A DNA stretch of 64,000 bases from Halothiobacillus sp. GTDB lineage: Bacteria > Pseudomonadota > Gammaproteobacteria > Halothiobacillales > Halothiobacillaceae. The notes under the pieces are model-generated. The model was not told the DNA's origin. It saw only the letters and a program-made list of their open reading frames with translations, and made no database searches. Numbering within the stretch: position 1 is the first letter of the stretch; each line of letters begins with the position of its first letter. The stretch spans positions 62,001-126,000 of the forward strand of contig JADQCE010000003.1 in NCBI GenBank assembly GCA_016278265.1, given 5' to 3'. This document shows positions 1-64,000 of the stretch, one piece after another. The position numbers were made by a program, and so were the translations under genes.

Positions 1-1
1 G

Positions 2-2050
2 GCCTTCCTCGAAGAGCACCGAGCCGTCCGCATCGCCATGATGGTCGAGCACCCGCCGTTCACCGTCGTCGGTGACGGATCGGGCAACGGCTTCGAACAC
101 GACGTCCTGCACCTGATCGCCAGCAAGACCGGGCTCACCTTCGAGAAGACCTTCGGCACCTGGGGCGACTCGTTGCGTCGCTTCCGCGAGGGCGAGGTCG
201 ACGTGATCTCCAGCATCTCCTACGACGAGGATCGCACCGCCTTCACGCTCTTCACCGAGCCGTACTACGAGCTGCCGATCTTCGTCTTCGTCCGTGACGA
301 TTTCGGCGACTACTCGGGCATCGAGGACCTTGCCGGGCACCGGGTCGGGGTGATCGAGGACATCTTCTACATCGACGACCTGGAGGACGCCGGCGGCATG
401 GACCTGCGGCACTACGGCACCTACCAGGAAATGACCCGCGCGCTGGTGCTGGGCGAGATCGACGCGCTGGTGCAGAACCTCACCAACATCAACGAGGTCA
501 TCAAGCGGCGCGCCTACACCAACATCCGCATCGCCGGCGAACTGTCACTGCCCGGCGTGGGCGACGAAGACCTGCGCTTCGGCATCACGCCGGACAAGCC
601 CGCGCTGCGCTCGATCATGCAGAAGGGCCTGGACGCCATCTCCCCGGCCGAGTGGAGCACCCTGACCGGACGCTGGCTCGGCGTGCGCAGCGAGGGGGCA
701 CGCCAGGACCTGCCAGTGCTCATCCGACTGACCGACGCGGAACGCACCTACCTCGACGAGGCAGGCCACATCGACATCTGCATCGACCCGAACTGGATGC
801 CCTTCGAACGCTTCGACGAAAACGGCCAGCACGACGGCATCAGCGCCGACTACTTCGCCCTGTTCGAACACGCCCTGGGCATCGATTTCCGCCCCCTGCC
901 GGTCGAGACCTGGTCCGAATCGGTCGAGCATCTCAAGGCGGGCGACTGCGATCTGTTCAGCCTGGCCATGCGCACCCCGGAACGCGAGACCTACGCCGAG
1001 TTCACCGACAGCTACATCGAGACCCCGCTGGTCATCGCCACCAAGGCCGACGTCGCCTTTATCAATGATCTGGGTGATCTCAGCGGACGGCCGATCGCGA
1101 TCCCGGCGCTGTACGCCTTCGCCGAATTGCTGCGCGACGACTACCCCAACCTCGATCTGGTCGAGGTGACCGACATCGACGCCGGCCTGGCGATGGTCAG
1201 AAGCGGCCAGGTTTTCGGCTACATCGGCACGCTGGCGACCATCGGCTACAAGCTGCAGACCGAATACGGCGGCGAGCTGCGCATCACCGGCGATACCGGC
1301 AAGTCCTGGGACATGGGCGTGGCCGTGCGCGAGGACCGGCCGGTGCTGCACGGCATCATGCAGAAGGCAGTCGCCAGCCTCACCGAGGAGCAACGGCGGG
1401 ACATCAACAACAAGTGGATCGCGGTCCGCTACGACCAGCGGGTCGACTACACCCTGCTCTGGCAGGTCAGCGCGGTGTTCGTGCTGCTGATCGTCCTGGG
1501 CGGCCTGATCTACTGGAAGCAGGCCAACCTCAAGCGCCAGCTCGAAGCCGCCTACGAGCAGGCCGAGCGGCTGGCCGTCACCGACAAGCTGACCGGGGTG
1601 TACAACCGGCACCGGCTCGACCAGGTTCTCGGGGAAGAGACGCGCAAGGCCGACCGCTACGGCGATGCCTTCGGCGTGATCATCCTCGACATCGACCACT
1701 TCAAGGCCATCAACGACCGCTTCGGTCACCGCGCCGGCGACGCCGTCCTGCGCGAGTTCGTCGACGTGCTGCGCCGCAACTGCCGCCAGACCGACATCCT
1801 CGGACGCTGGGGCGGCGAGGAATTCCTCATCATCGCCCCGCATGCCGACAAGGCGACCCTCCTCACGCTGGCCGAAAAGCTGCGCACCGCCATCGAGGCA
1901 ACGACCTTCCGTGACGTCGAGCGAGTCACCACCAGTATCGGCGCGAGCGTCTACCGGCGGGGCGACAACCCCGACACCCTGATCAAGCGCGCCGACGACG
2001 CCCTCTACAACGCCAAGCGCCAGGGGCGCAATGCCGTGGCGTTTCGGTAG
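2..2050 (+). CDS. Diguanylate cyclase with tandem periplasmic solute-binding domains (5' partial)
   Basis: Predicted membrane receptor that makes c-di-GMP in response to a periplasmic ligand. The frame is open to the left edge of the window, so the true start and any signal sequence lie outside it. About 682 codons are visible. Two bacterial type-3 solute-binding (amino-acid-binding-like) domains occupy roughly residues 10-230 and 240-465. A hydrophobic segment follows at about 480-500, then a short coiled coil and a C-terminal GGDEF domain. The active-site motif GGEEF is intact at 1811-1825. It is preceded by RQTD five residues upstream, the expected c-di-GMP inhibitory I-site, so the cyclase is probably active and product-inhibited. 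There is no EAL domain. The ligand cannot be told from sequence. The next gene is convergent. Confidence 0.9.
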   Translation, partial: AFLEEHRAVRIAMMVEHPPFTVVGDGSGNGFEHDVLHLIASKTGLTFEKTFGTWGDSLRRFREGEVDVISSISYDEDRTAFTLFTEPYYELPIFVFVRDDFGDYSGIEDLAGHRVGVIEDIFYIDDLEDAGGMDLRHYGTYQEMTRALVLGEIDALVQNLTNINEVIKRRAYTNIRIAGELSLPGVGDEDLRFGITPDKPALRSIMQKGLDAISPAEWSTLTGRWLGVRSEGARQDLPVLIRLTDAERTYLDEAGHIDICIDPNWMPFERFDENGQHDGISADYFALFEHALGIDFRPLPVETWSESVEHLKAGDCDLFSLAMRTPERETYAEFTDSYIETPLVIATKADVAFINDLGDLSGRPIAIPALYAFAELLRDDYPNLDLVEVTDIDAGLAMVRSGQVFGYIGTLATIGYKLQTEYGGELRITGDTGKSWDMGVAVREDRPVLHGIMQKAVASLTEEQRRDINNKWIAVRYDQRVDYTLLWQVSAVFVLLIVLGGLIYWKQANLKRQLEAAYEQAERLAVTDKLTGVYNRHRLDQVLGEETRKADRYGDAFGVIILDIDHFKAINDRFGHRAGDAVLREFVDVLRRNCRQTDILGRWGGEEFLIIAPHADKATLLTLAEKLRTAIEATTFRDVERVTTSIGASVYRRGDNPDTLIKRADDALYNAKRQGRNAVAFR

Positions 2051-2114
2051 TCGCCGGGAACCAGTCTCGGCCCAGGGGATCAGGCGACGAGACGCATCTC
2101 GAGGGTCGTGGCGG

Positions 2115-3383
2115 CTACGAGGCCCTGGCTCCTTCCGCGCCGGGCTCCAGCGGATTGCCATCCGCATCCAGAAGCTGGCTGTCGTAGGCCGCCTGCAGGC
2201 CGGTTTCGCGCTCGCCCTCCTCGGGCTCTTCGCCGATGGTGCGCGGGTACAGGGGCGAGAGGGTGGCGACCACCACCCCGATCGCGGCGAATATCGCAAA
2301 CGCCTCGGCGTAGCCGGATGCCTTGACCAGCATGCCGACCACGGGCGAACCGACCGCCTGCCCGAGCGACACCGCCACGAACGGCAACACCGGCCCCATC
2401 GACAGGCGCCCCGGCAACAGGCGGATGCCGGTCATCAGGTAGAGCCCGGTCAGACTCATGTAGGCCAGGCCGAACACCAGCGCGGAAAAGGCCGCCAGAA
2501 ACAGGTTGTCGGGGCTGGCGGCAAGCAGTGCCAGGCTCGTCGACAGCATCATCAACATCAGCGCCTGGGTGATGGGCGGGTTGTTGCGGTCGGCGAGATC
2601 CGCCACCACCGCTCCACCGAGGCCGGCAATGCCCACCGCCAACCACAACCAGCCGGTGGCCCCGGGCGGCAGCTCACCCAAGGTGACCACCAGGTCGGGC
2701 GCAAAGATCCAGTAGGCGGCGGAGACGAAGCCCATCAGGAAGGCGAACACCGAGAGCCGGCCAAGACGCCACCACTGCAGGGAACTGATCGGGGCTGGGG
2801 GCGCGGCGTCCGATGGCGTGACCCGCGACACCGACGGAATCAAGCGCCACGTGGCGACCACACCGATGACCGCCAACACGGCAAAGGCGCCATAAGCCAA
2901 GCGCCAGGCATCGGCCAGGAACAGCACCGCCGGCACGGCAACCGCCACGCCAACGCTGGTGCCCGCATTCATGATCGAGCTCACCCGGCCGTGCATCGAG
3001 CGCTCCACCACCGCCTGCATGGCACCCGAGAGCGCCGGCATCATCAGGCCGGTGGAGATGCCGCATGCGAACACCCCCACGCCAAGCGAGAGCGCGTCAG
3101 GAGACTGACTGATCACCAGCAAGCCAGTGGCACCGACGGTGCCGGACAGCATCGCGGTATAGCGGGCCCCCAACCGAACCGAAAGGATCGGCGCGACCAG
3201 CGAGGCCAGTATGAAACTGAGGAGCGGCAGCGCGCCGATAATGCCGATCACCTCCGGCGTCAGCCCCAGGTCGGCACGGATCGGCGGCACGAACAGACCG
3301 AAGGCGAAGCGCGCGAGTCCGTAGGTGATCGCGATCAGCCCGGCACCGAACAGCGCGAACTTCATGCCCGAAGGGAATTGCAT
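2115..3383 (-). CDS. Major facilitator superfamily transporter
   Basis: A 422-residue inner-membrane protein with about 12 hydrophobic segments. It has the MFS-type loop between segments 2 and 3 (SVRLGARYTAM) and a long charged central loop near residue 200. The frame is open further upstream, but ATG 3383 (MQFPSG) is chosen because a G-rich ribosome-binding site lies just before it and the upstream residues are not membrane-like. The N-terminal GLARFAFGLFVPPI segment resembles the YbfB/YjiJ-like branch of MFS, which is a family impression only. The substrate is unknown. It is convergent with the cyclase on its left and shares a strand with the GGDEF gene on its right, about 200 bp away, so it is probably a separate unit. 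Confidence 0.85.
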   Translation of the reverse strand: MQFPSGMKFALFGAGLIAITYGLARFAFGLFVPPIRADLGLTPEVIGIIGALPLLSFILASLVAPILSVRLGARYTAMLSGTVGATGLLVISQSPDALSLGVGVFACGISTGLMMPALSGAMQAVVERSMHGRVSSIMNAGTSVGVAVAVPAVLFLADAWRLAYGAFAVLAVIGVVATWRLIPSVSRVTPSDAAPPAPISSLQWWRLGRLSVFAFLMGFVSAAYWIFAPDLVVTLGELPPGATGWLWLAVGIAGLGGAVVADLADRNNPPITQALMLMMLSTSLALLAASPDNLFLAAFSALVFGLAYMSLTGLYLMTGIRLLPGRLSMGPVLPFVAVSLGQAVGSPVVGMLVKASGYAEAFAIFAAIGVVVATLSPLYPRTIGEEPEEGERETGLQAAYDSQLLDADGNPLEPGAEGARAS

Positions 3384-3580
3384 ACCACCCCCGCCAGTCT
3401 CGCATCGAGAAGTGTGGCCCTCGGCGGCCTTGTCGCACGCCGCAAACCGAACCATCAGAGCCTAGGATTCTCCCGAGCCAGGTTCAAGCAGGCGTCCGGC
3501 TACCCCCTTGCTCGCGGGCCGAAAGGGCCGGCAATCGCGGCATCAGTGAATACCGGTGGCCCGCAAGCTCGTCAGCCGGT

Positions 3581-4435
3581 TCACGAACGTCGCCTTTTCA
3601 GACGGTACATATCGTCATCCGCATGGCGCAGCAGGGTATCGGCATCCGCTCCGTCGGCCGGATAACAGGCGACGCCGATACTGCAGGACGCAGTCTTTAG
3701 CCCGCCGAATTCAGCGCCCAACGGCTCGGCCAGGATCGCAGCGATCTCCCCGACCTTCATTGAAACGGCGTCCGCCGACTGGATGTCCGTCAACAGCACA
3801 ATGAACTCATCACCGCCCACCCGGGCCACCGTGTCCGTCTCGCGTACGCAGCTTTCCAGCCGTCGGGCGATCGTGCAGAGCATGCGATCACCCATCGCAT
3901 GGCCGAGGCTGTCATTGATCGACTTGAAGCCGTTGACGTCCAGGAACAGCAAGGCCAGCTTGCTCTGGTGGCGATGAGCCGCCCGGAGCGCCAAGTCGAG
4001 GCGGTCGCTGAACAGCGATCGATTGGTCAGCCCCGTCAGCGGATCGTGATGGGCAAGGAAGCGCAACTTGTCCTCGGCCAGCCTGAGTGCCGTCACGTCC
4101 CGCGCCACGCCGATGCGCACGCCGTCCTCCTCGGACCAGCGGGCCGACCACAGGATGTCCACGATCGAGCCATCCTTGCGGATATACCGGTTGTGGAAAT
4201 CGCTGTGCGACTGACCGCTCATGACCCGGACGATCGAGTCCCGTGTGGCCCGCAGATCGTCAGGATGCATGTAGTCGGTGATCGGCGTGCCAACCAATTC
4301 CTCGGCGCGATACCCGAGCAGTGCCTCACAGGCATCGCTCACGAAGACGATCTGGTTGTCCGCGTCGACCACGAAGACCGCGTCCATCATCAGGTGGATC
4401 AGCTTCGGGTAAAGCGCTTCTATATCCACTGGCAT
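3581..4435 (-). CDS. PAS-GGDEF diguanylate cyclase
   Basis: Cytosolic 284-residue c-di-GMP synthase with no membrane segment. A PAS domain with PAC-like end covers about residues 8-125 (FVVDADNQIVFVSDACEALL is the typical PAS opening). The GGDEF domain covers about 130-283. The active-site motif is the canonical GGDEF, preceded by RETD five residues upstream, so the product-inhibition site is present. It ends with the usual ADDDMY-type helix and a basic tail (KRRRS). It is the second c-di-GMP synthase within 4.4 kb, and this one would sense an internal signal through PAS. No phosphodiesterase (EAL or HD-GYP) is seen in the window. Its upstream side borders the repeat-rich gene-free region. 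Confidence 0.9.
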   Translation of the reverse strand: MPVDIEALYPKLIHLMMDAVFVVDADNQIVFVSDACEALLGYRAEELVGTPITDYMHPDDLRATRDSIVRVMSGQSHSDFHNRYIRKDGSIVDILWSARWSEEDGVRIGVARDVTALRLAEDKLRFLAHHDPLTGLTNRSLFSDRLDLALRAAHRHQSKLALLFLDVNGFKSINDSLGHAMGDRMLCTIARRLESCVRETDTVARVGGDEFIVLLTDIQSADAVSMKVGEIAAILAEPLGAEFGGLKTASCSIGVACYPADGADADTLLRHADDDMYRLKRRRS

Positions 4436-4613
4436 GCTTTAGGGCTTCGACTGGTTTATATGGCCGCCAGTGTAGCCCCAAGGGGGCAGAACCCTTTGCC
4501 CCGTGTGGCCTGGTCGCTGGGGAGGGTCCAAGGCGCCTTGTCGTGGAGGTGGTACGGTTTCGGGCGTTTTCTCGCTTGGCGGTTTCGATCGTGGCGCGCT
4601 GCCAACGCCCGAG

Positions 4614-4770
4614 GCACTTTCTATTGCTTGTCCAATAGAAAGTGCCCAAAGACAAGGACACCCCGGCGCCTTGGCCCTTCGGGCTTCCCTCGTCACCGCC
4701 GGGTTGCGGACGGGTCGGTTCGACGCGACATCGTGTCGCGCAGAACCTCGGAGCGACGGTCCTGCTCCGC
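4614..4770 (-). repeat. Dispersed hairpin repeat, copy 1 (inverted relative to copies 2 and 3)
   Basis: The terminal hairpin is a perfect 13-bp stem (4614-4626 pairing with 4633-4645) around a 6-nt loop. About 80 bp further on is a second palindrome, CGCGACA-TCG-TGTCGCG at 4724-4740, flanked by GGTTCGA. Read on the minus strand, this matches the order and sequence of copies 2 and 3. The stem bases differ between the copies but pairing is kept. The outer limit on the right is uncertain, since similarity fades near 4770. Confidence 0.75.
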
Positions 4771-4961
4771 TATCGCTCCGCGTTCATCGGGCATGCGGCG
4801 TGCCACTGGCACGCCGGTCCGGATTCACCCCTGTCGCTCCGACCCTGCAACCCGGCGGAGACGAGGCAAGGCGCAGGGGCCCCGTGCGCGCCAGCCGTAA
4901 ATTCCTCCATCGATAACTGCCCTTGCTGGCTGGCCGAAAGCAGGGCAGCCGCACCGCGGCT

Positions 4962-5027
4962 TTCGCGGCCAAGGGCCGCTCCCACACATCCACCAGATCC
5001 CCTGTGGGAGCGAGCCCCGCTCGCGAA
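4962..5027. repeat. REP-like inverted repeat pair
   Basis: Two 25-nt imperfect inverted copies, 4962-4986 and 5003-5027, surround a 16-nt centre. Each arm contains a TTCGCG start and a GCTCCCACA end. This is the type of extragenic palindrome common in pseudomonads and other gammaproteobacteria. A related single arm is seen at 24596-24619. Such elements are usually mobilised by RAYT-type transposases; none is visible in this window. Confidence 0.65.
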
Positions 5028-5099
5028 ACGCGCCAACCGCGCGTGCCTAGCCCCAAGCCGCACCAAACCAATTGTTCGTGGCAACGAGTTAACAGACTG

Positions 5100-5302
5100 G
5101 AAAGTCCCCTTCGCCCTTGCCGAGCGGCCGGGGTGCCGCAGGGTCTGGGCGACATGGACGCCGCCCAGAGGTTCGTCGCGACAGGATGTCGCGTCGAACC
5201 GACCCGTCCGCGGCACCCGGGACGGGAGGAAAGCCTGCAGGGCCAAGGCGAGGGGTGCCCTTCTCTTTGGGTCCTTTCTCTTGGGCAAGCAAGAGAAAGG
5301 AC
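5100..5302 (+). repeat. Dispersed hairpin repeat, copy 2
   Basis: Internal palindrome CGCGACA-GGA-TGTCGCG at 5177-5193 and a perfect 13-bp terminal hairpin (5271-5283 pairing with 5290-5302, loop GGCAAG). Between them lies a conserved GGGCCAAGGCG...GGGTGCCCTTCT stretch. The layout equals that of copy 3 at 42.7-42.9 kb, and copy 1 is the mirror image. There is no coding capacity typical of an insertion sequence and no transposase, so if mobile it moves in trans. Confidence 0.75.
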
Positions 5303-5470
5303 CTCGTGCGCCTAGCAGCTGGGCCAAGATGCACAACAGATCAAGTGTGCGAAAACTCAATTGATCAATAAGGGTTCTGACCCCTTTTACGAAGACCGCC
5401 TAGCGATCATTGCCTGGTGAAAACCAAGGACGTCAAAAAGATCCCCCTGAACACACGCGTTCTCGCGAAA

Positions 5471-5872
5471 CTATATGCGATCAATCTTGATTTTCAGGCT
5501 TGCCATGGAATCGTTCATCATCCGAAATTTTGGGCTAGATGACTTAAGAGGAACAGCCGCTTTCGACTGAAAATTTTCACCAGTAAGAGCCTGCCGGAAA
5601 TTCTTAAGCTCATCCCGGCACACGTCTTTTCGATCCAATTTATCTAGCCGCCTCATGGCTTCCGACAGCTTTGTCTGCACCAAGAGAGCGTTTTGATCAG
5701 AGCTCCCCCCACAAGGGTCTAGCCAATATGCCTGAGCACACTCCAGGGCAAAATCCAGGTCGCGGAAAACCTCGTTCTTGCTCGCACGCTTCCTGTCATT
5801 TCTGTGATAGATATGCGAGACAAGAAGCCCCACAAACAGAGAAACAAACTCCGAAACCATTGGAATAGCCAA
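5471..5872 (-). CDS. Small membrane-anchored protein of unknown function, third gene of the GHKL/STAS-like cassette
   Basis: 133 residues. One hydrophobic segment lies near the N-terminus (about residues 5-20, FVSLFVGLLVSHI), followed by a basic patch (HRNDRKRASK) and a soluble, mainly helical remainder. A single membrane anchor with the rest in the cytosol is the simplest reading. The start is taken as TTG 5872 because a GGGAG ribosome-binding site sits six bases before it; ATG 5860 has none. It begins two bases after the stop of the STAS-like gene, so the two are surely co-transcribed. Codon use and base composition are AT-rich, unlike the flanking chromosome. No family was recognised. Confidence 0.65.
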   Translation of the reverse strand: MAIPMVSEFVSLFVGLLVSHIYHRNDRKRASKNEVFRDLDFALECAQAYWLDPCGGSSDQNALLVQTKLSEAMRRLDKLDRKDVCRDELKNFRQALTGENFQSKAAVPLKSSSPKFRMMNDSMASLKIKIDRI

Positions 5873-5874
5873 AA

Positions 5875-6192
5875 TTAACTCCCTTTACAGCCGATATACT
5901 CCCTAATTTCCTCCTTGACACTCTCATATCGACTGACTAAACGAATCTTATTGCATAGAGACTGAGAATCAAAACCCGAAACCCTAACCAAACCACCAAA
6001 CGCCTCCTCCAAAAAAGAAGACCCGTAGCCCATAACACCATCGAGATCCACCGTTAAAACCTCGCACTGCTTGAGTGCTGGAACCAAGAAATCTTCCCGA
6101 AAACGCTCACCAGTGTAAGGACCATCATCCCTAAAGCGCCCAGCAGGGAACCGAGAAAAATCCGATGCTACCGTTATTTCACATTTCGACAT
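5875..6192 (-). CDS. STAS-like protein (DUF4325 type)
   Basis: 105 residues matching my memory of the DUF4325 STAS-like family: an N-terminal FSRFPAGRF strand and turn, then a central VLTVDLDGVMGYGSSFLEEAFGG strand-turn-helix. This is the place where STAS anti-anti-sigma proteins carry their regulatory Ser/Thr; here the turn reads GYGSSF. ATG 6192 is chosen over an in-frame TTG at 6210. With it the gene begins seven bases after the ATPase stop. Such proteins are known next to GHKL ATPases, and the pair recalls SpoIIAA/SpoIIAB partner switching. The role proposed here, target or regulator of the ATPase, is inference. Confidence 0.75.
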   Translation of the reverse strand: MSKCEITVASDFSRFPAGRFRDDGPYTGERFREDFLVPALKQCEVLTVDLDGVMGYGSSFLEEAFGGLVRVSGFDSQSLCNKIRLVSRYESVKEEIREYIGCKGS

Positions 6193-6199
6193 ATTAAAA

Positions 6200-7273
6200 T
6201 CACGCCGCAATTGATTGAATCGGGACTTGCCAGAATACTACCGTCCCATTAATCGAGGCTGAGTAATCTTTCGTTGTTTCGACCGAGGGAACCCCCGTCT
6301 TCTCGCCTTCAGGGCCGAAAGAATAGCATCCTTTGTTGCTATAAATCAGGAGACGCCCCCGCCCCATCTGCTCAATTGCCATCTTAAGGCGGCTCATACC
6401 CTTACCTCGGTATGACTCGCCCGTCCGCGATCTTGCGTGCTCAATCGTTGCCGCGACAATCTTCCCCTCATCCTCAGCACCAAATCGTGCCAGGATTTTT
6501 TCTCGAACGGGCTCCCACCAACCTTTCCGTGTAACCGTAGTAGGAATGCCGAGGCCTAGATCACAGACCAGAACTATAAGGTAGCCCGCATCCACTCCCG
6601 AAAACATCCACCACCTTTTGTCGTCTGGGAATGAGCCCTCGGCTCCAATCTCAGAGATCATTCGGGAGTCATATGCATGACTATGTGCATTATCTATAGC
6701 CTCGGAGAAGGCATTAAAAAGAAACCAACGATCATCCTCTGACATAGGTGTCTCTCTACACAAGCGATCAAAATGATCTGCCGCTGACTCAGCATCCACT
6801 TCCGACCTACTTACATGATGCCAAAAGTTTACATCGTTCCGATTAACGGTTACATCTTTTAGAACACCCAATTTCTCAGACAATCCTATCTGCTTGATAA
6901 CCTGAGCAACCTTATCCGAGCGCACATTCTTGATTCGAACACAAGTCCTTTTGGTTTTATTGACAACCATGTCTATTGCAGCCAAAACAAGAATCATTCC
7001 ATCTGCTATGACGCGAGTTGTCCTTGTAAAGTCCAAAACAAGAGTGCCAGCCTCAGTATCTGCCATCCCCCTTATTCGGCTAACAATTCTCAATGTTTCG
7101 TCCCGACTCTGATGTAGACCTATAGACTCCGGCATAAACAAAGTGTTTTTTTCACGACCGAGGCGCTCCTTTACATGAGGAGGCCTCGGCTTCCGCTTCG
7201 TCCTCCAAAAACGCTTGGACCTAACCTTTTTTTCAATACTTTTATTTTTAAATAAGTTATTAGATTTTTTCAT
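6200..7273 (-). CDS. GHKL-type ATP-binding protein with N-terminal STAS-like region
   Basis: 357 residues. The first 45 are strongly basic (many Lys/Arg). Residues about 50-150 look like a STAS-like alpha/beta domain (TLVLDFTRTTRVIADGMILVL). Residues about 175-350 are a GHKL ATPase: N-box E191-AI-D194-N195-AH-S-H199, G1 box D238-LG-LG-I-P, and a glycine-rich lid Y288-RGKG-M. No dimerisation/phosphoacceptor histidine domain or receiver is present, so this is not an ordinary sensor kinase. It could be an anti-sigma-like serine kinase or a bare ATPase switch. It is the first gene of an AT-rich three-gene cassette; no clear ribosome-binding site precedes ATG 7273. Substrate and output are unknown. 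Confidence 0.75.
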   Translation of the reverse strand: MKKSNNLFKNKSIEKKVRSKRFWRTKRKPRPPHVKERLGREKNTLFMPESIGLHQSRDETLRIVSRIRGMADTEAGTLVLDFTRTTRVIADGMILVLAAIDMVVNKTKRTCVRIKNVRSDKVAQVIKQIGLSEKLGVLKDVTVNRNDVNFWHHVSRSEVDAESAADHFDRLCRETPMSEDDRWFLFNAFSEAIDNAHSHAYDSRMISEIGAEGSFPDDKRWWMFSGVDAGYLIVLVCDLGLGIPTTVTRKGWWEPVREKILARFGAEDEGKIVAATIEHARSRTGESYRGKGMSRLKMAIEQMGRGRLLIYSNKGCYSFGPEGEKTGVPSVETTKDYSASINGTVVFWQVPIQSIAA

Positions 7274-7332
7274 GTTAAGCAGCTAAAGATAAAAAAGCAC
7301 CACAGAGAAAAAGCCCAAAGCCTTTCGAAAAT

Positions 7333-7800
7333 TTACTGAGCACTCCCGCTCCGCGTCGACGGAGCTTCGTCACTACCAGAAAACAATTCATCGATCAGCG
7401 GCGCGATCTTGGTGCGGGTCGGCCCAAACTTGTCCATCCGCCCACCCCCATTCCGAGCGTCATAGGTCGCACGCCCCTCAATCCCATCCTGGCCAAACAC
7501 CTTGAGATCGGCATAGGAGAGATACATCACCATGTCCCAGCGCCAGTTGGCGGTGTACTCGAGGTAATGGGAGCAGCCAACCGGCCGCTCGCCCCTGTAC
7601 ACCTCCGTATACACGCCTTGTTCCTCGATCAGTTCGCAGACGGCCGGCTCGAAGCCGTCCATCAGCACATCGGGGTTGTGCTCGACACAGATGCGCTCGA
7701 TGTCATTGTCGGCGACCGGCTGGACGTTCTGGGTGATGGAGCAGCCGCTCAGCCCGAGCAGCAGACCGAGGCCGGCGATGAGTTTCGCTTGTGGTGACAT
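7333..7800 (-). CDS. Outer-membrane or periplasmic lipoprotein (Sbal_3080-like)
   Basis: 155-residue precursor with a type II signal peptide: LGLLLGLSGC, with the lipobox LSGC placing the lipidated cysteine near residue 19. ATG 7800 is chosen because AGGAGGTGTC lies directly before it; the frame is open for another 49 codons upstream without such support. The mature part is about 135 residues with several cysteines (ICVEH, AVCELI, VGCSHY) that may form disulfides. It resembles the family called Sbal_3080-type lipoprotein, of unknown function. A short CAGCTTCC-like low-complexity run at 7965-7985 lies upstream. Confidence 0.75.
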   Translation of the reverse strand: MSPQAKLIAGLGLLLGLSGCSITQNVQPVADNDIERICVEHNPDVLMDGFEPAVCELIEEQGVYTEVYRGERPVGCSHYLEYTANWRWDMVMYLSYADLKVFGQDGIEGRATYDARNGGGRMDKFGPTRTKIAPLIDELFSGSDEAPSTRSGSAQ

Positions 7801-8000
7801 GACACCTCCTTGGTCAGCGGTGATTCCCTGCGGGGCATTGCACCCCGGATTCGAATGGTCGCATGTTTGGGTGGCGTGGTGCGCAACTGGTCGGAATTCG
7901 TCACTCAAACAAAAGGCCAGCGGCCGACGGGTGTTCCCGTACGGCACGCTGGCCTCTCTCTTCTAGCTTCCGGCTGTCAGCTTCCAGCCAGCCCTGCTTC

Positions 8001-8113
8001 GGCCCCACCCAAACCTGCTGGGCGTTGACGAACATCTTGATGCCTTGCGAGCGCTAGCTCGCGGCCGGAGCCGGAGCCGGAGCCGGGGCACTTGACGCCG
8101 CCGCTGGCCGACG
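8001..8113 (-). pseudogene. Decayed fragment of the doeC 3' end
   Basis: The first 43 bases (8001-8043) match the stretch beginning at 9652, inside the 3' end of doeC, with only a single substitution. They encode the terminal FVNAQQVWVGP of the aldehyde dehydrogenase. The match continues more loosely to about 8113, with a GGAGCC triplication in between and loss of the reading frame. It lies on the same strand about 1.6 kb beyond doeC, with corA in between. A partial duplication, or a leftover from an inversion or insertion that moved corA in, would explain it. It is not expected to be expressed. Confidence 0.8.
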
Positions 8114-8186
8114 CACCTTGTTCGGCACCGTTCCTGCTGGTTGCCGGGGTGAAGCGTGTTGAAAATGCGGCAGGGCCAGCCGGGTC

Positions 8187-9272
8187 TCACAGCCATTTCT
8201 TCCGGCGGAAAAACCCGACCATGCCGATGGCAACGGCGAGCATGAAGCCCAGGACCAGAAAGTAGCCCCAGGGCCACTTGAGTTCCGGCATGTATTCGAA
8301 GTTCATGCCGTACACGCCGGCGACAAAGGTCAGGGGGATGAAGATGGTCGCGATGATGGTCAGCACCTTCATGATCTCGTTCATGTGGTTGCTGATGCCC
8401 GACAGGTAGGTGTCGTGCATGCTGCCCAGCACATCCCGGAACGTCTCCACCATGTCGATGACCTGGATGGTGTGGTCGTACAGATCGCGCAGGAACACCT
8501 TGGTCTCCGGCCGGATCAACGCCGATTCGCTCCGATCCAGGGCGCCGATCTCCTCGCGCAGGGGCCAGACCGCCTTGCGCTGGCTCAGTATGTCGCGCTT
8601 GAGCCGGTGAACTTCCAGCATGGCGTCGGGCTTGGGATCGGCCAGGATCTGGTCATCGAAGTCCTCGATGCGGTCCCCGATGCGCTCGACGGCCAGAAAG
8701 TAATTGTCCACCACGGCATCCATCAGCGCGTACGCCAGGTAATCGGCCTTCATTGACCGGATGCGCCCCTTGGTGGCCCTGATGCGTTCGCGCACCGTGT
8801 TGAAGACGTCGCCGTCCTTTTCCTGAAAGGACACCACATAGTTTTCTCCCAGGATCAGGCTGACGTGTTCGATCTCCGTCTGACTTGCCGCCTCGTCGTA
8901 GGAGATCATCTTCAGCACCACGTAAATATATTCCGGGAACTCCTCGCTCTTGGGCCGATGAGTGGTGTTGACGATGTCCTCCAGCGTCAGGGGATGAAGG
9001 CCGAGGCGATTGCCCAGCGACCCGATCAGGCCCACGTCGTGGATGCCGTTCACATTGATCCAGCTCACACCGGGCCCCGTTGCCGACTCCACGGCTTGAG
9101 CCACCGAAACATCGTGCCGTTCCTTCATCCGGCTTTCGCTGTACTCGATGAGATCGATGCGCGCCGCGTTCATTTCCTGCTCCCCGATGAACACCATGGT
9201 TCCGGGGGGCAGACCTGCCTTGGCGCTGGCCCTACGTGGCCTTTCCCGCTTCCTTTTCCTCAATTTCGCCAT
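8187..9272 (-). CDS. corA: CorA-type magnesium/cobalt transporter
   Basis: 361-residue member of the CorA channel family, which imports Mg2+ (and Co2+/Ni2+) as a pentamer. The soluble N-terminal part (about 1-295) contains the long stalk helix. Two C-terminal membrane segments follow (about 297-320 and 335-355). The loop between them starts with the signature YGMNF, the selectivity-filter motif. The C-terminus is basic (FRRKKWL), as usual for the cytosolic end. The first 20 residues are an extra basic stretch (KLRKRKRERPRR). It stands alone on the minus strand between the doeC fragment and a gene-free 360 bp. Confidence 0.93.
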   Translation of the reverse strand: MAKLRKRKRERPRRASAKAGLPPGTMVFIGEQEMNAARIDLIEYSESRMKERHDVSVAQAVESATGPGVSWINVNGIHDVGLIGSLGNRLGLHPLTLEDIVNTTHRPKSEEFPEYIYVVLKMISYDEAASQTEIEHVSLILGENYVVSFQEKDGDVFNTVRERIRATKGRIRSMKADYLAYALMDAVVDNYFLAVERIGDRIEDFDDQILADPKPDAMLEVHRLKRDILSQRKAVWPLREEIGALDRSESALIRPETKVFLRDLYDHTIQVIDMVETFRDVLGSMHDTYLSGISNHMNEIMKVLTIIATIFIPLTFVAGVYGMNFEYMPELKWPWGYFLVLGFMLAVAIGMVGFFRRKKWL

Positions 9273-9634
9273 TCTCCGTCCTCCGCGCGCATTGCCACCA
9301 GGCGCATCAACCCGGTCGCGCTGCTGTTAACACCGCCTGGCGTCGGGCCCCTGAGTCCAGGTTTTGCCACCGGGAACGCACTGGAAACCCATATCAAAGG
9401 AATAGGCCCAAACATCCATCCCCGCCAATGAGTCGCCCTTTGCACTCGGGGGAGAACGGCCTGTTCTGGATTAACAGCCCGCCCGTTCGGGTTCTCGCAT
9501 CGATCCATCCGGTGCAGGCGCAAGGACGCGGGAATCGCCATCCGAGCGCCTCATATCATTTCCCCTGATGCCCGGATCTGGGCTCTTTCCCGCTGACCTT
9601 TTCCTTCTTCGAGCGTCGGACGGTCCGCTCCGGA
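9273..9634. other. Intergenic region without recognisable genes
   Basis: About 360 bp between the corA start and the doeC stop. It must hold the corA promoter and the 3' end of the doe transcript. I see no clear rho-independent terminator after doeC, no RNA gene and no conserved small frame. Overlapping short frames on both strands look like chance products of GC-rich sequence. Confidence 0.5.
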
Positions 9635-11011
9635 CTAGCCCGTCTTCGGCCCCACCCACACCTGCTGGGCGTTGACGAACATCTTGATGCCATGCGGACC
9701 GAGCTCGCGGCCGTAGCCGGAGCGCTTGACGCCGCCGCTGGGCAGGCGCGGGTCGGTCTTGACGATGCCGTTGATGGCGACCTGGCCGGCCTCGATGTCG
9801 CGGGCCATGTTGATGGCGCGGGCGGTGTCGCCGGTCCAGACGGCCGCACCCAACCCGTACTGGGTGCCGTTGGCGATCTCGAGGGCGTGATCCGCATCGC
9901 GCGCGGACATGGCCACGGCGATCGGGCCGAAGGTCTCCTCGCAGAAGGCGACCATGGAGTCATCGACGTCCGCGAGCAGGGTGACCGGGTAGAAAAAGCC
10001 GTCTCCTTGCGGCATCTCGCCGCCCACCAGGCAGCGTGCGCCGGCCTCGATACTCGCCTGCACCTGGCGATGCAGCCCCTCTCGCAGGTCGGCACGGGCA
10101 ATGGGCCCGACGTCGGTGGATTCCTCGCGCGGGTCGCCCATCTTCAGTTTCTCGAGGCGAACTTTCATCATGTCGAGGAAGCGCTCGTAAATGGACTCCT
10201 CGATGATGATGCGCTTTGCGGCAATGCAGGACTGGCCCGCGTTGATGATCCGCGAGAGCACCACGGTGTCGGCGGCAGCCTCCAGATCGGCGTCCGCCAG
10301 CACGATCACCGGGTCGGAGCCACCCAGCTCCAGCACGGCGGGCTTGATCTGCCGGGCGGCGGTGGCCGCGACGATCGCGCCGGCACGGTCGGAACCGGTG
10401 AAGGAGACGGCGCGCACGCACTCGGTCTCGATCGCGCCCTGGATATCCTCGGTTTCCAGCGGCAGGTTCTGGAACACGCCCTGCGGGAAGCCGGCCTTCT
10501 CGAAGGACTCCATGATGCCCGCCGCGCAGGCCGGCACGTGGGCGTCGTGCTTCATCACGCAGGTGTTGCCGGCCATCAGGGCCGGGGCGGCGAAACGGAA
10601 GGCGAGCCAGAACGGCGCGTTCCACGGCAGGATGCCCAGCACGGTGCCGATCGGCAGGTACTGGACGTAGCTGACCGTGGCGTCCGAGCCGAGCATCTCC
10701 GGCTCGAGGTACTTCTCGGCGTGATCGGCGTAGTGCTCGGCGCACCAGGCGGCCTTGTCGACCTCGCCACGCGCCTCGCGGATGGGCTTGCCCATCTCGT
10801 CGGTCATCAAGAGGGCCAGGCGCTCGCGATCCTCGCGCATCACCTCGGCCACCCGCCGCAACAGGGCGGCGCGCTCGGCAAAGCTGGTCTTGCGCCAGTC
10901 GCGGTAGGCCACCTCGCTGCGCTCGAGGATGGCGTCGCGCTGGGCCGGGTCCATCACCGGGAATTCGTGCAGTGTCTTACCCGTGGTCGGGTTGATGACG
11001 GTCTGGCTCAT
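9635..11011 (-). CDS. doeC: Aspartate-semialdehyde dehydrogenase of ectoine catabolism (DoeC-type aldehyde dehydrogenase)
   Basis: 458-residue NAD(P)-dependent aldehyde dehydrogenase. The catalytic cysteine is C262 (NAGQSCIAAKR) and the general-base glutamate E228 (VLELGGSDP). The oxyanion asparagine lies in PWNAPFW and the NAD-fold signature SFTGSDRAG is present. By sequence alone it is close to succinate-semialdehyde dehydrogenases. Its place as the last gene of the doe operon, with an ATGA overlap (start 11011, doeA stop 11008), argues for oxidation of aspartate semialdehyde to aspartate, the last step of ectoine breakdown. No terminator was found after it. A degraded copy of its 3' end lies at 8001-8113. 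Confidence 0.85.
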   Translation of the reverse strand: MSQTVINPTTGKTLHEFPVMDPAQRDAILERSEVAYRDWRKTSFAERAALLRRVAEVMREDRERLALLMTDEMGKPIREARGEVDKAAWCAEHYADHAEKYLEPEMLGSDATVSYVQYLPIGTVLGILPWNAPFWLAFRFAAPALMAGNTCVMKHDAHVPACAAGIMESFEKAGFPQGVFQNLPLETEDIQGAIETECVRAVSFTGSDRAGAIVAATAARQIKPAVLELGGSDPVIVLADADLEAAADTVVLSRIINAGQSCIAAKRIIIEESIYERFLDMMKVRLEKLKMGDPREESTDVGPIARADLREGLHRQVQASIEAGARCLVGGEMPQGDGFFYPVTLLADVDDSMVAFCEETFGPIAVAMSARDADHALEIANGTQYGLGAAVWTGDTARAINMARDIEAGQVAINGIVKTDPRLPSGGVKRSGYGRELGPHGIKMFVNAQQVWVGPKTG

Positions 11012-12396
11012 GAGGCGCGCGACTCCTTGGGTTTCTTCTGGGATTGCTTCTGGGCTTTCTTGTCCGTTTTCTTCTGGGCCTTCGTCTCGGATTTCTTCTG
11101 GACCTTCTTCTCAGGTTTCTTGTGGTCCGGCTTGCCGTGGGGCTTGGCCCTGGACTTCTTCTCGTCCTTGGCGTGGGCGACGGCGAGCTGTTCGATCATC
11201 GGCCGCTCTTCCTGGATCTCGCGCTTGGCCTCTTCGCGCTTGACGGTGAAATCCTGCTCGAGCGTGAAGAAGGACTCGCAGCCATCCTTGGTGATGTAGA
11301 TGGTGTCGGAGATGCCGCAGGTCTTGTCACCGTCCACGCCCCAGGCCCAGGGGATGATGTGGAAGGTCATGCCCTCGCGCAGTACCGTCTTGTCGCCTTG
11401 CATCAGGCTGAGGATGTAGCCCTCGTCCCAGCTGGGCGGGAAGGCGATGCCGATGGAATAGCCCGAGCGGGTGATCAGCTTCCCGTGGGCATCGTCGACG
11501 GTCATGATCGAGCGGACCAGGTTGTCGGCATCGGAGACGGTCACGCCCGGACGGATCAGGGCTTTGACCCGTTCGAGGGCCTCTTTCATGCGCTCCTGGG
11601 CCTTCCACATCAGATCGGTGGGCTCGCCCAGCACGGCGGTGCGCATCATCGCGGTGTGGTAGCGGCGGTAGCAGCCGGCCACTTCCAGGAAGACGTGCTC
11701 GCCCGGCTTGACCACGCGGCCCTCCCAGGTGGCGTGGCCGATCATGGTGCGCGGCCCGGAGGTGACGTAGGGCAGCACGGCGGGCGGCTCGCCGCCGGCA
11801 CGGAACATCGCCGCGCAGACCTCGGCGCCGATCTCGTTCTCGGTCACCCCGGCCATGCAGGCCTCGAGACCCGCCTTCATGCCGGCCTCGGTGGCGACGG
11901 CCGCCCGGCGCATGATGTCGATCTCGTGCTTGGACTTGGTACGCCGGCCGCACTCAACGATGCCGAAGCAATCGAGCAGGTGTGCGCCGGTCAACGTGGT
12001 GTGCAGCGCATCCTGCTGGTAGGCGGGGAAGAAGTAGCTGTTGCGCTCGTAGCCGATGTGCTTGTTCGCCAGGCCGAACTCCTTCAAGGAGGAGACCAGC
12101 ATCTGGATGGCATCACCGGTATCCGGGTAGGGTCGGGTGATCTCCACCCAGGTGCGCGCGTGGACGTTGGATTCCTCCATCGTCCGCGTGATCATGAACG
12201 GCTTGTCGTCGAGCGGCACCACCAGCGCCTGGAAGAACGAGTACCCCGTGGTCTGGTAGTCGGTGAGGTACATCAGGTTTTCGGGGTCGGTGATGATCAC
12301 CGCGTCGAGCAACCGTTCGGCCATGCGCATGCGCAGTTCGCCCAGCCGTCGCTCGTACTCTTCCATCGGGAAGGTCATGTCGTCGCGTTGGCGCAT
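11008..12396 (-). CDS. doeA: Ectoine hydrolase DoeA with a lysine-rich C-terminal tail
   Basis: 462-residue M24 (creatinase/prolidase-fold) hydrolase that opens the ectoine ring to N-acetyl-diaminobutyrate. The creatinase-like N-terminal domain covers about 1-150 and the pita-bread catalytic domain about 155-390. The positions that carry metal-binding aspartates in prolidases read EVAGCYRRYHTAMMRT, so the site is more like metal-free creatinase. ATG 12396 is chosen: it overlaps the doeD end and is preceded by GGAGGG eight bases upstream. The last 70 or so residues are an unusual Lys/Gln/Glu-rich low-complexity tail of KKSETKAQKK-like repeats that is absent from the enzyme fold and would be strongly basic. 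The function call rests on the fold plus the doeB2-D-A-C gene order. Confidence 0.88.
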   Translation of the reverse strand: MRQRDDMTFPMEEYERRLGELRMRMAERLLDAVIITDPENLMYLTDYQTTGYSFFQALVVPLDDKPFMITRTMEESNVHARTWVEITRPYPDTGDAIQMLVSSLKEFGLANKHIGYERNSYFFPAYQQDALHTTLTGAHLLDCFGIVECGRRTKSKHEIDIMRRAAVATEAGMKAGLEACMAGVTENEIGAEVCAAMFRAGGEPPAVLPYVTSGPRTMIGHATWEGRVVKPGEHVFLEVAGCYRRYHTAMMRTAVLGEPTDLMWKAQERMKEALERVKALIRPGVTVSDADNLVRSIMTVDDAHGKLITRSGYSIGIAFPPSWDEGYILSLMQGDKTVLREGMTFHIIPWAWGVDGDKTCGISDTIYITKDGCESFFTLEQDFTVKREEAKREIQEERPMIEQLAVAHAKDEKKSRAKPHGKPDHKKPEKKVQKKSETKAQKKTDKKAQKQSQKKPKESRAS

Positions 12397-12400
12397 CGGG

Positions 12401-13675
12401 TCAGCCCTCCACCTGGGCATCGACGGCCTGCTCGAAGAGGTTCAGGCCTTCCTCGAGGTCGTCGTCGGGAATGGTCAGCGGCGGGATCAGCTTGATCACC
12501 TGCCCCTTGGAACCGCAGACCGCCGCCAGCAGGCCGCGGTCGAAGCACTCGCGCGCCACCCGCTTGGACAGATCCCCGTCGATGAAATCCAGCGCCTGCA
12601 TCATGCCGCGGCCGCGCACGGCAAAGCGCGGGTACTTCGCCGCGATCTTCTCCAGGCGTTTGCGGATCACCTCGCCCTTGCGGCGGGTCTCGTCCATGAA
12701 GGACGGGTCGTCGAAGTAGCCCAGCGCCACGGTGCCGGCGATGAACGACAGGTCCTGCCCGCGGAAGGTGCCGGTGTGCTCGCCCGGCAGCCAGTGCTTG
12801 TCGTGCTCCGGCTTGTTGAGGTTCATCGCGATGGGCGTGCCGAAGCCGCCGAGTCCCTTGGCCAGGGTGATGATGTCCGGGTCGAGGCCCATGTCGTCGA
12901 AGCTGAAGTACGAGCCGGTGCGCCCGGAGCCCATCTGGATGTCGTCGACGATAAACAGCGCGCCGGTCTCGCGGGCCAGGTCCTGGATGCCCTTGAGCCA
13001 TTCCTGGGAGGCAACGCGCACACCGCCCTCGGCCTGGACGGTCTCGACCAGGAAGGCCGCCGGCGGGGCATAGCCGGTCGACGGGTCGGCGTAGATGTCG
13101 CGCAGGCGCTCGAGCGACGGCATGCCGCAACCCAGCGTGCAATTCGGGCACTGGGTCTCGCAGCCGAAGGCCTGGTGGACAACGTTGTCCAGCGGCACGC
13201 CGGCGGCATTGCGGAAATGCGCGTTGGTGGTCGCGGCCAGCGCGCCGAGGGTCATGCCGTGGAAGGCATGGTGGAAGGAGACCACCTGCTGCCGGCCGGT
13301 GACGCGACGGGCAAGTTTCAATGCCGCTTCGACCGCGTTGGTGCCGGTCGGGCCGACGAACTGCAGCCGGTAGTCCATGTCGCGCGGTTTCAAGACCGTC
13401 TCGACGAACTTGGTGATGAAGGCGCGCTTGGCGGTGGTGTACATGTCCAGGCTGTGAGCGACGCCGTCATTCTGGATGTAGTCGATCAGCGCGTCCTTCA
13501 TCTTCGGGTCGTTGTGCCCAAAGTTCAGCACCCCGGCGCCCGCATAGAAATCGAGATAACTTCGCCCCTGCTCGTCGGTCTGACGCGCGTTACTCGCCGA
13601 ATGAAACACGGTCGGCGCGGCGCGGCAGTACGCGCGGATCTCGGATTCCCACTGCTCGAACACCTGCATGTGCAT
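12401..13675 (-). CDS. doeD: Diaminobutyrate aminotransferase of ectoine catabolism (DoeD)
   Basis: 424-residue class III PLP aminotransferase, related to EctB. PLP lysine is K273 (LAKGLGG), the pyridine-nitrogen aspartate is D244 (VDDIQMG), and the phosphate-binding GPTGTNAVE lies at about 109-117. In the pathway it converts 2,4-diaminobutyrate to aspartate semialdehyde. ATG 13675 (MHMQVF) has GGGGAG eight bases upstream; the longer frame lacks support. Residues 172-183 carry a four-cysteine cluster C-x3-C-x2-C-x3-C within the catalytic domain, which I do not associate with EctB-type enzymes and which could bind metal. The gene stops just before the doeA start, so translation is probably coupled. 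Confidence 0.87.
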   Translation of the reverse strand: MHMQVFEQWESEIRAYCRAAPTVFHSASNARQTDEQGRSYLDFYAGAGVLNFGHNDPKMKDALIDYIQNDGVAHSLDMYTTAKRAFITKFVETVLKPRDMDYRLQFVGPTGTNAVEAALKLARRVTGRQQVVSFHHAFHGMTLGALAATTNAHFRNAAGVPLDNVVHQAFGCETQCPNCTLGCGMPSLERLRDIYADPSTGYAPPAAFLVETVQAEGGVRVASQEWLKGIQDLARETGALFIVDDIQMGSGRTGSYFSFDDMGLDPDIITLAKGLGGFGTPIAMNLNKPEHDKHWLPGEHTGTFRGQDLSFIAGTVALGYFDDPSFMDETRRKGEVIRKRLEKIAAKYPRFAVRGRGMMQALDFIDGDLSKRVARECFDRGLLAAVCGSKGQVIKLIPPLTIPDDDLEEGLNLFEQAVDAQVEG

Positions 13676-13786
13676 TGACGCTATCTCCCCTGGTTGCGGG
13701 TGTAATCGGGCCCACCGCCGCGCGGCGGGCCCCTGTGCCGGTTCGTCCGGCACGTGTGTCGGTCGACAGGGCGGGCCTGTCGTCGT

Positions 13787-14956
13787 TCAGTCCGTCGCGA
13801 TCTCGACCGGGGCGCCGACCAGGTCGGCGAAGATGCGCCCCACCGGGTCGATCAGCCGGTCGTTGAAGTCGTAGCGCGGGCTGTGGCAGGGCTCGTGGTG
13901 CCCTTGCCCGTCGTCGGCGCCGATCAGAGCGAAGGCGCCGGGGACTTCCCGAAGGTAGTAGCTGAAATCCTCTGACGCCATGATCGGGACCGGCAGGCTG
14001 CTATCACGCCAGTCGACACCCAGGGCTCGCGCCAGGGCGCCGCGGTAGTGCGCGGCCGCCTCCGGATGGTTGACGGTGGCGTGGTAGCGGGGAGTGAAGG
14101 TAAAGCGTGCCTCGACGCCGTAGGCCGCCGCGGTATCGCGGGCGATCTGGTCGAGATGCTGGGCCACCGCGTCGCGCTGGTCGGTGCGCTCGACGCGCAC
14201 GGAACCGGCCAGGCGGGCCGTGTCGGGGATGGCGGTGATCGCCCCGCCGGCCTCGAAGGTGGTCACGCTGACCACCGCGGCAGTCTGCGGCGCCAGCCGG
14301 CGCGAGACGATCTGCTGGATGGACTGGACCAGCGCGGCGCCGGCGAGCAGCGGGTCGCGGCAGGCCTCGGGCTGGCTGGCGTGACCGCCGCTGCCGGTCA
14401 GTCGGATCTCGAAGGTGCCGTTCGCCCCCATCACCGGGCCGTCCGGGCAGACGGCCTGGCCGAAGGGGATCGCCGGCCAGTTGTGCCAGCCGAACACCCA
14501 GTCCACGCCCTCGAGCGCACCGTCACGGATCATCTCGCGCGCACCGTGCCCACCTTCCTCGGCCGGCTGGAACAGCAGCGTGACCGGGCCGGGCAGGTGG
14601 TCCTCGCAGGTCTTGAGCCAGCGGGCGACCGCCAGCAGCGTCGCGGTGTGCCCGTCGTGACCGCAGGCGTGCATGATCCCCGGCGTGCCAGAGGCCCACT
14701 CGGCGCCGGTGATTTCCTCGATGGGCAGGGCGTCGATGTCCGCGCGCAGGGCAATGTGCCGGCCGCGCGCCTCGGGGGCAATCCGCCCCACCGTGCCGGT
14801 GCCGGCACAGGCGCGCCAGGGGATGCCGAGATGATCGAGCTCCGTGCGAATGGTCCCGGCGGTGGCGTGCTCCTGCCAGGTCAATTCCGGGGCCTGATGC
14901 AGGCGGCGACGAAAGGCGGTGGCCTGGGTGGCGATGTCGGTCCAGATCGAGGGCAC
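13787..14956 (-). CDS. doeB2: M20 family amidohydrolase, probable N-acetyl-diaminobutyrate deacetylase DoeB2
   Basis: 389-residue M20D (hippurate hydrolase-like) metallopeptidase fold. Metal and catalytic motifs are MHACGHDGH (about 95-103), the EEGGHG glutamates (about 136-142), HNW (about 157-159) and the late SEDFSYY. In the doe context it should remove the acetyl group from N-acetyl-2,4-diaminobutyrate. Classical DoeB belongs to the AstE/AspA family, so this enzyme is the alternative DoeB2 type; no AstE-type DoeB is seen in the window. It is the first gene of the leftward operon. The 111-bp gap to doeD contains GC-rich hairpin-prone sequence. General M20 acyl-amino-acid hydrolase activity cannot be excluded. 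Confidence 0.78.
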   Translation of the reverse strand: MPSIWTDIATQATAFRRRLHQAPELTWQEHATAGTIRTELDHLGIPWRACAGTGTVGRIAPEARGRHIALRADIDALPIEEITGAEWASGTPGIMHACGHDGHTATLLAVARWLKTCEDHLPGPVTLLFQPAEEGGHGAREMIRDGALEGVDWVFGWHNWPAIPFGQAVCPDGPVMGANGTFEIRLTGSGGHASQPEACRDPLLAGAALVQSIQQIVSRRLAPQTAAVVSVTTFEAGGAITAIPDTARLAGSVRVERTDQRDAVAQHLDQIARDTAAAYGVEARFTFTPRYHATVNHPEAAAHYRGALARALGVDWRDSSLPVPIMASEDFSYYLREVPGAFALIGADDGQGHHEPCHSPRYDFNDRLIDPVGRIFADLVGAPVEIATD

Positions 14957-15287
14957 CAGGGCCTCCTGTCGGTGCCCGGCAGGAGCCGGGCGCGGGTGAT
15001 TTCAGGCGGATCGACGGGCCGCAACCGGCGCGCGGGGAGCAAGGCATGGGCGGTCCGTCGACTTCGAGCTAAGCACAAGTGTCGGCGCGGGCGCAACAAC
15101 CGGCGTGCCCCACTGTGGCGCCGACGCCACGAACACCTTCCGCGCCGGCCTCCTGACCAGCCCGATCGATGGCCGGGGTTGAGAAACTCGTGGTCCGTCC
15201 CTAGGTCGGACAGTCAGTCAACAATTTATCTGATAGATTCCCAAGTCACGCTTATTCACCACCACATTCATTCCCTGGGGAGCGTCC
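14957..15287. promoter_or_regulatory. Divergent promoter region between doeB2 and the persulfide dioxygenase gene
   Basis: About 330 bp between two genes transcribed outward, so both promoters must lie here. The most AT-rich part is near 15220-15265 and contains a short symmetrical ATCT-GAT-AGAT at 15228-15238, placed as an operator for the rightward gene could be. No EnuR/AsnC-type regulator gene for ectoine use lies next to the operon. No promoter boxes close enough to consensus to name. Confidence 0.4.
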
Positions 15288-16715
15288 ATGCTGTTCGAAG
15301 CGTTCGAAGAAACCGGCCTGTCACAAATGAGCTATGCCGTTGGTTGTCAGCAGAGCAATGAACTGGCGATCATCGACCCGCGCCGGGACATCGACATTTA
15401 CCTCGATTTCGCCGAGGAAGAGGGCTATGTGATCCGGCACGTCATGGACACCCACATCCACGCCGATTACGCCTCCGGCGCACGCGAGCTGGCCGAGGTG
15501 ACCGGCGCGAAGCTGCACCTGTCGGCCTACGACGACAACGAGGTCTTCGATGTGGGCTTCGACCACCTGCCGATACAGGAGGGCGACTCGGTGCAGATGG
15601 GCAACGTCCGCATCGAGGCGCTGCACACGCCGGGCCACACGCCGGAACATATCTCGTTCCTGGTCTTTGATGGGGCGCGCTCGGCCGACGTGCCGGTGGT
15701 CGCCCTGACGGGTGACTTCCTGTTCGTCGGCAGCCTCGGCCGCCCCGACCTGCTGGGCGAAGAGGCCACCCGCGGCCTGGCCAAGCAGGCGTTCCACAGC
15801 GTGCGCGAGAAGCTGCGCGGCCTGCCCGACGGGCTGGAGATCCGCCCGGGGCACGGCGCGGGCTCGGCCTGTGGCGCCGGCCTGTCCGGGCGCACGGTCT
15901 CGACGCTGGGTTACGAGCGCGTCGCCAACCCGCTGCTCGACCCGTCTCTGACGGAAGACGAATTCATCGACACCCTGCTCGGCAACCTGCCGCCGGCACC
16001 GGACTTCTACCCCCGCAACAAGGTCACCAACTCCGAGGGGCCCAAGCCAGTGCAGGGTATGGTCGACCTGCTGGCCGAGGAGATCGAGGTGTTCGACATC
16101 GACGATCTCAAGGCGCAGATGGCCAACGGTGCGGTGGTCATCGACATCCGCGACCGGCTGGCCTTCAACGCCGCGCACATCAAGGGTTCGCTGGGCATCG
16201 AGTACGGCGACAACCTCTCCACCTGGGCCGGCTGGATCGCCCCGCCGGACCAGCCGCTGATCCTGGTCGACCACGAGGGTGACGACGAACTGATCAGCGA
16301 GGCGATCCGCGCGCTGGTGCGCGTCGGGCAGGACAACGTGGTCGGTTTCCTCGACGGCGGCTTCGATGCCTGGCTCAAGGCCGGCGAGGCGTTCGACAAC
16401 CTCCCGCTGGTCGACGCCGAAACCGCCAAGAACGATCTCGACCACGACCGCCGCGCGCTGTGGGACGTGCGCGAGACCAGCGAATGGGACGAAGGTCATG
16501 CGCTGGGTGCGCGCCACACCCCGGCCCACGACGCCCGCGACGGGCTCGACGGCGTCGGCAAGGACGAGCCGATCACGCTGGTCTGCGGCTCGGGCATGCG
16601 CTCGACCGTCGCCGCCAGCCTGCTGCGGCGCGCCGGCTACACCAACGTCGCCAACCTCATGGGCGGCATGGACGCCTGGGAAGAGGCCGGCCTGCCGGTG
16701 GTCGCCAAGGACTGA
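15288..16715 (+). CDS. Persulfide dioxygenase-rhodanese fusion (CstB/PRF-like)
   Basis: 475-residue cytosolic protein for sulfane sulfur oxidation. The N-terminal metallo-beta-lactamase-fold domain of ETHE1 type (about 1-250) has the iron-binding motif HIHADY, then HTPGHTPEH and GDFLFVGSLGRPDL. Two rhodanese domains follow. The first (about 265-365) lacks a catalytic cysteine: its active loop reads VDHEGDDEL. The second (about 375-475) has the active CGSGMRST loop. A GGGGAGC ribosome-binding site precedes ATG 15288. The pairing predicts oxidation of persulfide to sulfite, with sulfur transfer by the rhodanese. A terminator follows at 16741, so it is probably monocistronic. Confidence 0.9.
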   Translation: MLFEAFEETGLSQMSYAVGCQQSNELAIIDPRRDIDIYLDFAEEEGYVIRHVMDTHIHADYASGARELAEVTGAKLHLSAYDDNEVFDVGFDHLPIQEGDSVQMGNVRIEALHTPGHTPEHISFLVFDGARSADVPVVALTGDFLFVGSLGRPDLLGEEATRGLAKQAFHSVREKLRGLPDGLEIRPGHGAGSACGAGLSGRTVSTLGYERVANPLLDPSLTEDEFIDTLLGNLPPAPDFYPRNKVTNSEGPKPVQGMVDLLAEEIEVFDIDDLKAQMANGAVVIDIRDRLAFNAAHIKGSLGIEYGDNLSTWAGWIAPPDQPLILVDHEGDDELISEAIRALVRVGQDNVVGFLDGGFDAWLKAGEAFDNLPLVDAETAKNDLDHDRRALWDVRETSEWDEGHALGARHTPAHDARDGLDGVGKDEPITLVCGSGMRSTVAASLLRRAGYTNVANLMGGMDAWEEAGLPVVAKD

Positions 16716-16740
16716 TCAATCGCCGGGTCGAAAACGCGAA

Positions 16741-16770
16741 AGCCCCGCTCGGTCGAGCGGGGCTTTTTGT
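16741..16770 (+). terminator. Rho-independent terminator of the persulfide dioxygenase gene
   Basis: Stem AGCCCCGCTC / GAGCGGGGCT with a short loop, followed by TTTTTGT, 25 bp after the stop codon. Confidence 0.85.
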
Positions 16771-16790
16771 TTGCGCGGACACCAACTCCG

Positions 16791-16820
16791 AAAACAACAA
16801 ACCCCGTCTGACGACGGGGT
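16791..16820 (-). terminator. Rho-independent terminator of the 1180-codon gene
   Basis: On the minus strand a hairpin ACCCCGTC / GACGGGGT (16801-16820) is followed by a T-rich run (TTGTTGTTTT), about 200 bp after the stop of the large leftward gene. It lies back to back with the previous terminator. Confidence 0.7.
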
Positions 16821-17021
16821 CTGGCTGATTCGATCGAGCCCAGCACGGCCTAGAAGGGTTATATTCACCTGAGCATCGCGATTAATGTTTTTATTCTTTG
16901 TTTATCAATTGGTTGAGATTGTTCCGCAACGAACCTGCCGCATTTTTCGTTATTTTTTTCTGAGCCGACCCGTCCAAACGCCACACCCCCCCAAGTCGTC
17001 GAAGCAAGCGACCACCAAAAG

Positions 17022-20000
17022 TCACCCACCCTCTCGGTCCCCATGGTCAGAAATGATCCTTTCTGCATCGCGGTCATAACTGCCAGCCAACTCTTTCAAG
17101 GTTACGGCAAGCCGTGTATAGCCGGCGTTCTCCACCTCTTCAGCTTGCTGCCGGTAGCCCTCAGCCAGCTTCCGCTCAGGCTCCCCGGTCGGATCAACCC
17201 AATGAGCGCCTCGTGAATTGAACTTTCCTGTTCTAAAGCCACTGCGCATGTCACCAGAATCACGCTCGTCCAACGCGTCAGCGACAGCCCGGGAGATCCA
17301 CAATCCATCAGGATCGGGCGGAGCATGGATTAACACCTCGCCGACGTGGACCATGGCTACCTCCAAATGCCCGCTCTCTGTGCAAAGCTCTTTCACTCTT
17401 CCAAGCCATTCAACAAAGCACTCTTCGCAAAAAGCCCCATCATCTTGCATACCAGGAGGGGTCTTCCACTCATGAAGCAGCCTCCATGCATTTGCTGCAA
17501 CTGCCTTTGAGTCCTCCGTCACTTCCTCCACCGGAATGTCGTCGGACTTGGAGCGATAGATCAGCCGGATCACCTCGCAAAAAAAATCAGCATCGTTCGC
17601 CAATCTACCTTCCAAGAGTCGGGGTGAGGCACCGCCATAACGATTAAGGAGCGGGATGTATGCCCACTCAACGGAGAAGAGTCCGTCACGACTGACCGAA
17701 GAATCCTTGTGCAAGAACTTAATCAGCTCGACAATTTGGTACTGATCCATTGCATGGCCGGACTCACCTGAGTCCACAGCCGCCAACAACGCTTCCACAC
17801 ATTGGTCCGAATCTATTGGCTGCTTGGCATGCCGCATCCTATCCAGGCAGTCTATCGCCGCGTGCGGTCGCCCATTAACGATAAGCTTGCCAACAGCAAT
17901 CGATAGGTCACCATCAGCTTCATATGGATTGGCGCCAGTCCGACGCCAATATTGCGCCTCATCCTCGCCAAGCCAGTCAGTAGCTCGACGCCACGCACCC
18001 TCTGTGAATGGACAGCAGGCAAGAAATTGACTCAACTGAGCTGCTGTCCAGTCTGATTTTTCGATGTGGTCACACCAGCCCCAGCCATCGTTTTGGCAAC
18101 GTTGCCGAACAAAACTGCAAGCTAACGCTCGTCGCTTTTTTTCTTGGGCGACCAAAAAGCTAGGTAAAAGAGCCGCTTCGAGATCCTCATCGGAGATAGA
18201 GGCAAGTGCATATCCGACCTGATCGGCTGAGGGCACCGACTCGGAAAACCGAACAACGCCATCTATGCCGTCTTGTCGAATTATTTCCGCCACAGCCACT
18301 TCTCTCCGTTGAGTCAGCCTCTTCCTTTGTTCGTCCCAGTCACCGTTTCTGTCATATAGATCAAAGTCACGATTAGAAAACAAATGACGGTACAAGTTGA
18401 AAGGGTTCGCGGGGGCAAGTTGGCCCAAAACCCTTTCAATCCTGTCAAGCGACTCACCCGGCAACGCCCATTCTGCGTCCGAGAACCGCCTATGCTTGTT
18501 GGTGAGTCTCGACAGGCGACCCCAAATCCCAAGCCTCTGCTCTTCAGACAGTTGTGCTATCGAAGGGGAAGCGAGCACCACCAGAAGTCTATCAATCGCA
18601 GAGTTGGTTAGACTGTCGATTTGATCGATCAAAGTAGAGAGCCGCTCCAGATCAAATCCTGCCTCATCCACCGCAAGTTCGGCATAGGACGACACCTGCT
18701 CCCAATATTCACTTTGCGTGACTCCTTTTTCCCAATCGCTGGGAATTACATCACGCCAACTTGGCTTATGCGACCCGAATGAGGTCTGGTGCTGACCTGG
18801 CAGAAGCTGAATAAGCAAACTCCAGCCTACCTCGGGAAACTCCCGAAGGATCGCTTTCACCGCGACCAGACGCTTCTCGATTGGGGCGAGAGTCTGAGGG
18901 AGCCAAGGCAACAGAATGGTTGCGAGAGAATTAGCCGGGCGATTGGCCCAGCGGCCACCCGGATCATGGCTCGCAATCTCGCCGAGCACTACACAGACAC
19001 GAACCAAGTGCTGCTCTTCCCAAGCCAAACCCTCAAGCGCCCACAACAAACCGGTCAGGTAATTGCCCCCCATTACACCATCTCCTTCCTCTTCAAAGAG
19101 ATCGTCAAAAGGACATGATTCCCGACGCATTGCCTCTTCTACGGCGCTAAGAAACTCACCGGGAGCGGCTTCGGCCAAGGCTGGAAGCAAGCCATTCAAA
19201 CTTCCCCAAACAACCCAGTCGCCTTGCCCTATCAGGTCTCGGACCACCAACACAGAGGTCGCTTCAGCCTTACCTCGCGAGCAGTTAACGCACACCTCGG
19301 ACTGCGTGCCTAGAATGGCCAACCCTTCGGCGATCCCCTTTCGCAAGACCTGAGAGCATCTCGGCTCCTTTCCATAAACGCTGGCTGCGTACCGCTCTTC
19401 TGCGGGCAGTTCAAAGGCAGGGTCAGGCTCTCCCAACACGGAGACCGCCAATGAATTGAACTCATCGAGGTTCCCATCCAGAATCCGCGAACCGAGCAGA
19501 CTCCAAAGCTCGGCCCGACGGGCAACTTTCCAGGTTCCATCTTTTAGAGTTAATGGGCTGTCAGGTCGGTGCAATATCTCTCGGGCCTTCTGTAACCAGT
19601 CCTCATAATCAATGCCGAGCAATTGCTCTACTACATCACGATCACACTTGCTCGCGTCTTGCCATGCGCCGAGCAAGACTGCCAATCCCAGAAATGAAGC
19701 GTCAACGTGCTGACTCCAGTCAGTATCAGGTCGTCCGCGCGCCTCCTTAAGCTCATTAGGCATCTCAACCACAGCTTTTTGAGCAAATGCCTCTCTAAGA
19801 TCTTCGGGTAACTTATCAGGCGTTATAGTGCCGGCGTCCTGATTCCAGGTTTGAACGATGTCGACGACCCGAGACCACACCCACTGCGGATAGTCCTTCT
19901 GGAATTGAGAGATATGGGAGTGCAACAATGACAGGGCAACGCCGAACTCAGAACCAAGATCGTAGCCAAGCAGATGGAAGCAGTTTAAGAACTCATACAG

Positions 20001-20564
20001 TTCATCCGACGATACATCGTTCCCTCCGTTTGCGTCCCGCAGGTGGTGCCGAAATACGTCCAGCTTTTCCGGAGCCTTGTCTGGACTGAACCGACTTCGG
20101 TGGACGTTCCTTAAAAACTCTTCGACATTACTTGTGTGCCTCGCCTGGCCCAGCAACCACTGCACGGTACGATCATCGCTTGCGCTTATTGGACCCGTTA
20201 TCAGCGCAATAATGTCATTGCCTCGTGAAAAAGTGGCTGTATTGTTGAAGTCATCCCATGCCGCTTGTATCACGTCCGCAAGCTTACTGCTTCCCTGCGT
20301 AATAGAAATTGAATGCTTAATCTGGCCGAGGAGTTTCCTTCGATCTTTTGTGCTTTGGTTTTCAACCACAACAATCAGATCGTCAGTTTCAAACCCATCA
20401 ACTTTTCCTTGCAGCTTGACTTCCTTAATGGGCCAGCAGGGAAGACACGGCGCATGCCCGTCAGTAAGCATTAGCGCAACAAACGAAGCCTGGACATGCG
20501 CTTCAAAATGAACGCCTCCACCACCAGTTGAATATGGGTTACTTAACTTTTTCCGTTCTGCCAT
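17022..20564 (-). CDS. Large protein with predicted DUF4297/Cap4-like N-terminal nuclease; candidate defence gene
   Basis: 1180 residues, starting at the ATG at 20564. The N-terminus (about 10-130) opens with a glycine-rich YSTGGGGVHFE motif, then LQGKVDGFETDDLIVVVE and LLGQIKHS. This gives E21, D56/D61/D62 and Q81-x-K83 in the order of a PD-(D/E)xK-type nuclease with a QxK end, as in DUF4297/Cap4 proteins. The remaining 1000 or so residues look helical and repeat-like (many LL..AL, W-rich helices) with scattered cysteines. No Walker A motif, helicase or methylase motif is seen. Base composition is clearly lower in GC than the flanks. It stands alone between the persulfide dioxygenase gene and ssb. 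I recall similar large unnamed proteins in other proteobacteria. The nuclease call is moderate; the defence role is inference. Confidence 0.7.
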   Translation of the reverse strand: MAERKKLSNPYSTGGGGVHFEAHVQASFVALMLTDGHAPCLPCWPIKEVKLQGKVDGFETDDLIVVVENQSTKDRRKLLGQIKHSISITQGSSKLADVIQAAWDDFNNTATFSRGNDIIALITGPISASDDRTVQWLLGQARHTSNVEEFLRNVHRSRFSPDKAPEKLDVFRHHLRDANGGNDVSSDELYEFLNCFHLLGYDLGSEFGVALSLLHSHISQFQKDYPQWVWSRVVDIVQTWNQDAGTITPDKLPEDLREAFAQKAVVEMPNELKEARGRPDTDWSQHVDASFLGLAVLLGAWQDASKCDRDVVEQLLGIDYEDWLQKAREILHRPDSPLTLKDGTWKVARRAELWSLLGSRILDGNLDEFNSLAVSVLGEPDPAFELPAEERYAASVYGKEPRCSQVLRKGIAEGLAILGTQSEVCVNCSRGKAEATSVLVVRDLIGQGDWVVWGSLNGLLPALAEAAPGEFLSAVEEAMRRESCPFDDLFEEEGDGVMGGNYLTGLLWALEGLAWEEQHLVRVCVVLGEIASHDPGGRWANRPANSLATILLPWLPQTLAPIEKRLVAVKAILREFPEVGWSLLIQLLPGQHQTSFGSHKPSWRDVIPSDWEKGVTQSEYWEQVSSYAELAVDEAGFDLERLSTLIDQIDSLTNSAIDRLLVVLASPSIAQLSEEQRLGIWGRLSRLTNKHRRFSDAEWALPGESLDRIERVLGQLAPANPFNLYRHLFSNRDFDLYDRNGDWDEQRKRLTQRREVAVAEIIRQDGIDGVVRFSESVPSADQVGYALASISDEDLEAALLPSFLVAQEKKRRALACSFVRQRCQNDGWGWCDHIEKSDWTAAQLSQFLACCPFTEGAWRRATDWLGEDEAQYWRRTGANPYEADGDLSIAVGKLIVNGRPHAAIDCLDRMRHAKQPIDSDQCVEALLAAVDSGESGHAMDQYQIVELIKFLHKDSSVSRDGLFSVEWAYIPLLNRYGGASPRLLEGRLANDADFFCEVIRLIYRSKSDDIPVEEVTEDSKAVAANAWRLLHEWKTPPGMQDDGAFCEECFVEWLGRVKELCTESGHLEVAMVHVGEVLIHAPPDPDGLWISRAVADALDERDSGDMRSGFRTGKFNSRGAHWVDPTGEPERKLAEGYRQQAEEVENAGYTRLAVTLKELAGSYDRDAERIISDHGDREGG

Positions 20565-20876
20565 CTATGGCCACCATCCATTGTCTAAGAAAACCAGCGA
20601 AGCTCACTTGTTCGTTGCAGAGATGACTAATCTGTATGCCCTCGATCGATCGCCGGCAACGGACGAGTCAAATCCCGGTCACTCAACCCCCTGGGCACGC
20701 GTTGTACTGCCACCGGGGACGAACTGCTCCCGCAGGGCAGGCTCTCGCTCCCCCTGCTTTAGGCGCTCATTCCTCGCTTCTAGGCGCGCTAGGGGCTCGG
20801 CAACCGAAACCGCAAAAAAGCCCCTGAAAGACAGGGGCTTGGGTTAGGATTGCAACACCTTATTCTAAGGTAAATG
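20565..20876. other. Intergenic region upstream of the large gene
   Basis: About 310 bp containing the ssb terminator at its right end and presumably the promoter of the leftward 1180-codon gene at its left end, in an AT-richer part near 20570-20660. Open frames here encode no recognisable product. Confidence 0.5.
20814..20840 (-). terminator. Rho-independent terminator of ssb
   Basis: On the minus strand the stem AAGCCCCTG / CAGGGGCT is followed by TTTTTT, about 40 bp after the ssb stop codon. Confidence 0.85.
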
Positions 20877-21440
20877 CTAGAACGGAATATCGTCCTCGCC
20901 GAAGCCGTCGTCGATCGACTTGGCCGGGCGCTGGTCCTGGCTCGGCGGCGGGGGCGGTGCGCCGTAGTCGGACTGGCCACCGCCGTAACCCGCGCCGGCA
21001 CCAGCTGCGGCGCCACCGCCGTAACCGCCCTGGTTACCTTGGCCACCCTGGCTGGCCTGGCCACCGCCGTAGCCGCCGCCCTGGCCGCCACCAGCGCCCG
21101 GACGGCCGCCGAGCATCTGCATCTCGTTGGCGACGATCTCGGTCGTAAAGCGGTCCTGGCCGTCCTGACCCTGCCATTTGCGGGTCTGCAGGCGGCCTTC
21201 GATGTAGACCTGGCTGCCCTTCTTCAGGTACTCGCCGGCGATCTCGGCGAGCTTGCCGAAGAAGACGATGCGGTGCCACTCGGTGTTCTCGCGGTTCTCG
21301 CCGGTGGTCTTGTCGCGCCATTGCTCGGAGGTGGCCACGCGGATGTTGGTGACCTGGCCGCCGGACGGCAGGTAACGCACGTCCGGGTCGACCCCGAGGT
21401 TGCCGATGATGATTGCCTTGTTCACACCGCGGCTAGCCAT
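20877..21440 (-). CDS. ssb: Single-stranded DNA-binding protein
   Basis: 187 residues. OB-fold ssDNA-binding domain at about 1-110 ([19 protein letters not shown], then the [21 protein letters not shown] core). A long Gly/Gln/Pro-rich disordered linker follows (about 112-170). The acidic C-terminal tip is [11 protein letters not shown], the docking site for repair and replication partners. It functions as a tetramer in replication, recombination and repair. It is divergent from uvrA, the classical gammaproteobacterial arrangement, with about 200 bp between. No LexA box of the CTGT-N8-ACAG kind was found in that gap. Confidence 0.97.
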
Positions 21441-21637
21441 ATAAAAAACTCCTTGTGGTTCCTGCCGACCGGTGGCGTCACCGGCCCTTGCGAGCGCAAA
21501 CCGTCACTATAAAGCATTCATATCTCGGCAACGAGATCGTCTTGCATTCAGCTACACTACTCGGTTCCGCGCATGGTGGTGAGCATCGCTCTCCGCCCCT
21601 GCCGCGACGTCCATTCAACACGAGCGACAAGCGCAAT

Positions 21638-24475
<2,838 letters not shown>

Positions 24476-24595
24476 TCGACGGCGATACCCGGTGGGTCGG
24501 ACTCCAGCCCGACAATGCGCGGTAAGCTCGGACGGAAGCGTGGGAACGCCTTCCAGCGCAAACCGTCCATGCCGACTCGAGGCGGCTCCATCGCT

Positions 24596-24619
24596 TTTCG
24601 CGGCCAAGGCCGCCCCTAC
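24596..24619. repeat. Single REP-like arm
   Basis: TTTCGCGGCCAAGGCCGC followed by CCCTAC closely resembles the left arm of the REP pair at 4962-5027. No inverted partner was recognised nearby. Confidence 0.45.
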
Positions 24620-24660
24620 CCGTCGAACCCGGACGGGGTGGTAGCTTGCCTCACAAGCAA

Positions 24661-24700
24661 AAAACCCGGCCGCAGACGCGTGTCCTGCGGTCGGGTTTCT
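24661..24700 (+). terminator. Rho-independent terminator downstream of uvrA
   Basis: Inverted repeat AACCCGGCCGCAG / CTGCGGTCGGGTT with a 9-nt loop, flanked by an A-run on the left and TTTCTT on the right. It could work in both directions and end the leftward PRC-barrel gene as well. Confidence 0.7.
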
Positions 24701-24763
24701 TAGTCGATACGGGCAATGGCAGGGGATAGCCGCTGACGCGGCGCTCGCTCCCCTGGGAACAGC

Positions 24764-25273
24764 TTACTCGAGCGTTTGCTGCAGGTCTTCGAGCACCCCT
24801 TGGGTCTTTTCCTTAGTCGCCTTCCAGGCACTCGAGGCTCCCGACTTGGTCTTCGCCCAGATGTCGGCGGCAGCCTGTTTGCTCTCGGCCCACCAGTCGT
24901 TGTCGACGCGTGGGTAGTCGTCGACCCGGTCAAGATCCTCGTTGAGATACACGGAGTAGGAGACTTGATCAAGCTGGTCGCCGGAGCGGGCCTCCACCGA
25001 GAACATTTGCGCCCCGACGAAGCGAGAGCCGTCGCCACTTACGTCCTCTAGATCGTCGTCCAGGTCGACCACCAGCCCATGTACCTTCATGTCCTCGGCG
25101 ATCAGGACGTCTTCGATCTCGCCCACCTCGCGCTCGCGATCAGTGGCCAAAAAGACGTCGGCCCCGATCAGGGCATTCATGGAATACAGGCCTTCCGGCG
25201 CGTCCTGGGCCAGCGCAGGCTGGGACAGTGTCACGGCGATAACGCCAGCCAACAGGGTTTTCATGTGAGTCAT
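24764..25273 (-). CDS. Exported PRC-barrel domain protein
   Basis: 169-residue precursor. Signal peptide of about 23 residues ending PALA before QDAPEG. A PRC-barrel-like beta domain follows (about 30-120; LIGADVFLATDREREVGEIEDVLI is the typical opening). The C-terminal amphipathic helical tail (about 125-169) has alternating Lys/Glu and Trp. PRC-barrel proteins are small adaptor domains; exported versions have no settled role. ATG 25273 has AGGAGAG five to six bases upstream. An in-frame ATG at 25264 (MKTLLAG) is also possible. It lies 21 bp after the TraR/DksA-like gene and may be in the same transcript as the DsrE gene. Confidence 0.8.
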   Translation of the reverse strand: MTHMKTLLAGVIAVTLSQPALAQDAPEGLYSMNALIGADVFLATDREREVGEIEDVLIAEDMKVHGLVVDLDDDLEDVSGDGSRFVGAQMFSVEARSGDQLDQVSYSVYLNEDLDRVDDYPRVDNDWWAESKQAAADIWAKTKSGASSAWKATKEKTQGVLEDLQQTLE

Positions 25274-25294
25274 TGGATCTCTCCTAGTTGATTC

Positions 25295-25636
25295 TTATTC
25301 GCTTTCCGCACATTCGACACAGCGTGTCACGCTCGGATCATTTTGGAGTCGGCGGAGCGGGATAGGTTCCTCGCAGACGAAGCAGTAGCCGTATTCGCCA
25401 TTTTCCATCCGCCGCAACGCACCCTCGATGCGGGTCAGTTCGTTCTCCCAGCGGGCGCGGGTGGCCCTGGCCATCTCCCGGCCTTGCTGCGCCTCCACGC
25501 GCGACAGCTGACTCTGGCATGAGTTGTCGATTTCCACCCGCTCGGTGGATTCGGCGCTGCCGATCAGCAGCTGTCGCAACGCATCACGTCTTTCGAGCAA
25601 CTGTTCGTGAAGCGCGTGGCGCTGAGCTTCGTCCAT
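25295..25636 (-). CDS. TraR/DksA family zinc-finger protein
   Basis: 113 residues. N-terminal coiled-coil helices (about 5-75) and a C-terminal four-cysteine zinc finger CFVC-x17-CVEC (about 85-108), the DksA/TraR pattern. Proteins of this shape bind the RNA polymerase secondary channel and modulate initiation. It is shorter than DksA (about 150) and lacks an obvious DxxDxA tip, so it is a DksA-like paralogue, not the housekeeping protein. ATG 25636 (MDEAQRH) begins seven bases after the DsrE-family stop, so the two are one operon. Confidence 0.87.
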   Translation of the reverse strand: MDEAQRHALHEQLLERRDALRQLLIGSAESTERVEIDNSCQSQLSRVEAQQGREMARATRARWENELTRIEGALRRMENGEYGYCFVCEEPIPLRRLQNDPSVTRCVECAESE

Positions 25637-25643
25637 GGGGCTG

Positions 25644-26141
25644 TCAATCGATCTTGATCTTGGCGTAGCCGCGCTGCGCGTAGGCCGCCGCGGTAACGAA
25701 GGTATTGCCCACCTCGACGAGTGGCTCGACCAGATCGGCCTGAGTGATGCCGGCGCGCCGGCTGGCAATCGAACAGACCTCCATGCGATCGACACCCGCC
25801 AGGGCGTGCAACTCCGCCAGCTTCGACTGGATCTGCAGGATGGTCTGGGCATTGTCGATATCACGGGTGGACGCATCACGCGTCAACAGCCGAACCGAGC
25901 CGCCACGAAAGCCGAACACCATGCGCGGCGCCACACCCTGACGTTCGAGATCACGGTAGGTCTGCTCGATCACGCCGAGTCGAGCGAGCAGCTTGTCCGG
26001 ATCGGACAGGGTGACATCCCACAGGATGCGTGCCTCCTCGAGCCCCTGCAGGGCGTGGGCGTCGTCGGGTCGCGGCACCTCATTGGCGACGGTCAGTCCC
26101 GGCAGCAGCATGAACATCAGACCCAGCATGAATCGGCGCAT
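25644..26141 (-). CDS. Exported DsrE-family protein
   Basis: 165-residue precursor with a signal peptide (MRRFMLGLMFMLLPGLTVA, cut before NEVPRP). The mature domain has the DsrE/DsrF-like fold pattern: a variable strand then APRMVFGFRGGSVRLL, and a C-terminal AYAQRGYAKIKID. A conserved-looking cysteine lies in MEVCSIASRR, where sulfur-carrying cysteines sit in DsrE proteins. It may bind or carry sulfur in the periplasm. ATG 26141 is preceded by AAGGAGGAAATGCC; the longer frame is not supported. First gene of a pair with the TraR/DksA-like protein. Confidence 0.8.
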   Translation of the reverse strand: MRRFMLGLMFMLLPGLTVANEVPRPDDAHALQGLEEARILWDVTLSDPDKLLARLGVIEQTYRDLERQGVAPRMVFGFRGGSVRLLTRDASTRDIDNAQTILQIQSKLAELHALAGVDRMEVCSIASRRAGITQADLVEPLVEVGNTFVTAAAYAQRGYAKIKID

Positions 26142-26285
26142 GGCATTTCCTCCTTGTTCAAGATGGCGAGACGTCCAACCAGTAAAGCCGATCGGGGCGG
26201 CAATGCAAGCACTTGATTTTCCGTCGGTGCGAGTCTGTCGGGAGAGGGCCGCGCGATCCGACTCGGACAGCATCGAAAGGGGACA

Positions 26286-26331
26286 CAAAAAAACCGCCCG
26301 CGGGTTGTCCCCGGGACGGCTCGTCAGTCGA
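26286..26331 (-). terminator. Rho-independent terminator of the exported MBL-fold gene
   Basis: On the minus strand a GC-rich hairpin (GCCGTCCCG ... CGGGCGGT, one bulged base) is followed by seven T's, about 20 bp after the stop codon at 26349. Confidence 0.75.
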
Positions 26332-26348
26332 GCAGATCGGTCAGCCGA

Positions 26349-27344
26349 TCAGAACTCGAATTCCATCTTCTGGAAGACGCGCCCGGCGTTCTGGCCGGCG
26401 AGCTCGTCGAAGGTATGCCAGTGCGAGAACTGGCTCTGGTCGAGCTCGTAGGCATCCTGCAGGCTGCCGCCCTCATCAATGATCCGGCCGATCTCGGTGC
26501 GCAGGAACACCAGGTAGTCCTTGGTGTAGTGCTCGACGGTCTCCAGGTCGGTCGGGGTGCCGTGGCCCGGGATGATCGTCTTGCCCTCGGCCACCTCGGC
26601 GAACTTCGGCCAGGTCTCCAGCCAGGCGGCCGTGTCGGTGTACTCGAAGATCGGCAGCATGCGGATATTGAAGGCCATGTCGCCGGCGATCACCACGTCA
26701 CGCTCGGGGATGACCACCGAGATGTCGCCCGGCGAGTGGGCCTCGCCAAAGTAGATCACCTCGGCCGTCAGACCGCCCAGATCGAGCTCGATGCGGTCCT
26801 CGAAGGTGCGGCTGATCGCCACGTACTCGGTCCCCTCGGCCTTTTCCTTCGCGATGTCCTTGAGCTGGGCGACGTAAGCCGCGGCGTGACCGTCGTAATA
26901 CTCGGCCGCATCGACGTGGGCGATCACTTCCGCCCCCTGATCGATCCAGTAACCGGTGGCCAGCGACGAATGCAGCTGGCCGTTCTCGTTGACCACGTAC
27001 TTGACCGGCACGTCGGTGCGCTGCTTGATTTCCTCGTGCAGGGCCTCGGCCAGCTGGTACGAGGCGCCGGCATTCATCACCAGCACCGCGTCCTCGCCGA
27101 TCACGAACGAGAGGTTGTTGTTGTGCAGCGAGTTCTCGTAGGTGTAGGGCTGGGTCGCGCCGATCGCCGACCAGACGTCTTCCGCGACCTTCTGCGGCAT
27201 GTCGTAGAGCATCGAGTCCGGCGCCTTGTCGGGCGGGTTGTCGTCTTCGGCCATCGCCGGGCCGGCGATCAGGCCAGTGGTCGCCATCGCCAGCAGCGCG
27301 CTGCCGGCCAGGTTGCGCGTGTCTCTCATCCATTCGGTCAACAT
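26349..27344 (-). CDS. Exported metallo-beta-lactamase-fold protein lacking the HxHxDH motif
   Basis: 331-residue precursor with a signal peptide of about 32 residues (ending GPAMA, before EDDNPP). The mature part has the MBL fold. The usual HxHxDH zinc motif after VVN is replaced: N119-E-N121-G-Q123-L-H125-S126, so three histidines and the aspartate are changed. Downstream ligands remain: H203 (GEAHSPGD), D222 (AGDMAF) and H261 (PGHGTP). This is an altered metal site; the protein may bind one metal or act differently. I recall related ENGQ-type MBL proteins in sulfur oxidisers and methylotrophs (SoxH-like). ATG 27344 has AAGGAG eight bases upstream. Confidence 0.82.
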   Translation of the reverse strand: MLTEWMRDTRNLAGSALLAMATTGLIAGPAMAEDDNPPDKAPDSMLYDMPQKVAEDVWSAIGATQPYTYENSLHNNNLSFVIGEDAVLVMNAGASYQLAEALHEEIKQRTDVPVKYVVNENGQLHSSLATGYWIDQGAEVIAHVDAAEYYDGHAAAYVAQLKDIAKEKAEGTEYVAISRTFEDRIELDLGGLTAEVIYFGEAHSPGDISVVIPERDVVIAGDMAFNIRMLPIFEYTDTAAWLETWPKFAEVAEGKTIIPGHGTPTDLETVEHYTKDYLVFLRTEIGRIIDEGGSLQDAYELDQSQFSHWHTFDELAGQNAGRVFQKMEFEF

Positions 27345-27433
27345 ACGGTTCCACTCCTTGCCTTGGGCAATACCCACAAGCATTTTGGGTTTATCTATTA
27401 GCCAACTAACCATCTCGCCGTTCACGCGAGAAA

Positions 27434-27461
27434 ACAACCCCGCGGCCCCTTCGGGTTTTTG
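27434..27461 (-). terminator. Probable terminator between the aldo/keto reductase and MBL-fold genes
   Basis: Hairpin AACCC...GGGTT around a GC-rich centre (GCGGCCCCTTC). It has T's on both outer sides on opposite strands, so it could act in either direction. On the minus strand it would end the aldo/keto reductase transcript. Confidence 0.45.
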
Positions 27462-27599
27462 ATTCGAAACAACATGCGCCAATCAGCATTCAATCAACCC
27501 GTTGATTGGCTCGACAAGGGGTTTTCATGAATGCGCACGAAGATTGCGCAGAATACTGACCACACAAGCGAGGCGTGTGCCCTTGATGAGATCTTCCGG

Positions 27600-28583
27600 T
27601 TAGTTCCAGCTTAGTCCACCGCGCGTCTTCCAGTACGCCTCGGGACGCTCGGCGAGTGCGGCCAACGCCTCGCGATCCGCCGGCGCGAGTGTGACGTCCA
27701 GCGCCCGGAGGTTGGACGCCAGCTGTGGCTCGCTGCCGGCACCGGAGAGCACCATGTCGACGAAAGGATGGTCCAGCAGCCAGCCAATCGCGATTGCGTC
27801 ACGGCCAACCCCGTGTCGCCCAGCCACGGCATCCAGCGCCTCCATCGCGCCCGCGTCCTCAGGCCGGTCGTTGCGCGCGGTCAAACGACCGTTGGCGACC
27901 GCCTCCTTGATGATCACGACCATGCCGGCCTGGGAGGCCCGCTCGAGCTGGTCCAACACCGACGGTTCGAGCAGGTTGGCGGTCGCCTGCACGGCGTCGA
28001 ACAGGGGCCGGCCGTCGATCTCGATGGTCATTGCCCGGGCGAGGGTCTCGGCCTGCGCCGGGCCGCTGGTGGTCAGGCCGATGGCCACGCCCTGGTCGCG
28101 CAGCTCGCCCAGGCGCTCGAGCACCGACGCGTTCTCCAGCACACCGGAGTCGAGGGTGGCCGAGTGGATCTGGTAGAGCGCGGGCGGAAAGCCGAGCGCG
28201 TCGAGGGTCTCGTCCCACTGGCGGTCGAGGACCTCGCGGCTGTGCTCCTTGACCTCATGGACCTCGGCATCGACCTGCCAGCCGGCGGTGTAGGTATAGC
28301 CCCATTTCGATCCCACCGTGGGGCGCTTGTCGGCGGGGCGCGCGGCCAGCCAGTCGCCGAGAAAGGCCTCGGCCCGGCCGTAGGAACGGGCGGCGTCGAC
28401 GTAGCGAATCCCGCGCTGCCAGGCGGCATCGAGCATCGCATGACAGTGCCCGCGCATGGCCTCGACATCGCGCCCGTCGGGCATGTCCTCACCGTGGCCC
28501 AGGTTGATGTAACCCGGCCGCCCCAGGGCCGCCAGCCCCAGGCCGATGCGTGGTTGCGGAAGGGTGAGATGTTTTCCCGGCAT
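27600..28583 (-). CDS. Aldo/keto reductase
   Basis: 327-residue (beta/alpha)8 NADPH-dependent oxidoreductase. The catalytic tetrad is visible: D and Y in YVDAARSYGRAE, K in VGSKWGY, H in YQIHSAT. The C-terminal part includes the cofactor-binding IKEAVANGRL and GAGSEPQLASN stretches. Its length suits the bacterial NADP-dependent group that resembles voltage-channel beta subunits and D-threo-aldose dehydrogenase-like enzymes. The substrate is unknown. It is probably monocistronic, divergent from the PsiE-type gene with about 120 bp between. Confidence 0.9.
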   Translation of the reverse strand: MPGKHLTLPQPRIGLGLAALGRPGYINLGHGEDMPDGRDVEAMRGHCHAMLDAAWQRGIRYVDAARSYGRAEAFLGDWLAARPADKRPTVGSKWGYTYTAGWQVDAEVHEVKEHSREVLDRQWDETLDALGFPPALYQIHSATLDSGVLENASVLERLGELRDQGVAIGLTTSGPAQAETLARAMTIEIDGRPLFDAVQATANLLEPSVLDQLERASQAGMVVIIKEAVANGRLTARNDRPEDAGAMEALDAVAGRHGVGRDAIAIGWLLDHPFVDMVLSGAGSEPQLASNLRALDVTLAPADREALAALAERPEAYWKTRGGLSWN

Positions 28584-28706
28584 AAACAGACGTGGCTCTC
28601 AATTCGTAAAGGAGTGACATCAACTTCGACACGCCAAGCGAGTAAAGTTGATGCAAACGAATCAATGGCCCGACGCCGGGCCACCGATGCACGAGGAGAG
28701 GCTAGC

Positions 28707-29171
28707 ATGCAGGGTTTCCGCCTGGGACAACCGATCCACCACGTCGTCAGGGGGCTGGAGCTGTTCGGCCTGGCAGTGATCCTGATCGCCACTTTTGTCG
28801 CCGCCGGGCAGGATGTCGCCGAGATGATCGCCGCCCGACGCGTGACGCTCGCCGACCTGTTGCTGTTGTTTCTGTACCTCGAGGTACTGGCGATGATCGG
28901 CGCCTATCTGCAGACCGGTCGCCTGCCAATTCGCTTCCCGATCTACATCGGAATCATCGCGCTGGCGCGCTACCTGGTGCTCGAAGTGAAGGATCTCGAG
29001 GCCTGGAAAATGCTGGCCGTCGGCGCGACCATGCTCATCCTGGCCGGCACGGTGCTGCTGTTGCGCTACGGGCACCTGAAGCTGCCCTACCCGGAAACCG
29101 AGGTCGATCCACTCGCCGGCGACGATGCCGGCAGGGACGCCCGGCGACGGGCCGAGCACGACGGTGCCTGA
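28707..29171 (+). CDS. PsiE-type phosphate-starvation-inducible membrane protein
   Basis: 154 residues with four predicted membrane segments (about 14-35, 46-66, 75-95, 103-124). The mid-section LLFLYLEVLAMIGAYL and IRFPIYIGIIALARY is characteristic of PsiE/YbjM-like proteins. The C-terminus is charged and cytosolic. ATG 28707 has GAGGAG nine bases upstream. The biochemical role of PsiE is not established. Its position beside phoU and ppk1 fits a phosphate-linked group, though it points toward the convergent phoU and has its own promoter. Confidence 0.82.
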   Translation: MQGFRLGQPIHHVVRGLELFGLAVILIATFVAAGQDVAEMIAARRVTLADLLLLFLYLEVLAMIGAYLQTGRLPIRFPIYIGIIALARYLVLEVKDLEAWKMLAVGATMLILAGTVLLLRYGHLKLPYPETEVDPLAGDDAGRDARRRAEHDGA

Positions 29172-29242
29172 ACGAATACGGGCCGGCATGTTGCCGGCCC
29201 ATTGACTGGGAATCACGCTCGCCCATCCATTGGGCGAGGCGA

Positions 29243-29965
29243 TCAGATCTGGGTGCGTTCCTTGTCGTCGCCCCGACCCTGACGGCAGACCCCCACGCCA
29301 CGCTGCTGGAAGATGACGTACTCGGCCATGTTGGCGCAGTGGTCACCGATCCGCTCGATGGCGCGCATGCAGTAGAGCATCCGCAGGCTGAGATCGCTGT
29401 TCTGCGGATTGTTCGACATGTACTCGAGCAGCACCTCGTGGACGGCGTTGTACTCGTGGTTGACGTGCGTGTCGCGGCGAATGATTTCCTCGGCGGCCAC
29501 GCAGTCCTGGCGGACGAAGGCGTCGAGCGCATCGTGGAGCATGCCCTTGACGATCCGCCCCATCACGCGAAAGTGGGTGGAGAACGCCGTCTGCTGCAGC
29601 GTCGGCCCGACTTCCTCGGCAATGCGCGCGAGCTTCTCCGACTTGTCGCCGATGCGCTCGAGATCGGTGATCGCCTTGACGATCGCCATGATCGCGCGCA
29701 GATCGCTGGCGGTAGGCGCATAGCGGGCGATGATGTGGATCGCCAACTCGTCGATGGAGGTCTCGAGGCGGTCGACCTCGTAGTCCTGTTCCATCGCCAC
29801 ACGGCCACGCTCGGCGTCGCCGTCGAGCAGGTAGGCCAGCGCATCATCGAAATGCTGTTCGGCCACCCCGCCCATGTTCATCAACAGCGAGCGCAGCGCC
29901 CCGAGATCGTCGTCGTAACGGGTCAGGGTGTGCGGCGTCAGGTTGGGCGTATCTTTGTCGCTCAT
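29243..29965 (-). CDS. phoU: Phosphate signalling protein PhoU
   Basis: 240 residues, two three-helix PhoU repeats (about 18-110 and 125-215). Each repeat holds the metal-binding E/D-rich motif: ITDLERIGDKSEK in the first and MRAIERIGDHCANMAEY in the second. PhoU links the Pst phosphate transporter to the PhoR sensor and restrains the Pho response. No pst or phoBR genes are in the window. It is divergent from ppk1 with about 170 bp between them. The C-terminal tail (GVGVCRQGRGDDKERTQI) is variable. Confidence 0.95.
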   Translation of the reverse strand: MSDKDTPNLTPHTLTRYDDDLGALRSLLMNMGGVAEQHFDDALAYLLDGDAERGRVAMEQDYEVDRLETSIDELAIHIIARYAPTASDLRAIMAIVKAITDLERIGDKSEKLARIAEEVGPTLQQTAFSTHFRVMGRIVKGMLHDALDAFVRQDCVAAEEIIRRDTHVNHEYNAVHEVLLEYMSNNPQNSDLSLRMLYCMRAIERIGDHCANMAEYVIFQQRGVGVCRQGRGDDKERTQI

Positions 29966-30135
29966 TTACTCAATATCTCCTTAAGGCGGCTTGTCTCGAC
30001 CCGGTTGCTAGGGTTTACTCGTGGCATGGTGGCTTAACGAGCCTGTCATGCCTGTCGGGCAGACTGGACGACCCGCAGCATGCGGGGTTGGCCGCCCAAA
30101 TACGCGTACTCTAACCGACTTTACGTTGCGAAATA

Positions 30136-32211
30136 ATGACAAACACCGACGAGCTCCCCCTGCCGTTCATCAATCGCGAACTGAGCCTGCTCGGTTTCAA
30201 CCGCCGCGTGCTCGAGATGGCACAGGACCGCAACGTCCCGCTGCTCGAACGGCTCAAGTTCCTCTGCATTTCCTCCGCCAACCTCGACGAATTCTTCGAG
30301 GTCCGCGTCGGCACGCTTACCCAGCAGATTCGCGCCGGCATCAGCCGGCAGGACGACGCCGGGCTTTCCCCGCAGACCCAGCTGGACCTGGTGCTGGAAC
30401 AGGCGCATGCCCTGGTCCACGACCAGTACGAGACGCTCAACCGAGAGGTCATCCCGGCGCTGGCCAAGGAGAACATCCATTTCCTGCGCCGCACCCACTG
30501 GACCGAGGCGCAGGCGCTGTGGGTCAAGCAATACTTCCGCCGCGAGTTGCTGCCGCTGCTGACCCCGCTGGGACTCGATCCGTCGCATCCCTTCCCACGG
30601 ATTCTCAACAAGTCGCTCAACTTCATCGTCTCGCTGGAGGGCAACGATGACTTCGGTCGCGAGGCGTGGCTGGCGATCGTGCAGGCGCCGCGCGCCCTGC
30701 CGCGCATCATCCAGATGGCCGAGGAAGCCGCCGAGGGGCCGGCCGCCTTCGTCTTCCTCAGCTCGATCATCCACGCCCATGTCCATGAACTGTTCCCCGG
30801 GATGACCGTCACCGGCTGCTACCAGTTCCGCGTGACGCGCAACAGCGATCTCTCGGTGGACGTCGACGACGATGACGATCTGCTGCAGACCTTGCAGGGC
30901 GGCCTGTTCGAGCGAAACTACGGCGATGCCCTGCGACTCGAGGTGGCCGACAACTGCCCGGCGGACATGATCGATTTTCTCTGCGAGCGCTTCGCCCTCG
31001 ACGACCGCCAGGTGTTCCAGGTCCACGGCCCGGTCAATCTGCACCGATTGATGGCCCTGCCCAACCTGATCGACCGCCCCGAGCTCAAGGACCCGCCGTT
31101 CACGCCGCGCCTCGAGGCGGATTTCGATCCGGATCGCAATATCTTCGAGACCATCGAGCAGCAGGGCAGCGTGCTGTTGCACCACCCGTACCAGTCGTTC
31201 ATGCCGGTGGTGGAATTCATTCGCCAGGCGGCCACCGACCCGCGGGTGGTGGCGATCAAGATGACGCTGTATCGCACCGGCAAGGACTCCGCGATCGTCG
31301 ACGCCCTCGAGGCGGCGGCGCGCGCCGGCAAGGAGGTCACCGCGGTGGTCGAGCTGCGGGCACGCTTCGACGAGGAAGCGAACATCAACATCACCACCCG
31401 GTTACAGAAGGCCGGCGCCTACGTCGCCTACGGCATCGTCGGTTACAAGACCCACGCCAAGATGGCGCTGGTGGTCCGCCGCGACGGCAATCGCCTCAAG
31501 CGATTCGTCCACCTGGGCACCGGCAACTACCACCCCGGCACCGCGCGGCTGTACACCGATTTCGGCCTGATGACCGACGACCGCTTCGTCGGCGAGGACG
31601 TCAACAAGCTGTTCATGCAGCTGACCGGCCTGGGCCGCGGCATCCGCCTCAAGCGCCTGCTGCAGTCGCCGTTCACCCTGCACGACGGCATGCTCGAGCG
31701 CATTCGACGCGAGACGGCACATGCCCGCAATGGCCGGCCGGCACGCATCCGCGCCAAGATGAACGCCCTGATCGAGAAACGCGTGATCGAGGCGCTCTAC
31801 GAGGCCTCGCAGGCCGGGGTGACCATCGAGCTGGTGGTCCGCGGGGTCTGCTGCCTCAAGCCGGGCATCCCGGGTGTGTCCGAGAACATCCATGTCCGCT
31901 CGGTAATGGGGCGGTTCCTGGAACACCCGCGCGTGTTCTATTTCCAAAACGACGGCGAGGAGGAACTGTTCCTCTCGAGTGCCGACTGGATGCCGCGCAA
32001 CTTCTTCGCCCGGGTGGAGACCGCCTTCCCGGTCGACACCCCGGACATCCGCGCCCGGGTGATCGACGAGGCGTTCGACCGCTATCTGGCCGACAACACC
32101 GGGGCCTGGGAACTCACCGCGGCGGGCGAGTACCGCCGCATCACCCCGGCCAAGGGCGAGAAACCGTTCAATGCCCAGCAATCGCTGATCACCGACCTGG
32201 GTAAGGCCTGA
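30136..32211 (+). CDS. ppk1: Polyphosphate kinase 1
   Basis: 691 residues, the usual Ppk1 length. It makes and degrades polyphosphate with ATP/ADP at the inner membrane. The N-terminal helical domain begins PFINRELSLLGFNRRVLEMA. The catalytic C-terminal phospholipase-D-like domains contain YKTHAKMALVV, with the autophosphorylated histidine, and LGTGNYHPGTARLYTDFGL. The C-terminal half also has FLSSADWMPRN, as in the family. The divergent phoU and nearby psiE-type gene suggest phosphate-linked control. The only pho-box-like sequence between phoU and ppk1 has the wrong spacing. Confidence 0.96.
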   Translation: MTNTDELPLPFINRELSLLGFNRRVLEMAQDRNVPLLERLKFLCISSANLDEFFEVRVGTLTQQIRAGISRQDDAGLSPQTQLDLVLEQAHALVHDQYETLNREVIPALAKENIHFLRRTHWTEAQALWVKQYFRRELLPLLTPLGLDPSHPFPRILNKSLNFIVSLEGNDDFGREAWLAIVQAPRALPRIIQMAEEAAEGPAAFVFLSSIIHAHVHELFPGMTVTGCYQFRVTRNSDLSVDVDDDDDLLQTLQGGLFERNYGDALRLEVADNCPADMIDFLCERFALDDRQVFQVHGPVNLHRLMALPNLIDRPELKDPPFTPRLEADFDPDRNIFETIEQQGSVLLHHPYQSFMPVVEFIRQAATDPRVVAIKMTLYRTGKDSAIVDALEAAARAGKEVTAVVELRARFDEEANINITTRLQKAGAYVAYGIVGYKTHAKMALVVRRDGNRLKRFVHLGTGNYHPGTARLYTDFGLMTDDRFVGEDVNKLFMQLTGLGRGIRLKRLLQSPFTLHDGMLERIRRETAHARNGRPARIRAKMNALIEKRVIEALYEASQAGVTIELVVRGVCCLKPGIPGVSENIHVRSVMGRFLEHPRVFYFQNDGEEELFLSSADWMPRNFFARVETAFPVDTPDIRARVIDEAFDRYLADNTGAWELTAAGEYRRITPAKGEKPFNAQQSLITDLGKA

Positions 32212-32337
32212 GCGAGCCGATGTGGCTGACGGCTGAGCATGCGCCAGCCGACCGCTCACCCCTTACGCCCGCTGGACGGCCGATTGGCATGCGATACTGT
32301 CGGCCGTCGTCATCCCGATCACGGTAACCGTCCGCCC

Positions 32338-32601
32338 ATGCTCAAGCTGCTGTTCTGGCTCATCATCGCCCTGGTCATCGGGCTGTTCTTCGCCATCCGC
32401 CAGGCCAATCGTCTGCGCGCGGAACAACAGGACGACTCGCCCCAGACCCGATCGCTGGAATCCGTGCGCTGCGCCCAGTGCGGGGTGTTCGTGCCCGAGG
32501 ACAAGGCGGTGCGCCGCGACGGGCAGGATTTCTGCAGCTGGGAACACGCCGACGCTTGGGCCCAGGCCTCGGCCGACGAACGGCACCGGGAGCAGGAATG
32601 A
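32338..32601 (+). CDS. PP0621-family small membrane protein
   Basis: 87 residues. One N-terminal membrane helix (about 2-20, LLFWLIIALVIGLFFAI), then a cytosolic part with cysteines C45 and C48 (CAQCGVFVP) and later FCSWEHADAW. This is a small zinc-ribbon-like pattern. Such proteins are regularly found directly upstream of pilS and have no assigned function. Its TGA overlaps the pilS ATG (ATGA at 32598-32601), so translation is coupled. Confidence 0.85.
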   Translation: MLKLLFWLIIALVIGLFFAIRQANRLRAEQQDDSPQTRSLESVRCAQCGVFVPEDKAVRRDGQDFCSWEHADAWAQASADERHREQE

Positions 32602-34223
32602 TCCAACCGGCCGGCACGGAGAACTGGCGCGGGCTGCGCCTCGCCAACGCCTACCGCCTGCTGCTGGCCCTCGCCCTGACCGCCGCGGCGCTGACCGATC
32701 GCGGCCCGGCGGTCTTCGGCCAGGCCGATGCCTCACTGTTCATGCTCACCGCCTGGACCTACCTGTTCCTGGCGATGGCCTTCGAGTGGCTGCTGGAACT
32801 GCGCATCCTGCCGTTCCACCCGCAGGTCCACCTGCACACCGCAGGCGATCTCGCCTGCCTGATGCTGATCGCCCACGCCTCGGGCGGGCCGGAAGGGCCG
32901 ATCGCACTGGCCTTGGTGATTGCCATCGGCATCGCGGCGGTACTACATGGCGGAGGCGCGGCGATCGGCTACGCCGCAATCGGCGTGCTGCTGGTGCTGG
33001 GCGAGGCAATCTACGCCTCGTGGACCCAGGCGGACGCCAACCACCTGACCAACTCGGGCTTTCTCGGCGCCGCCCTGCTGCTGATTACCGTGCTGGTGAT
33101 TGCCTTCGAGCGCCGCGCGGCCATCTGGGAACACCAGAGCCACGCCCGCGAGCGCGAGGTGCGCTACCTTTCCGAACTGGCCTTGCGGGTCATCGAGCAG
33201 ACCGACAACGGCATCATCGTCTCCGACCCTGACGGAAGGATCGAGTACATCAATGCCGCCGCGCGCCAGATGCTCGGCAAGCGCGAGGCGGGCAGCGAGG
33301 TGGGCGATCACCGCCTGCCGGACCTGCACCCTGGCGTCTGCGATGCCCTGCGGGCCTGGCATGCCGGCAGCGGGGGGCAGCAGCAGGACTTCGACCAGCC
33401 GCGCCGCCTGCGCGCGCAGTTCCACCGCATCGAGACCGCGCTGGGTCCACGCGCCCTGATCGTGCTGCTGGACCTGTCGGCCGAGGACGAGCGGGTGCGG
33501 CGCGACAAGCTCGCCGCGCTGGGCCGACTGATCGCCTCGATCGCCCACGAGGTGCGCAACCCGCTCTCCTCGATCCGCCAGGCCGCCGAGCTGCTACCGG
33601 AATCCGACACCCCGGAAGAACGCGAGCAACTAACCGAGATCATCACGCGCCACAGCGACCGCATCAATCGACTGGTCGAGGACGTGCTCGGCGCGGCCCG
33701 CGCCCCCGCGGTGCATGCCCAGAAGGTGGACCTGGTCGATTGGCTGGCGCGATTTGCCGACCGGCGCCGCGAGGCCTGGCAGGCCGCTGGCGAAACGTTC
33801 ACGATCCGACTGGATGCCGATGTGGAGCAGGCTCCGGCCCGGGTCGACACCACCCACCTCTGGCAGGTGATGGACAATCTCTGTGACAATGCCGAACGCC
33901 ATGGGCGCCCCGCGGATGGGCACCTGGCGATCCGGCTGCGGGTAACCGCGGCGGCCGGGCAACGCTGGCAGCTCCAGCTTTGCGACAACGGCCCGCGCAT
34001 CCCGGCATCCGAGCGCGATGCCCTGTTCGAGCCGTTCTACACCACGCATTCACAGGGAACCGGCCTGGGCCTGTTCGTCTCTCGCGAACTGGCGTTGGCC
34101 AACCGCGGTGAACTGATGCTGGTCGAGCCCACCGTCACCGACGAAGCGGGCAACTGCTTCCGGCTGTGCCTGCCCATGGCGGATGGGACGGCCGAGCCGG
34201 CAACGACACAAGCAAGGGAATGA
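32598..34223 (+). CDS. pilS: Sensor histidine kinase PilS
   Basis: 541 residues. Six predicted N-terminal membrane helices (about 15-170), a short PAS domain (about 195-290; VIEQTDNGIIVSDPDGRIEYIN), and the HisKA domain with the phospho-acceptor histidine in IASIAHEVRNPLSS. The HATPase domain follows, with N-box DNLCDNAERHG and G-boxes CDNGPRIP and GTGLGLF. This matches PilS, which with PilR controls pilin transcription through sigma-54. The start overlaps the PP0621 stop. No pilin genes are in the window. The pilR start follows five bases after the pilS stop. Confidence 0.92.
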   Translation: MIQPAGTENWRGLRLANAYRLLLALALTAAALTDRGPAVFGQADASLFMLTAWTYLFLAMAFEWLLELRILPFHPQVHLHTAGDLACLMLIAHASGGPEGPIALALVIAIGIAAVLHGGGAAIGYAAIGVLLVLGEAIYASWTQADANHLTNSGFLGAALLLITVLVIAFERRAAIWEHQSHAREREVRYLSELALRVIEQTDNGIIVSDPDGRIEYINAAARQMLGKREAGSEVGDHRLPDLHPGVCDALRAWHAGSGGQQQDFDQPRRLRAQFHRIETALGPRALIVLLDLSAEDERVRRDKLAALGRLIASIAHEVRNPLSSIRQAAELLPESDTPEEREQLTEIITRHSDRINRLVEDVLGAARAPAVHAQKVDLVDWLARFADRRREAWQAAGETFTIRLDADVEQAPARVDTTHLWQVMDNLCDNAERHGRPADGHLAIRLRVTAAAGQRWQLQLCDNGPRIPASERDALFEPFYTTHSQGTGLGLFVSRELALANRGELMLVEPTVTDEAGNCFRLCLPMADGTAEPATTQARE

Positions 34224-34227
34224 AAAG

Positions 34228-35577
34228 ATGGCGTACTGCCTGATCGTGGACGACGAGCCGGATATCCGCACGCTGGTCGCCCTGTTCATGAAACGCGAAG
34301 GCGTGCCCACACTCGAGGCCGCCGACCTGGCCGAGGCCCGCGAGCAGCTCGACCGTCACGGCGAGGAGATCGACCTGTGTCTCGCCGACATGCGCCTGCC
34401 CGACGGCAACGGCCTGGACCTGGTCGACGAGATCCGCCGCCAGCGCCCCGACCTGCCGGTGGCGGTGATCACCGCGCATGGCCAGGTGGAGGCCGCCGTG
34501 CGCGCACTCAAGGCCGGCGCCTTCGACTTCATCAACAAGCCGATCGAACACGACACCCTGCGGCGCCTGCTGCGGGATGCCCGCAACCTGCAGCCCGGCC
34601 AACCGACGGCCAACGTCCCCGCCGAGGCGGAGGGCAGTGACTCGCCCCTGATCGGCCAGTCGCGCGCCATGCGTCAACTGCGCGAGATGATCGGCCGCCT
34701 GGCCCGCTCACAGGCGCCAATCTTCATCCAGGGCGAGTCCGGCACCGGCAAGGAACTGGTCGCCCGCGAGATCCACACCCACAGCAGTCGCGCGGGCGGA
34801 CCGTTCGTGCCGGTCAACTGCGGCGCGATCCCCGGCGAGCTGATCGAGTCCGAGCTGTTCGGCCACCATAAGGGATCGTTCACCGGGGCGACCCGCGACA
34901 AGCCCGGCCTGTTCCGGGCGGCCGAGGGTGGCACGCTGTTTCTCGACGAGATTGCCGAACTGCCGCTGCCGCTGCAGGTCAGCCTGCTGCGGGTGCTGCA
35001 GGAACGCCGCGTGCGGCCGGTGGGTGGCACCGAGGAGGTGCCCATCGACGTGCGGATCGTCTCGGCCTCGCACCAGGACCTCAACCAGGCGGTGACCGAG
35101 GGTCGATTCCGCCAGGACCTGTTCTTTCGCCTGAACGTCATCGGCCTGCGCGTGCCGCCGCTGCGCGAACGACTCGACGACCTGCCGGCGCTGGCTGAAG
35201 CGATCGTCGCGCGGCTGGCTGCCCGCGACCATCGCCCGGTACCGAGCATCGATCCCGCCGTGCTGCAGACCCTGGCCAGCCAGACTTTCCCGGGCAACGT
35301 GCGGGAACTGGAAAACCTGCTGGAACGCGCCATGGCCCTGACCGACGGCGAGCGGATCACCGAGGAGGCGGTCGCGCCGCATCCGATGATGACCGGCGAG
35401 GAGGAACCCTCCTCGACCCTGGGTGCCTGCCCCGGCTTCATCCCGGAGACCGACGAGCAGCACGACGTGCTTGCCGCCTTGCAGCAGACCCGCTGGAATC
35501 GCAGCGAGGCCGCCCGTCGGCTGGGCATGACCCTGCGCCAGTTACGCTACCGGCTGCAGAAGTGGGGGGTCGAATAA
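34228..35577 (+). CDS. pilR: Sigma-54-dependent response regulator PilR
   Basis: 449 residues. Receiver domain (about 1-120) with the acidic pocket VDDEPD and phospho-acceptor aspartate in LADMRLPDG. AAA+ sigma-54 activation domain (about 140-375) with Walker A GESGTGKE and Walker B LFLDEIAEL. The sigma-54 contact loop reads GSFTGA, a tolerated variant of GAFTGA. A Fis-type helix-turn-helix lies at the C-terminus (NRSEAARRLGMTLRQLRYRL). ATG 34228 (MAYCLIVDD) has a purine-rich stretch, AAGGGAATGAAAAG, upstream. Partner of the adjacent PilS. Confidence 0.94.
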   Translation: MAYCLIVDDEPDIRTLVALFMKREGVPTLEAADLAEAREQLDRHGEEIDLCLADMRLPDGNGLDLVDEIRRQRPDLPVAVITAHGQVEAAVRALKAGAFDFINKPIEHDTLRRLLRDARNLQPGQPTANVPAEAEGSDSPLIGQSRAMRQLREMIGRLARSQAPIFIQGESGTGKELVAREIHTHSSRAGGPFVPVNCGAIPGELIESELFGHHKGSFTGATRDKPGLFRAAEGGTLFLDEIAELPLPLQVSLLRVLQERRVRPVGGTEEVPIDVRIVSASHQDLNQAVTEGRFRQDLFFRLNVIGLRVPPLRERLDDLPALAEAIVARLAARDHRPVPSIDPAVLQTLASQTFPGNVRELENLLERAMALTDGERITEEAVAPHPMMTGEEEPSSTLGACPGFIPETDEQHDVLAALQQTRWNRSEAARRLGMTLRQLRYRLQKWGVE

Positions 35578-35591
35578 AGAAGGGCAGAAAA

Positions 35592-35651
35592 CAGAAGTCA
35601 GATGGTCAGAAAGACAACCTCTGATCTCTCAACTCTCACCTCTGATTTCTT
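35592..35651. repeat. Imperfect inverted repeat of degenerate CTCTGATCT-like units
   Basis: Left arm begins AGAAGTCAGATGGTCAG and the right arm TCTCACCTCTGATTTCTT; each is also an array of decayed 6-9-bp units. It sits between the convergent pilR and sixA genes and could form a long hairpin that ends both transcripts. No strong U-tract. Confidence 0.4.
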
Positions 35652-35654
35652 GCG

Positions 35655-36161
35655 TCAATCCGCCAGCGCCCGCAACACGGCCGGCGGCAGGGCCCAGACA
35701 AGCTTGCCGGCACCGTAACCGACGGCATTGTCGAAGCGGATCAGGATCATGCCGCCCTTTTTCATCGGCATGTTGCCGGACGGGCGCCCGGCGAGCAGGC
35801 ATTCGGCCAGTTGCCCCAGGCTCGGCTCGTGCCCGACCACGGCCATGCCATCCACGCGGGGCTGCTTGCGCAGCCATTCCACTGCCGCGCCAATGGGGGC
35901 GTCCGGGGCGAACACCCCCTCCTGCTCGACCCGGCGCTGCTCGATACCCGGCGCGACGATCTCGGCGGTCTGCACGGCACGCGTGGCCGGGCTGGTTACC
36001 AGTCGCTCGATTGGCAACGCCATGGTGGTCAGGCCACGCGCCTCCATCTGCATGCGCTCGATGCCCCGCTTGGTCAGCGGGCGCTCGGTATCGGGCCCTC
36101 CCTCGCGGGCGAAGTCCTCGCGATCCTGCGCGGCGGCGTGTCGGATGATCAACAGGTCCAT
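35655..36161 (-). CDS. sixA: Phosphohistidine phosphatase SixA
   Basis: 168-residue histidine-phosphatase-superfamily protein. The catalytic histidine is in LLIIRHAAAQDRED. The substrate-binding arginine is in TSPATRAVQTAE, and the second histidine in VVGHEPSLGQLAE, the SixA pattern. SixA removes phosphate from histidine phosphotransfer proteins (ArcB-HPt, PTS). Somewhat longer than the E. coli protein owing to a longer C-terminus. ATG 36161 (MDLLII) is chosen; ten upstream in-frame codons lack support. It is divergent from the FHA-kinase genes, which suggests a wider signalling cluster. Confidence 0.88.
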   Translation of the reverse strand: MDLLIIRHAAAQDREDFAREGGPDTERPLTKRGIERMQMEARGLTTMALPIERLVTSPATRAVQTAEIVAPGIEQRRVEQEGVFAPDAPIGAAVEWLRKQPRVDGMAVVGHEPSLGQLAECLLAGRPSGNMPMKKGGMILIRFDNAVGYGAGKLVWALPPAVLRALAD

Positions 36162-36340
36162 GATGGGTCTCTTGGGTTTCGATAGCGGCATCCTGAAGCC
36201 GCCAAGCTACCGTATTGTGACAATGTGACTGAGGGGAGATGGACCGCGATCCGGCGGGTTGGTTCACGAGCCGGGCATCTCTGGTAACCGCGGCACTCTG
36301 GGCTATGATGGTGGCCCCAGCCACATCGCGAGGAGACGAC

Positions 36341-36880
36341 ATGGAAGGCCGCGACGCGCAGGATGCCCGCTCCACCAATACCCATCACCGCCCGAGCCGC
36401 TCGGCCGGCCCACAGGGCACCATGCTCTTCCAGGCCGACGAGATGCAGCGGCAGGCCGAGGCCGCCGAACCGCAGGGCAACGAGCGCGCCTCGGTCGCCG
36501 AACCGATTCTTGAAGGCGTCAGCGGCGGCATCGAGGGGAAGCGGTTTACCCTGCGCGCCGGCCGCCAGACCATCGGCCGGCGCGAGGACAACGACATCGT
36601 CCTCGACGAACCCAGCGTCTCCTCCTCGCACGCGTGGATCCTCAACCAGCAGGGCCACCACGTCGTCATGAACATGCTGTCCACCAACGGCACCTTCGTC
36701 AACGACCAGCGCGTGCACGAGGCCACCCTCAAGCATGGCGATCGCGTGCGGTTGGGCCAGGCGGAATTCGTCTTTCTCACCCGCGAGGCCGACGAAGGGC
36801 GGGTCGGGCCTCGCCACTGGCTGGTGGGCGCACTGCTGCTCGCGGCCATGGGGCTGGCCTTCTACCTGATCTGGAACTGA
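36341..36880 (+). CDS. FHA-domain protein with C-terminal membrane anchor
   Basis: 179 residues. A polar N-terminal 60 residues precede a forkhead-associated domain (about 62-150) with the phosphothreonine-binding motifs GRREDND, SVSSSHAWI and STNGTFVND. A C-terminal membrane helix follows (about 158-177, LVGALLLAAMGLAFYLIW), so the FHA domain faces the cytosol. AGGAGACGAC precedes ATG 36341. It lies seven bases before the Ser/Thr kinase start and is the likely phospho-dependent partner of that kinase. Confidence 0.88.
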   Translation: MEGRDAQDARSTNTHHRPSRSAGPQGTMLFQADEMQRQAEAAEPQGNERASVAEPILEGVSGGIEGKRFTLRAGRQTIGRREDNDIVLDEPSVSSSHAWILNQQGHHVVMNMLSTNGTFVNDQRVHEATLKHGDRVRLGQAEFVFLTREADEGRVGPRHWLVGALLLAAMGLAFYLIWN

Positions 36881-36887
36881 GCCGGCC

Positions 36888-38585
36888 GTGACGGCCCGCG
36901 AGACGCCGACCACGATCGGCCGCTACCGGATCGAGGGGGTCCTCGGCGAGGGGGCGATGTCGATCGTCTATGCCGGCTTCGACCCCAGCATCAATCGCCA
37001 TCTGGCGATCAAGTGCCTGCGCGACGAGGTGGCGCGCGACGGCGCCTACCGGCGCCGCTTTCTTACCGAGGCCCGCGCCGCCGGCACGCTCAACCACCCC
37101 AATATCGTCACCATCTATGACGTCGGTGAGGCCGACGGCCGGCCCTACATCGCCATGGAGCGGCTGCGCGGCGAGACCCTGGCCGATCGCGTCGCCCGCG
37201 AGGGCTTCCCCTCGATACCGGTCGTCATCGACCTGGTCGGACAGATCGCCGCCGCACTCGACTTCGCCCACCGCCACGGCGTGATCCACCAGGACATCAA
37301 GCCGGACAACATCATCCTGGTTGAGGGCTGGACCCACGCCAAGGTCAACGATTTCGGCGTGGCGCGTCTGCCCGAGGGCGACGAGCACCATGACGGCATG
37401 GTTGCCGGCACCCCCGCCTACATGTCGCCCGAGCAGTTGCGTGGCGCGGCGACCGACGGCCGCAGCGATCTGTTTTCGCTGGGCGTGCTGCTGTTCTGGC
37501 TACTGACCGGGAACAAGCCGTGGCAGGAGTCGGAGATCGACCGACTGATGGCCGAACGCCACGACAACCCGCAGCCGCCGCTGATCCCGCGTGAGCCGAC
37601 TACGCCCGACGTGCTGTTGGAGATCACCCGCAGCCTGCTCCAGCCGGACGCCAACCAGCGCTACCAGCACGGCCACGAGGTGATCGACGACCTGCGGCAC
37701 GCCCGGCGCGAGATCGAGCGCCTGCGGGCGGACCCGATCGCCAACCGAATCCTGCCGATGCGGGTGCGCTGGGCGGCGATCCTCGGCACCATCCTCACCG
37801 TCACCCTGCTCACCGGGCTGGGCTCTGTCTACGTCAAGCAGGATCAGGCACTGACCGGCCTGGCCCTGGATTTCGGCTCGTCACTGGGGCGCACCATCGC
37901 GCATGAAACCGCCGAGGATCTGCTGCTCAACGACGAGGTCGCCGTGCGCGCCCTGGTCGTGGACATGCGTCGCAATGACCAGATCCGCTACCTGGCCGTC
38001 GCCAACCGGGAACGACAGGTAATCGCCAGCGCCCGCGACGACGAAGTCGGCGCGCTGCTGCCGGCCCTGCCCGACACCCGCCGACGCGACCTCGACGACG
38101 GCATCGTCAGCCATCACGGCGAACTGCCGGCGACCAAAACGAACGAGACCCTGCTGCTGTTCGACGTGCCCATCCGCTACCAGTCGCATCCGATCGGCAC
38201 ATTGCGGCTCGGGGTCGAGAGCGAGCCGTTGGCCGCGGCGAACCGGACGACGTTGATGGCGATGATCACCGCGCTGCTGGCGACACTCGTGGTGGTGGTG
38301 GGCGCGGCCTGGTGGCTGTTCCGTCGGCTGCTCGCCCCGCTCGACGTGCTGCGCGACGCGCTGATGCGCGTTGCCCGGGGCGAGACCGGTCATCGCATCC
38401 GACTGGTGCGGCGCGACGAATTCGGCCGCCTGTTCACGGCCTTCAACCTGATGAGCGAATCGCTCTCCCGGCGCGAGGCCACCCCGTCGACCGATCAGCC
38501 GAACCCGACCACCGACACCGAGCCGACACGCGTGATCGAGCCGGGTGATGCCTCAGGCGACGAACCGATCGAGCCACCGCGGTAA
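36888..38585 (+). CDS. Transmembrane Ser/Thr protein kinase with HAMP-like C-terminal region
   Basis: 565 residues, GTG start. The N-terminal Hanks-type kinase domain (about 12-270) has glycine loop GEGAMSIVYAG, ATP lysine K42, catalytic loop H134-Q-D-I-K-P-D-N and D155-F-G. The arginine of the usual HRD is Gln, so it is a non-RD kinase, perhaps not needing activation-loop phosphorylation. The first membrane helix is about 283-305. An extracytoplasmic sensor domain of about 140 residues follows, then a second helix (about 447-470) and a HAMP-like segment (about 475-530), an unusual order for a bacterial kinase. It is co-transcribed with the FHA gene, and a PP2C phosphatase is encoded nearby. 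Confidence 0.9.
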   Translation: MTARETPTTIGRYRIEGVLGEGAMSIVYAGFDPSINRHLAIKCLRDEVARDGAYRRRFLTEARAAGTLNHPNIVTIYDVGEADGRPYIAMERLRGETLADRVAREGFPSIPVVIDLVGQIAAALDFAHRHGVIHQDIKPDNIILVEGWTHAKVNDFGVARLPEGDEHHDGMVAGTPAYMSPEQLRGAATDGRSDLFSLGVLLFWLLTGNKPWQESEIDRLMAERHDNPQPPLIPREPTTPDVLLEITRSLLQPDANQRYQHGHEVIDDLRHARREIERLRADPIANRILPMRVRWAAILGTILTVTLLTGLGSVYVKQDQALTGLALDFGSSLGRTIAHETAEDLLLNDEVAVRALVVDMRRNDQIRYLAVANRERQVIASARDDEVGALLPALPDTRRRDLDDGIVSHHGELPATKTNETLLLFDVPIRYQSHPIGTLRLGVESEPLAAANRTTLMAMITALLATLVVVVGAAWWLFRRLLAPLDVLRDALMRVARGETGHRIRLVRRDEFGRLFTAFNLMSESLSRREATPSTDQPNPTTDTEPTRVIEPGDASGDEPIEPPR

Positions 38586-38613
38586 CTTAGCGGCCCGCCG
38601 TCACCCGTTTGGG

Positions 38614-39666
38614 TCACAACTGGTCGACGCGACGCTGCAATTCGCGGGCACGCGCCCGGTAGGTGCGGGCGGGCTCGAAGGCCGGATCGATCGCCAGCAC
38701 GCGATCCCATAGGGCGATCGCCTCGTCCAGTTGTTGGTTGCGATAGCGCAGGATCGCCCGCTGGTGATACTCATCGACCAGCCGTTCACGCAGCGCGGGC
38801 ACCCGGCTGGCAGCCGGCTCGATGCCCTCCTGTTCGGCCAGCGCGGCCTCGAACCGCTGGAGCGCCGCCTCGGGGCGGTCGTCGGCGAGCAGGGACATGG
38901 CCTCGCTCTGCAATCGTTCGGCGCGCGTTCCGGCCTCATTCGACGACGATCGCGACGACGCGGACCCGCGGTCGTCGGCGGCGGGCTGGAACGACTGCAA
39001 GGGAGCGTCCGGCAAGGCCAGTGCCGCGGCCGTCTGCCGCGAGGGAATCGGGGCGCGCTCGAGCTGGCGACGCGCCTTCTGACCCTCGTCCACCGAGGCG
39101 GCCGACCCGGCTTCGGTCGAGCGCGTCTGTCCAGGCAGGCGCAAGGTTTCGCCGACGCGCAGGTCGGAGGGGTTTTCGGAGTCGTTGTAGCGGGCGAGGA
39201 TCAGGAACAACCCGGCATCGCCGAGGTGACGGGCCGCCAGGGCGCTGTAGGAATCACCCGGGCGCACCGTGTATTCGTGCGACTGGCGACCGAGCACCTC
39301 CTCGGGATCGGCGGTCAGCTGGCGCATCACGGCCCGGGCCACCATGTCGTCGGGGTGTCGTTCCAGGTACCGGGCGAGATCCCGGCGACCGCGCGCGTAG
39401 CCACCGCGCTGGAGATCATCGAGGATCGCGTCCAGCGAGCGACGGTCGGCCGGCGGGGCAACGGCCGACTCCTCGACCGGCGGGGATTCGGCCTGTTTGC
39501 CATCACCACCCGCCAGTCCCTGTAGGCGGGCATCAAGCTCGCCGAGCTGGGCACAGCCGGCCAGGACGGTCGAGCCCAGCAGCAGGGCGACGACCTGAAC
39601 GAGTCGGGTTAGGGAACCTCTGCAGGGATTCCCTAGGGAGTCGGAGCGTCCACCGAAAGTCATCAT
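38614..39666 (-). CDS. LysM-domain lipoprotein with TPR-like C-terminus
   Basis: 350-residue precursor. Signal peptide with lipobox VLAGC near residue 37. A LysM peptidoglycan-binding domain lies mid-protein (about 128-185; HEYTVRPGDSYSALAARHLGD to LRVGETLRLP). Two or three TPR-like helices lie near the C-terminus (about 255-345, with AIALWDRVLAIDPAFEPA). It should be an envelope protein bound to peptidoglycan. The start is uncertain: ATG 39666 is preferred over an upstream TTG at 39687; neither has a good ribosome-binding site. It is convergent with the kinase gene and follows the PP2C gene on the same strand, 31 bp apart. Confidence 0.82.
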   Translation of the reverse strand: MMTFGGRSDSLGNPCRGSLTRLVQVVALLLGSTVLAGCAQLGELDARLQGLAGGDGKQAESPPVEESAVAPPADRRSLDAILDDLQRGGYARGRRDLARYLERHPDDMVARAVMRQLTADPEEVLGRQSHEYTVRPGDSYSALAARHLGDAGLFLILARYNDSENPSDLRVGETLRLPGQTRSTEAGSAASVDEGQKARRQLERAPIPSRQTAAALALPDAPLQSFQPAADDRGSASSRSSSNEAGTRAERLQSEAMSLLADDRPEAALQRFEAALAEQEGIEPAASRVPALRERLVDEYHQRAILRYRNQQLDEAIALWDRVLAIDPAFEPARTYRARARELQRRVDQL

Positions 39667-39697
39667 GGTTCGGTTGCCGTGATTCAAGGAAATGGAT

Positions 39698-40504
39698 TCA
39701 GGTAATCGACAGTCGCCCCGCCAGACGGCCCAGCCAGGAAGCGGGGCGCTCGGTGCGCGCGAGGATCAGACCGAGGTTGTCACCCGTCTCGCCACCGCGC
39801 TGGGCCCCGAGGGCGAGTCCTTTATGCAGGGCGTCGAACAGGTCGGGCGCGCGCAGCAGGCCGGCCAGATCCGCGCGACTCAGGGTCTCCCAGATACCGT
39901 CAGTGCATAACGCGAAGCCGTCACCGGGTCGTACGACGGCATAGCCATGTTCGACCTCGGGCGGCTCGTTGCCGCCCAGCCCCCGCAAGAGCACGTGCTG
40001 GTCGGGGTCATGGGCCATGTCGACCTCGCGTATCTCGCCGCGATCGAGCTTGAGCCGAGCCAGGCTGTGGTCCCGGGTGACGCTCAGGCAGCGCCGGCCC
40101 CGGAAATGGTAAAGGCGGCTGTCGCCGACGTGGGCCCAGTAGGCCTGTCCGCCACGCAGCAACAGCGCGATGATGGTGGAATGCGGCTCGGCGGCCACCC
40201 AGGCGTTGCGCCGACGAATCTCGTCATGCGCCGCCTGGCATAGGGTTTCGAGAAACAGCGCGCCGGGCTGCTCGCGCCAGGCCCGCTCGTCCCACAACTC
40301 CCGGGCGGCGTGGATGACCCCGCCCGAGGCGAGCTCGCCGGCGCCGTCACCGCCCATGCCGTCGGCCAGCACCATCAGCGAGGTCGAATCGCGTGCGTCG
40401 TGCAGGCAGATCAGGTCATCCTGCTGCGAGGGCCGGCCGCCCGGCGCGCGCCCACAAGCCATCCCCGGGGCCTCGCGAATGTCCAACTCACCTTCCCTGT
40501 GCAT
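39698..40504 (-). CDS. PP2C-family Ser/Thr protein phosphatase
   Basis: 268 residues, single cytosolic PPM/PP2C domain. The metal-binding motifs are SQQDDLICL, VLADGMGGDGAGE, AHVGDSRLYHFRG, LCTDGIWE and GETGDNLGLIL, in the canonical order and spacing. It should reverse phosphorylation by the nearby membrane kinase. The start at ATG 40504 has GAGGAG about 13 bases upstream; the longer frame begins with low-complexity residues. First of two leftward genes with the LysM lipoprotein. Confidence 0.9.
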   Translation of the reverse strand: MHREGELDIREAPGMACGRAPGGRPSQQDDLICLHDARDSTSLMVLADGMGGDGAGELASGGVIHAARELWDERAWREQPGALFLETLCQAAHDEIRRRNAWVAAEPHSTIIALLLRGGQAYWAHVGDSRLYHFRGRRCLSVTRDHSLARLKLDRGEIREVDMAHDPDQHVLLRGLGGNEPPEVEHGYAVVRPGDGFALCTDGIWETLSRADLAGLLRAPDLFDALHKGLALGAQRGGETGDNLGLILARTERPASWLGRLAGRLSIT

Positions 40505-40643
40505 GCCTGCGAGCGCTCCTCGTTCGCCTATCCCGTGCCCAGCCGGCCTTCCGCCGCCAACCGTGATCGAAACCACTTACGATCGGTCGCCTGGCAGTAT
40601 AGACCCGCCACCAACCACCCGGAAACGGTAGCCAGGCTCTTCC

Positions 40644-42599
40644 CTAGCCCTCTTCCTGAGCCTCGAGCCACTCGGTCTCGGCCATCTCGAGCCGGACACC
40701 GATCTCTTTGCGCTCGCCTTGCAAACGCGCGACCTCGTCTTCGTGCTGCCCGTCATACAACACCGGATCGGCCAGGGCCGCGTCGATCTCGCCCAGTTGG
40801 TTGCCGAGGCTCTCGACCTTAGCCTCGAGGCGATCGAGGCGCTTTTGCCGCTCCTTGACCTTGGCACGGGACGCCTTGTCGCGTGGCTCGCCCCAATTGG
40901 AGGGCGCGGCCGACGCCTTCTTGCCGGATTTCTGTCCGGACTTCTTGCCGGATTTCTGTCCGGACTTCTTGCCGGATTTCTGGCCAGGCTTGTCGGCCGC
41001 CTGTTCGCGATTGTGGGCGCGGCGCCGCTCGGTGACCGCCTCGCGGTAGTCGTCTAGGTCGCCATCGAACGGCAAGGCGACGCCGTCACGCACCCACCAG
41101 AAGCGGTCGCAGACCAGTTCGATCAGGCTCTTGTCGTGCGAGACCACCAGGATCGCCCCCTCGAAGGTCTGCAACGCCTCGGCCAGCGCCTCGCGCATGG
41201 CGAGATCCAGGTGGTTGGTCGGCTCATCGAGGATCAGCAGATTGGGTGCCTTCCAGACCAGCAGGGCCAGCGCCAGGCGCGCCTTCTCGCCGCCGGAGAA
41301 CGGCTCGATCGGCTCGAAGATGCGGTCGCCGACGAAACCGAACCGGCCAAGAAAATCGCGCAGCTTCTGGGTGGAACCGGTCTTGCCCGCGACCCGCTCG
41401 AGCGCGATCAGCGGCGTGTCGCGCGGGTCGAGTTGATCGAGCTGGTGCTGGGTGTAGTAACCCACCTGCACGCCCGGCGCGACAAAGCGGTCACCCGACA
41501 ACCAGGTCTCGCCGCCTTCGGCAATGACGCGGATCAAGGTGGTCTTGCCCGCGCCGTTGGCACCGAGCACGCCGATGCGGTCGCCAGCACGGATCTGCAG
41601 CGAGACGTCCTTGATCAGTGGCGTGCCGCCGTAGCCGATCGAGACATCCTCGAGGGTGACCATCGGATCCGGGGCGCGCTTCGGGCTAGGAAAGTAAAAG
41701 GAGAAGTCGTCGCGATCGGCGTGGCTCGCGGCAATCACCGGCAAGCGCTCAAGGGCCTTGACGCGGCTCTGCGCGGCGCGCGCCTTGGTTGCCTGGGCCC
41801 GGAATCGGTCGATGAAGCCCTGCAAACGCTCGCGTTCCTTGGCCATTTTTGCCGCCAGGGCCTGGTTCTGCATCAGCCGCTCGGCACGCATCTCCTCGAA
41901 GGCGCTGTAATGGCCGGTGTAGAGATTGAGCTTCTGGTTTTCGATATGCGCGATGTGCGTGCAGACGTGATCGAGAAAGTCGCGGTCATGCGAGACCACG
42001 ATCAGGGTGCCGGGGTAGTTGACCAGCCAGTCGGCCAGCCAGAACACCGCGTCGAGATCGAGGTGGTTGGTCGGCTCGTCGAGTAGCAGGATGTCGGAGG
42101 GCGCAATCAGGGCACGCGCCAGGTTCAGCCGCATGCGCCAGCCGCCGGAGAAGCTCGAGACCGGGTTGTCGATCGACGCGGGCGCAAAGCCCAACCCATC
42201 GAGCAGGCGGGCGGCGCGCGCCCGGGCGGTGAACCCGCCGATCGCCTCGAACTCGGGGTAGATCTCCGCCATCCGCATGCCATCGTTCTCGGCCTCGGCC
42301 TCCAACAGGGCGGCATTCAGGCGGGCGTAATCTCGGTCGCCATCAAGGACGTAGTCGACCGCCGAGGCCTCCAGTGCCGGGGTTTCCTGCTCCACGGTCG
42401 CCATGCGCTGACCACCGGCCCATTCGATGTCCCCCGAATCCGGGGCGATCTCGCCCTCGAACATCGCCAGCAGGCTGGACTTGCCGGTGCCATTCTTGCC
42501 CACCAGGCCCATGCGCTGGCCCGGCAGCAAGGTAAGATCGGCATCCTCGAGCAGCAACTGCGTGCCGCGACGAAGGGAGACGGACTTCAACTGGATCAT
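40644..42599 (-). CDS. yheS: ABC-F family ATPase YheS
   Basis: 651 residues, soluble, two ABC ATPase domains joined by the ABC-F linker. First Walker A GKNGTGKSS and signature FSGGWRMRL; second Walker A GANGAGKTT and signature FSGGEKARL. Both Walker B motifs end in DEPTNHLDL. The C-terminal coiled-coil domain (about 580-650) matches YheS. ABC-F proteins act on the ribosome to resolve stalled translation. Between the second ATPase and the coiled coil is a repeat segment of GQKSGKKS units encoded by a 24-bp tandem repeat (40924-40985). It is monocistronic. Confidence 0.93.
   Translation of the reverse strand: MIQLKSVSLRRGTQLLLEDADLTLLPGQRMGLVGKNGTGKSSLLAMFEGEIAPDSGDIEWAGGQRMATVEQETPALEASAVDYVLDGDRDYARLNAALLEAEAENDGMRMAEIYPEFEAIGGFTARARAARLLDGLGFAPASIDNPVSSFSGGWRMRLNLARALIAPSDILLLDEPTNHLDLDAVFWLADWLVNYPGTLIVVSHDRDFLDHVCTHIAHIENQKLNLYTGHYSAFEEMRAERLMQNQALAAKMAKERERLQGFIDRFRAQATKARAAQSRVKALERLPVIAASHADRDDFSFYFPSPKRAPDPMVTLEDVSIGYGGTPLIKDVSLQIRAGDRIGVLGANGAGKTTLIRVIAEGGETWLSGDRFVAPGVQVGYYTQHQLDQLDPRDTPLIALERVAGKTGSTQKLRDFLGRFGFVGDRIFEPIEPFSGGEKARLALALLVWKAPNLLILDEPTNHLDLAMREALAEALQTFEGAILVVSHDKSLIELVCDRFWWVRDGVALPFDGDLDDYREAVTERRRAHNREQAADKPGQKSGKKSGQKSGKKSGQKSGKKASAAPSNWGEPRDKASRAKVKERQKRLDRLEAKVESLGNQLGEIDAALADPVLYDGQHEDEVARLQGERKEIGVRLEMAETEWLEAQEEG
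40924..40985 (-). repeat. 24-bp in-frame tandem repeat inside yheS
   Basis: A 24-bp unit starting CCGGATTTCTGTCCGG occurs at 40924-40947 and 40948-40971, with a partial third to 40985. It encodes the eight-residue unit KKSGQKSG in the linker before the C-terminal coiled coil. The number of copies may vary between strains through slippage. Confidence 0.85.
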
Positions 42600-42709
42600 G
42601 TGGTCTCCAATCGGAATCGACGCCGTAAGGATTTGCAGCGTCGGAAATGAGCATGGCTATAGCGCGTCGAGCGTTTAACCGCTTCACACACGCCAACCGT
42701 GGGGCAGTT

Positions 42710-42932
42710 TCCCCCTTGTGCCTTGCCTCGCGAGCGGGGAATCGCAGGGACGGGCCGGCATGGACGCCGGCCCGAGGTTCGCCGCGACAGGATGTCGCGT
42801 CGAACCGTGCCCGTCAGCGATTTCCCGCTTGCGAGGCCGGGTGTCTCGGTATCGAGACAACCGGGCCCGAAGGGCCAAGGCGCAGGGTGCCCTTCTTTTC
42901 GCCCCTTTTCTTGGGCAAGCAAGAAAAGGGGC
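42710..42932 (+). repeat. Dispersed hairpin repeat, copy 3
   Basis: Same order as copy 2: GC-rich start with CATGGACGCCGGCCCGAGG, the palindrome CGCGACA-GGA-TGTCGCG at 42783-42799, the GGGCCAAGGCG...GGGTGCCCTTCT stretch, and a perfect 13-bp terminal hairpin (42901-42913 with 42920-42932, loop GGCAAG). It fills most of the 496-bp gene-free stretch between yheS and tRNA-Pro. Open frames over it are spurious. Confidence 0.78.
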
Positions 42933-43050
42933 TCGGCCGCACCTCGACAAGGGCGGGGTAGTGCAACCCCGCGCTAACAGGCGGACGAAACAACTCCCGC
43001 CGCCCGACTCCAGCCACCCTGAAGCCCAGGGAACAAATGGAACCCCAAAA

Positions 43051-43089
43051 CCAAAAAGGCCGGGACCCCGTAAACGAGGTCCCGGCCGG
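43051..43089 (-). terminator. Rho-independent terminator of tRNA-Pro
   Basis: On the minus strand the stem GGCCGGGACCTCG / ACGGGGTCCCGGCC is followed by TTTTTGGTTTT, directly after the tRNA. Confidence 0.88.
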
Positions 43090-43095
43090 GGAATT

Positions 43096-43172
43096 TGGTC
43101 GGAGTGGCAGGATTCGAACCTACGACCCCTACGTCCCGAACGTAGTGCTCTACCAAGCTGAGCTACACTCCG
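43096..43172 (-). tRNA. tRNA-Pro (anticodon CGG)
   Basis: 77-nt cloverleaf on the minus strand. The acceptor stem is CGGAGTG / CACTCCG, followed by encoded ACCA. The D-loop has TAGCTCAGCTTGGTAGAGC. The anticodon stem CTACG / CGTAG holds loop TTCGGGA with anticodon CGG (codon CCG). The T-arm has GGTTCGAATCC. It lies 23 bp downstream of the ispB stop and may share its transcript, with its own terminator next. Confidence 0.96.
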
Positions 43173-43195
43173 AAAGACCGTCGACGCCTGAAACG

Positions 43196-44179
43196 TCAGT
43201 GGTCGCGCTGAACGCTGATGTCCGCCAGGGCGGCCATCGCTCGGGAATGGTCACTGTCGGGCAAAACCCCCAGTGCCTGCTTGGCCGCATCGGCCTCACG
43301 CTCAGCGAGCGCCGAAGTATACGAGAGAGCGTCGGTCCGTTCAACTACTTCGAGCACCTCGTCGATCCGGTTGGCCGACTGCGACTCAATCGCCTCGCGC
43401 ACCAGCTCGGCGCTGGCGGCATCCGCCCGTGCCATGGCGATGATCAGGGGCAGGGTGGGCTTGCCCTCGGCGAGATCGTCACCGACGTGTTTGCCGGTCT
43501 GCGCCTCGTCGCCGCGGTAGTCCAGCACGTCATCGATCAGCTGGAAGGCCACACCCAGTCGATAACCATAGTCGCCCAAGGCGCGCTCGGTGACCTCGTC
43601 GCGGTCATCGAGCACGGCGGCCAGACGACAGGCGGCCTCGAACAGGGTGGCCGTCTTGCGGCCGATGACGTCCATGTAGAGCGCCTCGGAGACCGTCGCG
43701 TCGCCGATGTTCATTAGCTGCAACACCTCGCCCTCCGCGATGCGATTGGTGGCATCGGCGAGTATCGCCATCACACGCGGGCGCTCGACCTCGACCATCA
43801 TCTGGAAGGCGCGCGAGTAGAGGAAGTCCCCGGTGAGCACCGAGGCGGCGTTGCCGAACCGGGCATTGGCCGTGTCGTGACCACGACGCAGCGTGGACTC
43901 GTCGACCACGTCGTCGTGCAGCAGGGTCGCGGTATGGATGAACTCCACCACGGCGGCCATCTGCGCCGAACCCGGCAGCTCCGCGTCCTGGCCACGCAGT
44001 GCCCGACTGGCGAGCATATGCAGCAACGGCCGGAAGCGCTTGCCGCCAGAATGGACGATATAGCTGCCCAGCTGGTTGATGAGGGCGACGTCCGAGCCGA
44101 GCCGATGCATGATCACGCGGTCGACGGCCTGCATGTCATCGGCCATCAATGCGCGGATCTCGTTCAACTGCATGCTCAT
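43196..44179 (-). CDS. ispB: Octaprenyl diphosphate synthase-like polyprenyl synthase
   Basis: 327 residues, all-helical trans-prenyltransferase that makes the quinone side chain. The first aspartate-rich motif is LLHDDVVDES and the second QLIDDVLDYRGDE. The GGKRFRPLL and GKPTLPL motifs are present. Length and N-terminus (ALMADDMQAVDRVI) fit IspB rather than the shorter farnesyl synthase IspA. ATG 44179 is used; an ATG at 44173 is equally possible because the ribosome-binding site is weak. The usual rplU-rpmA-obg neighbours are not here; it is flanked by the batD gene and tRNA-Pro. Confidence 0.92.
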   Translation of the reverse strand: MSMQLNEIRALMADDMQAVDRVIMHRLGSDVALINQLGSYIVHSGGKRFRPLLHMLASRALRGQDAELPGSAQMAAVVEFIHTATLLHDDVVDESTLRRGHDTANARFGNAASVLTGDFLYSRAFQMMVEVERPRVMAILADATNRIAEGEVLQLMNIGDATVSEALYMDVIGRKTATLFEAACRLAAVLDDRDEVTERALGDYGYRLGVAFQLIDDVLDYRGDEAQTGKHVGDDLAEGKPTLPLIIAMARADAASAELVREAIESQSANRIDEVLEVVERTDALSYTSALAEREADAAKQALGVLPDSDHSRAMAALADISVQRDH

Positions 44180-44263
44180 CGTCTCGCTCGTTCGCTCGAA
44201 TAGGGTTGCCCGGCGGGCCGTCGCCAACCTTACACCAAGGCCCGGTAGGCGACTATAGAGAGC

Positions 44264-45646
44264 CTAGCGGAACCACTTAGGGGGAAGCGACCGGGCCAGG
44301 GTCTCGCGCGCCGCCCGGAATGCCTCGTCGTCGGCCTCGTCCCCGGCAAAGCGCAGGCGCTCGAGGGTCGAACGCGCCTCCAGCCAGTCCGTCGGCGCGC
44401 CACGGGCCAGCAACGCCGAGCGCACGGGGCTCACCATCGGCTGCGGCAAGCCGGCGAGCACGCCGCTCAATCGCTCACGCAAGGCCTGCGGATCCGTGGC
44501 CGACCGCAGTTCCTGCTGGGCGCGACGCCAGTCAAGACGGGTACTCCACCAACGGAATCCCGCTCGGGCCAGCAAGCCCAACAGCAGGAGACCGACCAGG
44601 CCGGCCAACACCCAGGGCACGGCGGCACGGATGGCGGCGAGCCGTTGCTCGGCCGGTTCGGCCTGCCAACGGACCGATTGTGACTCGCTGCGGGCGTAAT
44701 CGATCGCCGTTCCCGGCTTGTCGGCCGTCGGATCGATGTAGGGCAGCTTGAGCGCCGGCAAACGAGCATCTCGAGCACCCTCGCCCTCGCCCTCGCCCGT
44801 AACGGCCGGCAGGAGCGAGAATCGCACCTCCCAAACATGGGCCAACGGCCCCATCGATTCTGCACGCGACTGGTCCGGAGCCAATCGAATCGACGGCTCG
44901 TCGATGCGCAGCCCCGTCGGGGCGACCAGCTGTGCCCGCAACAGTTGCTCCAACGCCTTCTCCGACACTCCTTCGCCGATCACTAAAAAGCGCCACTCAC
45001 CGGGCTCGCCAGCGACCAGTTCACTGACCTGCATGTCCCGCAGTGACAACGCCGGGGCGACCGGCAGGTATTCGGGCAGATGGGCGGGCAGCGGCGCGAC
45101 CGCCAGCCGTCGCGCGACCGGCACCCAGGCAAATTCGCTCTGGGCGCGGCCGACCAGGTCGAAATCGATGCGCTGGAACGCGAGCGTTACCTCGCCGCCG
45201 CGCAAGGCCTGCACGGCCCAGCGGTAGTGACGCCGGACCACGCGCCGCCCGTCGATCTCGACGGTGTCCTGCGTCGCTTCCAGCACCTGCGTGTCGACGC
45301 CCGGCCCCTCCGGGCGATGCACCTCCACGCCGCGCAACTGCCGGGCCGGATCGAGGATGGTCTGGGTAACCAGCACGGTCTGGCGCTGCACGGGGTCGAT
45401 CGCGGCGACCTCGGTCTCGACGATCACCCCCCGCGGCAACCGCCCCGCCCCGTCCTGGCTGACCGGCTCGACGATCGCAGGCAATGGCTCGATCGGTCCC
45501 AGCTCGACGCGTTCGGCGAAGCCAGCCGCCTCGCGATCACGATCCGGCAGCGGGATGTCCGCACTGGCCGGCAGCGACCCACCGACGGCGAGCAGGGCCG
45601 CCAACAGCCTTGCCAACAACCCGTGGGCGCCTGACCTTTCGCTCAT
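44264..45646 (-). CDS. BatD-like protein
   Basis: 460-residue precursor, last gene of the MoxR/Bat operon. N-terminal signal peptide (about 1-29, ending PASA before DIPLPD). Periplasmic beta-rich region (about 30-345) of BatD (oxygen tolerance) type. One membrane helix near 350-370 (WVLAGLVGLLLLGLLARA), then a cytosolic helical tail ending SLPPKWFR. BatD proteins are membrane partners of VWA proteins and MoxR ATPases in an envelope complex linked to stress or oxygen tolerance, with unknown biochemistry. ATG 45646 overlaps the preceding stop (ATGA), so translation is coupled. Confidence 0.8.
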   Translation of the reverse strand: MSERSGAHGLLARLLAALLAVGGSLPASADIPLPDRDREAAGFAERVELGPIEPLPAIVEPVSQDGAGRLPRGVIVETEVAAIDPVQRQTVLVTQTILDPARQLRGVEVHRPEGPGVDTQVLEATQDTVEIDGRRVVRRHYRWAVQALRGGEVTLAFQRIDFDLVGRAQSEFAWVPVARRLAVAPLPAHLPEYLPVAPALSLRDMQVSELVAGEPGEWRFLVIGEGVSEKALEQLLRAQLVAPTGLRIDEPSIRLAPDQSRAESMGPLAHVWEVRFSLLPAVTGEGEGEGARDARLPALKLPYIDPTADKPGTAIDYARSESQSVRWQAEPAEQRLAAIRAAVPWVLAGLVGLLLLGLLARAGFRWWSTRLDWRRAQQELRSATDPQALRERLSGVLAGLPQPMVSPVRSALLARGAPTDWLEARSTLERLRFAGDEADDEAFRAARETLARSLPPKWFR

Positions 45647-47481
45647 TGCCCTGCCTCCGTCTCGTCGCCGGTCAGGCCCTGACGGACCACCGACTTGTAG
45701 GGCTGCTGGCGGAGCAGGGCGTCGATCGGCGGGACGGGGCGATCCTCGATACGCTCGAGCTTCTTGCGTGCGCCACCGAGCAGACCCTCGTCCAGCGTGA
45801 AGGCCTCGCGCTCACCCGGCGCCTGCTCGGCCACCGCGCCGCCCTGACCACTGCCGTCGCTTTCCAGCATTTCCTCGGCCATTTCCGCGCCGTCGTTCTC
45901 GACGAGCTCGCGACGCAGCATCGACTCGTAACCCTGGAATTCCGGTGTCGGCTCGAGGGATTCCTCCTGCGCCCCGCCGCGCAATGCCTCGACCAGATCC
46001 CGGTTGCTACGGGCGTCATCATGCTCCGGATCGATCCTCAGCGCGGCCTCGAAGGCGTCCACCGCGCCGCCATAACGACGGGCGAGCGTCAGGGCATTGC
46101 CCAGATTGAACAGCGCCAGCAATCGCTGCTGATCGGTTTCGGCCAACCAGGACGCCGCCTGAAGGCGCTCCACGGCGTGCGGGTAGTCGGCGCGACGAAA
46201 CGCCGCCAGCCCACTGCCCAGGCGGGCGTTAAATCCCGCCACACGATCGAATTCGCTCTGCGCACGGGCGAACTCACCGGCCTCGAATGCCTGCCAGGCC
46301 TGTTCGAGGTAGGCCTCGCGCTCCGAATCGTCGACCAGCGGGGAGGCCCCGGCGACCGTGAAGACCACCGGCGTGAACACGGCGAACAGCACCGCCAGCC
46401 CGAACCGCCAGGCGCTCCCGCGTCCGGTCGTCGCCCCCCACTCGAGCACCAGGTGGATGATCAGCGCGACCATTGCCACCCACAGGGCCAGCGCCGCCAG
46501 CGAGCGATAGCCCTCGACGGTCTCGGCCGAACGGGCAGGCGCGGGCAGGGCGTCGATCCGCTCGCGCAGGAAGGCGACATCGTCCTGCAACACGCCGGTC
46601 CGCCGCGCCTCGCCACCGGCAAGCTCGGCCAACTCGGCGACGCGCTCGAAGGCAGGCACGGAGACGATCACCTCGTTGTCGTCATTGCGCCGCGGCTGGC
46701 CCTCCTTGAACAACGGCGTGCGCTCGCGCGCCATGCTCACCGCGAAAAGCGGGATGTCCCGCTCGGCCAATTCTTGGGTGGCCGCCAGAATGCGGCTGCC
46801 GAGCTCGCCGGCAAACTGCCGGTCATCGGCCCCCGTCAGCCAGATCACCGCCCCTCCCTCCAGCGCCTGCATCTCGGCGGCCAGGGAGAAGGCCCGGTCC
46901 GGGCGGGCGACCAGGCGATCGCCCACCAAACCGGGCAGATGACCGGCGTAAAACTCGAGCAGGTTGGCATCCGGCCCCGGCGGCAACATCACCCCGGCGG
47001 TGTCCACCGAGCGCAACAGGCCCATGGGCCGGCCCGACTGCGACTCGGCCAGCAACTCGATCAACAGCACCGCGCGCTCGATGCGGTTGGGTTCAACATC
47101 CCGGCCGGTCATGGCGGCGGTGCCGTCGACCACGAACAGCAGCGGGGCACGGACCTCTTCCTGCGATTCGCGATCCTGGGCCACGCGGGGGTCGGCCAGT
47201 GCCAGGACGGCCAACAGCCAGAACAGCACCCACAACAGACGGGCGGCCAAGGCGACCCCCTTGCGACGACGCCCGCCACTGGTCGTGCCGGCAAAGGCCC
47301 ATTCGTGCAGCTCCGGGTCGGCGTAGGCATCCAGCCGAGCACGCCGCTGTCGACGCCACAACGCCAACGCCAGCGGCACGACCAGCAGCCAGAGCGCCTC
47401 CGGCCGGGCCAGCACGGGCCAGGTCTCGATACCGAGCAACAGGTGCCAGAGGTCGATCAGGCTGTAGCGGGAATCGTCCAT
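45643..47481 (-). CDS. Membrane VWA-TPR protein (BatB/BatC-like) with degenerate MIDAS
   Basis: 612 residues. Membrane helices at about 25-45 and 80-100, then a von Willebrand A domain (about 105-300), helices at about 325-345 and 355-375, and a TPR region (about 385-500; AWQAFEAGEFARAQSEFDRVAGF, LFNLGNALTLARRYGGAVDAFEAALRIDP). It joins the BatB and BatC architectures. The VWA metal site reads VVDGTAAM, not DxSxS, so it probably cannot bind Mg2+ in the normal way. ATG 47481 has GAGGTGCGA before it; a GTG at 47487 is also in frame. The stop overlaps the BatD start. Confidence 0.85.
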   Translation of the reverse strand: MDDSRYSLIDLWHLLLGIETWPVLARPEALWLLVVPLALALWRRQRRARLDAYADPELHEWAFAGTTSGGRRRKGVALAARLLWVLFWLLAVLALADPRVAQDRESQEEVRAPLLFVVDGTAAMTGRDVEPNRIERAVLLIELLAESQSGRPMGLLRSVDTAGVMLPPGPDANLLEFYAGHLPGLVGDRLVARPDRAFSLAAEMQALEGGAVIWLTGADDRQFAGELGSRILAATQELAERDIPLFAVSMARERTPLFKEGQPRRNDDNEVIVSVPAFERVAELAELAGGEARRTGVLQDDVAFLRERIDALPAPARSAETVEGYRSLAALALWVAMVALIIHLVLEWGATTGRGSAWRFGLAVLFAVFTPVVFTVAGASPLVDDSEREAYLEQAWQAFEAGEFARAQSEFDRVAGFNARLGSGLAAFRRADYPHAVERLQAASWLAETDQQRLLALFNLGNALTLARRYGGAVDAFEAALRIDPEHDDARSNRDLVEALRGGAQEESLEPTPEFQGYESMLRRELVENDGAEMAEEMLESDGSGQGGAVAEQAPGEREAFTLDEGLLGGARKKLERIEDRPVPPIDALLRQQPYKSVVRQGLTGDETEAGQ

Positions 47482-47488
47482 TCGCACC

Positions 47489-48445
47489 TCAGGCCGTCAG
47501 CCGGACTTTCAGGGACTGGGCGACGAGCAGCACGGCAAGCCCTAGTACCAGGAACCAGACCAGCAGGGAATGACGCTCCCGGCGGGTGTCCTGGGCCTCC
47601 GCCTTGGGCTCGTGCCGCTCGATGACGTCGGTAACCGACAGCAGGGCCTCGCGATCACCGGCGGCAATCGCCTCGCCGCCGGACAGTCGTGCCAGATCCT
47701 CGAGCGTCGGTTCACCGCTCGCCGGCCCGGCATCGCCGGGGGCGAGATTGATGGTGAACAGCTCGATGTTCTCGGCCCGCGCCAGCGTCAGCGCCTCGGC
47801 CGGGGTCATCTCGCCGCCGGTATTGACCCCGTCGGTCCAGACCAGCAACTGCGGCGGCGCCTCGCCACGCTCGCGGCGCTCGGCGATCGACTCCATCGCC
47901 ACGGCCAGACCGTCACCCAGCGCGGTGGCACTGCCGTCGAGCCCCGGCTCGAGCTGCTCGATCCAGAAGCGCAGCGCGCCGTGATCGTCGGTCTCGGGCA
48001 CCAGCGTGCCGGCCGAGTCGGTCACCACCAGCAGGGAAAATCGGTCGTGCGGATGGGCGGTAATGAATTCGTCCAGTGCCTCGCGCATCACGCCCATGCG
48101 CGAGACCGGCTGATCCTCGGCGTCGCGGAAATCACGGGTCGACATGCTGGGGCTGGCGTCCACCAGCAGCACGATCGACCGGGCCGGCTCGTCGACCTGC
48201 AGCGACTCGCCCACCCAGACCGGACGGGCCAGCGCGATAATCAGGCTGGCCAATGCAAGCAGCAGCAGGGCCAGCAACCAGCGCTGCCCGCCCCGGGGGG
48301 CACCCTCGGCCGGGTCGCGCCCCAGCGCCGGGTGGCGCAACAGGCGCGAAGGCGCGCGATCGCGCACCCGCCGTGCCCAGGCCGGGTAAATCAGCGGCAG
48401 GGCGACCAGCAGCAACAAGACCCAGGGCGAATCGAAGCCGATCAT
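47489..48445 (-). CDS. Membrane VWA-domain protein (BatA-like)
   Basis: 318 residues. N-terminal helices at about 7-25 and 55-75, VWA domain about 85-280, and a final helix about 292-312. The metal-ion-dependent adhesion site is intact: LLVDASPSMS, then a downstream conserved Thr/Asp (VWTDGVNTGG). The intact site contrasts with the next gene, so the two VWA proteins may form an active/inactive pair. ATG 48445 has GGAGG upstream and overlaps the DUF4381 stop (ATGA). Confidence 0.87.
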   Translation of the reverse strand: MIGFDSPWVLLLLVALPLIYPAWARRVRDRAPSRLLRHPALGRDPAEGAPRGGQRWLLALLLLALASLIIALARPVWVGESLQVDEPARSIVLLVDASPSMSTRDFRDAEDQPVSRMGVMREALDEFITAHPHDRFSLLVVTDSAGTLVPETDDHGALRFWIEQLEPGLDGSATALGDGLAVAMESIAERRERGEAPPQLLVWTDGVNTGGEMTPAEALTLARAENIELFTINLAPGDAGPASGEPTLEDLARLSGGEAIAAGDREALLSVTDVIERHEPKAEAQDTRRERHSLLVWFLVLGLAVLLVAQSLKVRLTA

Positions 48446-48960
48446 GCCGTCTGCCTCCGCCACAGCGCGCGGCGCATCGCGCGCAGTCGTTCGACGACCG
48501 ACGTCCGCCAGGAATCGGGGGCCTGTCCCGGATAACCCGGCTGCCGGCCGAAGCGGGCGTGATCGATCTCACACACCCAGGCGGACCACGGCTCGGCCAG
48601 CCGCGCGCGCCACGGGGCCCGGCCGCCGTGCTGCCAACGGCCAATCGCCCGGATCACCTCGTCCTGCAGCGCGCGCTCTCCGGCCGCATCGACGACGCAC
48701 GCCGACTGGCGCTCCAGCCGCCAGAGGGCCCACCACAAACGCAGATCACCCCGATGGCGCCAGAGCCACCAGCCGGCCAGCGACAGTAGCGCGATGGCCA
48801 CAACCGCCAGCCACGCCAGCGAGGCCTCGTCGGCAGGCGGCGATACGTCACCGGCACGCTGCACCAGCCAGGGCGCGGTGTAGATGTCAACCAGCCCCTC
48901 GGGCGCCTGCTCCGGCAGCCCCCCGCTGGGGTGTGCCCAGTCACGGTAGCCCTCACTCAT
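48442..48960 (-). CDS. DUF4381 membrane protein
   Basis: 172 residues. A proline-rich N-terminal segment (LPEQAPEGLVDIYTAPWL), one membrane helix (about 49-70, LAWLAVVAIALLSLAGWWLW), then a cytosolic helical domain of about 100 residues. This is the DUF4381 pattern found between DUF58 and VWA genes in MoxR operons. Function unknown; probably a structural partner of the complex. ATG 48960 overlaps the DUF58 stop. Confidence 0.8.
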   Translation of the reverse strand: MSEGYRDWAHPSGGLPEQAPEGLVDIYTAPWLVQRAGDVSPPADEASLAWLAVVAIALLSLAGWWLWRHRGDLRLWWALWRLERQSACVVDAAGERALQDEVIRAIGRWQHGGRAPWRARLAEPWSAWVCEIDHARFGRQPGYPGQAPDSWRTSVVERLRAMRRALWRRQTA

Positions 48961-49997
48961 GCCGCAGCCCCCCCGGCGCGCGCCAGGGCCACCGGGGCCT
49001 CGGCAAGCCACTCGGTCGGTTCGGCCTCGGCGGGCAACGCCAGGAAGGCCGCGCCCAGGGCCTCGGCCGACTGTCGCCAGGCCTCCAGGCGTTCATGCTG
49101 ACGGCTAGCGAACTGCTCTCGCCAGCGGCGATTGCCGGTATCCAGCCAGCGCGCCCGGTTGCCCGCCTCGAACGCGACCAGACCCAGGTCGGGCATCTCG
49201 AGCTCGACCCGGTCGGCCACGGAGACGAAGATCAGGTGATGGGCGGCGGCCAGCGGTACCCAGTCGATGGGCCGACCGGGGCCGGTGTCGGACAGGCAAT
49301 CGGAGAACACCATGACCACCGAGCCGGCGGGCAGCCGCTGCAACAGGCGTTGGCGCAGACCCGGCCAGTCGACCGGTTGGGCCGCTTCGCAGGTCTCGCC
49401 GGCCGCCTCGGCCAGTTCGGCCAGGCGCTGCAGGATCGCCCCCTGACCAGTCACCGGTCCGGCGGCATGGTGACCGGGGCAGAGCTGCTCGCCGATGCCG
49501 TGGATCTCGACGGCCAGGTTCTGCCGCAGCGCACCGGCGGCGAAGGCATGGGCGGCGAGCAGCGCCTGGGTAAGCTTGAGCCGCCGACGGGTACCGAAAC
49601 GCATCGCGGCACCGCAGTCGACCACCAGGTGGGCCTGGCGCTGGGCCGGCTCGCGGTGCACCCGCACCACCGGCTCGTTGGCCCGTGCCGAGATGCGCCA
49701 GTCGATACGCCCGGCGGGCTCGCCCGGCTGGTAGGCACGCAGTTGTTCGAAATCCAGCCCCTCGCCCAGCCGGCGCGCCAGCTGGTCGCCGGACAAGCGG
49801 GTGGCCGTGGGAAAGCTTTCCTGCACCAGGGCGGGCAGCCGCTCGCCGCCCGCCCAGGCAACGGCGATCTCCTCGCCCGACGGGGCGACGCCAACATGCG
49901 AGTGGGAGGCCTGATCACGCGGTTGCCCACGGCCGAACACGCCCCGCAGGGCGGCCGTCGCCCGCCCGATCAGCCCCTGAATCACGGTGGGGGTCAC
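48957..49997 (-). CDS. DUF58 domain protein
   Basis: 346 residues, GTG start overlapping the moxR stop (GTGA). The family signature R(x)YQPGEPAGRIDWRISAR is present (about 89-108), followed by a VWA-like fold (about 122-300) with HLVVDCGAAM in place of a DxSxS metal site. DUF58 proteins accompany MoxR ATPases. The N-terminal membrane helices seen in some members are missing, so this version is probably soluble. Exact activity unknown. Confidence 0.85.
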   Translation of the reverse strand: MTPTVIQGLIGRATAALRGVFGRGQPRDQASHSHVGVAPSGEEIAVAWAGGERLPALVQESFPTATRLSGDQLARRLGEGLDFEQLRAYQPGEPAGRIDWRISARANEPVVRVHREPAQRQAHLVVDCGAAMRFGTRRRLKLTQALLAAHAFAAGALRQNLAVEIHGIGEQLCPGHHAAGPVTGQGAILQRLAELAEAAGETCEAAQPVDWPGLRQRLLQRLPAGSVVMVFSDCLSDTGPGRPIDWVPLAAAHHLIFVSVADRVELEMPDLGLVAFEAGNRARWLDTGNRRWREQFASRQHERLEAWRQSAEALGAAFLALPAEAEPTEWLAEAPVALARAGGAAA

Positions 49998-50956
49998 GGC
50001 GCCGGGATCAGCTCGAGCAGGCGGTCGATCACCGCATCGCGAGTCAGCCCGCTGACCATCGCGCGCGGTCCGAGGATGATGCGGTGACGCAGGGCGTCGG
50101 CCGCGAGCTTGATCAGGTCGTCGGGGACGATGTAGTCACGCCCCTCCAGGTAGGCGGCCGCCCGGGCGGCCTGCACCCAGGCCAGCGCGCCACGCGGCGA
50201 GGCGCCGACCAGCACCTGGTCGGCGAGATCCGGATCAAGATCGCCCATCTTTCGGGTGCCAGCAACCACGTCGACCACCCAGTGCTGCAGGGCCTCGTCG
50301 CAGCGCACCTGGCGTACCGACTCGCGCGCGGCGAGCACCTGGTCGACGGTGATGTTTTTCGCCTCCCCCACCGGGTTAGTGCCCAGCGTGCCGTCCAGGG
50401 TGCGCTTGAGGATGTCGTACTCGTCCTCGCGCTCGGGGTAGTCGAGCGACACGTGCAGCATGAAGCGGTCCATCTGCGCCTCGGGCAGCGGGTAGGTGCC
50501 CGACTGCTCCAGCGGGTTCTGCGTGGCCATGACCAAGAACAGCTCGGGCAGGTCGCGGCTATGGCCGGCGACCGTCACCTGGCGCTCGGCCATCGCCTCG
50601 AGCAGCGCCGACTGCACCTTGGCCGGGGCGCGGTTGATCTCGTCGGCCAGCACGATTTCGTTGAATAGCGGGCCGGGCTCGAAGGTGAACTCGCGGGTCT
50701 CGGGGTGGTAGACCTCGTTACCGAGCAGATCCGCCGGCAGCAGGTCGGGGGTGAACTGGATGCGTTTGAAGTTGGCGTGCACGCCCTCGGCCAGCGCCTT
50801 GATCGCGGTGGTCTTGGCCAGGCCCGGCAGGCCTTCGACCAGCAAATGGCCGCCGGTCAGCAGGCCGATCAGCAGGCGGTCGACCAGTTCGGTCTGGCCG
50901 ACGATGTAATGGCCCAGGTGGGCGCGGAGATCCTGGATGGGCATCTGTTCGCTCAT
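49994..50956 (-). CDS. MoxR-family AAA+ ATPase
   Basis: 320 residues. Walker A GLPGLAKTT (about 42-50), Walker B IVLADEINRAPAK, sensor-1 MATQNPLEQ, arginine finger region LPEAQMDRF and sensor-2 region GASPRGALAW. MoxR ATPases act as chaperones that install or remodel VWA-containing complexes. The start overlaps the ArsR-rhodanese stop by four bases (ATGA 50953-50956), so this ATPase is translationally coupled to a sulfur-type regulator, which is unusual. Confidence 0.94.
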   Translation of the reverse strand: MSEQMPIQDLRAHLGHYIVGQTELVDRLLIGLLTGGHLLVEGLPGLAKTTAIKALAEGVHANFKRIQFTPDLLPADLLGNEVYHPETREFTFEPGPLFNEIVLADEINRAPAKVQSALLEAMAERQVTVAGHSRDLPELFLVMATQNPLEQSGTYPLPEAQMDRFMLHVSLDYPEREDEYDILKRTLDGTLGTNPVGEAKNITVDQVLAARESVRQVRCDEALQHWVVDVVAGTRKMGDLDPDLADQVLVGASPRGALAWVQAARAAAYLEGRDYIVPDDLIKLAADALRHRIILGPRAMVSGLTRDAVIDRLLELIPAP

Positions 50957-51654
50957 GGCTCGACTCGGCTTGTCTGCGGTTCTGTTTCGGTGTCATCAAT
51001 ACTGGTCGGCAGGCCGGCAAGCTTCCACTCGGGAAAGCCCGATTCCAGTCGCCGGGTACGAAAACCCGCCTCGCGCAGGCAGGCGACCGCCTCGAAGGAA
51101 AAGGTGCAGTAGGGGCCGCGGCAATAGGCGATCACCTCGCGCTCGGGGTCGAGCTCGGCCATGCGCCGTTCGAGGTCCTTCACCGAGACATTGATCGCAC
51201 CGGGGATGTGGCCCGCCTGGTATTCCTCTTCCGGGCGCACGTCGATCAGGGTCACCACCCCCTGCCGACAGCGCTCAATCAGCTCGGCGGCGGAGACCGG
51301 CTCGAGCGCGTCCTTGTCGTGCAGGTGGGCATCGACCATTTGGCGGACCTCGGCGAGGTGCCGCTCGCCGACGCGACGGAACACGTCCAGCAGCTCGACC
51401 ACGTCATCGGCGGCGATGGAATAGATCACCTGCTTGCCTTCCCGGCGCGCCGCGACCAGACCAGCCTGCTGCATGCGCTGCAGGTGCTGCGAGGTGTTTG
51501 CGACCGACAGGCCGGCAACCCGCGCCAGTCCATCGACCGAACGTTCTCCCTGGGCCAGGTGCTCGAGCAGCTCCAGCCGGCGCCCGTTCGAGAGCACCTT
51601 GCCCAGGCGGGCAAACTGGTCGTTCAGGTCCTGTTTGAATCCGTGGCTAGTCAC
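50953..51654 (-). CDS. ArsR-type repressor fused to a rhodanese domain
   Basis: 233 residues, GTG start with AAGGA upstream. Winged-helix ArsR DNA-binding domain (about 8-100; VANTSQHLQRMQQAGLV is the recognition helix region). Rhodanese domain (about 115-220) with loop C178-RGPYC-T. The HTH part has no cysteines, unlike BigR/SqrR persulfide sensors, so sensing presumably passes through C178/C183 of the rhodanese. It probably represses its own operon and the divergent persulfide dioxygenase unit. Lies 21 bp after the YeeE/YedE stop and overlaps moxR. Confidence 0.9.
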   Translation of the reverse strand: MTSHGFKQDLNDQFARLGKVLSNGRRLELLEHLAQGERSVDGLARVAGLSVANTSQHLQRMQQAGLVAARREGKQVIYSIAADDVVELLDVFRRVGERHLAEVRQMVDAHLHDKDALEPVSAAELIERCRQGVVTLIDVRPEEEYQAGHIPGAINVSVKDLERRMAELDPEREVIAYCRGPYCTFSFEAVACLREAGFRTRRLESGFPEWKLAGLPTSIDDTETEPQTSRVEP

Positions 51655-51675
51655 AAGTCATATCGTCCTTGCCGC

Positions 51676-52797
51676 TCAACCCGAACAACCGGCCGAGGCG
51701 GCATTATTGGAGGAACGGCGCTCGATTCGCAGCACGACCCAGGCACCCAGCATGATGGCCGCCAGCGACAGCATCGAGCCGAGCGCGAGGGTGGAAAAGC
51801 CGGTCAGGCCATGCCCGACGGTGCAGCCCATCGCCAACACGCTGCCCACGCCAACCAGCGTGGCGCCCACGATCGTGCGGAACCATTCGCGCACGCTCAT
51901 CGGAATGCTGAACCGCACGTCCCGGCGTGCCAGCGCACTGACGAGACTGCCCAGAAAGACGCCCGCGACCGCCACGACACCAAAGGTGATGGTAGACGGG
52001 CTGGTCACATTCTGGAGGAAGTACACCACATCGCCTAGTGGCGCACTGAAGGTGAACGACTGGGTGCCCAGCCCTTCCTGGGGGCTGTTCTGCATCATCG
52101 ACGCCATGTCGGCGGCCTGCCCCGGGGCCCCGCCGGTCACCCAGAAAGCCGCGCCGACCACGGCACCCATCAACACGATGGCCAGCCATGCCAGACCGTT
52201 GCCGCGCAGCGGCAGCCAGCGCCAGCTGACAAACAGGAGTGCGACGGCCAGCAGTGCCGCCACAAGCAGGTAGATCAGCGTTCCGCCGCCGACCAGGGCG
52301 GCCAGATCCTGATGCGGGATGCCGAAGGCGGTCAGGTCGACACTCAGTCCACCGACCCAGGGCAGGAACGCGGTCTGGAAGAGGCTGGTCCGTGTCATCG
52401 CGTACGCGGCAATCGCCATCACCACGATCGCGACCAATGCCTGGACGTTCCCCTGCGAGGTCTTGACCAGGCTACGGACGGGACAGCCGCGCGCGAGCAC
52501 CATGCCGACACCGAACAGGAAGCCGCCGATCAGGTAACGCCCCCAGGCGAAGTCCGGCGACCGGTAGGGCGGACGGGTCTGATCGAGATCCAGCCCGGCA
52601 ATCCACTGCACCAGCGTGGTCGCCACGATCGCCACCCCGATGGCCCCCAGGTAGACCGCCATGCGCCCGCCATCGCGAGAGGACATGTAGGAACTCATGC
52701 CGCCGAGCAGGCAGAAGCGCGAAAACTGGGCCGCGGCGCCGAACACCACCGACAGCACCAGGACATAAAGCAAATACTGGGAAATTTCCGGATCCAT
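51676..52797 (-). CDS. YeeE/YedE-family sulfur-compound transporter
   Basis: 373-residue inner-membrane protein with about 9-10 helices. It has the conserved cysteine motifs of YeeE/YedE (TsuA-like) thiosulfate channels: RFCLLGG near residue 28, ARGCPVRSL near 103, and MGCTVGHG in the second half. It would import thiosulfate or another sulfur compound. ATG 52797 (MDPEISQYL) is chosen, with GAGGGTG nine bases upstream. First gene of the apparent operon YeeE-ArsR/rhodanese-MoxR-Bat; its promoter is predicted about 230 bp upstream. The C-terminal CSG adds another cysteine. Confidence 0.9.
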   Translation of the reverse strand: MDPEISQYLLYVLVLSVVFGAAAQFSRFCLLGGMSSYMSSRDGGRMAVYLGAIGVAIVATTLVQWIAGLDLDQTRPPYRSPDFAWGRYLIGGFLFGVGMVLARGCPVRSLVKTSQGNVQALVAIVVMAIAAYAMTRTSLFQTAFLPWVGGLSVDLTAFGIPHQDLAALVGGGTLIYLLVAALLAVALLFVSWRWLPLRGNGLAWLAIVLMGAVVGAAFWVTGGAPGQAADMASMMQNSPQEGLGTQSFTFSAPLGDVVYFLQNVTSPSTITFGVVAVAGVFLGSLVSALARRDVRFSIPMSVREWFRTIVGATLVGVGSVLAMGCTVGHGLTGFSTLALGSMLSLAAIMLGAWVVLRIERRSSNNAASAGCSG

Positions 52798-53032
52798 CAC
52801 CCGCACCCTCATTGACCGTTGACGATTCGAGAGGGTCATCCCCTCGATGGGCGGCCACGCAGGCCACCTCGCTTGCTTTCATCGTTCTTCCCTGAAGCCC
52901 GCGCGATGGATCTCGCGATCTTCCCTGGGCCGAGGAGGGCCGCATGCCCCCTCGAATACCCCGGCTGCGCAATCACGGCTCCAGAGACAAACCGTCGCTC
53001 CTTGCCCAACAAGGCATGCAGCTCGCGGCAAC

Positions 53033-53062
53033 ATTCAATCAGTCAATTGAACTTGATGTCAA
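53033..53062 (-). promoter_or_regulatory. Predicted promoter with ArsR-type operator, leftward (YeeE/ArsR/MoxR unit)
   Basis: On the minus strand TTGACA (53062-53057), an 18-bp spacer and TTGAAT (53038-53033). The inverted repeat ATTCAATC-AGTC-AATTGAAC (53033-53052, two mismatched arm ends) covers the -10 and most of the spacer, where a repressor would block RNA polymerase. Same design as the rightward site. Confidence 0.6.
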
Positions 53063-53156
53063 GTCCTGCCAGACCGCCTCATGCCGCGCTTCCAACCGGA
53101 TCGAGAACCGCGTAGAGGCAATGCTCCGCCCCCGCGAAGCGTATGCGCCAACGCGC

Positions 53157-53185
53157 TTGACATTTATTCAATTGAGTAATTGAAT
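53157..53185 (+). promoter_or_regulatory. Predicted promoter with ArsR-type operator, rightward (persulfide dioxygenase unit)
   Basis: TTGACA (53157-53162), a 17-bp spacer and TTGAAT (53180-53185). The perfect inverted repeat ATTCAATT-GAGT-AATTGAAT (53166-53185) overlaps the -10 and spacer. The gene starts at 53216, giving a short leader. The ArsR-rhodanese protein encoded 1.5 kb away is the likely binder. Confidence 0.68.
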
Positions 53186-53215
53186 GTTGTCGCACACACC
53201 GTGGAGGACAGCTCA

Positions 53216-53941
53216 ATGTTCCTGATCCAGCATCCCTGCGAATTCAGCTCACTCGCCTATCTGTTCGGCTGCACCGGCAAGGGCCGGGCCATGGCCGTCG
53301 ACGTGCATCTCGACGATGTCGATACCTTTGTCGACATGGCCGAGGAAAAGGGCGTGGAGATCTGCTTCGTGGTCGACACCCACGTCCATGCGGATCACAA
53401 GACGGGCGGCCCGGAAATGGCCAAGCGCACCGGCGCGGAATACGTGCTGCATGAATCCGCGCCGGTGAAGCACCCGTTCCGCGGCGTGGCGCACGGCGAC
53501 CACCTGGAACTGGGCAATGTCAGCGCCCAGGTGCTGCACACACCGGGGCATACCGACGATCATATCTGCCTGCTGGTAACCGATCATTCGCGCACCGACG
53601 AGCCGTGGTGCCTGGTCACCGGACACACCCTGTTCCCGGGCGGCGTCGGCCGACCCGACCTGCATGGTCGCGAACGCGAAATGGCGGAAAAGCTCTACGA
53701 CTCGCTGTACGGCCCGATCCTCTCCCTGCCGGACCACATCGAGATCCTGGCCGGGGCGCAGGCCGGCAGCGTCTGCGGTGGCGGCATCAGCGGCAAGCCC
53801 ATGTCCACGCTGGGCTTCGAGAAGCGTCACAACGTTGGGCTGATCCGCGAGCGCAGCAATTTCGTCGAGACCATCGCCTCGATCGAGCTGCCGCCCGTCG
53901 AGGAAATCAAGGCCTTCTACGCCTTCAACACCGGCAACTAA
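53216..53941 (+). CDS. ETHE1-like persulfide dioxygenase
   Basis: 241 residues, single metallo-beta-lactamase-fold domain. Iron motif THVHADHKTG, then HTPGHTDDH, TGHTLFPGGVGRPDL and a late CGGGISGKPMSTLGFE. This is the ETHE1/Blh type that oxidises glutathione persulfide or related persulfides to sulfite. ATG 53216 has GGAGGACAG upstream; the longer frame is not supported. First gene of a three-gene unit with a periplasmic rhodanese 25 bp on and an MFS transporter. Second such enzyme in the window after the fusion at 15.3 kb. Confidence 0.9.
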   Translation: MFLIQHPCEFSSLAYLFGCTGKGRAMAVDVHLDDVDTFVDMAEEKGVEICFVVDTHVHADHKTGGPEMAKRTGAEYVLHESAPVKHPFRGVAHGDHLELGNVSAQVLHTPGHTDDHICLLVTDHSRTDEPWCLVTGHTLFPGGVGRPDLHGREREMAEKLYDSLYGPILSLPDHIEILAGAQAGSVCGGGISGKPMSTLGFEKRHNVGLIRERSNFVETIASIELPPVEEIKAFYAFNTGN

Positions 53942-53966
53942 CGCCACACCGGGACAGCGACACACC

Positions 53967-54455
53967 ATGAAAATCACACCGACACTCAAATCAGGCCTGG
54001 TCGCCAGCGCGATGATCTCCAGCCTGACCCTCGGCGCCACGTCGCCGGTCATGGCGGAAAATGAGGAACTCATCGATGCCATGGAGGGCTATGTGATGTT
54101 CCAGGAATACCACGGCGCCACCATCCGTCCGGAGCAGATCCCGGCGGATCAGTGGGAGAACATCACCATCGTCGATACCCGCGATGCCGGTCAGTACGCC
54201 GAGGACCACATTCCCGGCGCCATCAACATCGAGTGGCGGCAGATCCTCGAGCGCCGCGACGAGCTGCCGACCGACGAGCAGGTGCTGGTCTACTGCAATA
54301 CCGGCACGCTGTCGGCCCAGGCCGGCCTGATGCTGCGCCTGGCGGGGATGAACAATGTCCGCATCCTCCAGGGCGGCTTCACCGGCTTCAAGGAAGCCGG
54401 CGGCTTCGAGGCGAACGCCCGGGCCGAGAAGGAAGCCGAGGACGCAGGCGAGTAA
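53967..54455 (+). CDS. Exported rhodanese-domain protein
   Basis: 162-residue precursor. Signal peptide of about 30 residues (ending SPVMA, before ENEELI). Single rhodanese domain (about 50-150) with DTRDAGQYAEDHIPGA and the active loop YCNTGTLSA, so the catalytic cysteine is present. It would carry sulfane sulfur in the periplasm, for instance between imported thiosulfate or persulfide and the transporter. The C-terminal tail is acidic (EANARAEKEAEDAGE). Confidence 0.9.
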   Translation: MKITPTLKSGLVASAMISSLTLGATSPVMAENEELIDAMEGYVMFQEYHGATIRPEQIPADQWENITIVDTRDAGQYAEDHIPGAINIEWRQILERRDELPTDEQVLVYCNTGTLSAQAGLMLRLAGMNNVRILQGGFTGFKEAGGFEANARAEKEAEDAGE

Positions 54456-54466
54456 CTCGTCCCACC

Positions 54467-54490
54467 ACGCCCCGCCATGGCGCGGGGCGT
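54467..54490 (+). terminator. Weak hairpin between rhodanese and MFS genes
   Basis: Stem ACGCCCCGC / GCGGGGCGT with loop CATGGC, 12 bp after the rhodanese stop and followed by CTTG without a real U-run. It may lower rather than stop transcription into the MFS gene. Confidence 0.45.
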
Positions 54491-54584
54491 CTTGCCGGAT
54501 TCGGCCCGCTCGGCCGGACCGCATCCGGCAAGGCGGTAACCCCCATACGAAGCCAAGTCACCCGCAAGGGACAAGAGGTAACCC

Positions 54585-55850
54585 ATGGATATCACTCACC
54601 GGGATCTCACTCACGGCATTGCCGCCAACCGCGGCCAGTTCGTCCAGTTTCTGCTGCAGGTCTTCTTCGTCGGTGCGCTGGTGGGCATGACCCGCACGGT
54701 GCTGCCGGTGCTCTCGGAGTCGGACTTCGGCCTGGCCGCGGGGGCATTCACCACGTTGGCAAGCTTCGTGGTGATCTTCGGCGTGATCAAGGCCACGCTC
54801 AACCTGCTCGCCGGGCGTTTTTCCGACCGCTACGGGCGCAAGCGCGTGCTGGTGGCCGGCTGGCTGTTCGCCATCCCGGTGCCGTTCCTGCTCTTGATCG
54901 CCGATTCCTGGGGCTGGGTGCTGCTGGCCACGGTCTTTTTGGGCATCAACCAGGGGCTGGCATGGTCGATGGCGCTCAACAGCAAGCTCGATCTCACTCA
55001 CGCCCACCAGCGCGGGCTGGTCAACGGCGCCAACGAGTTCGCCGGCTACGGCGGCGTGGCGGTGGCGGGCTATCTCGCCGCGATTGCCGCCGAACAGCTC
55101 GGGGCACGCGAAGGCCTGTTCTGGTTCGGCCTGGCGGTGATCATCCTGGCCCTCGCACTGGCGGTGTGGATGGCCCGCGACACCCTGCCCTGGGCGCACG
55201 CCCAGCAGAAGGCCCAGCAGCAGACTCGGGGCGACGGCAAGGCCCCGGCGCGGCGCTCCGGGCTGGGCTTTTTCCTGCACGCCTCCTGGGGCAATCGCAG
55301 CCTGCTGGCGATCAACCAGGCCGGCCTGGTCGAGAAGTTCACCGACACCATCATCTGGCTGTTTGTACCCATCCTGCTGGTCGCCCGCGGCGCGGATCTG
55401 GTGACGACGGGTTTGTTGGTGGGCATCTACGGCGTGGTCTGGGGCGCCGGCCAGTTGATCACCGGACCGGCCTCGGACAAGCTCGGTCGACGTGGCCTGA
55501 TCACCTGGGGCATGTGGCTCTGCGGCGCGGGGATCATCGCGATCGTGCTGACCCACTCGGCCTGGGCCTGGGGGCTGGCGCTGGCGGTGACCGGCGTGGG
55601 CATGGCGATGCTCTACCCGACCCTGGGGGCGGCGGTCGCCGATCACTGCGAGCCAGTCGAGCGTGCCGGCATCCTCGGCGTATATCGCTTCTGGCGCGAC
55701 TTCGGCTATGCCGTCGGCGCACTGGCGCTGGGGCTGGTGGCGACGCTCACCGGTGGCATCGAGGCGGGCTTCTGGTTCGTCGGGCTGAGCATGGCGCTGT
55801 CCGGACTGTGGGTGGCGCTGGGGCTGGCGCCGCGCGGTCAGGACCACTGA
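54585..55850 (+). CDS. Major facilitator superfamily transporter of the sulfur locus
   Basis: 421-residue inner-membrane protein with about 12 helices and the MFS motif A (GRFSDRYGRKRVLV) in the loop between helices 2 and 3, plus its echo (GPASDKLGRRGLITW) in the second half. A polar central loop lies near residue 205. AGAGGTAACCC precedes ATG 54585. The gene follows the persulfide dioxygenase and rhodanese genes, so export or import of a sulfur compound such as sulfite is possible, but the sequence does not show the substrate. Confidence 0.85.
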   Translation: MDITHRDLTHGIAANRGQFVQFLLQVFFVGALVGMTRTVLPVLSESDFGLAAGAFTTLASFVVIFGVIKATLNLLAGRFSDRYGRKRVLVAGWLFAIPVPFLLLIADSWGWVLLATVFLGINQGLAWSMALNSKLDLTHAHQRGLVNGANEFAGYGGVAVAGYLAAIAAEQLGAREGLFWFGLAVIILALALAVWMARDTLPWAHAQQKAQQQTRGDGKAPARRSGLGFFLHASWGNRSLLAINQAGLVEKFTDTIIWLFVPILLVARGADLVTTGLLVGIYGVVWGAGQLITGPASDKLGRRGLITWGMWLCGAGIIAIVLTHSAWAWGLALAVTGVGMAMLYPTLGAAVADHCEPVERAGILGVYRFWRDFGYAVGALALGLVATLTGGIEAGFWFVGLSMALSGLWVALGLAPRGQDH

Positions 55851-56026
55851 CCTTTATCCAGGCATCTGGCTAGGCCAACCCACCCGGGCCAACTGGCATC
55901 GTGCTTGCACAAGTGTCCAAGTGAGCGCCCAATCCCTGCCGGGGGACCCTACGCGGAGGGCGCATTGTCACTTTCTGACCCTGCAACCAGGCAGGTCGTA
56001 GCCATCTTGGACACAAGGAGATCACC

Positions 56027-56608
56027 ATGCAGGTCCGCCATCGCGCCATTCTGGCCGGTCTCGCGCTCACCCTGCTTTCGGGCCTTGCCTTGCAGGCAGC
56101 CCAGGCCGCCGACGTCACCTATCGCTGGGTGAACGGCAACGGCAATCTGCAGTTCAGTGACACCCTGCCCTCTGGCGCCGCCGCCAACGGCTACCAGGTG
56201 ATCGACGCCCTCACCGGCACGGTCGTCCGCGAGGTCGCCCCGCGCAAGACGGCCGAGGAAAAGGCACGCGAGGCCGCCGAACAGCGAGCCGCCGAGAAGG
56301 CCGCCCGCGAGGCACAGACACAGGCCGAACAGGATCGCATTCTGCTTTCGCTCTACGGCAGCGAGGCGGATCTGAAGCAGGCGCGGGACCAGCGCCTCGA
56401 CCGGATGGACGTCCGCATTGCGCAAATGGAAGGCTCGATCGAGCGGATGCAGGCGAACATCGACGCCGGGCATGACGACCCGGCGTATGCGCGCGACCTC
56501 GAACGGATGAAGCAGGCTGTGATCGAGGTGCGCGCCGAACGCGAGGCACTGGCCGAGCAGTTCGAGGCCGATTTGGAGCGGCTGCGGCGACTCCAGGCCA
56601 GCGACTAG
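56027..56608 (+). CDS. Exported DUF4124 protein with coiled coil
   Basis: 193-residue precursor. Signal peptide of about 27 residues (ending AAQA, before ADVTYRW). A short DUF4124 domain follows (about 28-65, VTYRWVNGNGNLQFSDTLP). A long charged coiled-coil region (about 75-190) is rich in Ala/Glu/Arg. ACAAGGAGATCACC precedes ATG 56027. DUF4124 proteins are periplasmic, of unknown role. It stands alone, convergent with argB. Confidence 0.85.
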   Translation: MQVRHRAILAGLALTLLSGLALQAAQAADVTYRWVNGNGNLQFSDTLPSGAAANGYQVIDALTGTVVREVAPRKTAEEKAREAAEQRAAEKAAREAQTQAEQDRILLSLYGSEADLKQARDQRLDRMDVRIAQMEGSIERMQANIDAGHDDPAYARDLERMKQAVIEVRAEREALAEQFEADLERLRRLQASD

Positions 56609-56635
56609 GGAGCTTCACCCCGCGGTCGAAACGGT

Positions 56636-57544
<909 letters not shown>

Positions 57545-57649
57545 TTAAGGGAAAACGGGCATTCGAAACCGGCTGGACAACTTCCGGCGCCGCTCAGCAC
57601 GCCCTAAACCAGGGCGACGCAAGGCGCGCGGTCGGCCGTGCCGACGAAC

Positions 57650-58105
57650 TCAGGACCGGCCGGTGTGGCCGAATCCACCGGTGCCGCGCTCGGTCTCGCC
57701 GAACTCGTCGACCGCCTCGAAGGCCACCTGCACCACCGGCACCACCACCAGCTGGGCAATGCGCTCGCCGACATCGACGGTGAAATCACGGTTACCGCGG
57801 TTCCACATCGAGACGAACAGCTGGCCCTGGTAGTCGGAGTCGATCAGCCCGACCAGGTTGCCCAGCACGATGCCGTGCTTATGGCCCAGTCCCGAGCGCG
57901 GCAGGATCATGGCGGCCAGCTCCGAGTCACCCAGGTGGATCGCCATGCCGGTGGGCACCAGCTCGGTCTGGCCAGGCGCTAGCGTCAGCGGCGCGTCCAG
58001 ACAGGCACGCAGGTCGAGGCCTGCCGAGCCGTCGGTGGCGTAATCCGGGCGCGGAATCTCGTTGCCCAGTCGGGGGTCGAGCCATTTGACCTCAACGCGA
58101 TGCAT
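57650..58105 (-). CDS. dut: dUTP diphosphatase
   Basis: 151 residues, trimeric dUTPase that removes dUTP and makes dUMP. The five motifs are visible: [10 protein letters not shown] (1), [10 protein letters not shown] (2), [13 protein letters not shown] (3), a Glu-rich RIAQLVVVP (4) and the C-terminal P-loop-like [11 protein letters not shown] (5). ATG 58105 (MHRVEVKW) has AGGATT nine bases upstream and begins five bases after the coaBC stop, the common dut-coaBC pairing. Confidence 0.96.
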
Positions 58106-58109
58106 CGTC

Positions 58110-59312
58110 TCAATCCTGTTTGATCTGGTGATAGGTGTCGAATATTTCGCCGGCGAGATGGCGCTTGTCCGCCTGAGCCAATTCGCGCTCGCCGCCGTCC
58201 CACAGGAGCAGCAGGGTGTTGTCCGGTCGATCGAAGCCCTTGTCCGCGCCGACCTCGTTGGCACAGATCAGATCCATACCCTTGGCTGCGCGCTTGGCCG
58301 CCGCGTACTCGCGCACATGGTCCGTCTCGGCGGCAAACCCGATGACGAACGGCCGGTCGGCACGCGATGCGACACCGTGGATGATGTCCGGGTTGGGCAC
58401 CAACTCGAGACTCAAAGTCTCGCCGCTTTTCTTGAGCTTCTGGTCCGCGGGCGCCGCCACACGGTAGTCGGCCACGGCCGCTGCCCCGACGAAGATATCC
58501 ATCGCGCCGATCGACTCGACGGCCGCCTGCATCTCGGCGGCGGTTTCCACGTCGACCCGCTTCACGCCCATCGGTGTCGGCAGGGCCGAAGGCCCGGAGA
58601 CCAGCGTCACGACCGCGCCCCGGCGGGCCGCATCGGCAGCGAGCGCGAATCCCATGCGCCCGGAGGAGCGGTTGGCAATGAAGCGTACCGGGTCGATGGG
58701 CTCGCGGGTGCCACCCGCCGTGACCACGACATGCCGTCCGGCCATATCCTGCTGGTTGTTGGTCAGCAGGGCATCGGCCAGCGCGTCGACGATCGCCTCC
58801 GGCTCGAGCATGCGCCCTTCGCCGGTCTCGCCGCAGGCCTGCACCCCGGCAGCCGGTCCCAGCAGGCTCACGCCATGCTCGACCAATCGGGCACGATTGG
58901 CCTGGGTCGCCGGATGGGACCACATCTGCCGATTCATGGCGGGAGCGAGGTGAACCGGGGCGCTGGTGGCGAGACAAAGGGTGGTCAGCAGATCGTCGGC
59001 CAAGCCGTTCGCCAGCCGGGCCATCAGGTTCGCGCTCGCCGGGGCGACCACCACGGCATCGGCCCAGCGGGCCAACGCGATATGATCCATGCCCGATTCG
59101 GCCTCGGCATCCAGCAAGGTGGTGCGCACCGGGTGACCGCTGACCGCCTGGAAGGAGAGCGGCGTGACAAAGCGGGTCGCCGCCTCGGTCATCACCACGC
59201 GCACCTCGCAGCCGGCCTCGACCAGCCGGCGCACCAGCACCACGGCCTTGTAGGCCGCGATGCCACCGGACACGCCGACGAGGATGCGCTGGTTGGATAA
59301 TGGGGCGTTCAT
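58110..59312 (-). CDS. coaBC: Bifunctional phosphopantothenoylcysteine decarboxylase/synthetase
   Basis: 400 residues. It joins cysteine to phosphopantothenate and decarboxylates the product, two steps of coenzyme A synthesis. CoaC domain (about 1-185): flavin-binding [10 protein letters not shown], catalytic H77 in [15 protein letters not shown] and the cysteine in [11 protein letters not shown]. CoaB domain (about 190-400): nucleotide-binding [24 protein letters not shown] and later [10 protein letters not shown] with the family's Lys residues. It is directly followed by dut, as in many proteobacteria. Confidence 0.96.
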
Positions 59313-59431
59313 GGGCGCAGTTTATCAGGGAAGATCGGCACGCAGCCGATACCGCTGTCGGGGCGCATCATGAGGCTGCGCGCCGGCGCCATCATCCGTA
59401 ACCTTTCACCGACTATCTTCGAGACAGACGC

Positions 59432-60079
59432 ATGCCAGATGACCCGAGCAACAAGGGCAACAAGGGCAACAAGGGCAACAACCCGAACAATGATTCGGGC
59501 AATGGCCTGGGCAATGACCCGAGCCACAACGCGGGCAATGACCACGGCGACACCCCTCCGTCAAAGCCGAAACGCCGCCTGCCGCGCTGGGCGCGCTGGA
59601 CCCTGGAGGGCCTGGTGTTCGTCGCGGCGTTGCTGGCCGTGCAGGCGTGGATGGGGCCGGATTTGCCGGAGGGCGAGATCCCCGGCATGGCGGCGGAAGA
59701 TCTCGACGGCCGGGAGCTGACCATCGGCGGGCCGGCGGACGAGCCCACGGTGGTGGTGTTCTGGGCCACCTGGTGTGGCTACTGTGATCTAGAGATGCCC
59801 TGGCTGGTCGACCTGGTCGACGACCATCGCGTGATCACCGTGGCCATGCAGTCGGGCGATGCGGCCACGGTGCGCAACCACATGCGGGAAAACGATCTGG
59901 GGAAGTTGCCGGTGATCAACGACCCCGACGGGCAGATCGCCGCCAGCCTGGGCGTGAATGTCACGCCCACCTTCCTGTTCTTCGACCAGACCGGCCGGGT
60001 GGCCCATTCCACCACCGGCCTGACGAGTCCCTGGGGCGTGCGCCTGCGGTTGTGGTGGATGAACCGCGCTGCCGACTAA
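59432..60079 (+). CDS. Membrane-anchored thioredoxin-like protein with Asn/Gly-rich N-terminus
   Basis: 215 residues. The first 50 are a polar Asn/Gly/Asp/Lys-rich cytosolic segment built on KGN repeats (9-bp DNA repeat AACAAGGGC at 59450-59476). One membrane helix (about 55-75, LEGLVFVAALLAVQAWM). Periplasmic thioredoxin-fold domain (about 80-210) with active site ATWCGYCDLEMP and cis-proline VTPTFLF. The CGYC and surrounding residues resemble ScsD/TlpA-type disulfide oxidoreductases. ATG 59432 lacks a strong ribosome-binding site. It is convergent with tal. Confidence 0.87.
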   Translation: MPDDPSNKGNKGNKGNNPNNDSGNGLGNDPSHNAGNDHGDTPPSKPKRRLPRWARWTLEGLVFVAALLAVQAWMGPDLPEGEIPGMAAEDLDGRELTIGGPADEPTVVVFWATWCGYCDLEMPWLVDLVDDHRVITVAMQSGDAATVRNHMRENDLGKLPVINDPDGQIAASLGVNVTPTFLFFDQTGRVAHSTTGLTSPWGVRLRLWWMNRAAD

Positions 60080-60090
60080 TTGGGGGCGAC

Positions 60091-61188
60091 TCAGGCCTGA
60101 TCGATGGCGGCGAGCAAGTCGTCGAAAGCGGCCTGGAACTGCTCCAGCCCCTCGTCGAGCAACTGATCGCGTACCGCGCCGTCCATGTCGATGCCCACCT
60201 CGGCCAGCTCGGCCCAGACTTCGCGATCCTCGTCGAGACGCGGCTTCAATCTTGAAGCAATCCGACCGTGGTCGGCAAAGGCCTCGAGGGTCGCATCCGG
60301 CAGCGTGTTGATGGTGCGCGGGGCGATCAGGTTCTCGACGTACAACAGGTCCGAGTAAGCCGGGTTCTTGGTGCCGGTACTCGCCCAGAGCAGGTACTGC
60401 GGCCAGGCACCTTGCTGCTCGAAGCGGTCGAACGACTCATCCTCGAACACCTCGCGGAAATGCTCATAGGCCATGCCGGCCAACGCCAGGGCCGCGCGCC
60501 CCTTGAGCGCCTGGGCGCGCTCGCCGCCGATGGCATCGAGCTGCTTGTCGACCAGCGTGTCCACCCGGCTCATGAACAGGCTCGCGACCGCGCGCACCTC
60601 GGCGGTCTTGCCGCCGTTGGCTTCCAGTTGCTCGATGCCGCGTCGATAGGCGGCGAACACCCGCCGCACCTGATCGAGTGAGAACAGCAGGGTGACGTTG
60701 ACGCTCACGCCCTCGCCGATCAGGCGCTCGAAGGCCTCGATGCCCTCGACCGTCCCGGGCACCTTGATCAGCACATTGGGCCGATCGACCAGTTCACGCA
60801 GGCGATGGGCGGCGCGCACCGAGGCATGGGCGTCATGGGCGATGCCGGGCGATTCCTCCCAGGACACCCAGCCGTCCTCGCCGTGCGACTGATCCCAGAC
60901 CGGTCGCAGCAGATCACAGGCGCGCTGAATGTCCGTGACGACCAGGTGCTCGTAGACCGACTCGACATCCGGGTACTGGCGCTTGCCCGCGGCGATGTCC
61001 TCGGTGTAGAGGTCGCTGCCGACGATCGCCTTCTTGAAGATCGAGGGGTTGGAGGTCACCCCGCGGATGCCGTAGTCGCGGATCAGCCGCGGCAGGCCCT
61101 CGTCCGTCAACAGGGCGCGGGAAAGGTTGTCCAGCCAGAGACTCTGGCCCTGCGATTCATGGAGTTGGCTCAAGGCATGCGCGGTCAT
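60091..61188 (-). CDS. tal: Transaldolase
   Basis: 365 residues. It transfers a dihydroxyacetone unit between sugar phosphates in the non-oxidative pentose phosphate pathway. The Schiff-base lysine is in VLIKVPGT. It has GVTSNPSIFKKAI, SVNVTLLFS and WASTGTKNPAYSD. The length and these motifs fit the longer (about 365-residue) class common in cyanobacteria, actinobacteria and some autotrophs rather than E. coli TalB. ATG 61188 (MTAHALSQ) has GGAGGAG eight bases upstream; the extra upstream residues are unsupported. Confidence 0.95.
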   Translation of the reverse strand: MTAHALSQLHESQGQSLWLDNLSRALLTDEGLPRLIRDYGIRGVTSNPSIFKKAIVGSDLYTEDIAAGKRQYPDVESVYEHLVVTDIQRACDLLRPVWDQSHGEDGWVSWEESPGIAHDAHASVRAAHRLRELVDRPNVLIKVPGTVEGIEAFERLIGEGVSVNVTLLFSLDQVRRVFAAYRRGIEQLEANGGKTAEVRAVASLFMSRVDTLVDKQLDAIGGERAQALKGRAALALAGMAYEHFREVFEDESFDRFEQQGAWPQYLLWASTGTKNPAYSDLLYVENLIAPRTINTLPDATLEAFADHGRIASRLKPRLDEDREVWAELAEVGIDMDGAVRDQLLDEGLEQFQAAFDDLLAAIDQA

Positions 61189-61294
61189 CGGCGACTCCTC
61201 CGGGTTGCTTGCGCGTGACAAGGATGAGGTACCGCGTTGGCACCTCTACCCGGAGCTTAGACGCTCATGCACCGTCCGCGTGGTCCAAGTGGTG

Positions 61295-62224
61295 TTATCG
61301 GGGGTCGAAGGGCATCGAGGTGCGCATTTCCTCGTAGAACTCGCGCGCCTCGTCGGTCTTGGCCGGCGGGGTGTAGATCATCAGGACCAGCATCAGGTCA
61401 CCGCCGGCGAAGCCCCGCTTGGGGATACGCAGCTTGCGTCCGGATTGCGACCCGGCGGGCACACTCATGCTGATGCGCTTGCCGTCGGGCAGGGTGACCG
61501 GGACCTTCGCGCCCAGGGCCGCCTCCCAGGGCGTGATCGGCAATTCCTGGATGATGTTGTTGCCCTCGACCCGGTCGCGATCTTCCTCGCGCAAGGTCAG
61601 CACCAGGTAAAGGTCACCCGCCGGTCCGCCCATGGGGCTTGGCTGCCCCTGGCCAGTAAGCCGGATGCGACGCCCCGGCGTCGAGCCGGCCGGGACGTTG
61701 ACCTTGAGCGATCGCGCACCACCACGCCCGTCGGAGATCCGGATGGTGTGGGCCCCACCCGTGACCAGCAGCGACAGCGGCACCGGCGCCTCGGCCTCGA
61801 CATCCTGGCCGCGCACCCTGCGGCCCTGGCCAGCGCCGCCCTGGCCAGCGCCACCGGGGCCACCGGGGCCACCGGGGCCACCGCCAAAGAACTGCGAGAA
61901 AAAATCGGAAAAACCGCCGGCCGCGAAGTCGTCGCCGCCGAAGCCGCCACCAAAGCCACCCGGGCCGCCCGGGCCGCCGGGCCCGGCCCCGAACTCGTCG
62001 CCATGGTGATACCCCGAACCCAGCGCGTCGTAGCGAGCGCGCTTCTGGGCGTCGCCGAGCACATCGTAGGCCTCGTTGATTTCCTTGAACTTTTCCTCGG
62101 CACCCTCGCCCTTGTTGCGGTCGGGGTGATGCTTCTGTGCCAGCTTGCGGTAGGCGCGCTTGATCTCGTCCTGCGAGGCATTGCGGGCCACGCCCAGGGT
62201 TGCGTAGTAGTCGTGATATTTCAC
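61295..62224 (-). CDS. cbpA: Curved DNA-binding protein/DnaJ-class co-chaperone CbpA
   Basis: 309 residues. N-terminal J-domain (about 4-70) with the HPD motif (KHHPDRNKG) needed to stimulate DnaK. A long Gly/Phe-rich linker follows (about 75-140, many GGPGGPGG units). Two C-terminal substrate-binding beta domains (about 145-300) start at [11 protein letters not shown]. No zinc finger, so it is CbpA-type rather than DnaJ. Lies downstream of hsp20 on the same strand with a terminator between. A CbpM partner gene is not seen next to it. Confidence 0.94.
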
Positions 62225-62322
62225 GCCTGCACTCCTCCGAGTGATGTGTGTCGTCGGCGTCTCGAAAACCCGCCCATCGGACAGGCTTTCGGCACGCCGG
62301 TGAGCCGGGATGGCCCAATGAT

Positions 62323-62349
62323 GAAAAGCCCGGGGCCGCCGGGCTTTTC
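62323..62349 (-). terminator. Rho-independent terminator of hsp20
   Basis: Hairpin AAAAGCCCG...CGGGCTTTT, about 30 bp after the hsp20 stop, with T-runs on both strands. Confidence 0.7.
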
Positions 62350-62380
62350 GCGTACCTCCGCGGCCGGCAGCCGGACCGAA

Positions 62381-62845
62381 TCAGCTCACCTCGATGCGCC
62401 GCGGCTTGGCGGTTTCCGCCTTGGGGATCGTCACGGTCAGCACACCATGCTCCGAGCTCGCCTTGATGCCATCGGCATCCACCTGCTCCGGCAGGGTGAA
62501 ACGGCGATAGAAGCGCCCGTAATGGCGTTCAATTCGCGCATAGCCGTCCTGCGATTTCTTCAACTCCGAGTTGCGCTCGCCCTTGATTTCGAGCACGCCG
62601 TTGTCAGCGGTCACCTCGACGCTTTTCGGATCGATGCCCGGCAGGTCGACGTGCAGCTCGTAGGCGCTCTCGTTTTCCTTGATATCCACTGCCGGGGCCC
62701 AATCGGCGATCTCCAGCTTGCCTTCCTCTTGCCCCTCGGCGAGGCCCGGGTCAAGCAGCGAGTTCATCTCGCGATAGAGCTGATCGAGCATTCCCCACGG
62801 CCGGTTCTGGATCTGTCCTTCGGGCTTGTGACGCACAATAGCCAT
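62381..62845 (-). CDS. Hsp20/alpha-crystallin small heat-shock protein
   Basis: 154 residues. The alpha-crystallin domain (about 48-150) includes VDIKENESAYELHVDLPG, the loop with ERHYGRFYRRFTLPE and the late GVLTVTIPK. The C-terminal I-x-V-like stretch reads RIEVS, missing a long tail. It binds unfolding proteins as an oligomer. The start is decided by the ribosome-binding site: AGGAGGT directly touches an ATG at 62851, too close, and is correctly spaced for ATG 62845 (MAIVRHK). It is upstream of cbpA, another chaperone. No sigma-32 promoter was confirmed by eye. Confidence 0.93.
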   Translation of the reverse strand: MAIVRHKPEGQIQNRPWGMLDQLYREMNSLLDPGLAEGQEEGKLEIADWAPAVDIKENESAYELHVDLPGIDPKSVEVTADNGVLEIKGERNSELKKSQDGYARIERHYGRFYRRFTLPEQVDADGIKASSEHGVLTVTIPKAETAKPRRIEVS

Positions 62846-62953
62846 AGCCATACCTCCTGTTGATCAACACTCAGGTGCAATTCAACAATAGTCGACGTAT
62901 AGCATCTCGCCGGGATTTCAAGCCACGCGGTCACGACATCGCCGGAAACAACG

Positions 62954-62976
62954 AAGCCCCGCGAATGCGGGGCCTC
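62954..62976 (-). terminator. Rho-independent terminator of the L36 gene
   Basis: Minus-strand stem GGCCCCGCATTCGCGGGGCTT followed by CGTTGTTT, about 30 bp after the L36 stop. Confidence 0.75.
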
Positions 62977-63004
62977 GTGTCACGCTTGAATGCCTGCCAG
63001 TACC

Positions 63005-63130
63005 TTAGCGCTGACGGGCCTTGAAACGCGGGTTGGTCTTGTTGATCACGTAAACTTTGCCGCGACGACGAACGACCTGGCAGTCCTTGTGTCGCTTCTT
63101 GGCTGACTTGAGAGAAGACAGAATTTTCAT
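63005..63130 (-). CDS. 50S ribosomal protein L36, zinc-free paralogue (YkgO/RpmJ2 type)
   Basis: 41 residues: [14 protein letters not shown], then [20 protein letters not shown] and FKARQR. The three of four zinc-binding positions of ordinary L36 are replaced (only one cysteine remains). This is the C-minus paralogue that substitutes for L36 under zinc limitation. ATG 63130 has AAGGGGCG upstream. It stands alone with its own terminator, not in the spc operon and not paired with L31B here. Zur control is common for such genes; I did not find a confirmed Zur box. Confidence 0.92.
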
Positions 63131-63297
63131 GGACGCCCCTTTTCGATAATCCGCTCGGTTCCACACGAAGCGCGGCAATATAGCGGATTCGGAGCGCAAT
63201 GGCAAACCCCCGGTCGCCAAGGCTCTCATGACAACCCTGCAGGACCACCTGCTTGCAGGTATCCTCGCAGGCTACGCAACACAACCGGGACGCCTGA

Positions 63298-63930
63298 ATG
63301 ACAGACATCGTGATCGCCACCAACAACGAGGGCAAGATGGCCGAGTTCGAGGAAATGCGCCGGGTCCTGGCGGGCAGCCACCCGACCCTGGATCGACTGC
63401 GCTTCGTCTCGCAACGCTGCTGGGAGGTGTCGTCACCGGTCGAGGACGCCGACAGCTTTTGCGGCAACGCCTTGATCAAGGCACGACACACCGCCGCGCT
63501 CACCGGGCACCCGGCCATCGGTGACGATTCGGGGCTGGTCGTCGACGCCCTCGACGGCCGACCGGGCATCTTCTCCTCGCGCTTTGCCGGCGAGAAGGCG
63601 AGCGATGCCGACAACAACGACAAGCTGGTCGATGAACTGGCCAAGCACCCGGATGCCCCGCGCAGCGCACGCTTTATCTGCGCCCTGGCGTTCGTCCGCC
63701 ATGCCGAGGACGCCAAGCCGATCGTCGTCGAAGGCACTTGGGAAGGAGAGGTGCTCGATACCCCGCGCGGCGAGCGCGGCTTCGGTTACGACCCGCTGTT
63801 CCTTTCGCCGGCACACGGCCTGAGCGTCGGCGAGATGGACCCGGATGAGAAACACCGGGTCAGTCATCGGGCACACGCCTTGAAGCAACTGATCGAGCAG
63901 CTGGCCGCTCTCGACACCAACCCCGCATGA
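63298..63930 (+). CDS. rdgB: XTP/dITP pyrophosphatase (RdgB/HAM1)
   Basis: 210 residues. It removes non-canonical purine triphosphates (ITP, XTP, dITP). Motifs: IVIATNNEGKMAEF near the start, DSFCGNALIKARHTA with substrate-binding residues, GDDSGLVVDALDG for metal, and GERGFGYDPLFL. This is normal length. ATG 63298 (MTDIVIATNN). It is followed eight bases later by hemW, the common gammaproteobacterial rdgB-hemW pair, so both are probably in one transcript. Confidence 0.96.
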   Translation: MTDIVIATNNEGKMAEFEEMRRVLAGSHPTLDRLRFVSQRCWEVSSPVEDADSFCGNALIKARHTAALTGHPAIGDDSGLVVDALDGRPGIFSSRFAGEKASDADNNDKLVDELAKHPDAPRSARFICALAFVRHAEDAKPIVVEGTWEGEVLDTPRGERGFGYDPLFLSPAHGLSVGEMDPDEKHRVSHRAHALKQLIEQLAALDTNPA

Positions 63931-63937
63931 GCCGCTC

Positions 63938-64000
63938 ATGAGTCTGTTGCAGTTCACCGACAACCCGCCGCTCTCACTCTACGTCCACCTGCCGTGGTGC
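63938..64000 (+). CDS. hemW: HemW radical SAM protein (3' end outside the window)
   Basis: Only 21 codons are visible: MSLLQF, then PPLSLYVHLPWC. This is the typical HemW opening, with the first cysteine of the radical-SAM CxxxCxxC motif as the last codon in the window. Position directly behind rdgB supports the call. HemW is a heme-binding radical-SAM protein that helps insert or deliver heme. Confidence 0.85.
   Translation, partial: MSLLQFTDNPPLSLYVHLPWC

Follow-up and report, generated by a model that had tools for sequence, protein, structure and literature searches.

The locus and its setting

The 64,000-nucleotide stretch of Halothiobacillus sp. DNA analysed here (the window; contig JADQCE010000003.1) carries a single large reverse-strand gene (Table 1), flanked by ssb (20877-21440) on one side and by a persulfide dioxygenase-rhodanese gene (15288-16715) on the other. 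The ORF is free of internal stops and its ATG start agrees with the starts of relatives (MAERKKLSNPYSTGGGG in the Halothiobacillus protein and MAKRKKLSNSFSTG in L115). Judged by sequence comparison, its coding status is beyond doubt, because full-length relatives are 47-65% identical. The first-pass annotation had described a lone large gene of atypical composition at this site, and this description holds: GC is 0.53 and GC3 0.54, against a GC of 0.64-0.69 in the neighbouring genes measured and a GC3 of 0.86-0.92 in those flanking genes that were read in the right frame, and no plausible partner gene is present in the gaps 16716-17021 and 20565-20876. Elsewhere in the window, the region 9635-14956 resembles, by its translations, an ectoine-degradation cluster (dehydrogenase, M24 peptidase, aminotransferase and amidohydrolase).

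Table 1. Coordinates of the features discussed. Positions without a contig label are those of the window and residue numbers are those of the Halothiobacillus protein; the last rows list the front-end types and their carriers.
Feature	Position or carrier	Strand	Basis or remark
Candidate gene, 1180 aa	17022..20564	-	One intact ORF, ATG start
Residues 5-130, predicted PD-(D/E)xK-type nuclease core	20175..20552	-	Motif invariance and highest conservation
E21	20502..20504	-	Kept in 19/20 relatives
D61-D62	20379..20384	-	Kept in 21/21 relatives
Q81-x-K83	20316..20324	-	Kept in 21/21 relatives
Residues 131-283, helical region after the predicted nuclease	19716..20174	-	Up to about residue 260 common to STAND/Avs4-type proteins
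Residues 284-1176, GapS6b-type HEAT-like solenoid	17037..19715	-	Homology, hhalign and model
Left boundary of stretch that the sister genomes G158 and G363 lack	16845..16858		
Right boundary of the same stretch	20877..20879		3' end of ssb
Frameshifted relic, 3' end of 134-aa recombinase-element gene	20630..20807	-	tblastn E=4e-9
Relics or small last gene elsewhere	L053:5653-5802, 6536-6742; L054:7441-7768, 8588-8992		Beside cargo
HEPN-like gene + solenoid gene	L022:8524-9168 + 9158-11740; L023:2-520 + 510-3095		Overlapping
GapS6a + GapS6b pairs	L097:6980-7297 + 7306-10095; L090:5555-5875 + 5893-8685		
Type A	Halothiobacillus form		Nuclease-type module fused to solenoid
Type B	L017, L019, L004, L024, L099, L105, L106, L108, L092		Other nuclease-like domain (GWDG...WEIG) and Walker-A-less NTPase remnant
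Type C	L020, L021, L091, L094, L101-L104		Type B with added HTH_3 domain
Type D	L022, L023		Separate upstream HEPN-like gene
Type E	L097, L090		GapS6a

The persulfide dioxygenase-ssb site (16845-20879; loci L051-L059) is a cargo hotspot in the genus. It is empty in the sister species G158, G363 and G372, and is occupied by a type II CBASS behind tyrosine recombinases in G374 (E1-E2 6.6e-185, cyclase 1.4e-125 and 2TM effector 5.6e-59, with the dioxygenase flank on another contig), by a Tmn-type NTPase in G370 (1.7e-54), by a Dcm-type methylase and a GHKL ATPase in G269, by Dcm, Vsr and GHKL genes with an IS3 element in G369, and by a PAS protein in G375. The tyrosine-recombinase block of G374 ends in an intact 134-aa gene (the whole element being L054:8588-13871); the window keeps the 3' end of this gene as a frameshifted relic, and G370 carries two similar relics. 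The simplest reading is that a recombinase element entered the 3' end of ssb with defence cargo and that its recombinases were lost afterwards. The G374 element was also considered as a Gamma-Mobile-Trio and rejected, GmtY scoring far below the cut-off.

The gene is horizontally acquired. Its full-length relatives adjoin tail-fibre genes in lambdoid prophages of E. coli, lie in a prophage remnant at tRNA-Thr, or are carried on a conjugative Shewanella plasmid beside Abi and superinfection-exclusion genes. The full-length form is rare, being found in 7 of 5,426 E. coli genomes, where all seven complete copies are annotated as hypothetical proteins; the E. coli prophage copies are 61% identical to the Halothiobacillus protein. 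The earlier proposal of a defence gene, for which a set of core-gene homologues was the alternative, is supported, since the homologues are patchy and are found on conjugative plasmids and in prophages as well as in a defence hotspot.

The N-terminal module

Sequence searches with the whole protein against Pfam, NCBIfam and the PDB returned nothing significant, and a PADLOC match of residues 11-134 to DUF626_VIII (E=0.005) was too weak for use. A Walker A (P-loop) motif of the form [AG]x4G[KR][ST] is absent from the 1180 residues and profile searches of Pfam, PADLOC and NCBIfam gave no match to an NTPase family, in agreement with the first reading of the gene, which had seen neither an NTPase motif nor a STAND/NACHT ATPase.

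The protein has the YSTGGGG opening described before, and conservation is highest in residues 5-130, which show 59-75% identity with full-length relatives. The order E, D/E, QxK, which had been noted as that of PD-(D/E)xK nucleases, is retained in relatives as low as about 22-28% identical, and since the E, DD and QxK residues are invariant, or nearly so for E21, across 21 such remote proteins, this order is not due to chance. One or more acidic residues followed by (D/E/Q)xK, as PD-(D/E)xK nucleases require, are strictly conserved here as D61, D62, Q81 and K83. The N-terminus is therefore predicted by motif to be of PD-(D/E)xK type. In the full-length model, helix 17-33, strands 45-52, 62-68 and 75-80, and helix 93-106 follow the alpha-beta-beta-beta-alpha order of the PD-(D/E)xK core, at low model confidence (pLDDT mostly below 50); an AlphaFold model of residues 1-285 alone, built from 7 sequences, which are too few relatives, has a mean pLDDT of 42. 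Of the Cap4/DUF4297-like start proposed earlier, the motif order and register stand, whereas family membership finds no significant support: the Pfam PF14130 (Cap4/DUF4297) model gave no match to the protein, and hhalign against real PF14130 proteins (dsDNA nuclease/DUF4297) gave a probability of 0.5% and an E-value of 0.12 with few sequences on either side, even though the top alignment places tDDlIV...QIK on hDDVlil...QIK with the catalytic motifs in register.

The front module occurs in 11 of 398 sampled Pseudomonadota genomes. A Walker A motif follows it in eight of the 11, near residue 310-350 in copies with an intact frame (one of these eight copies is split, and in another of the 11 the frame is unresolvable), and it is joined to the solenoid described below only in the Halothiobacillus genome and in G408, where a stop codon interrupts the copy. 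In PADLOC, a plasmid-encoded Hymenobacter protein that has this module matches Avs4 at 1e-114; viral contigs searched with the remote N-terminal modules yielded no relatives of use. Residues 5-260 can thus be assigned as the front module of STAND/Avs4-type proteins, with the solenoid standing in the place of the NTPase.

The solenoid and its front ends

The helical repeats anticipated for the C-terminal 1000 or so residues are seen in the AlphaFold model, in which residues 285-1176 form an all-helical repeat, mostly at pLDDT 80-95. The best matches among solved structures are the HEAT solenoids CAND1, transportin-3, importin-beta and PP2A-A; these are generic HEAT proteins, and for a helical repeat a Z below about 9 is uninformative on function. 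Complexes of condensin Ycg1 and FANCD2 are also among the fold matches and indicate that HEAT solenoids can bind DNA. Together with the restriction-modification genes that the hotspot also takes, they would suit a restriction-like, type IV-like protein, whose solenoid would directly bind modified, branched or linear DNA as it enters the cell and whose nuclease would cleave this DNA, leaving the host unharmed. We regard this as improbable, as the fold matches are generic and a purely DNA-targeting role would leave the HEPN-like, RNA-directed partner of the same solenoid (see below) unexplained.

A search of plasmids and genomes splits the relatives into those that match only residues ~283-1175, those that match only residues ~5-260 and a few whole-length proteins. 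Over ~890 aa, residues 284-1178 are 38% identical (E=0) to the large protein beside GapS6a, a 930-aa protein whose gene lies between an Ogr gene and the late-control gene D in a P2-type prophage of E. coli; its neighbour is identified as GapS6a by NCBIfam NF047935 antiphage_GapS6a (E=3e-40), and a second such pair lies on the viral contig L090, the 38% identity holding for both large proteins. This identity is why we assign the solenoid to the GapS6b type, and the first-pass annotation had missed this link of the putative sensor half to a named anti-phage system. The solenoid is also related, at a greater distance, to the C-terminus of PD-Lambda-4_A (hhalign probability 98%, E=3e-13, 490 columns), the control with a profile of Avs4-like C-termini giving a probability of 0.8% and E=0.074, and it is covered by PHROG 18693, of unknown function (E=3e-122).

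A polar motif near the solenoid C-terminus, GxxTGxxNSRGV...E at residues about 1109-1130 (17175-17242), is strongly conserved in all subfamilies, with N1116, R1118 and E1130 invariant, and is a possible functional site. It also bears on a reading in which the solenoid itself is the toxic, or translation- or replication-blocking, effector and the N-terminal domain has just a regulatory role or contributes another activity. GAPS6 pairs the solenoid with GapS6a alone and puts no nuclease ahead of it, so toxicity could reside in the solenoid, which is a counterpoint to a nuclease effector. This reading is unlikely in our view, though less so than the restriction-like one: front modules of at least four types are exchanged, nuclease-like and HEPN-like ones among them, as befits an exchange of effectors, and the catalytic-type residues of the front module are invariant.

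At least five front-end arrangements (A-E, Table 1) are found on this one solenoid type. The front domain of type B is related to the N-terminus of PD-Lambda-4_A (hhalign 95%, E=1.8e-8), and the region behind it (about residues 180-380 in L019, L004, L024, L017, L099 and L105) is collinear with the PD-Lambda-4_A NTPase and is apparently a pseudo-NTPase, with an ADSxEEAxAF-like conserved stretch in the place of Walker A. The upstream gene of type D is tentatively HEPN-like by its Rx4-6H motif (RNEHYH), has no Pfam match and overlaps the start of the solenoid gene, the position of the split within the solenoid being identical in two genera. A ribosomal frameshift was considered for these two loci and rejected, since the AGGAGG that closely precedes an ATG in the overlap is a sign of ordinary translational coupling. 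In the type E pairs, the C-terminus of GapS6a and the N-terminus of GapS6b have a short motif in common (NHSGTGDNIG / NHTGTGHNVAG), which could serve as a docking or oligomerisation tag. L076, L078 and L081 are PD-Lambda-4_A-like proteins with an intact Walker A and an N-terminal HTH-like domain as in type C.

A tree of 29 solenoids needs five front-end changes, against 16 expected with shuffled labels, and unites A, D and E in one branch with full support. Within it, the A-type proteins of S. baltica and Marinobacter group with GAPS6, not with the Halothiobacillus protein (98% SH-aLRT, in a short tree search), and for this reason GapS6b may have lost the nuclease, or the A-type may have gained it, more than once. 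Effector swapping is typical of immune sensors, and the variety of front ends on one solenoid supports such a reading here. The HTH_3 domain of one subfamily, and the annotation of some relatives as helix-turn-helix regulators or HigA-type antitoxins, would instead suit a role outside defence, as a regulator or an addiction module carried by mobile elements. We consider this very improbable, because an HTH is just one of several front ends and a domain profile search found none in the Halothiobacillus protein, the solenoid is common to GAPS6 and PD-Lambda-4, and the gene lies in a defence hotspot.

Proposed function and comparison with known systems

The nuclease module known from in front of STAND NTPases, the hotspot with CBASS, Tmn and Dcm/Vsr/GHKL genes, and the prophage, plasmid and Abi neighbours of relatives make the protein a convincing anti-phage candidate. 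We hypothesize, as the moderately probable best explanation, that it is an NTPase-less, mobile, single-protein anti-phage system composed of a PD-(D/E)xK-type nuclease and a GapS6b-type solenoid that senses a phage component. Activation of an effector by a sensor is proposed because a STAND-type nuclease module sits on a GAPS6 solenoid and because DSR2 and the dimerising nuclease domains of DUF4297/Avs3 offer precedents. The solenoid would bind a phage component made during infection; this binding would change or multimerise the protein, bringing the nuclease domains together, and the assembled domains would presumably cut DNA, so that the infected cell would die or stop before phage release. 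An ATP-driven switch would not be needed, and activation would be closer to that of DSR2 than to that of Avs. Relative to close prophage relatives the nuclease core is 71-75% identical and the last 480 residues, the least conserved, 53-61%, a pattern that fits a fixed effector joined to a diversifying sensor in an arms race.

Both halves of the protein belong to described systems and their combination looks new, the literature searched containing no description of a nuclease module of this kind on a GapS6b solenoid. The two exchangeable modules tie together GAPS6, PD-Lambda-4 and Avs4-like STAND proteins, which were described separately. In a broader scheme, a GAPS6 solenoid would have replaced both the STAND engine and the sensor in an Avs4-like protein, yielding an ATP-independent immune nuclease, and a single solenoid-sensor superfamily with interchangeable effectors would run from NTPase-driven (PD-Lambda-4) through degenerate to NTPase-free forms (the Halothiobacillus protein, GAPS6 and the HEPN-linked proteins); the idea of one superfamily stems from the PD-Lambda-4 link, and we hold the arguments for and against the scheme to be evenly balanced. 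A function would thereby be predicted for PHROG 18693, and the protein is a natural case in which to ask if an NTPase is required for switching on a STAND-type nuclease effector, a question that the 61%-identical E. coli prophage copies open to direct tests in laboratory strains of E. coli.

Among known systems, GAPS6 is reportedly one of the anti-phage systems that Mahata et al. described in 2024 from Gamma-Mobile-Trio islands, a study that PMC12715929 cites. The solenoid aligns over its full length with the 930-aa protein that accompanies GapS6a, and genes of both kinds are mobile and prophage-borne; whereas GAPS6 is a pair, the Halothiobacillus form is a single gene with a 283-residue nuclease-type module fused before the solenoid, no ORF for an adjacent GapS6a is present in 16700-17040 or 20550-20890, and the NCBIfam GapS6a model does not match the protein. 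PD-Lambda-4_A has a related C-terminal helical module but differs in its nuclease-like N-terminus and in an intact Walker A (GxSGVGKT), the NTPase between nuclease and helical part that is present in L071, L072 and others and absent from the Halothiobacillus protein. Its model found no match in the Halothiobacillus genome, nor did PADLOC report it for the protein, and the relatives L019 and L021 match it weakly. A functional screen of E. coli genomes yielded the PD systems (PMC9519451), and the name PD-lambda-4 is used, and listed under P-loop NTPases, in PMC10952713.

Cap4, DUF4297 and Avs3 proteins (PF14130) have the order hDDhhh ... hhxQhK in register with the Halothiobacillus motifs, without significant sequence or profile similarity to its N-terminus; their nuclease domains are related to one another, and in DUF4297 and Avs3 proteins these domains work as dimers that arise when a larger complex assembles (PMC11291478). 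Avs4-like STAND proteins have residues 5-260 in common with the Halothiobacillus protein at 22-28% identity, with E, DD and QxK conserved, but continue directly into a Walker-A NTPase and an unrelated C-terminal sensor, both of which the Halothiobacillus protein lacks. DSR2 comes closest in working principle, as it likewise joins an effector and a long helical sensor in one chain and, to our knowledge, does so without an NTPase. Its enzyme is a different one, a SIR2 NADase, and the likeness meant is one of principle; the DSR2 effector with its long helical sensor is triggered by a phage protein (PMC11087589).
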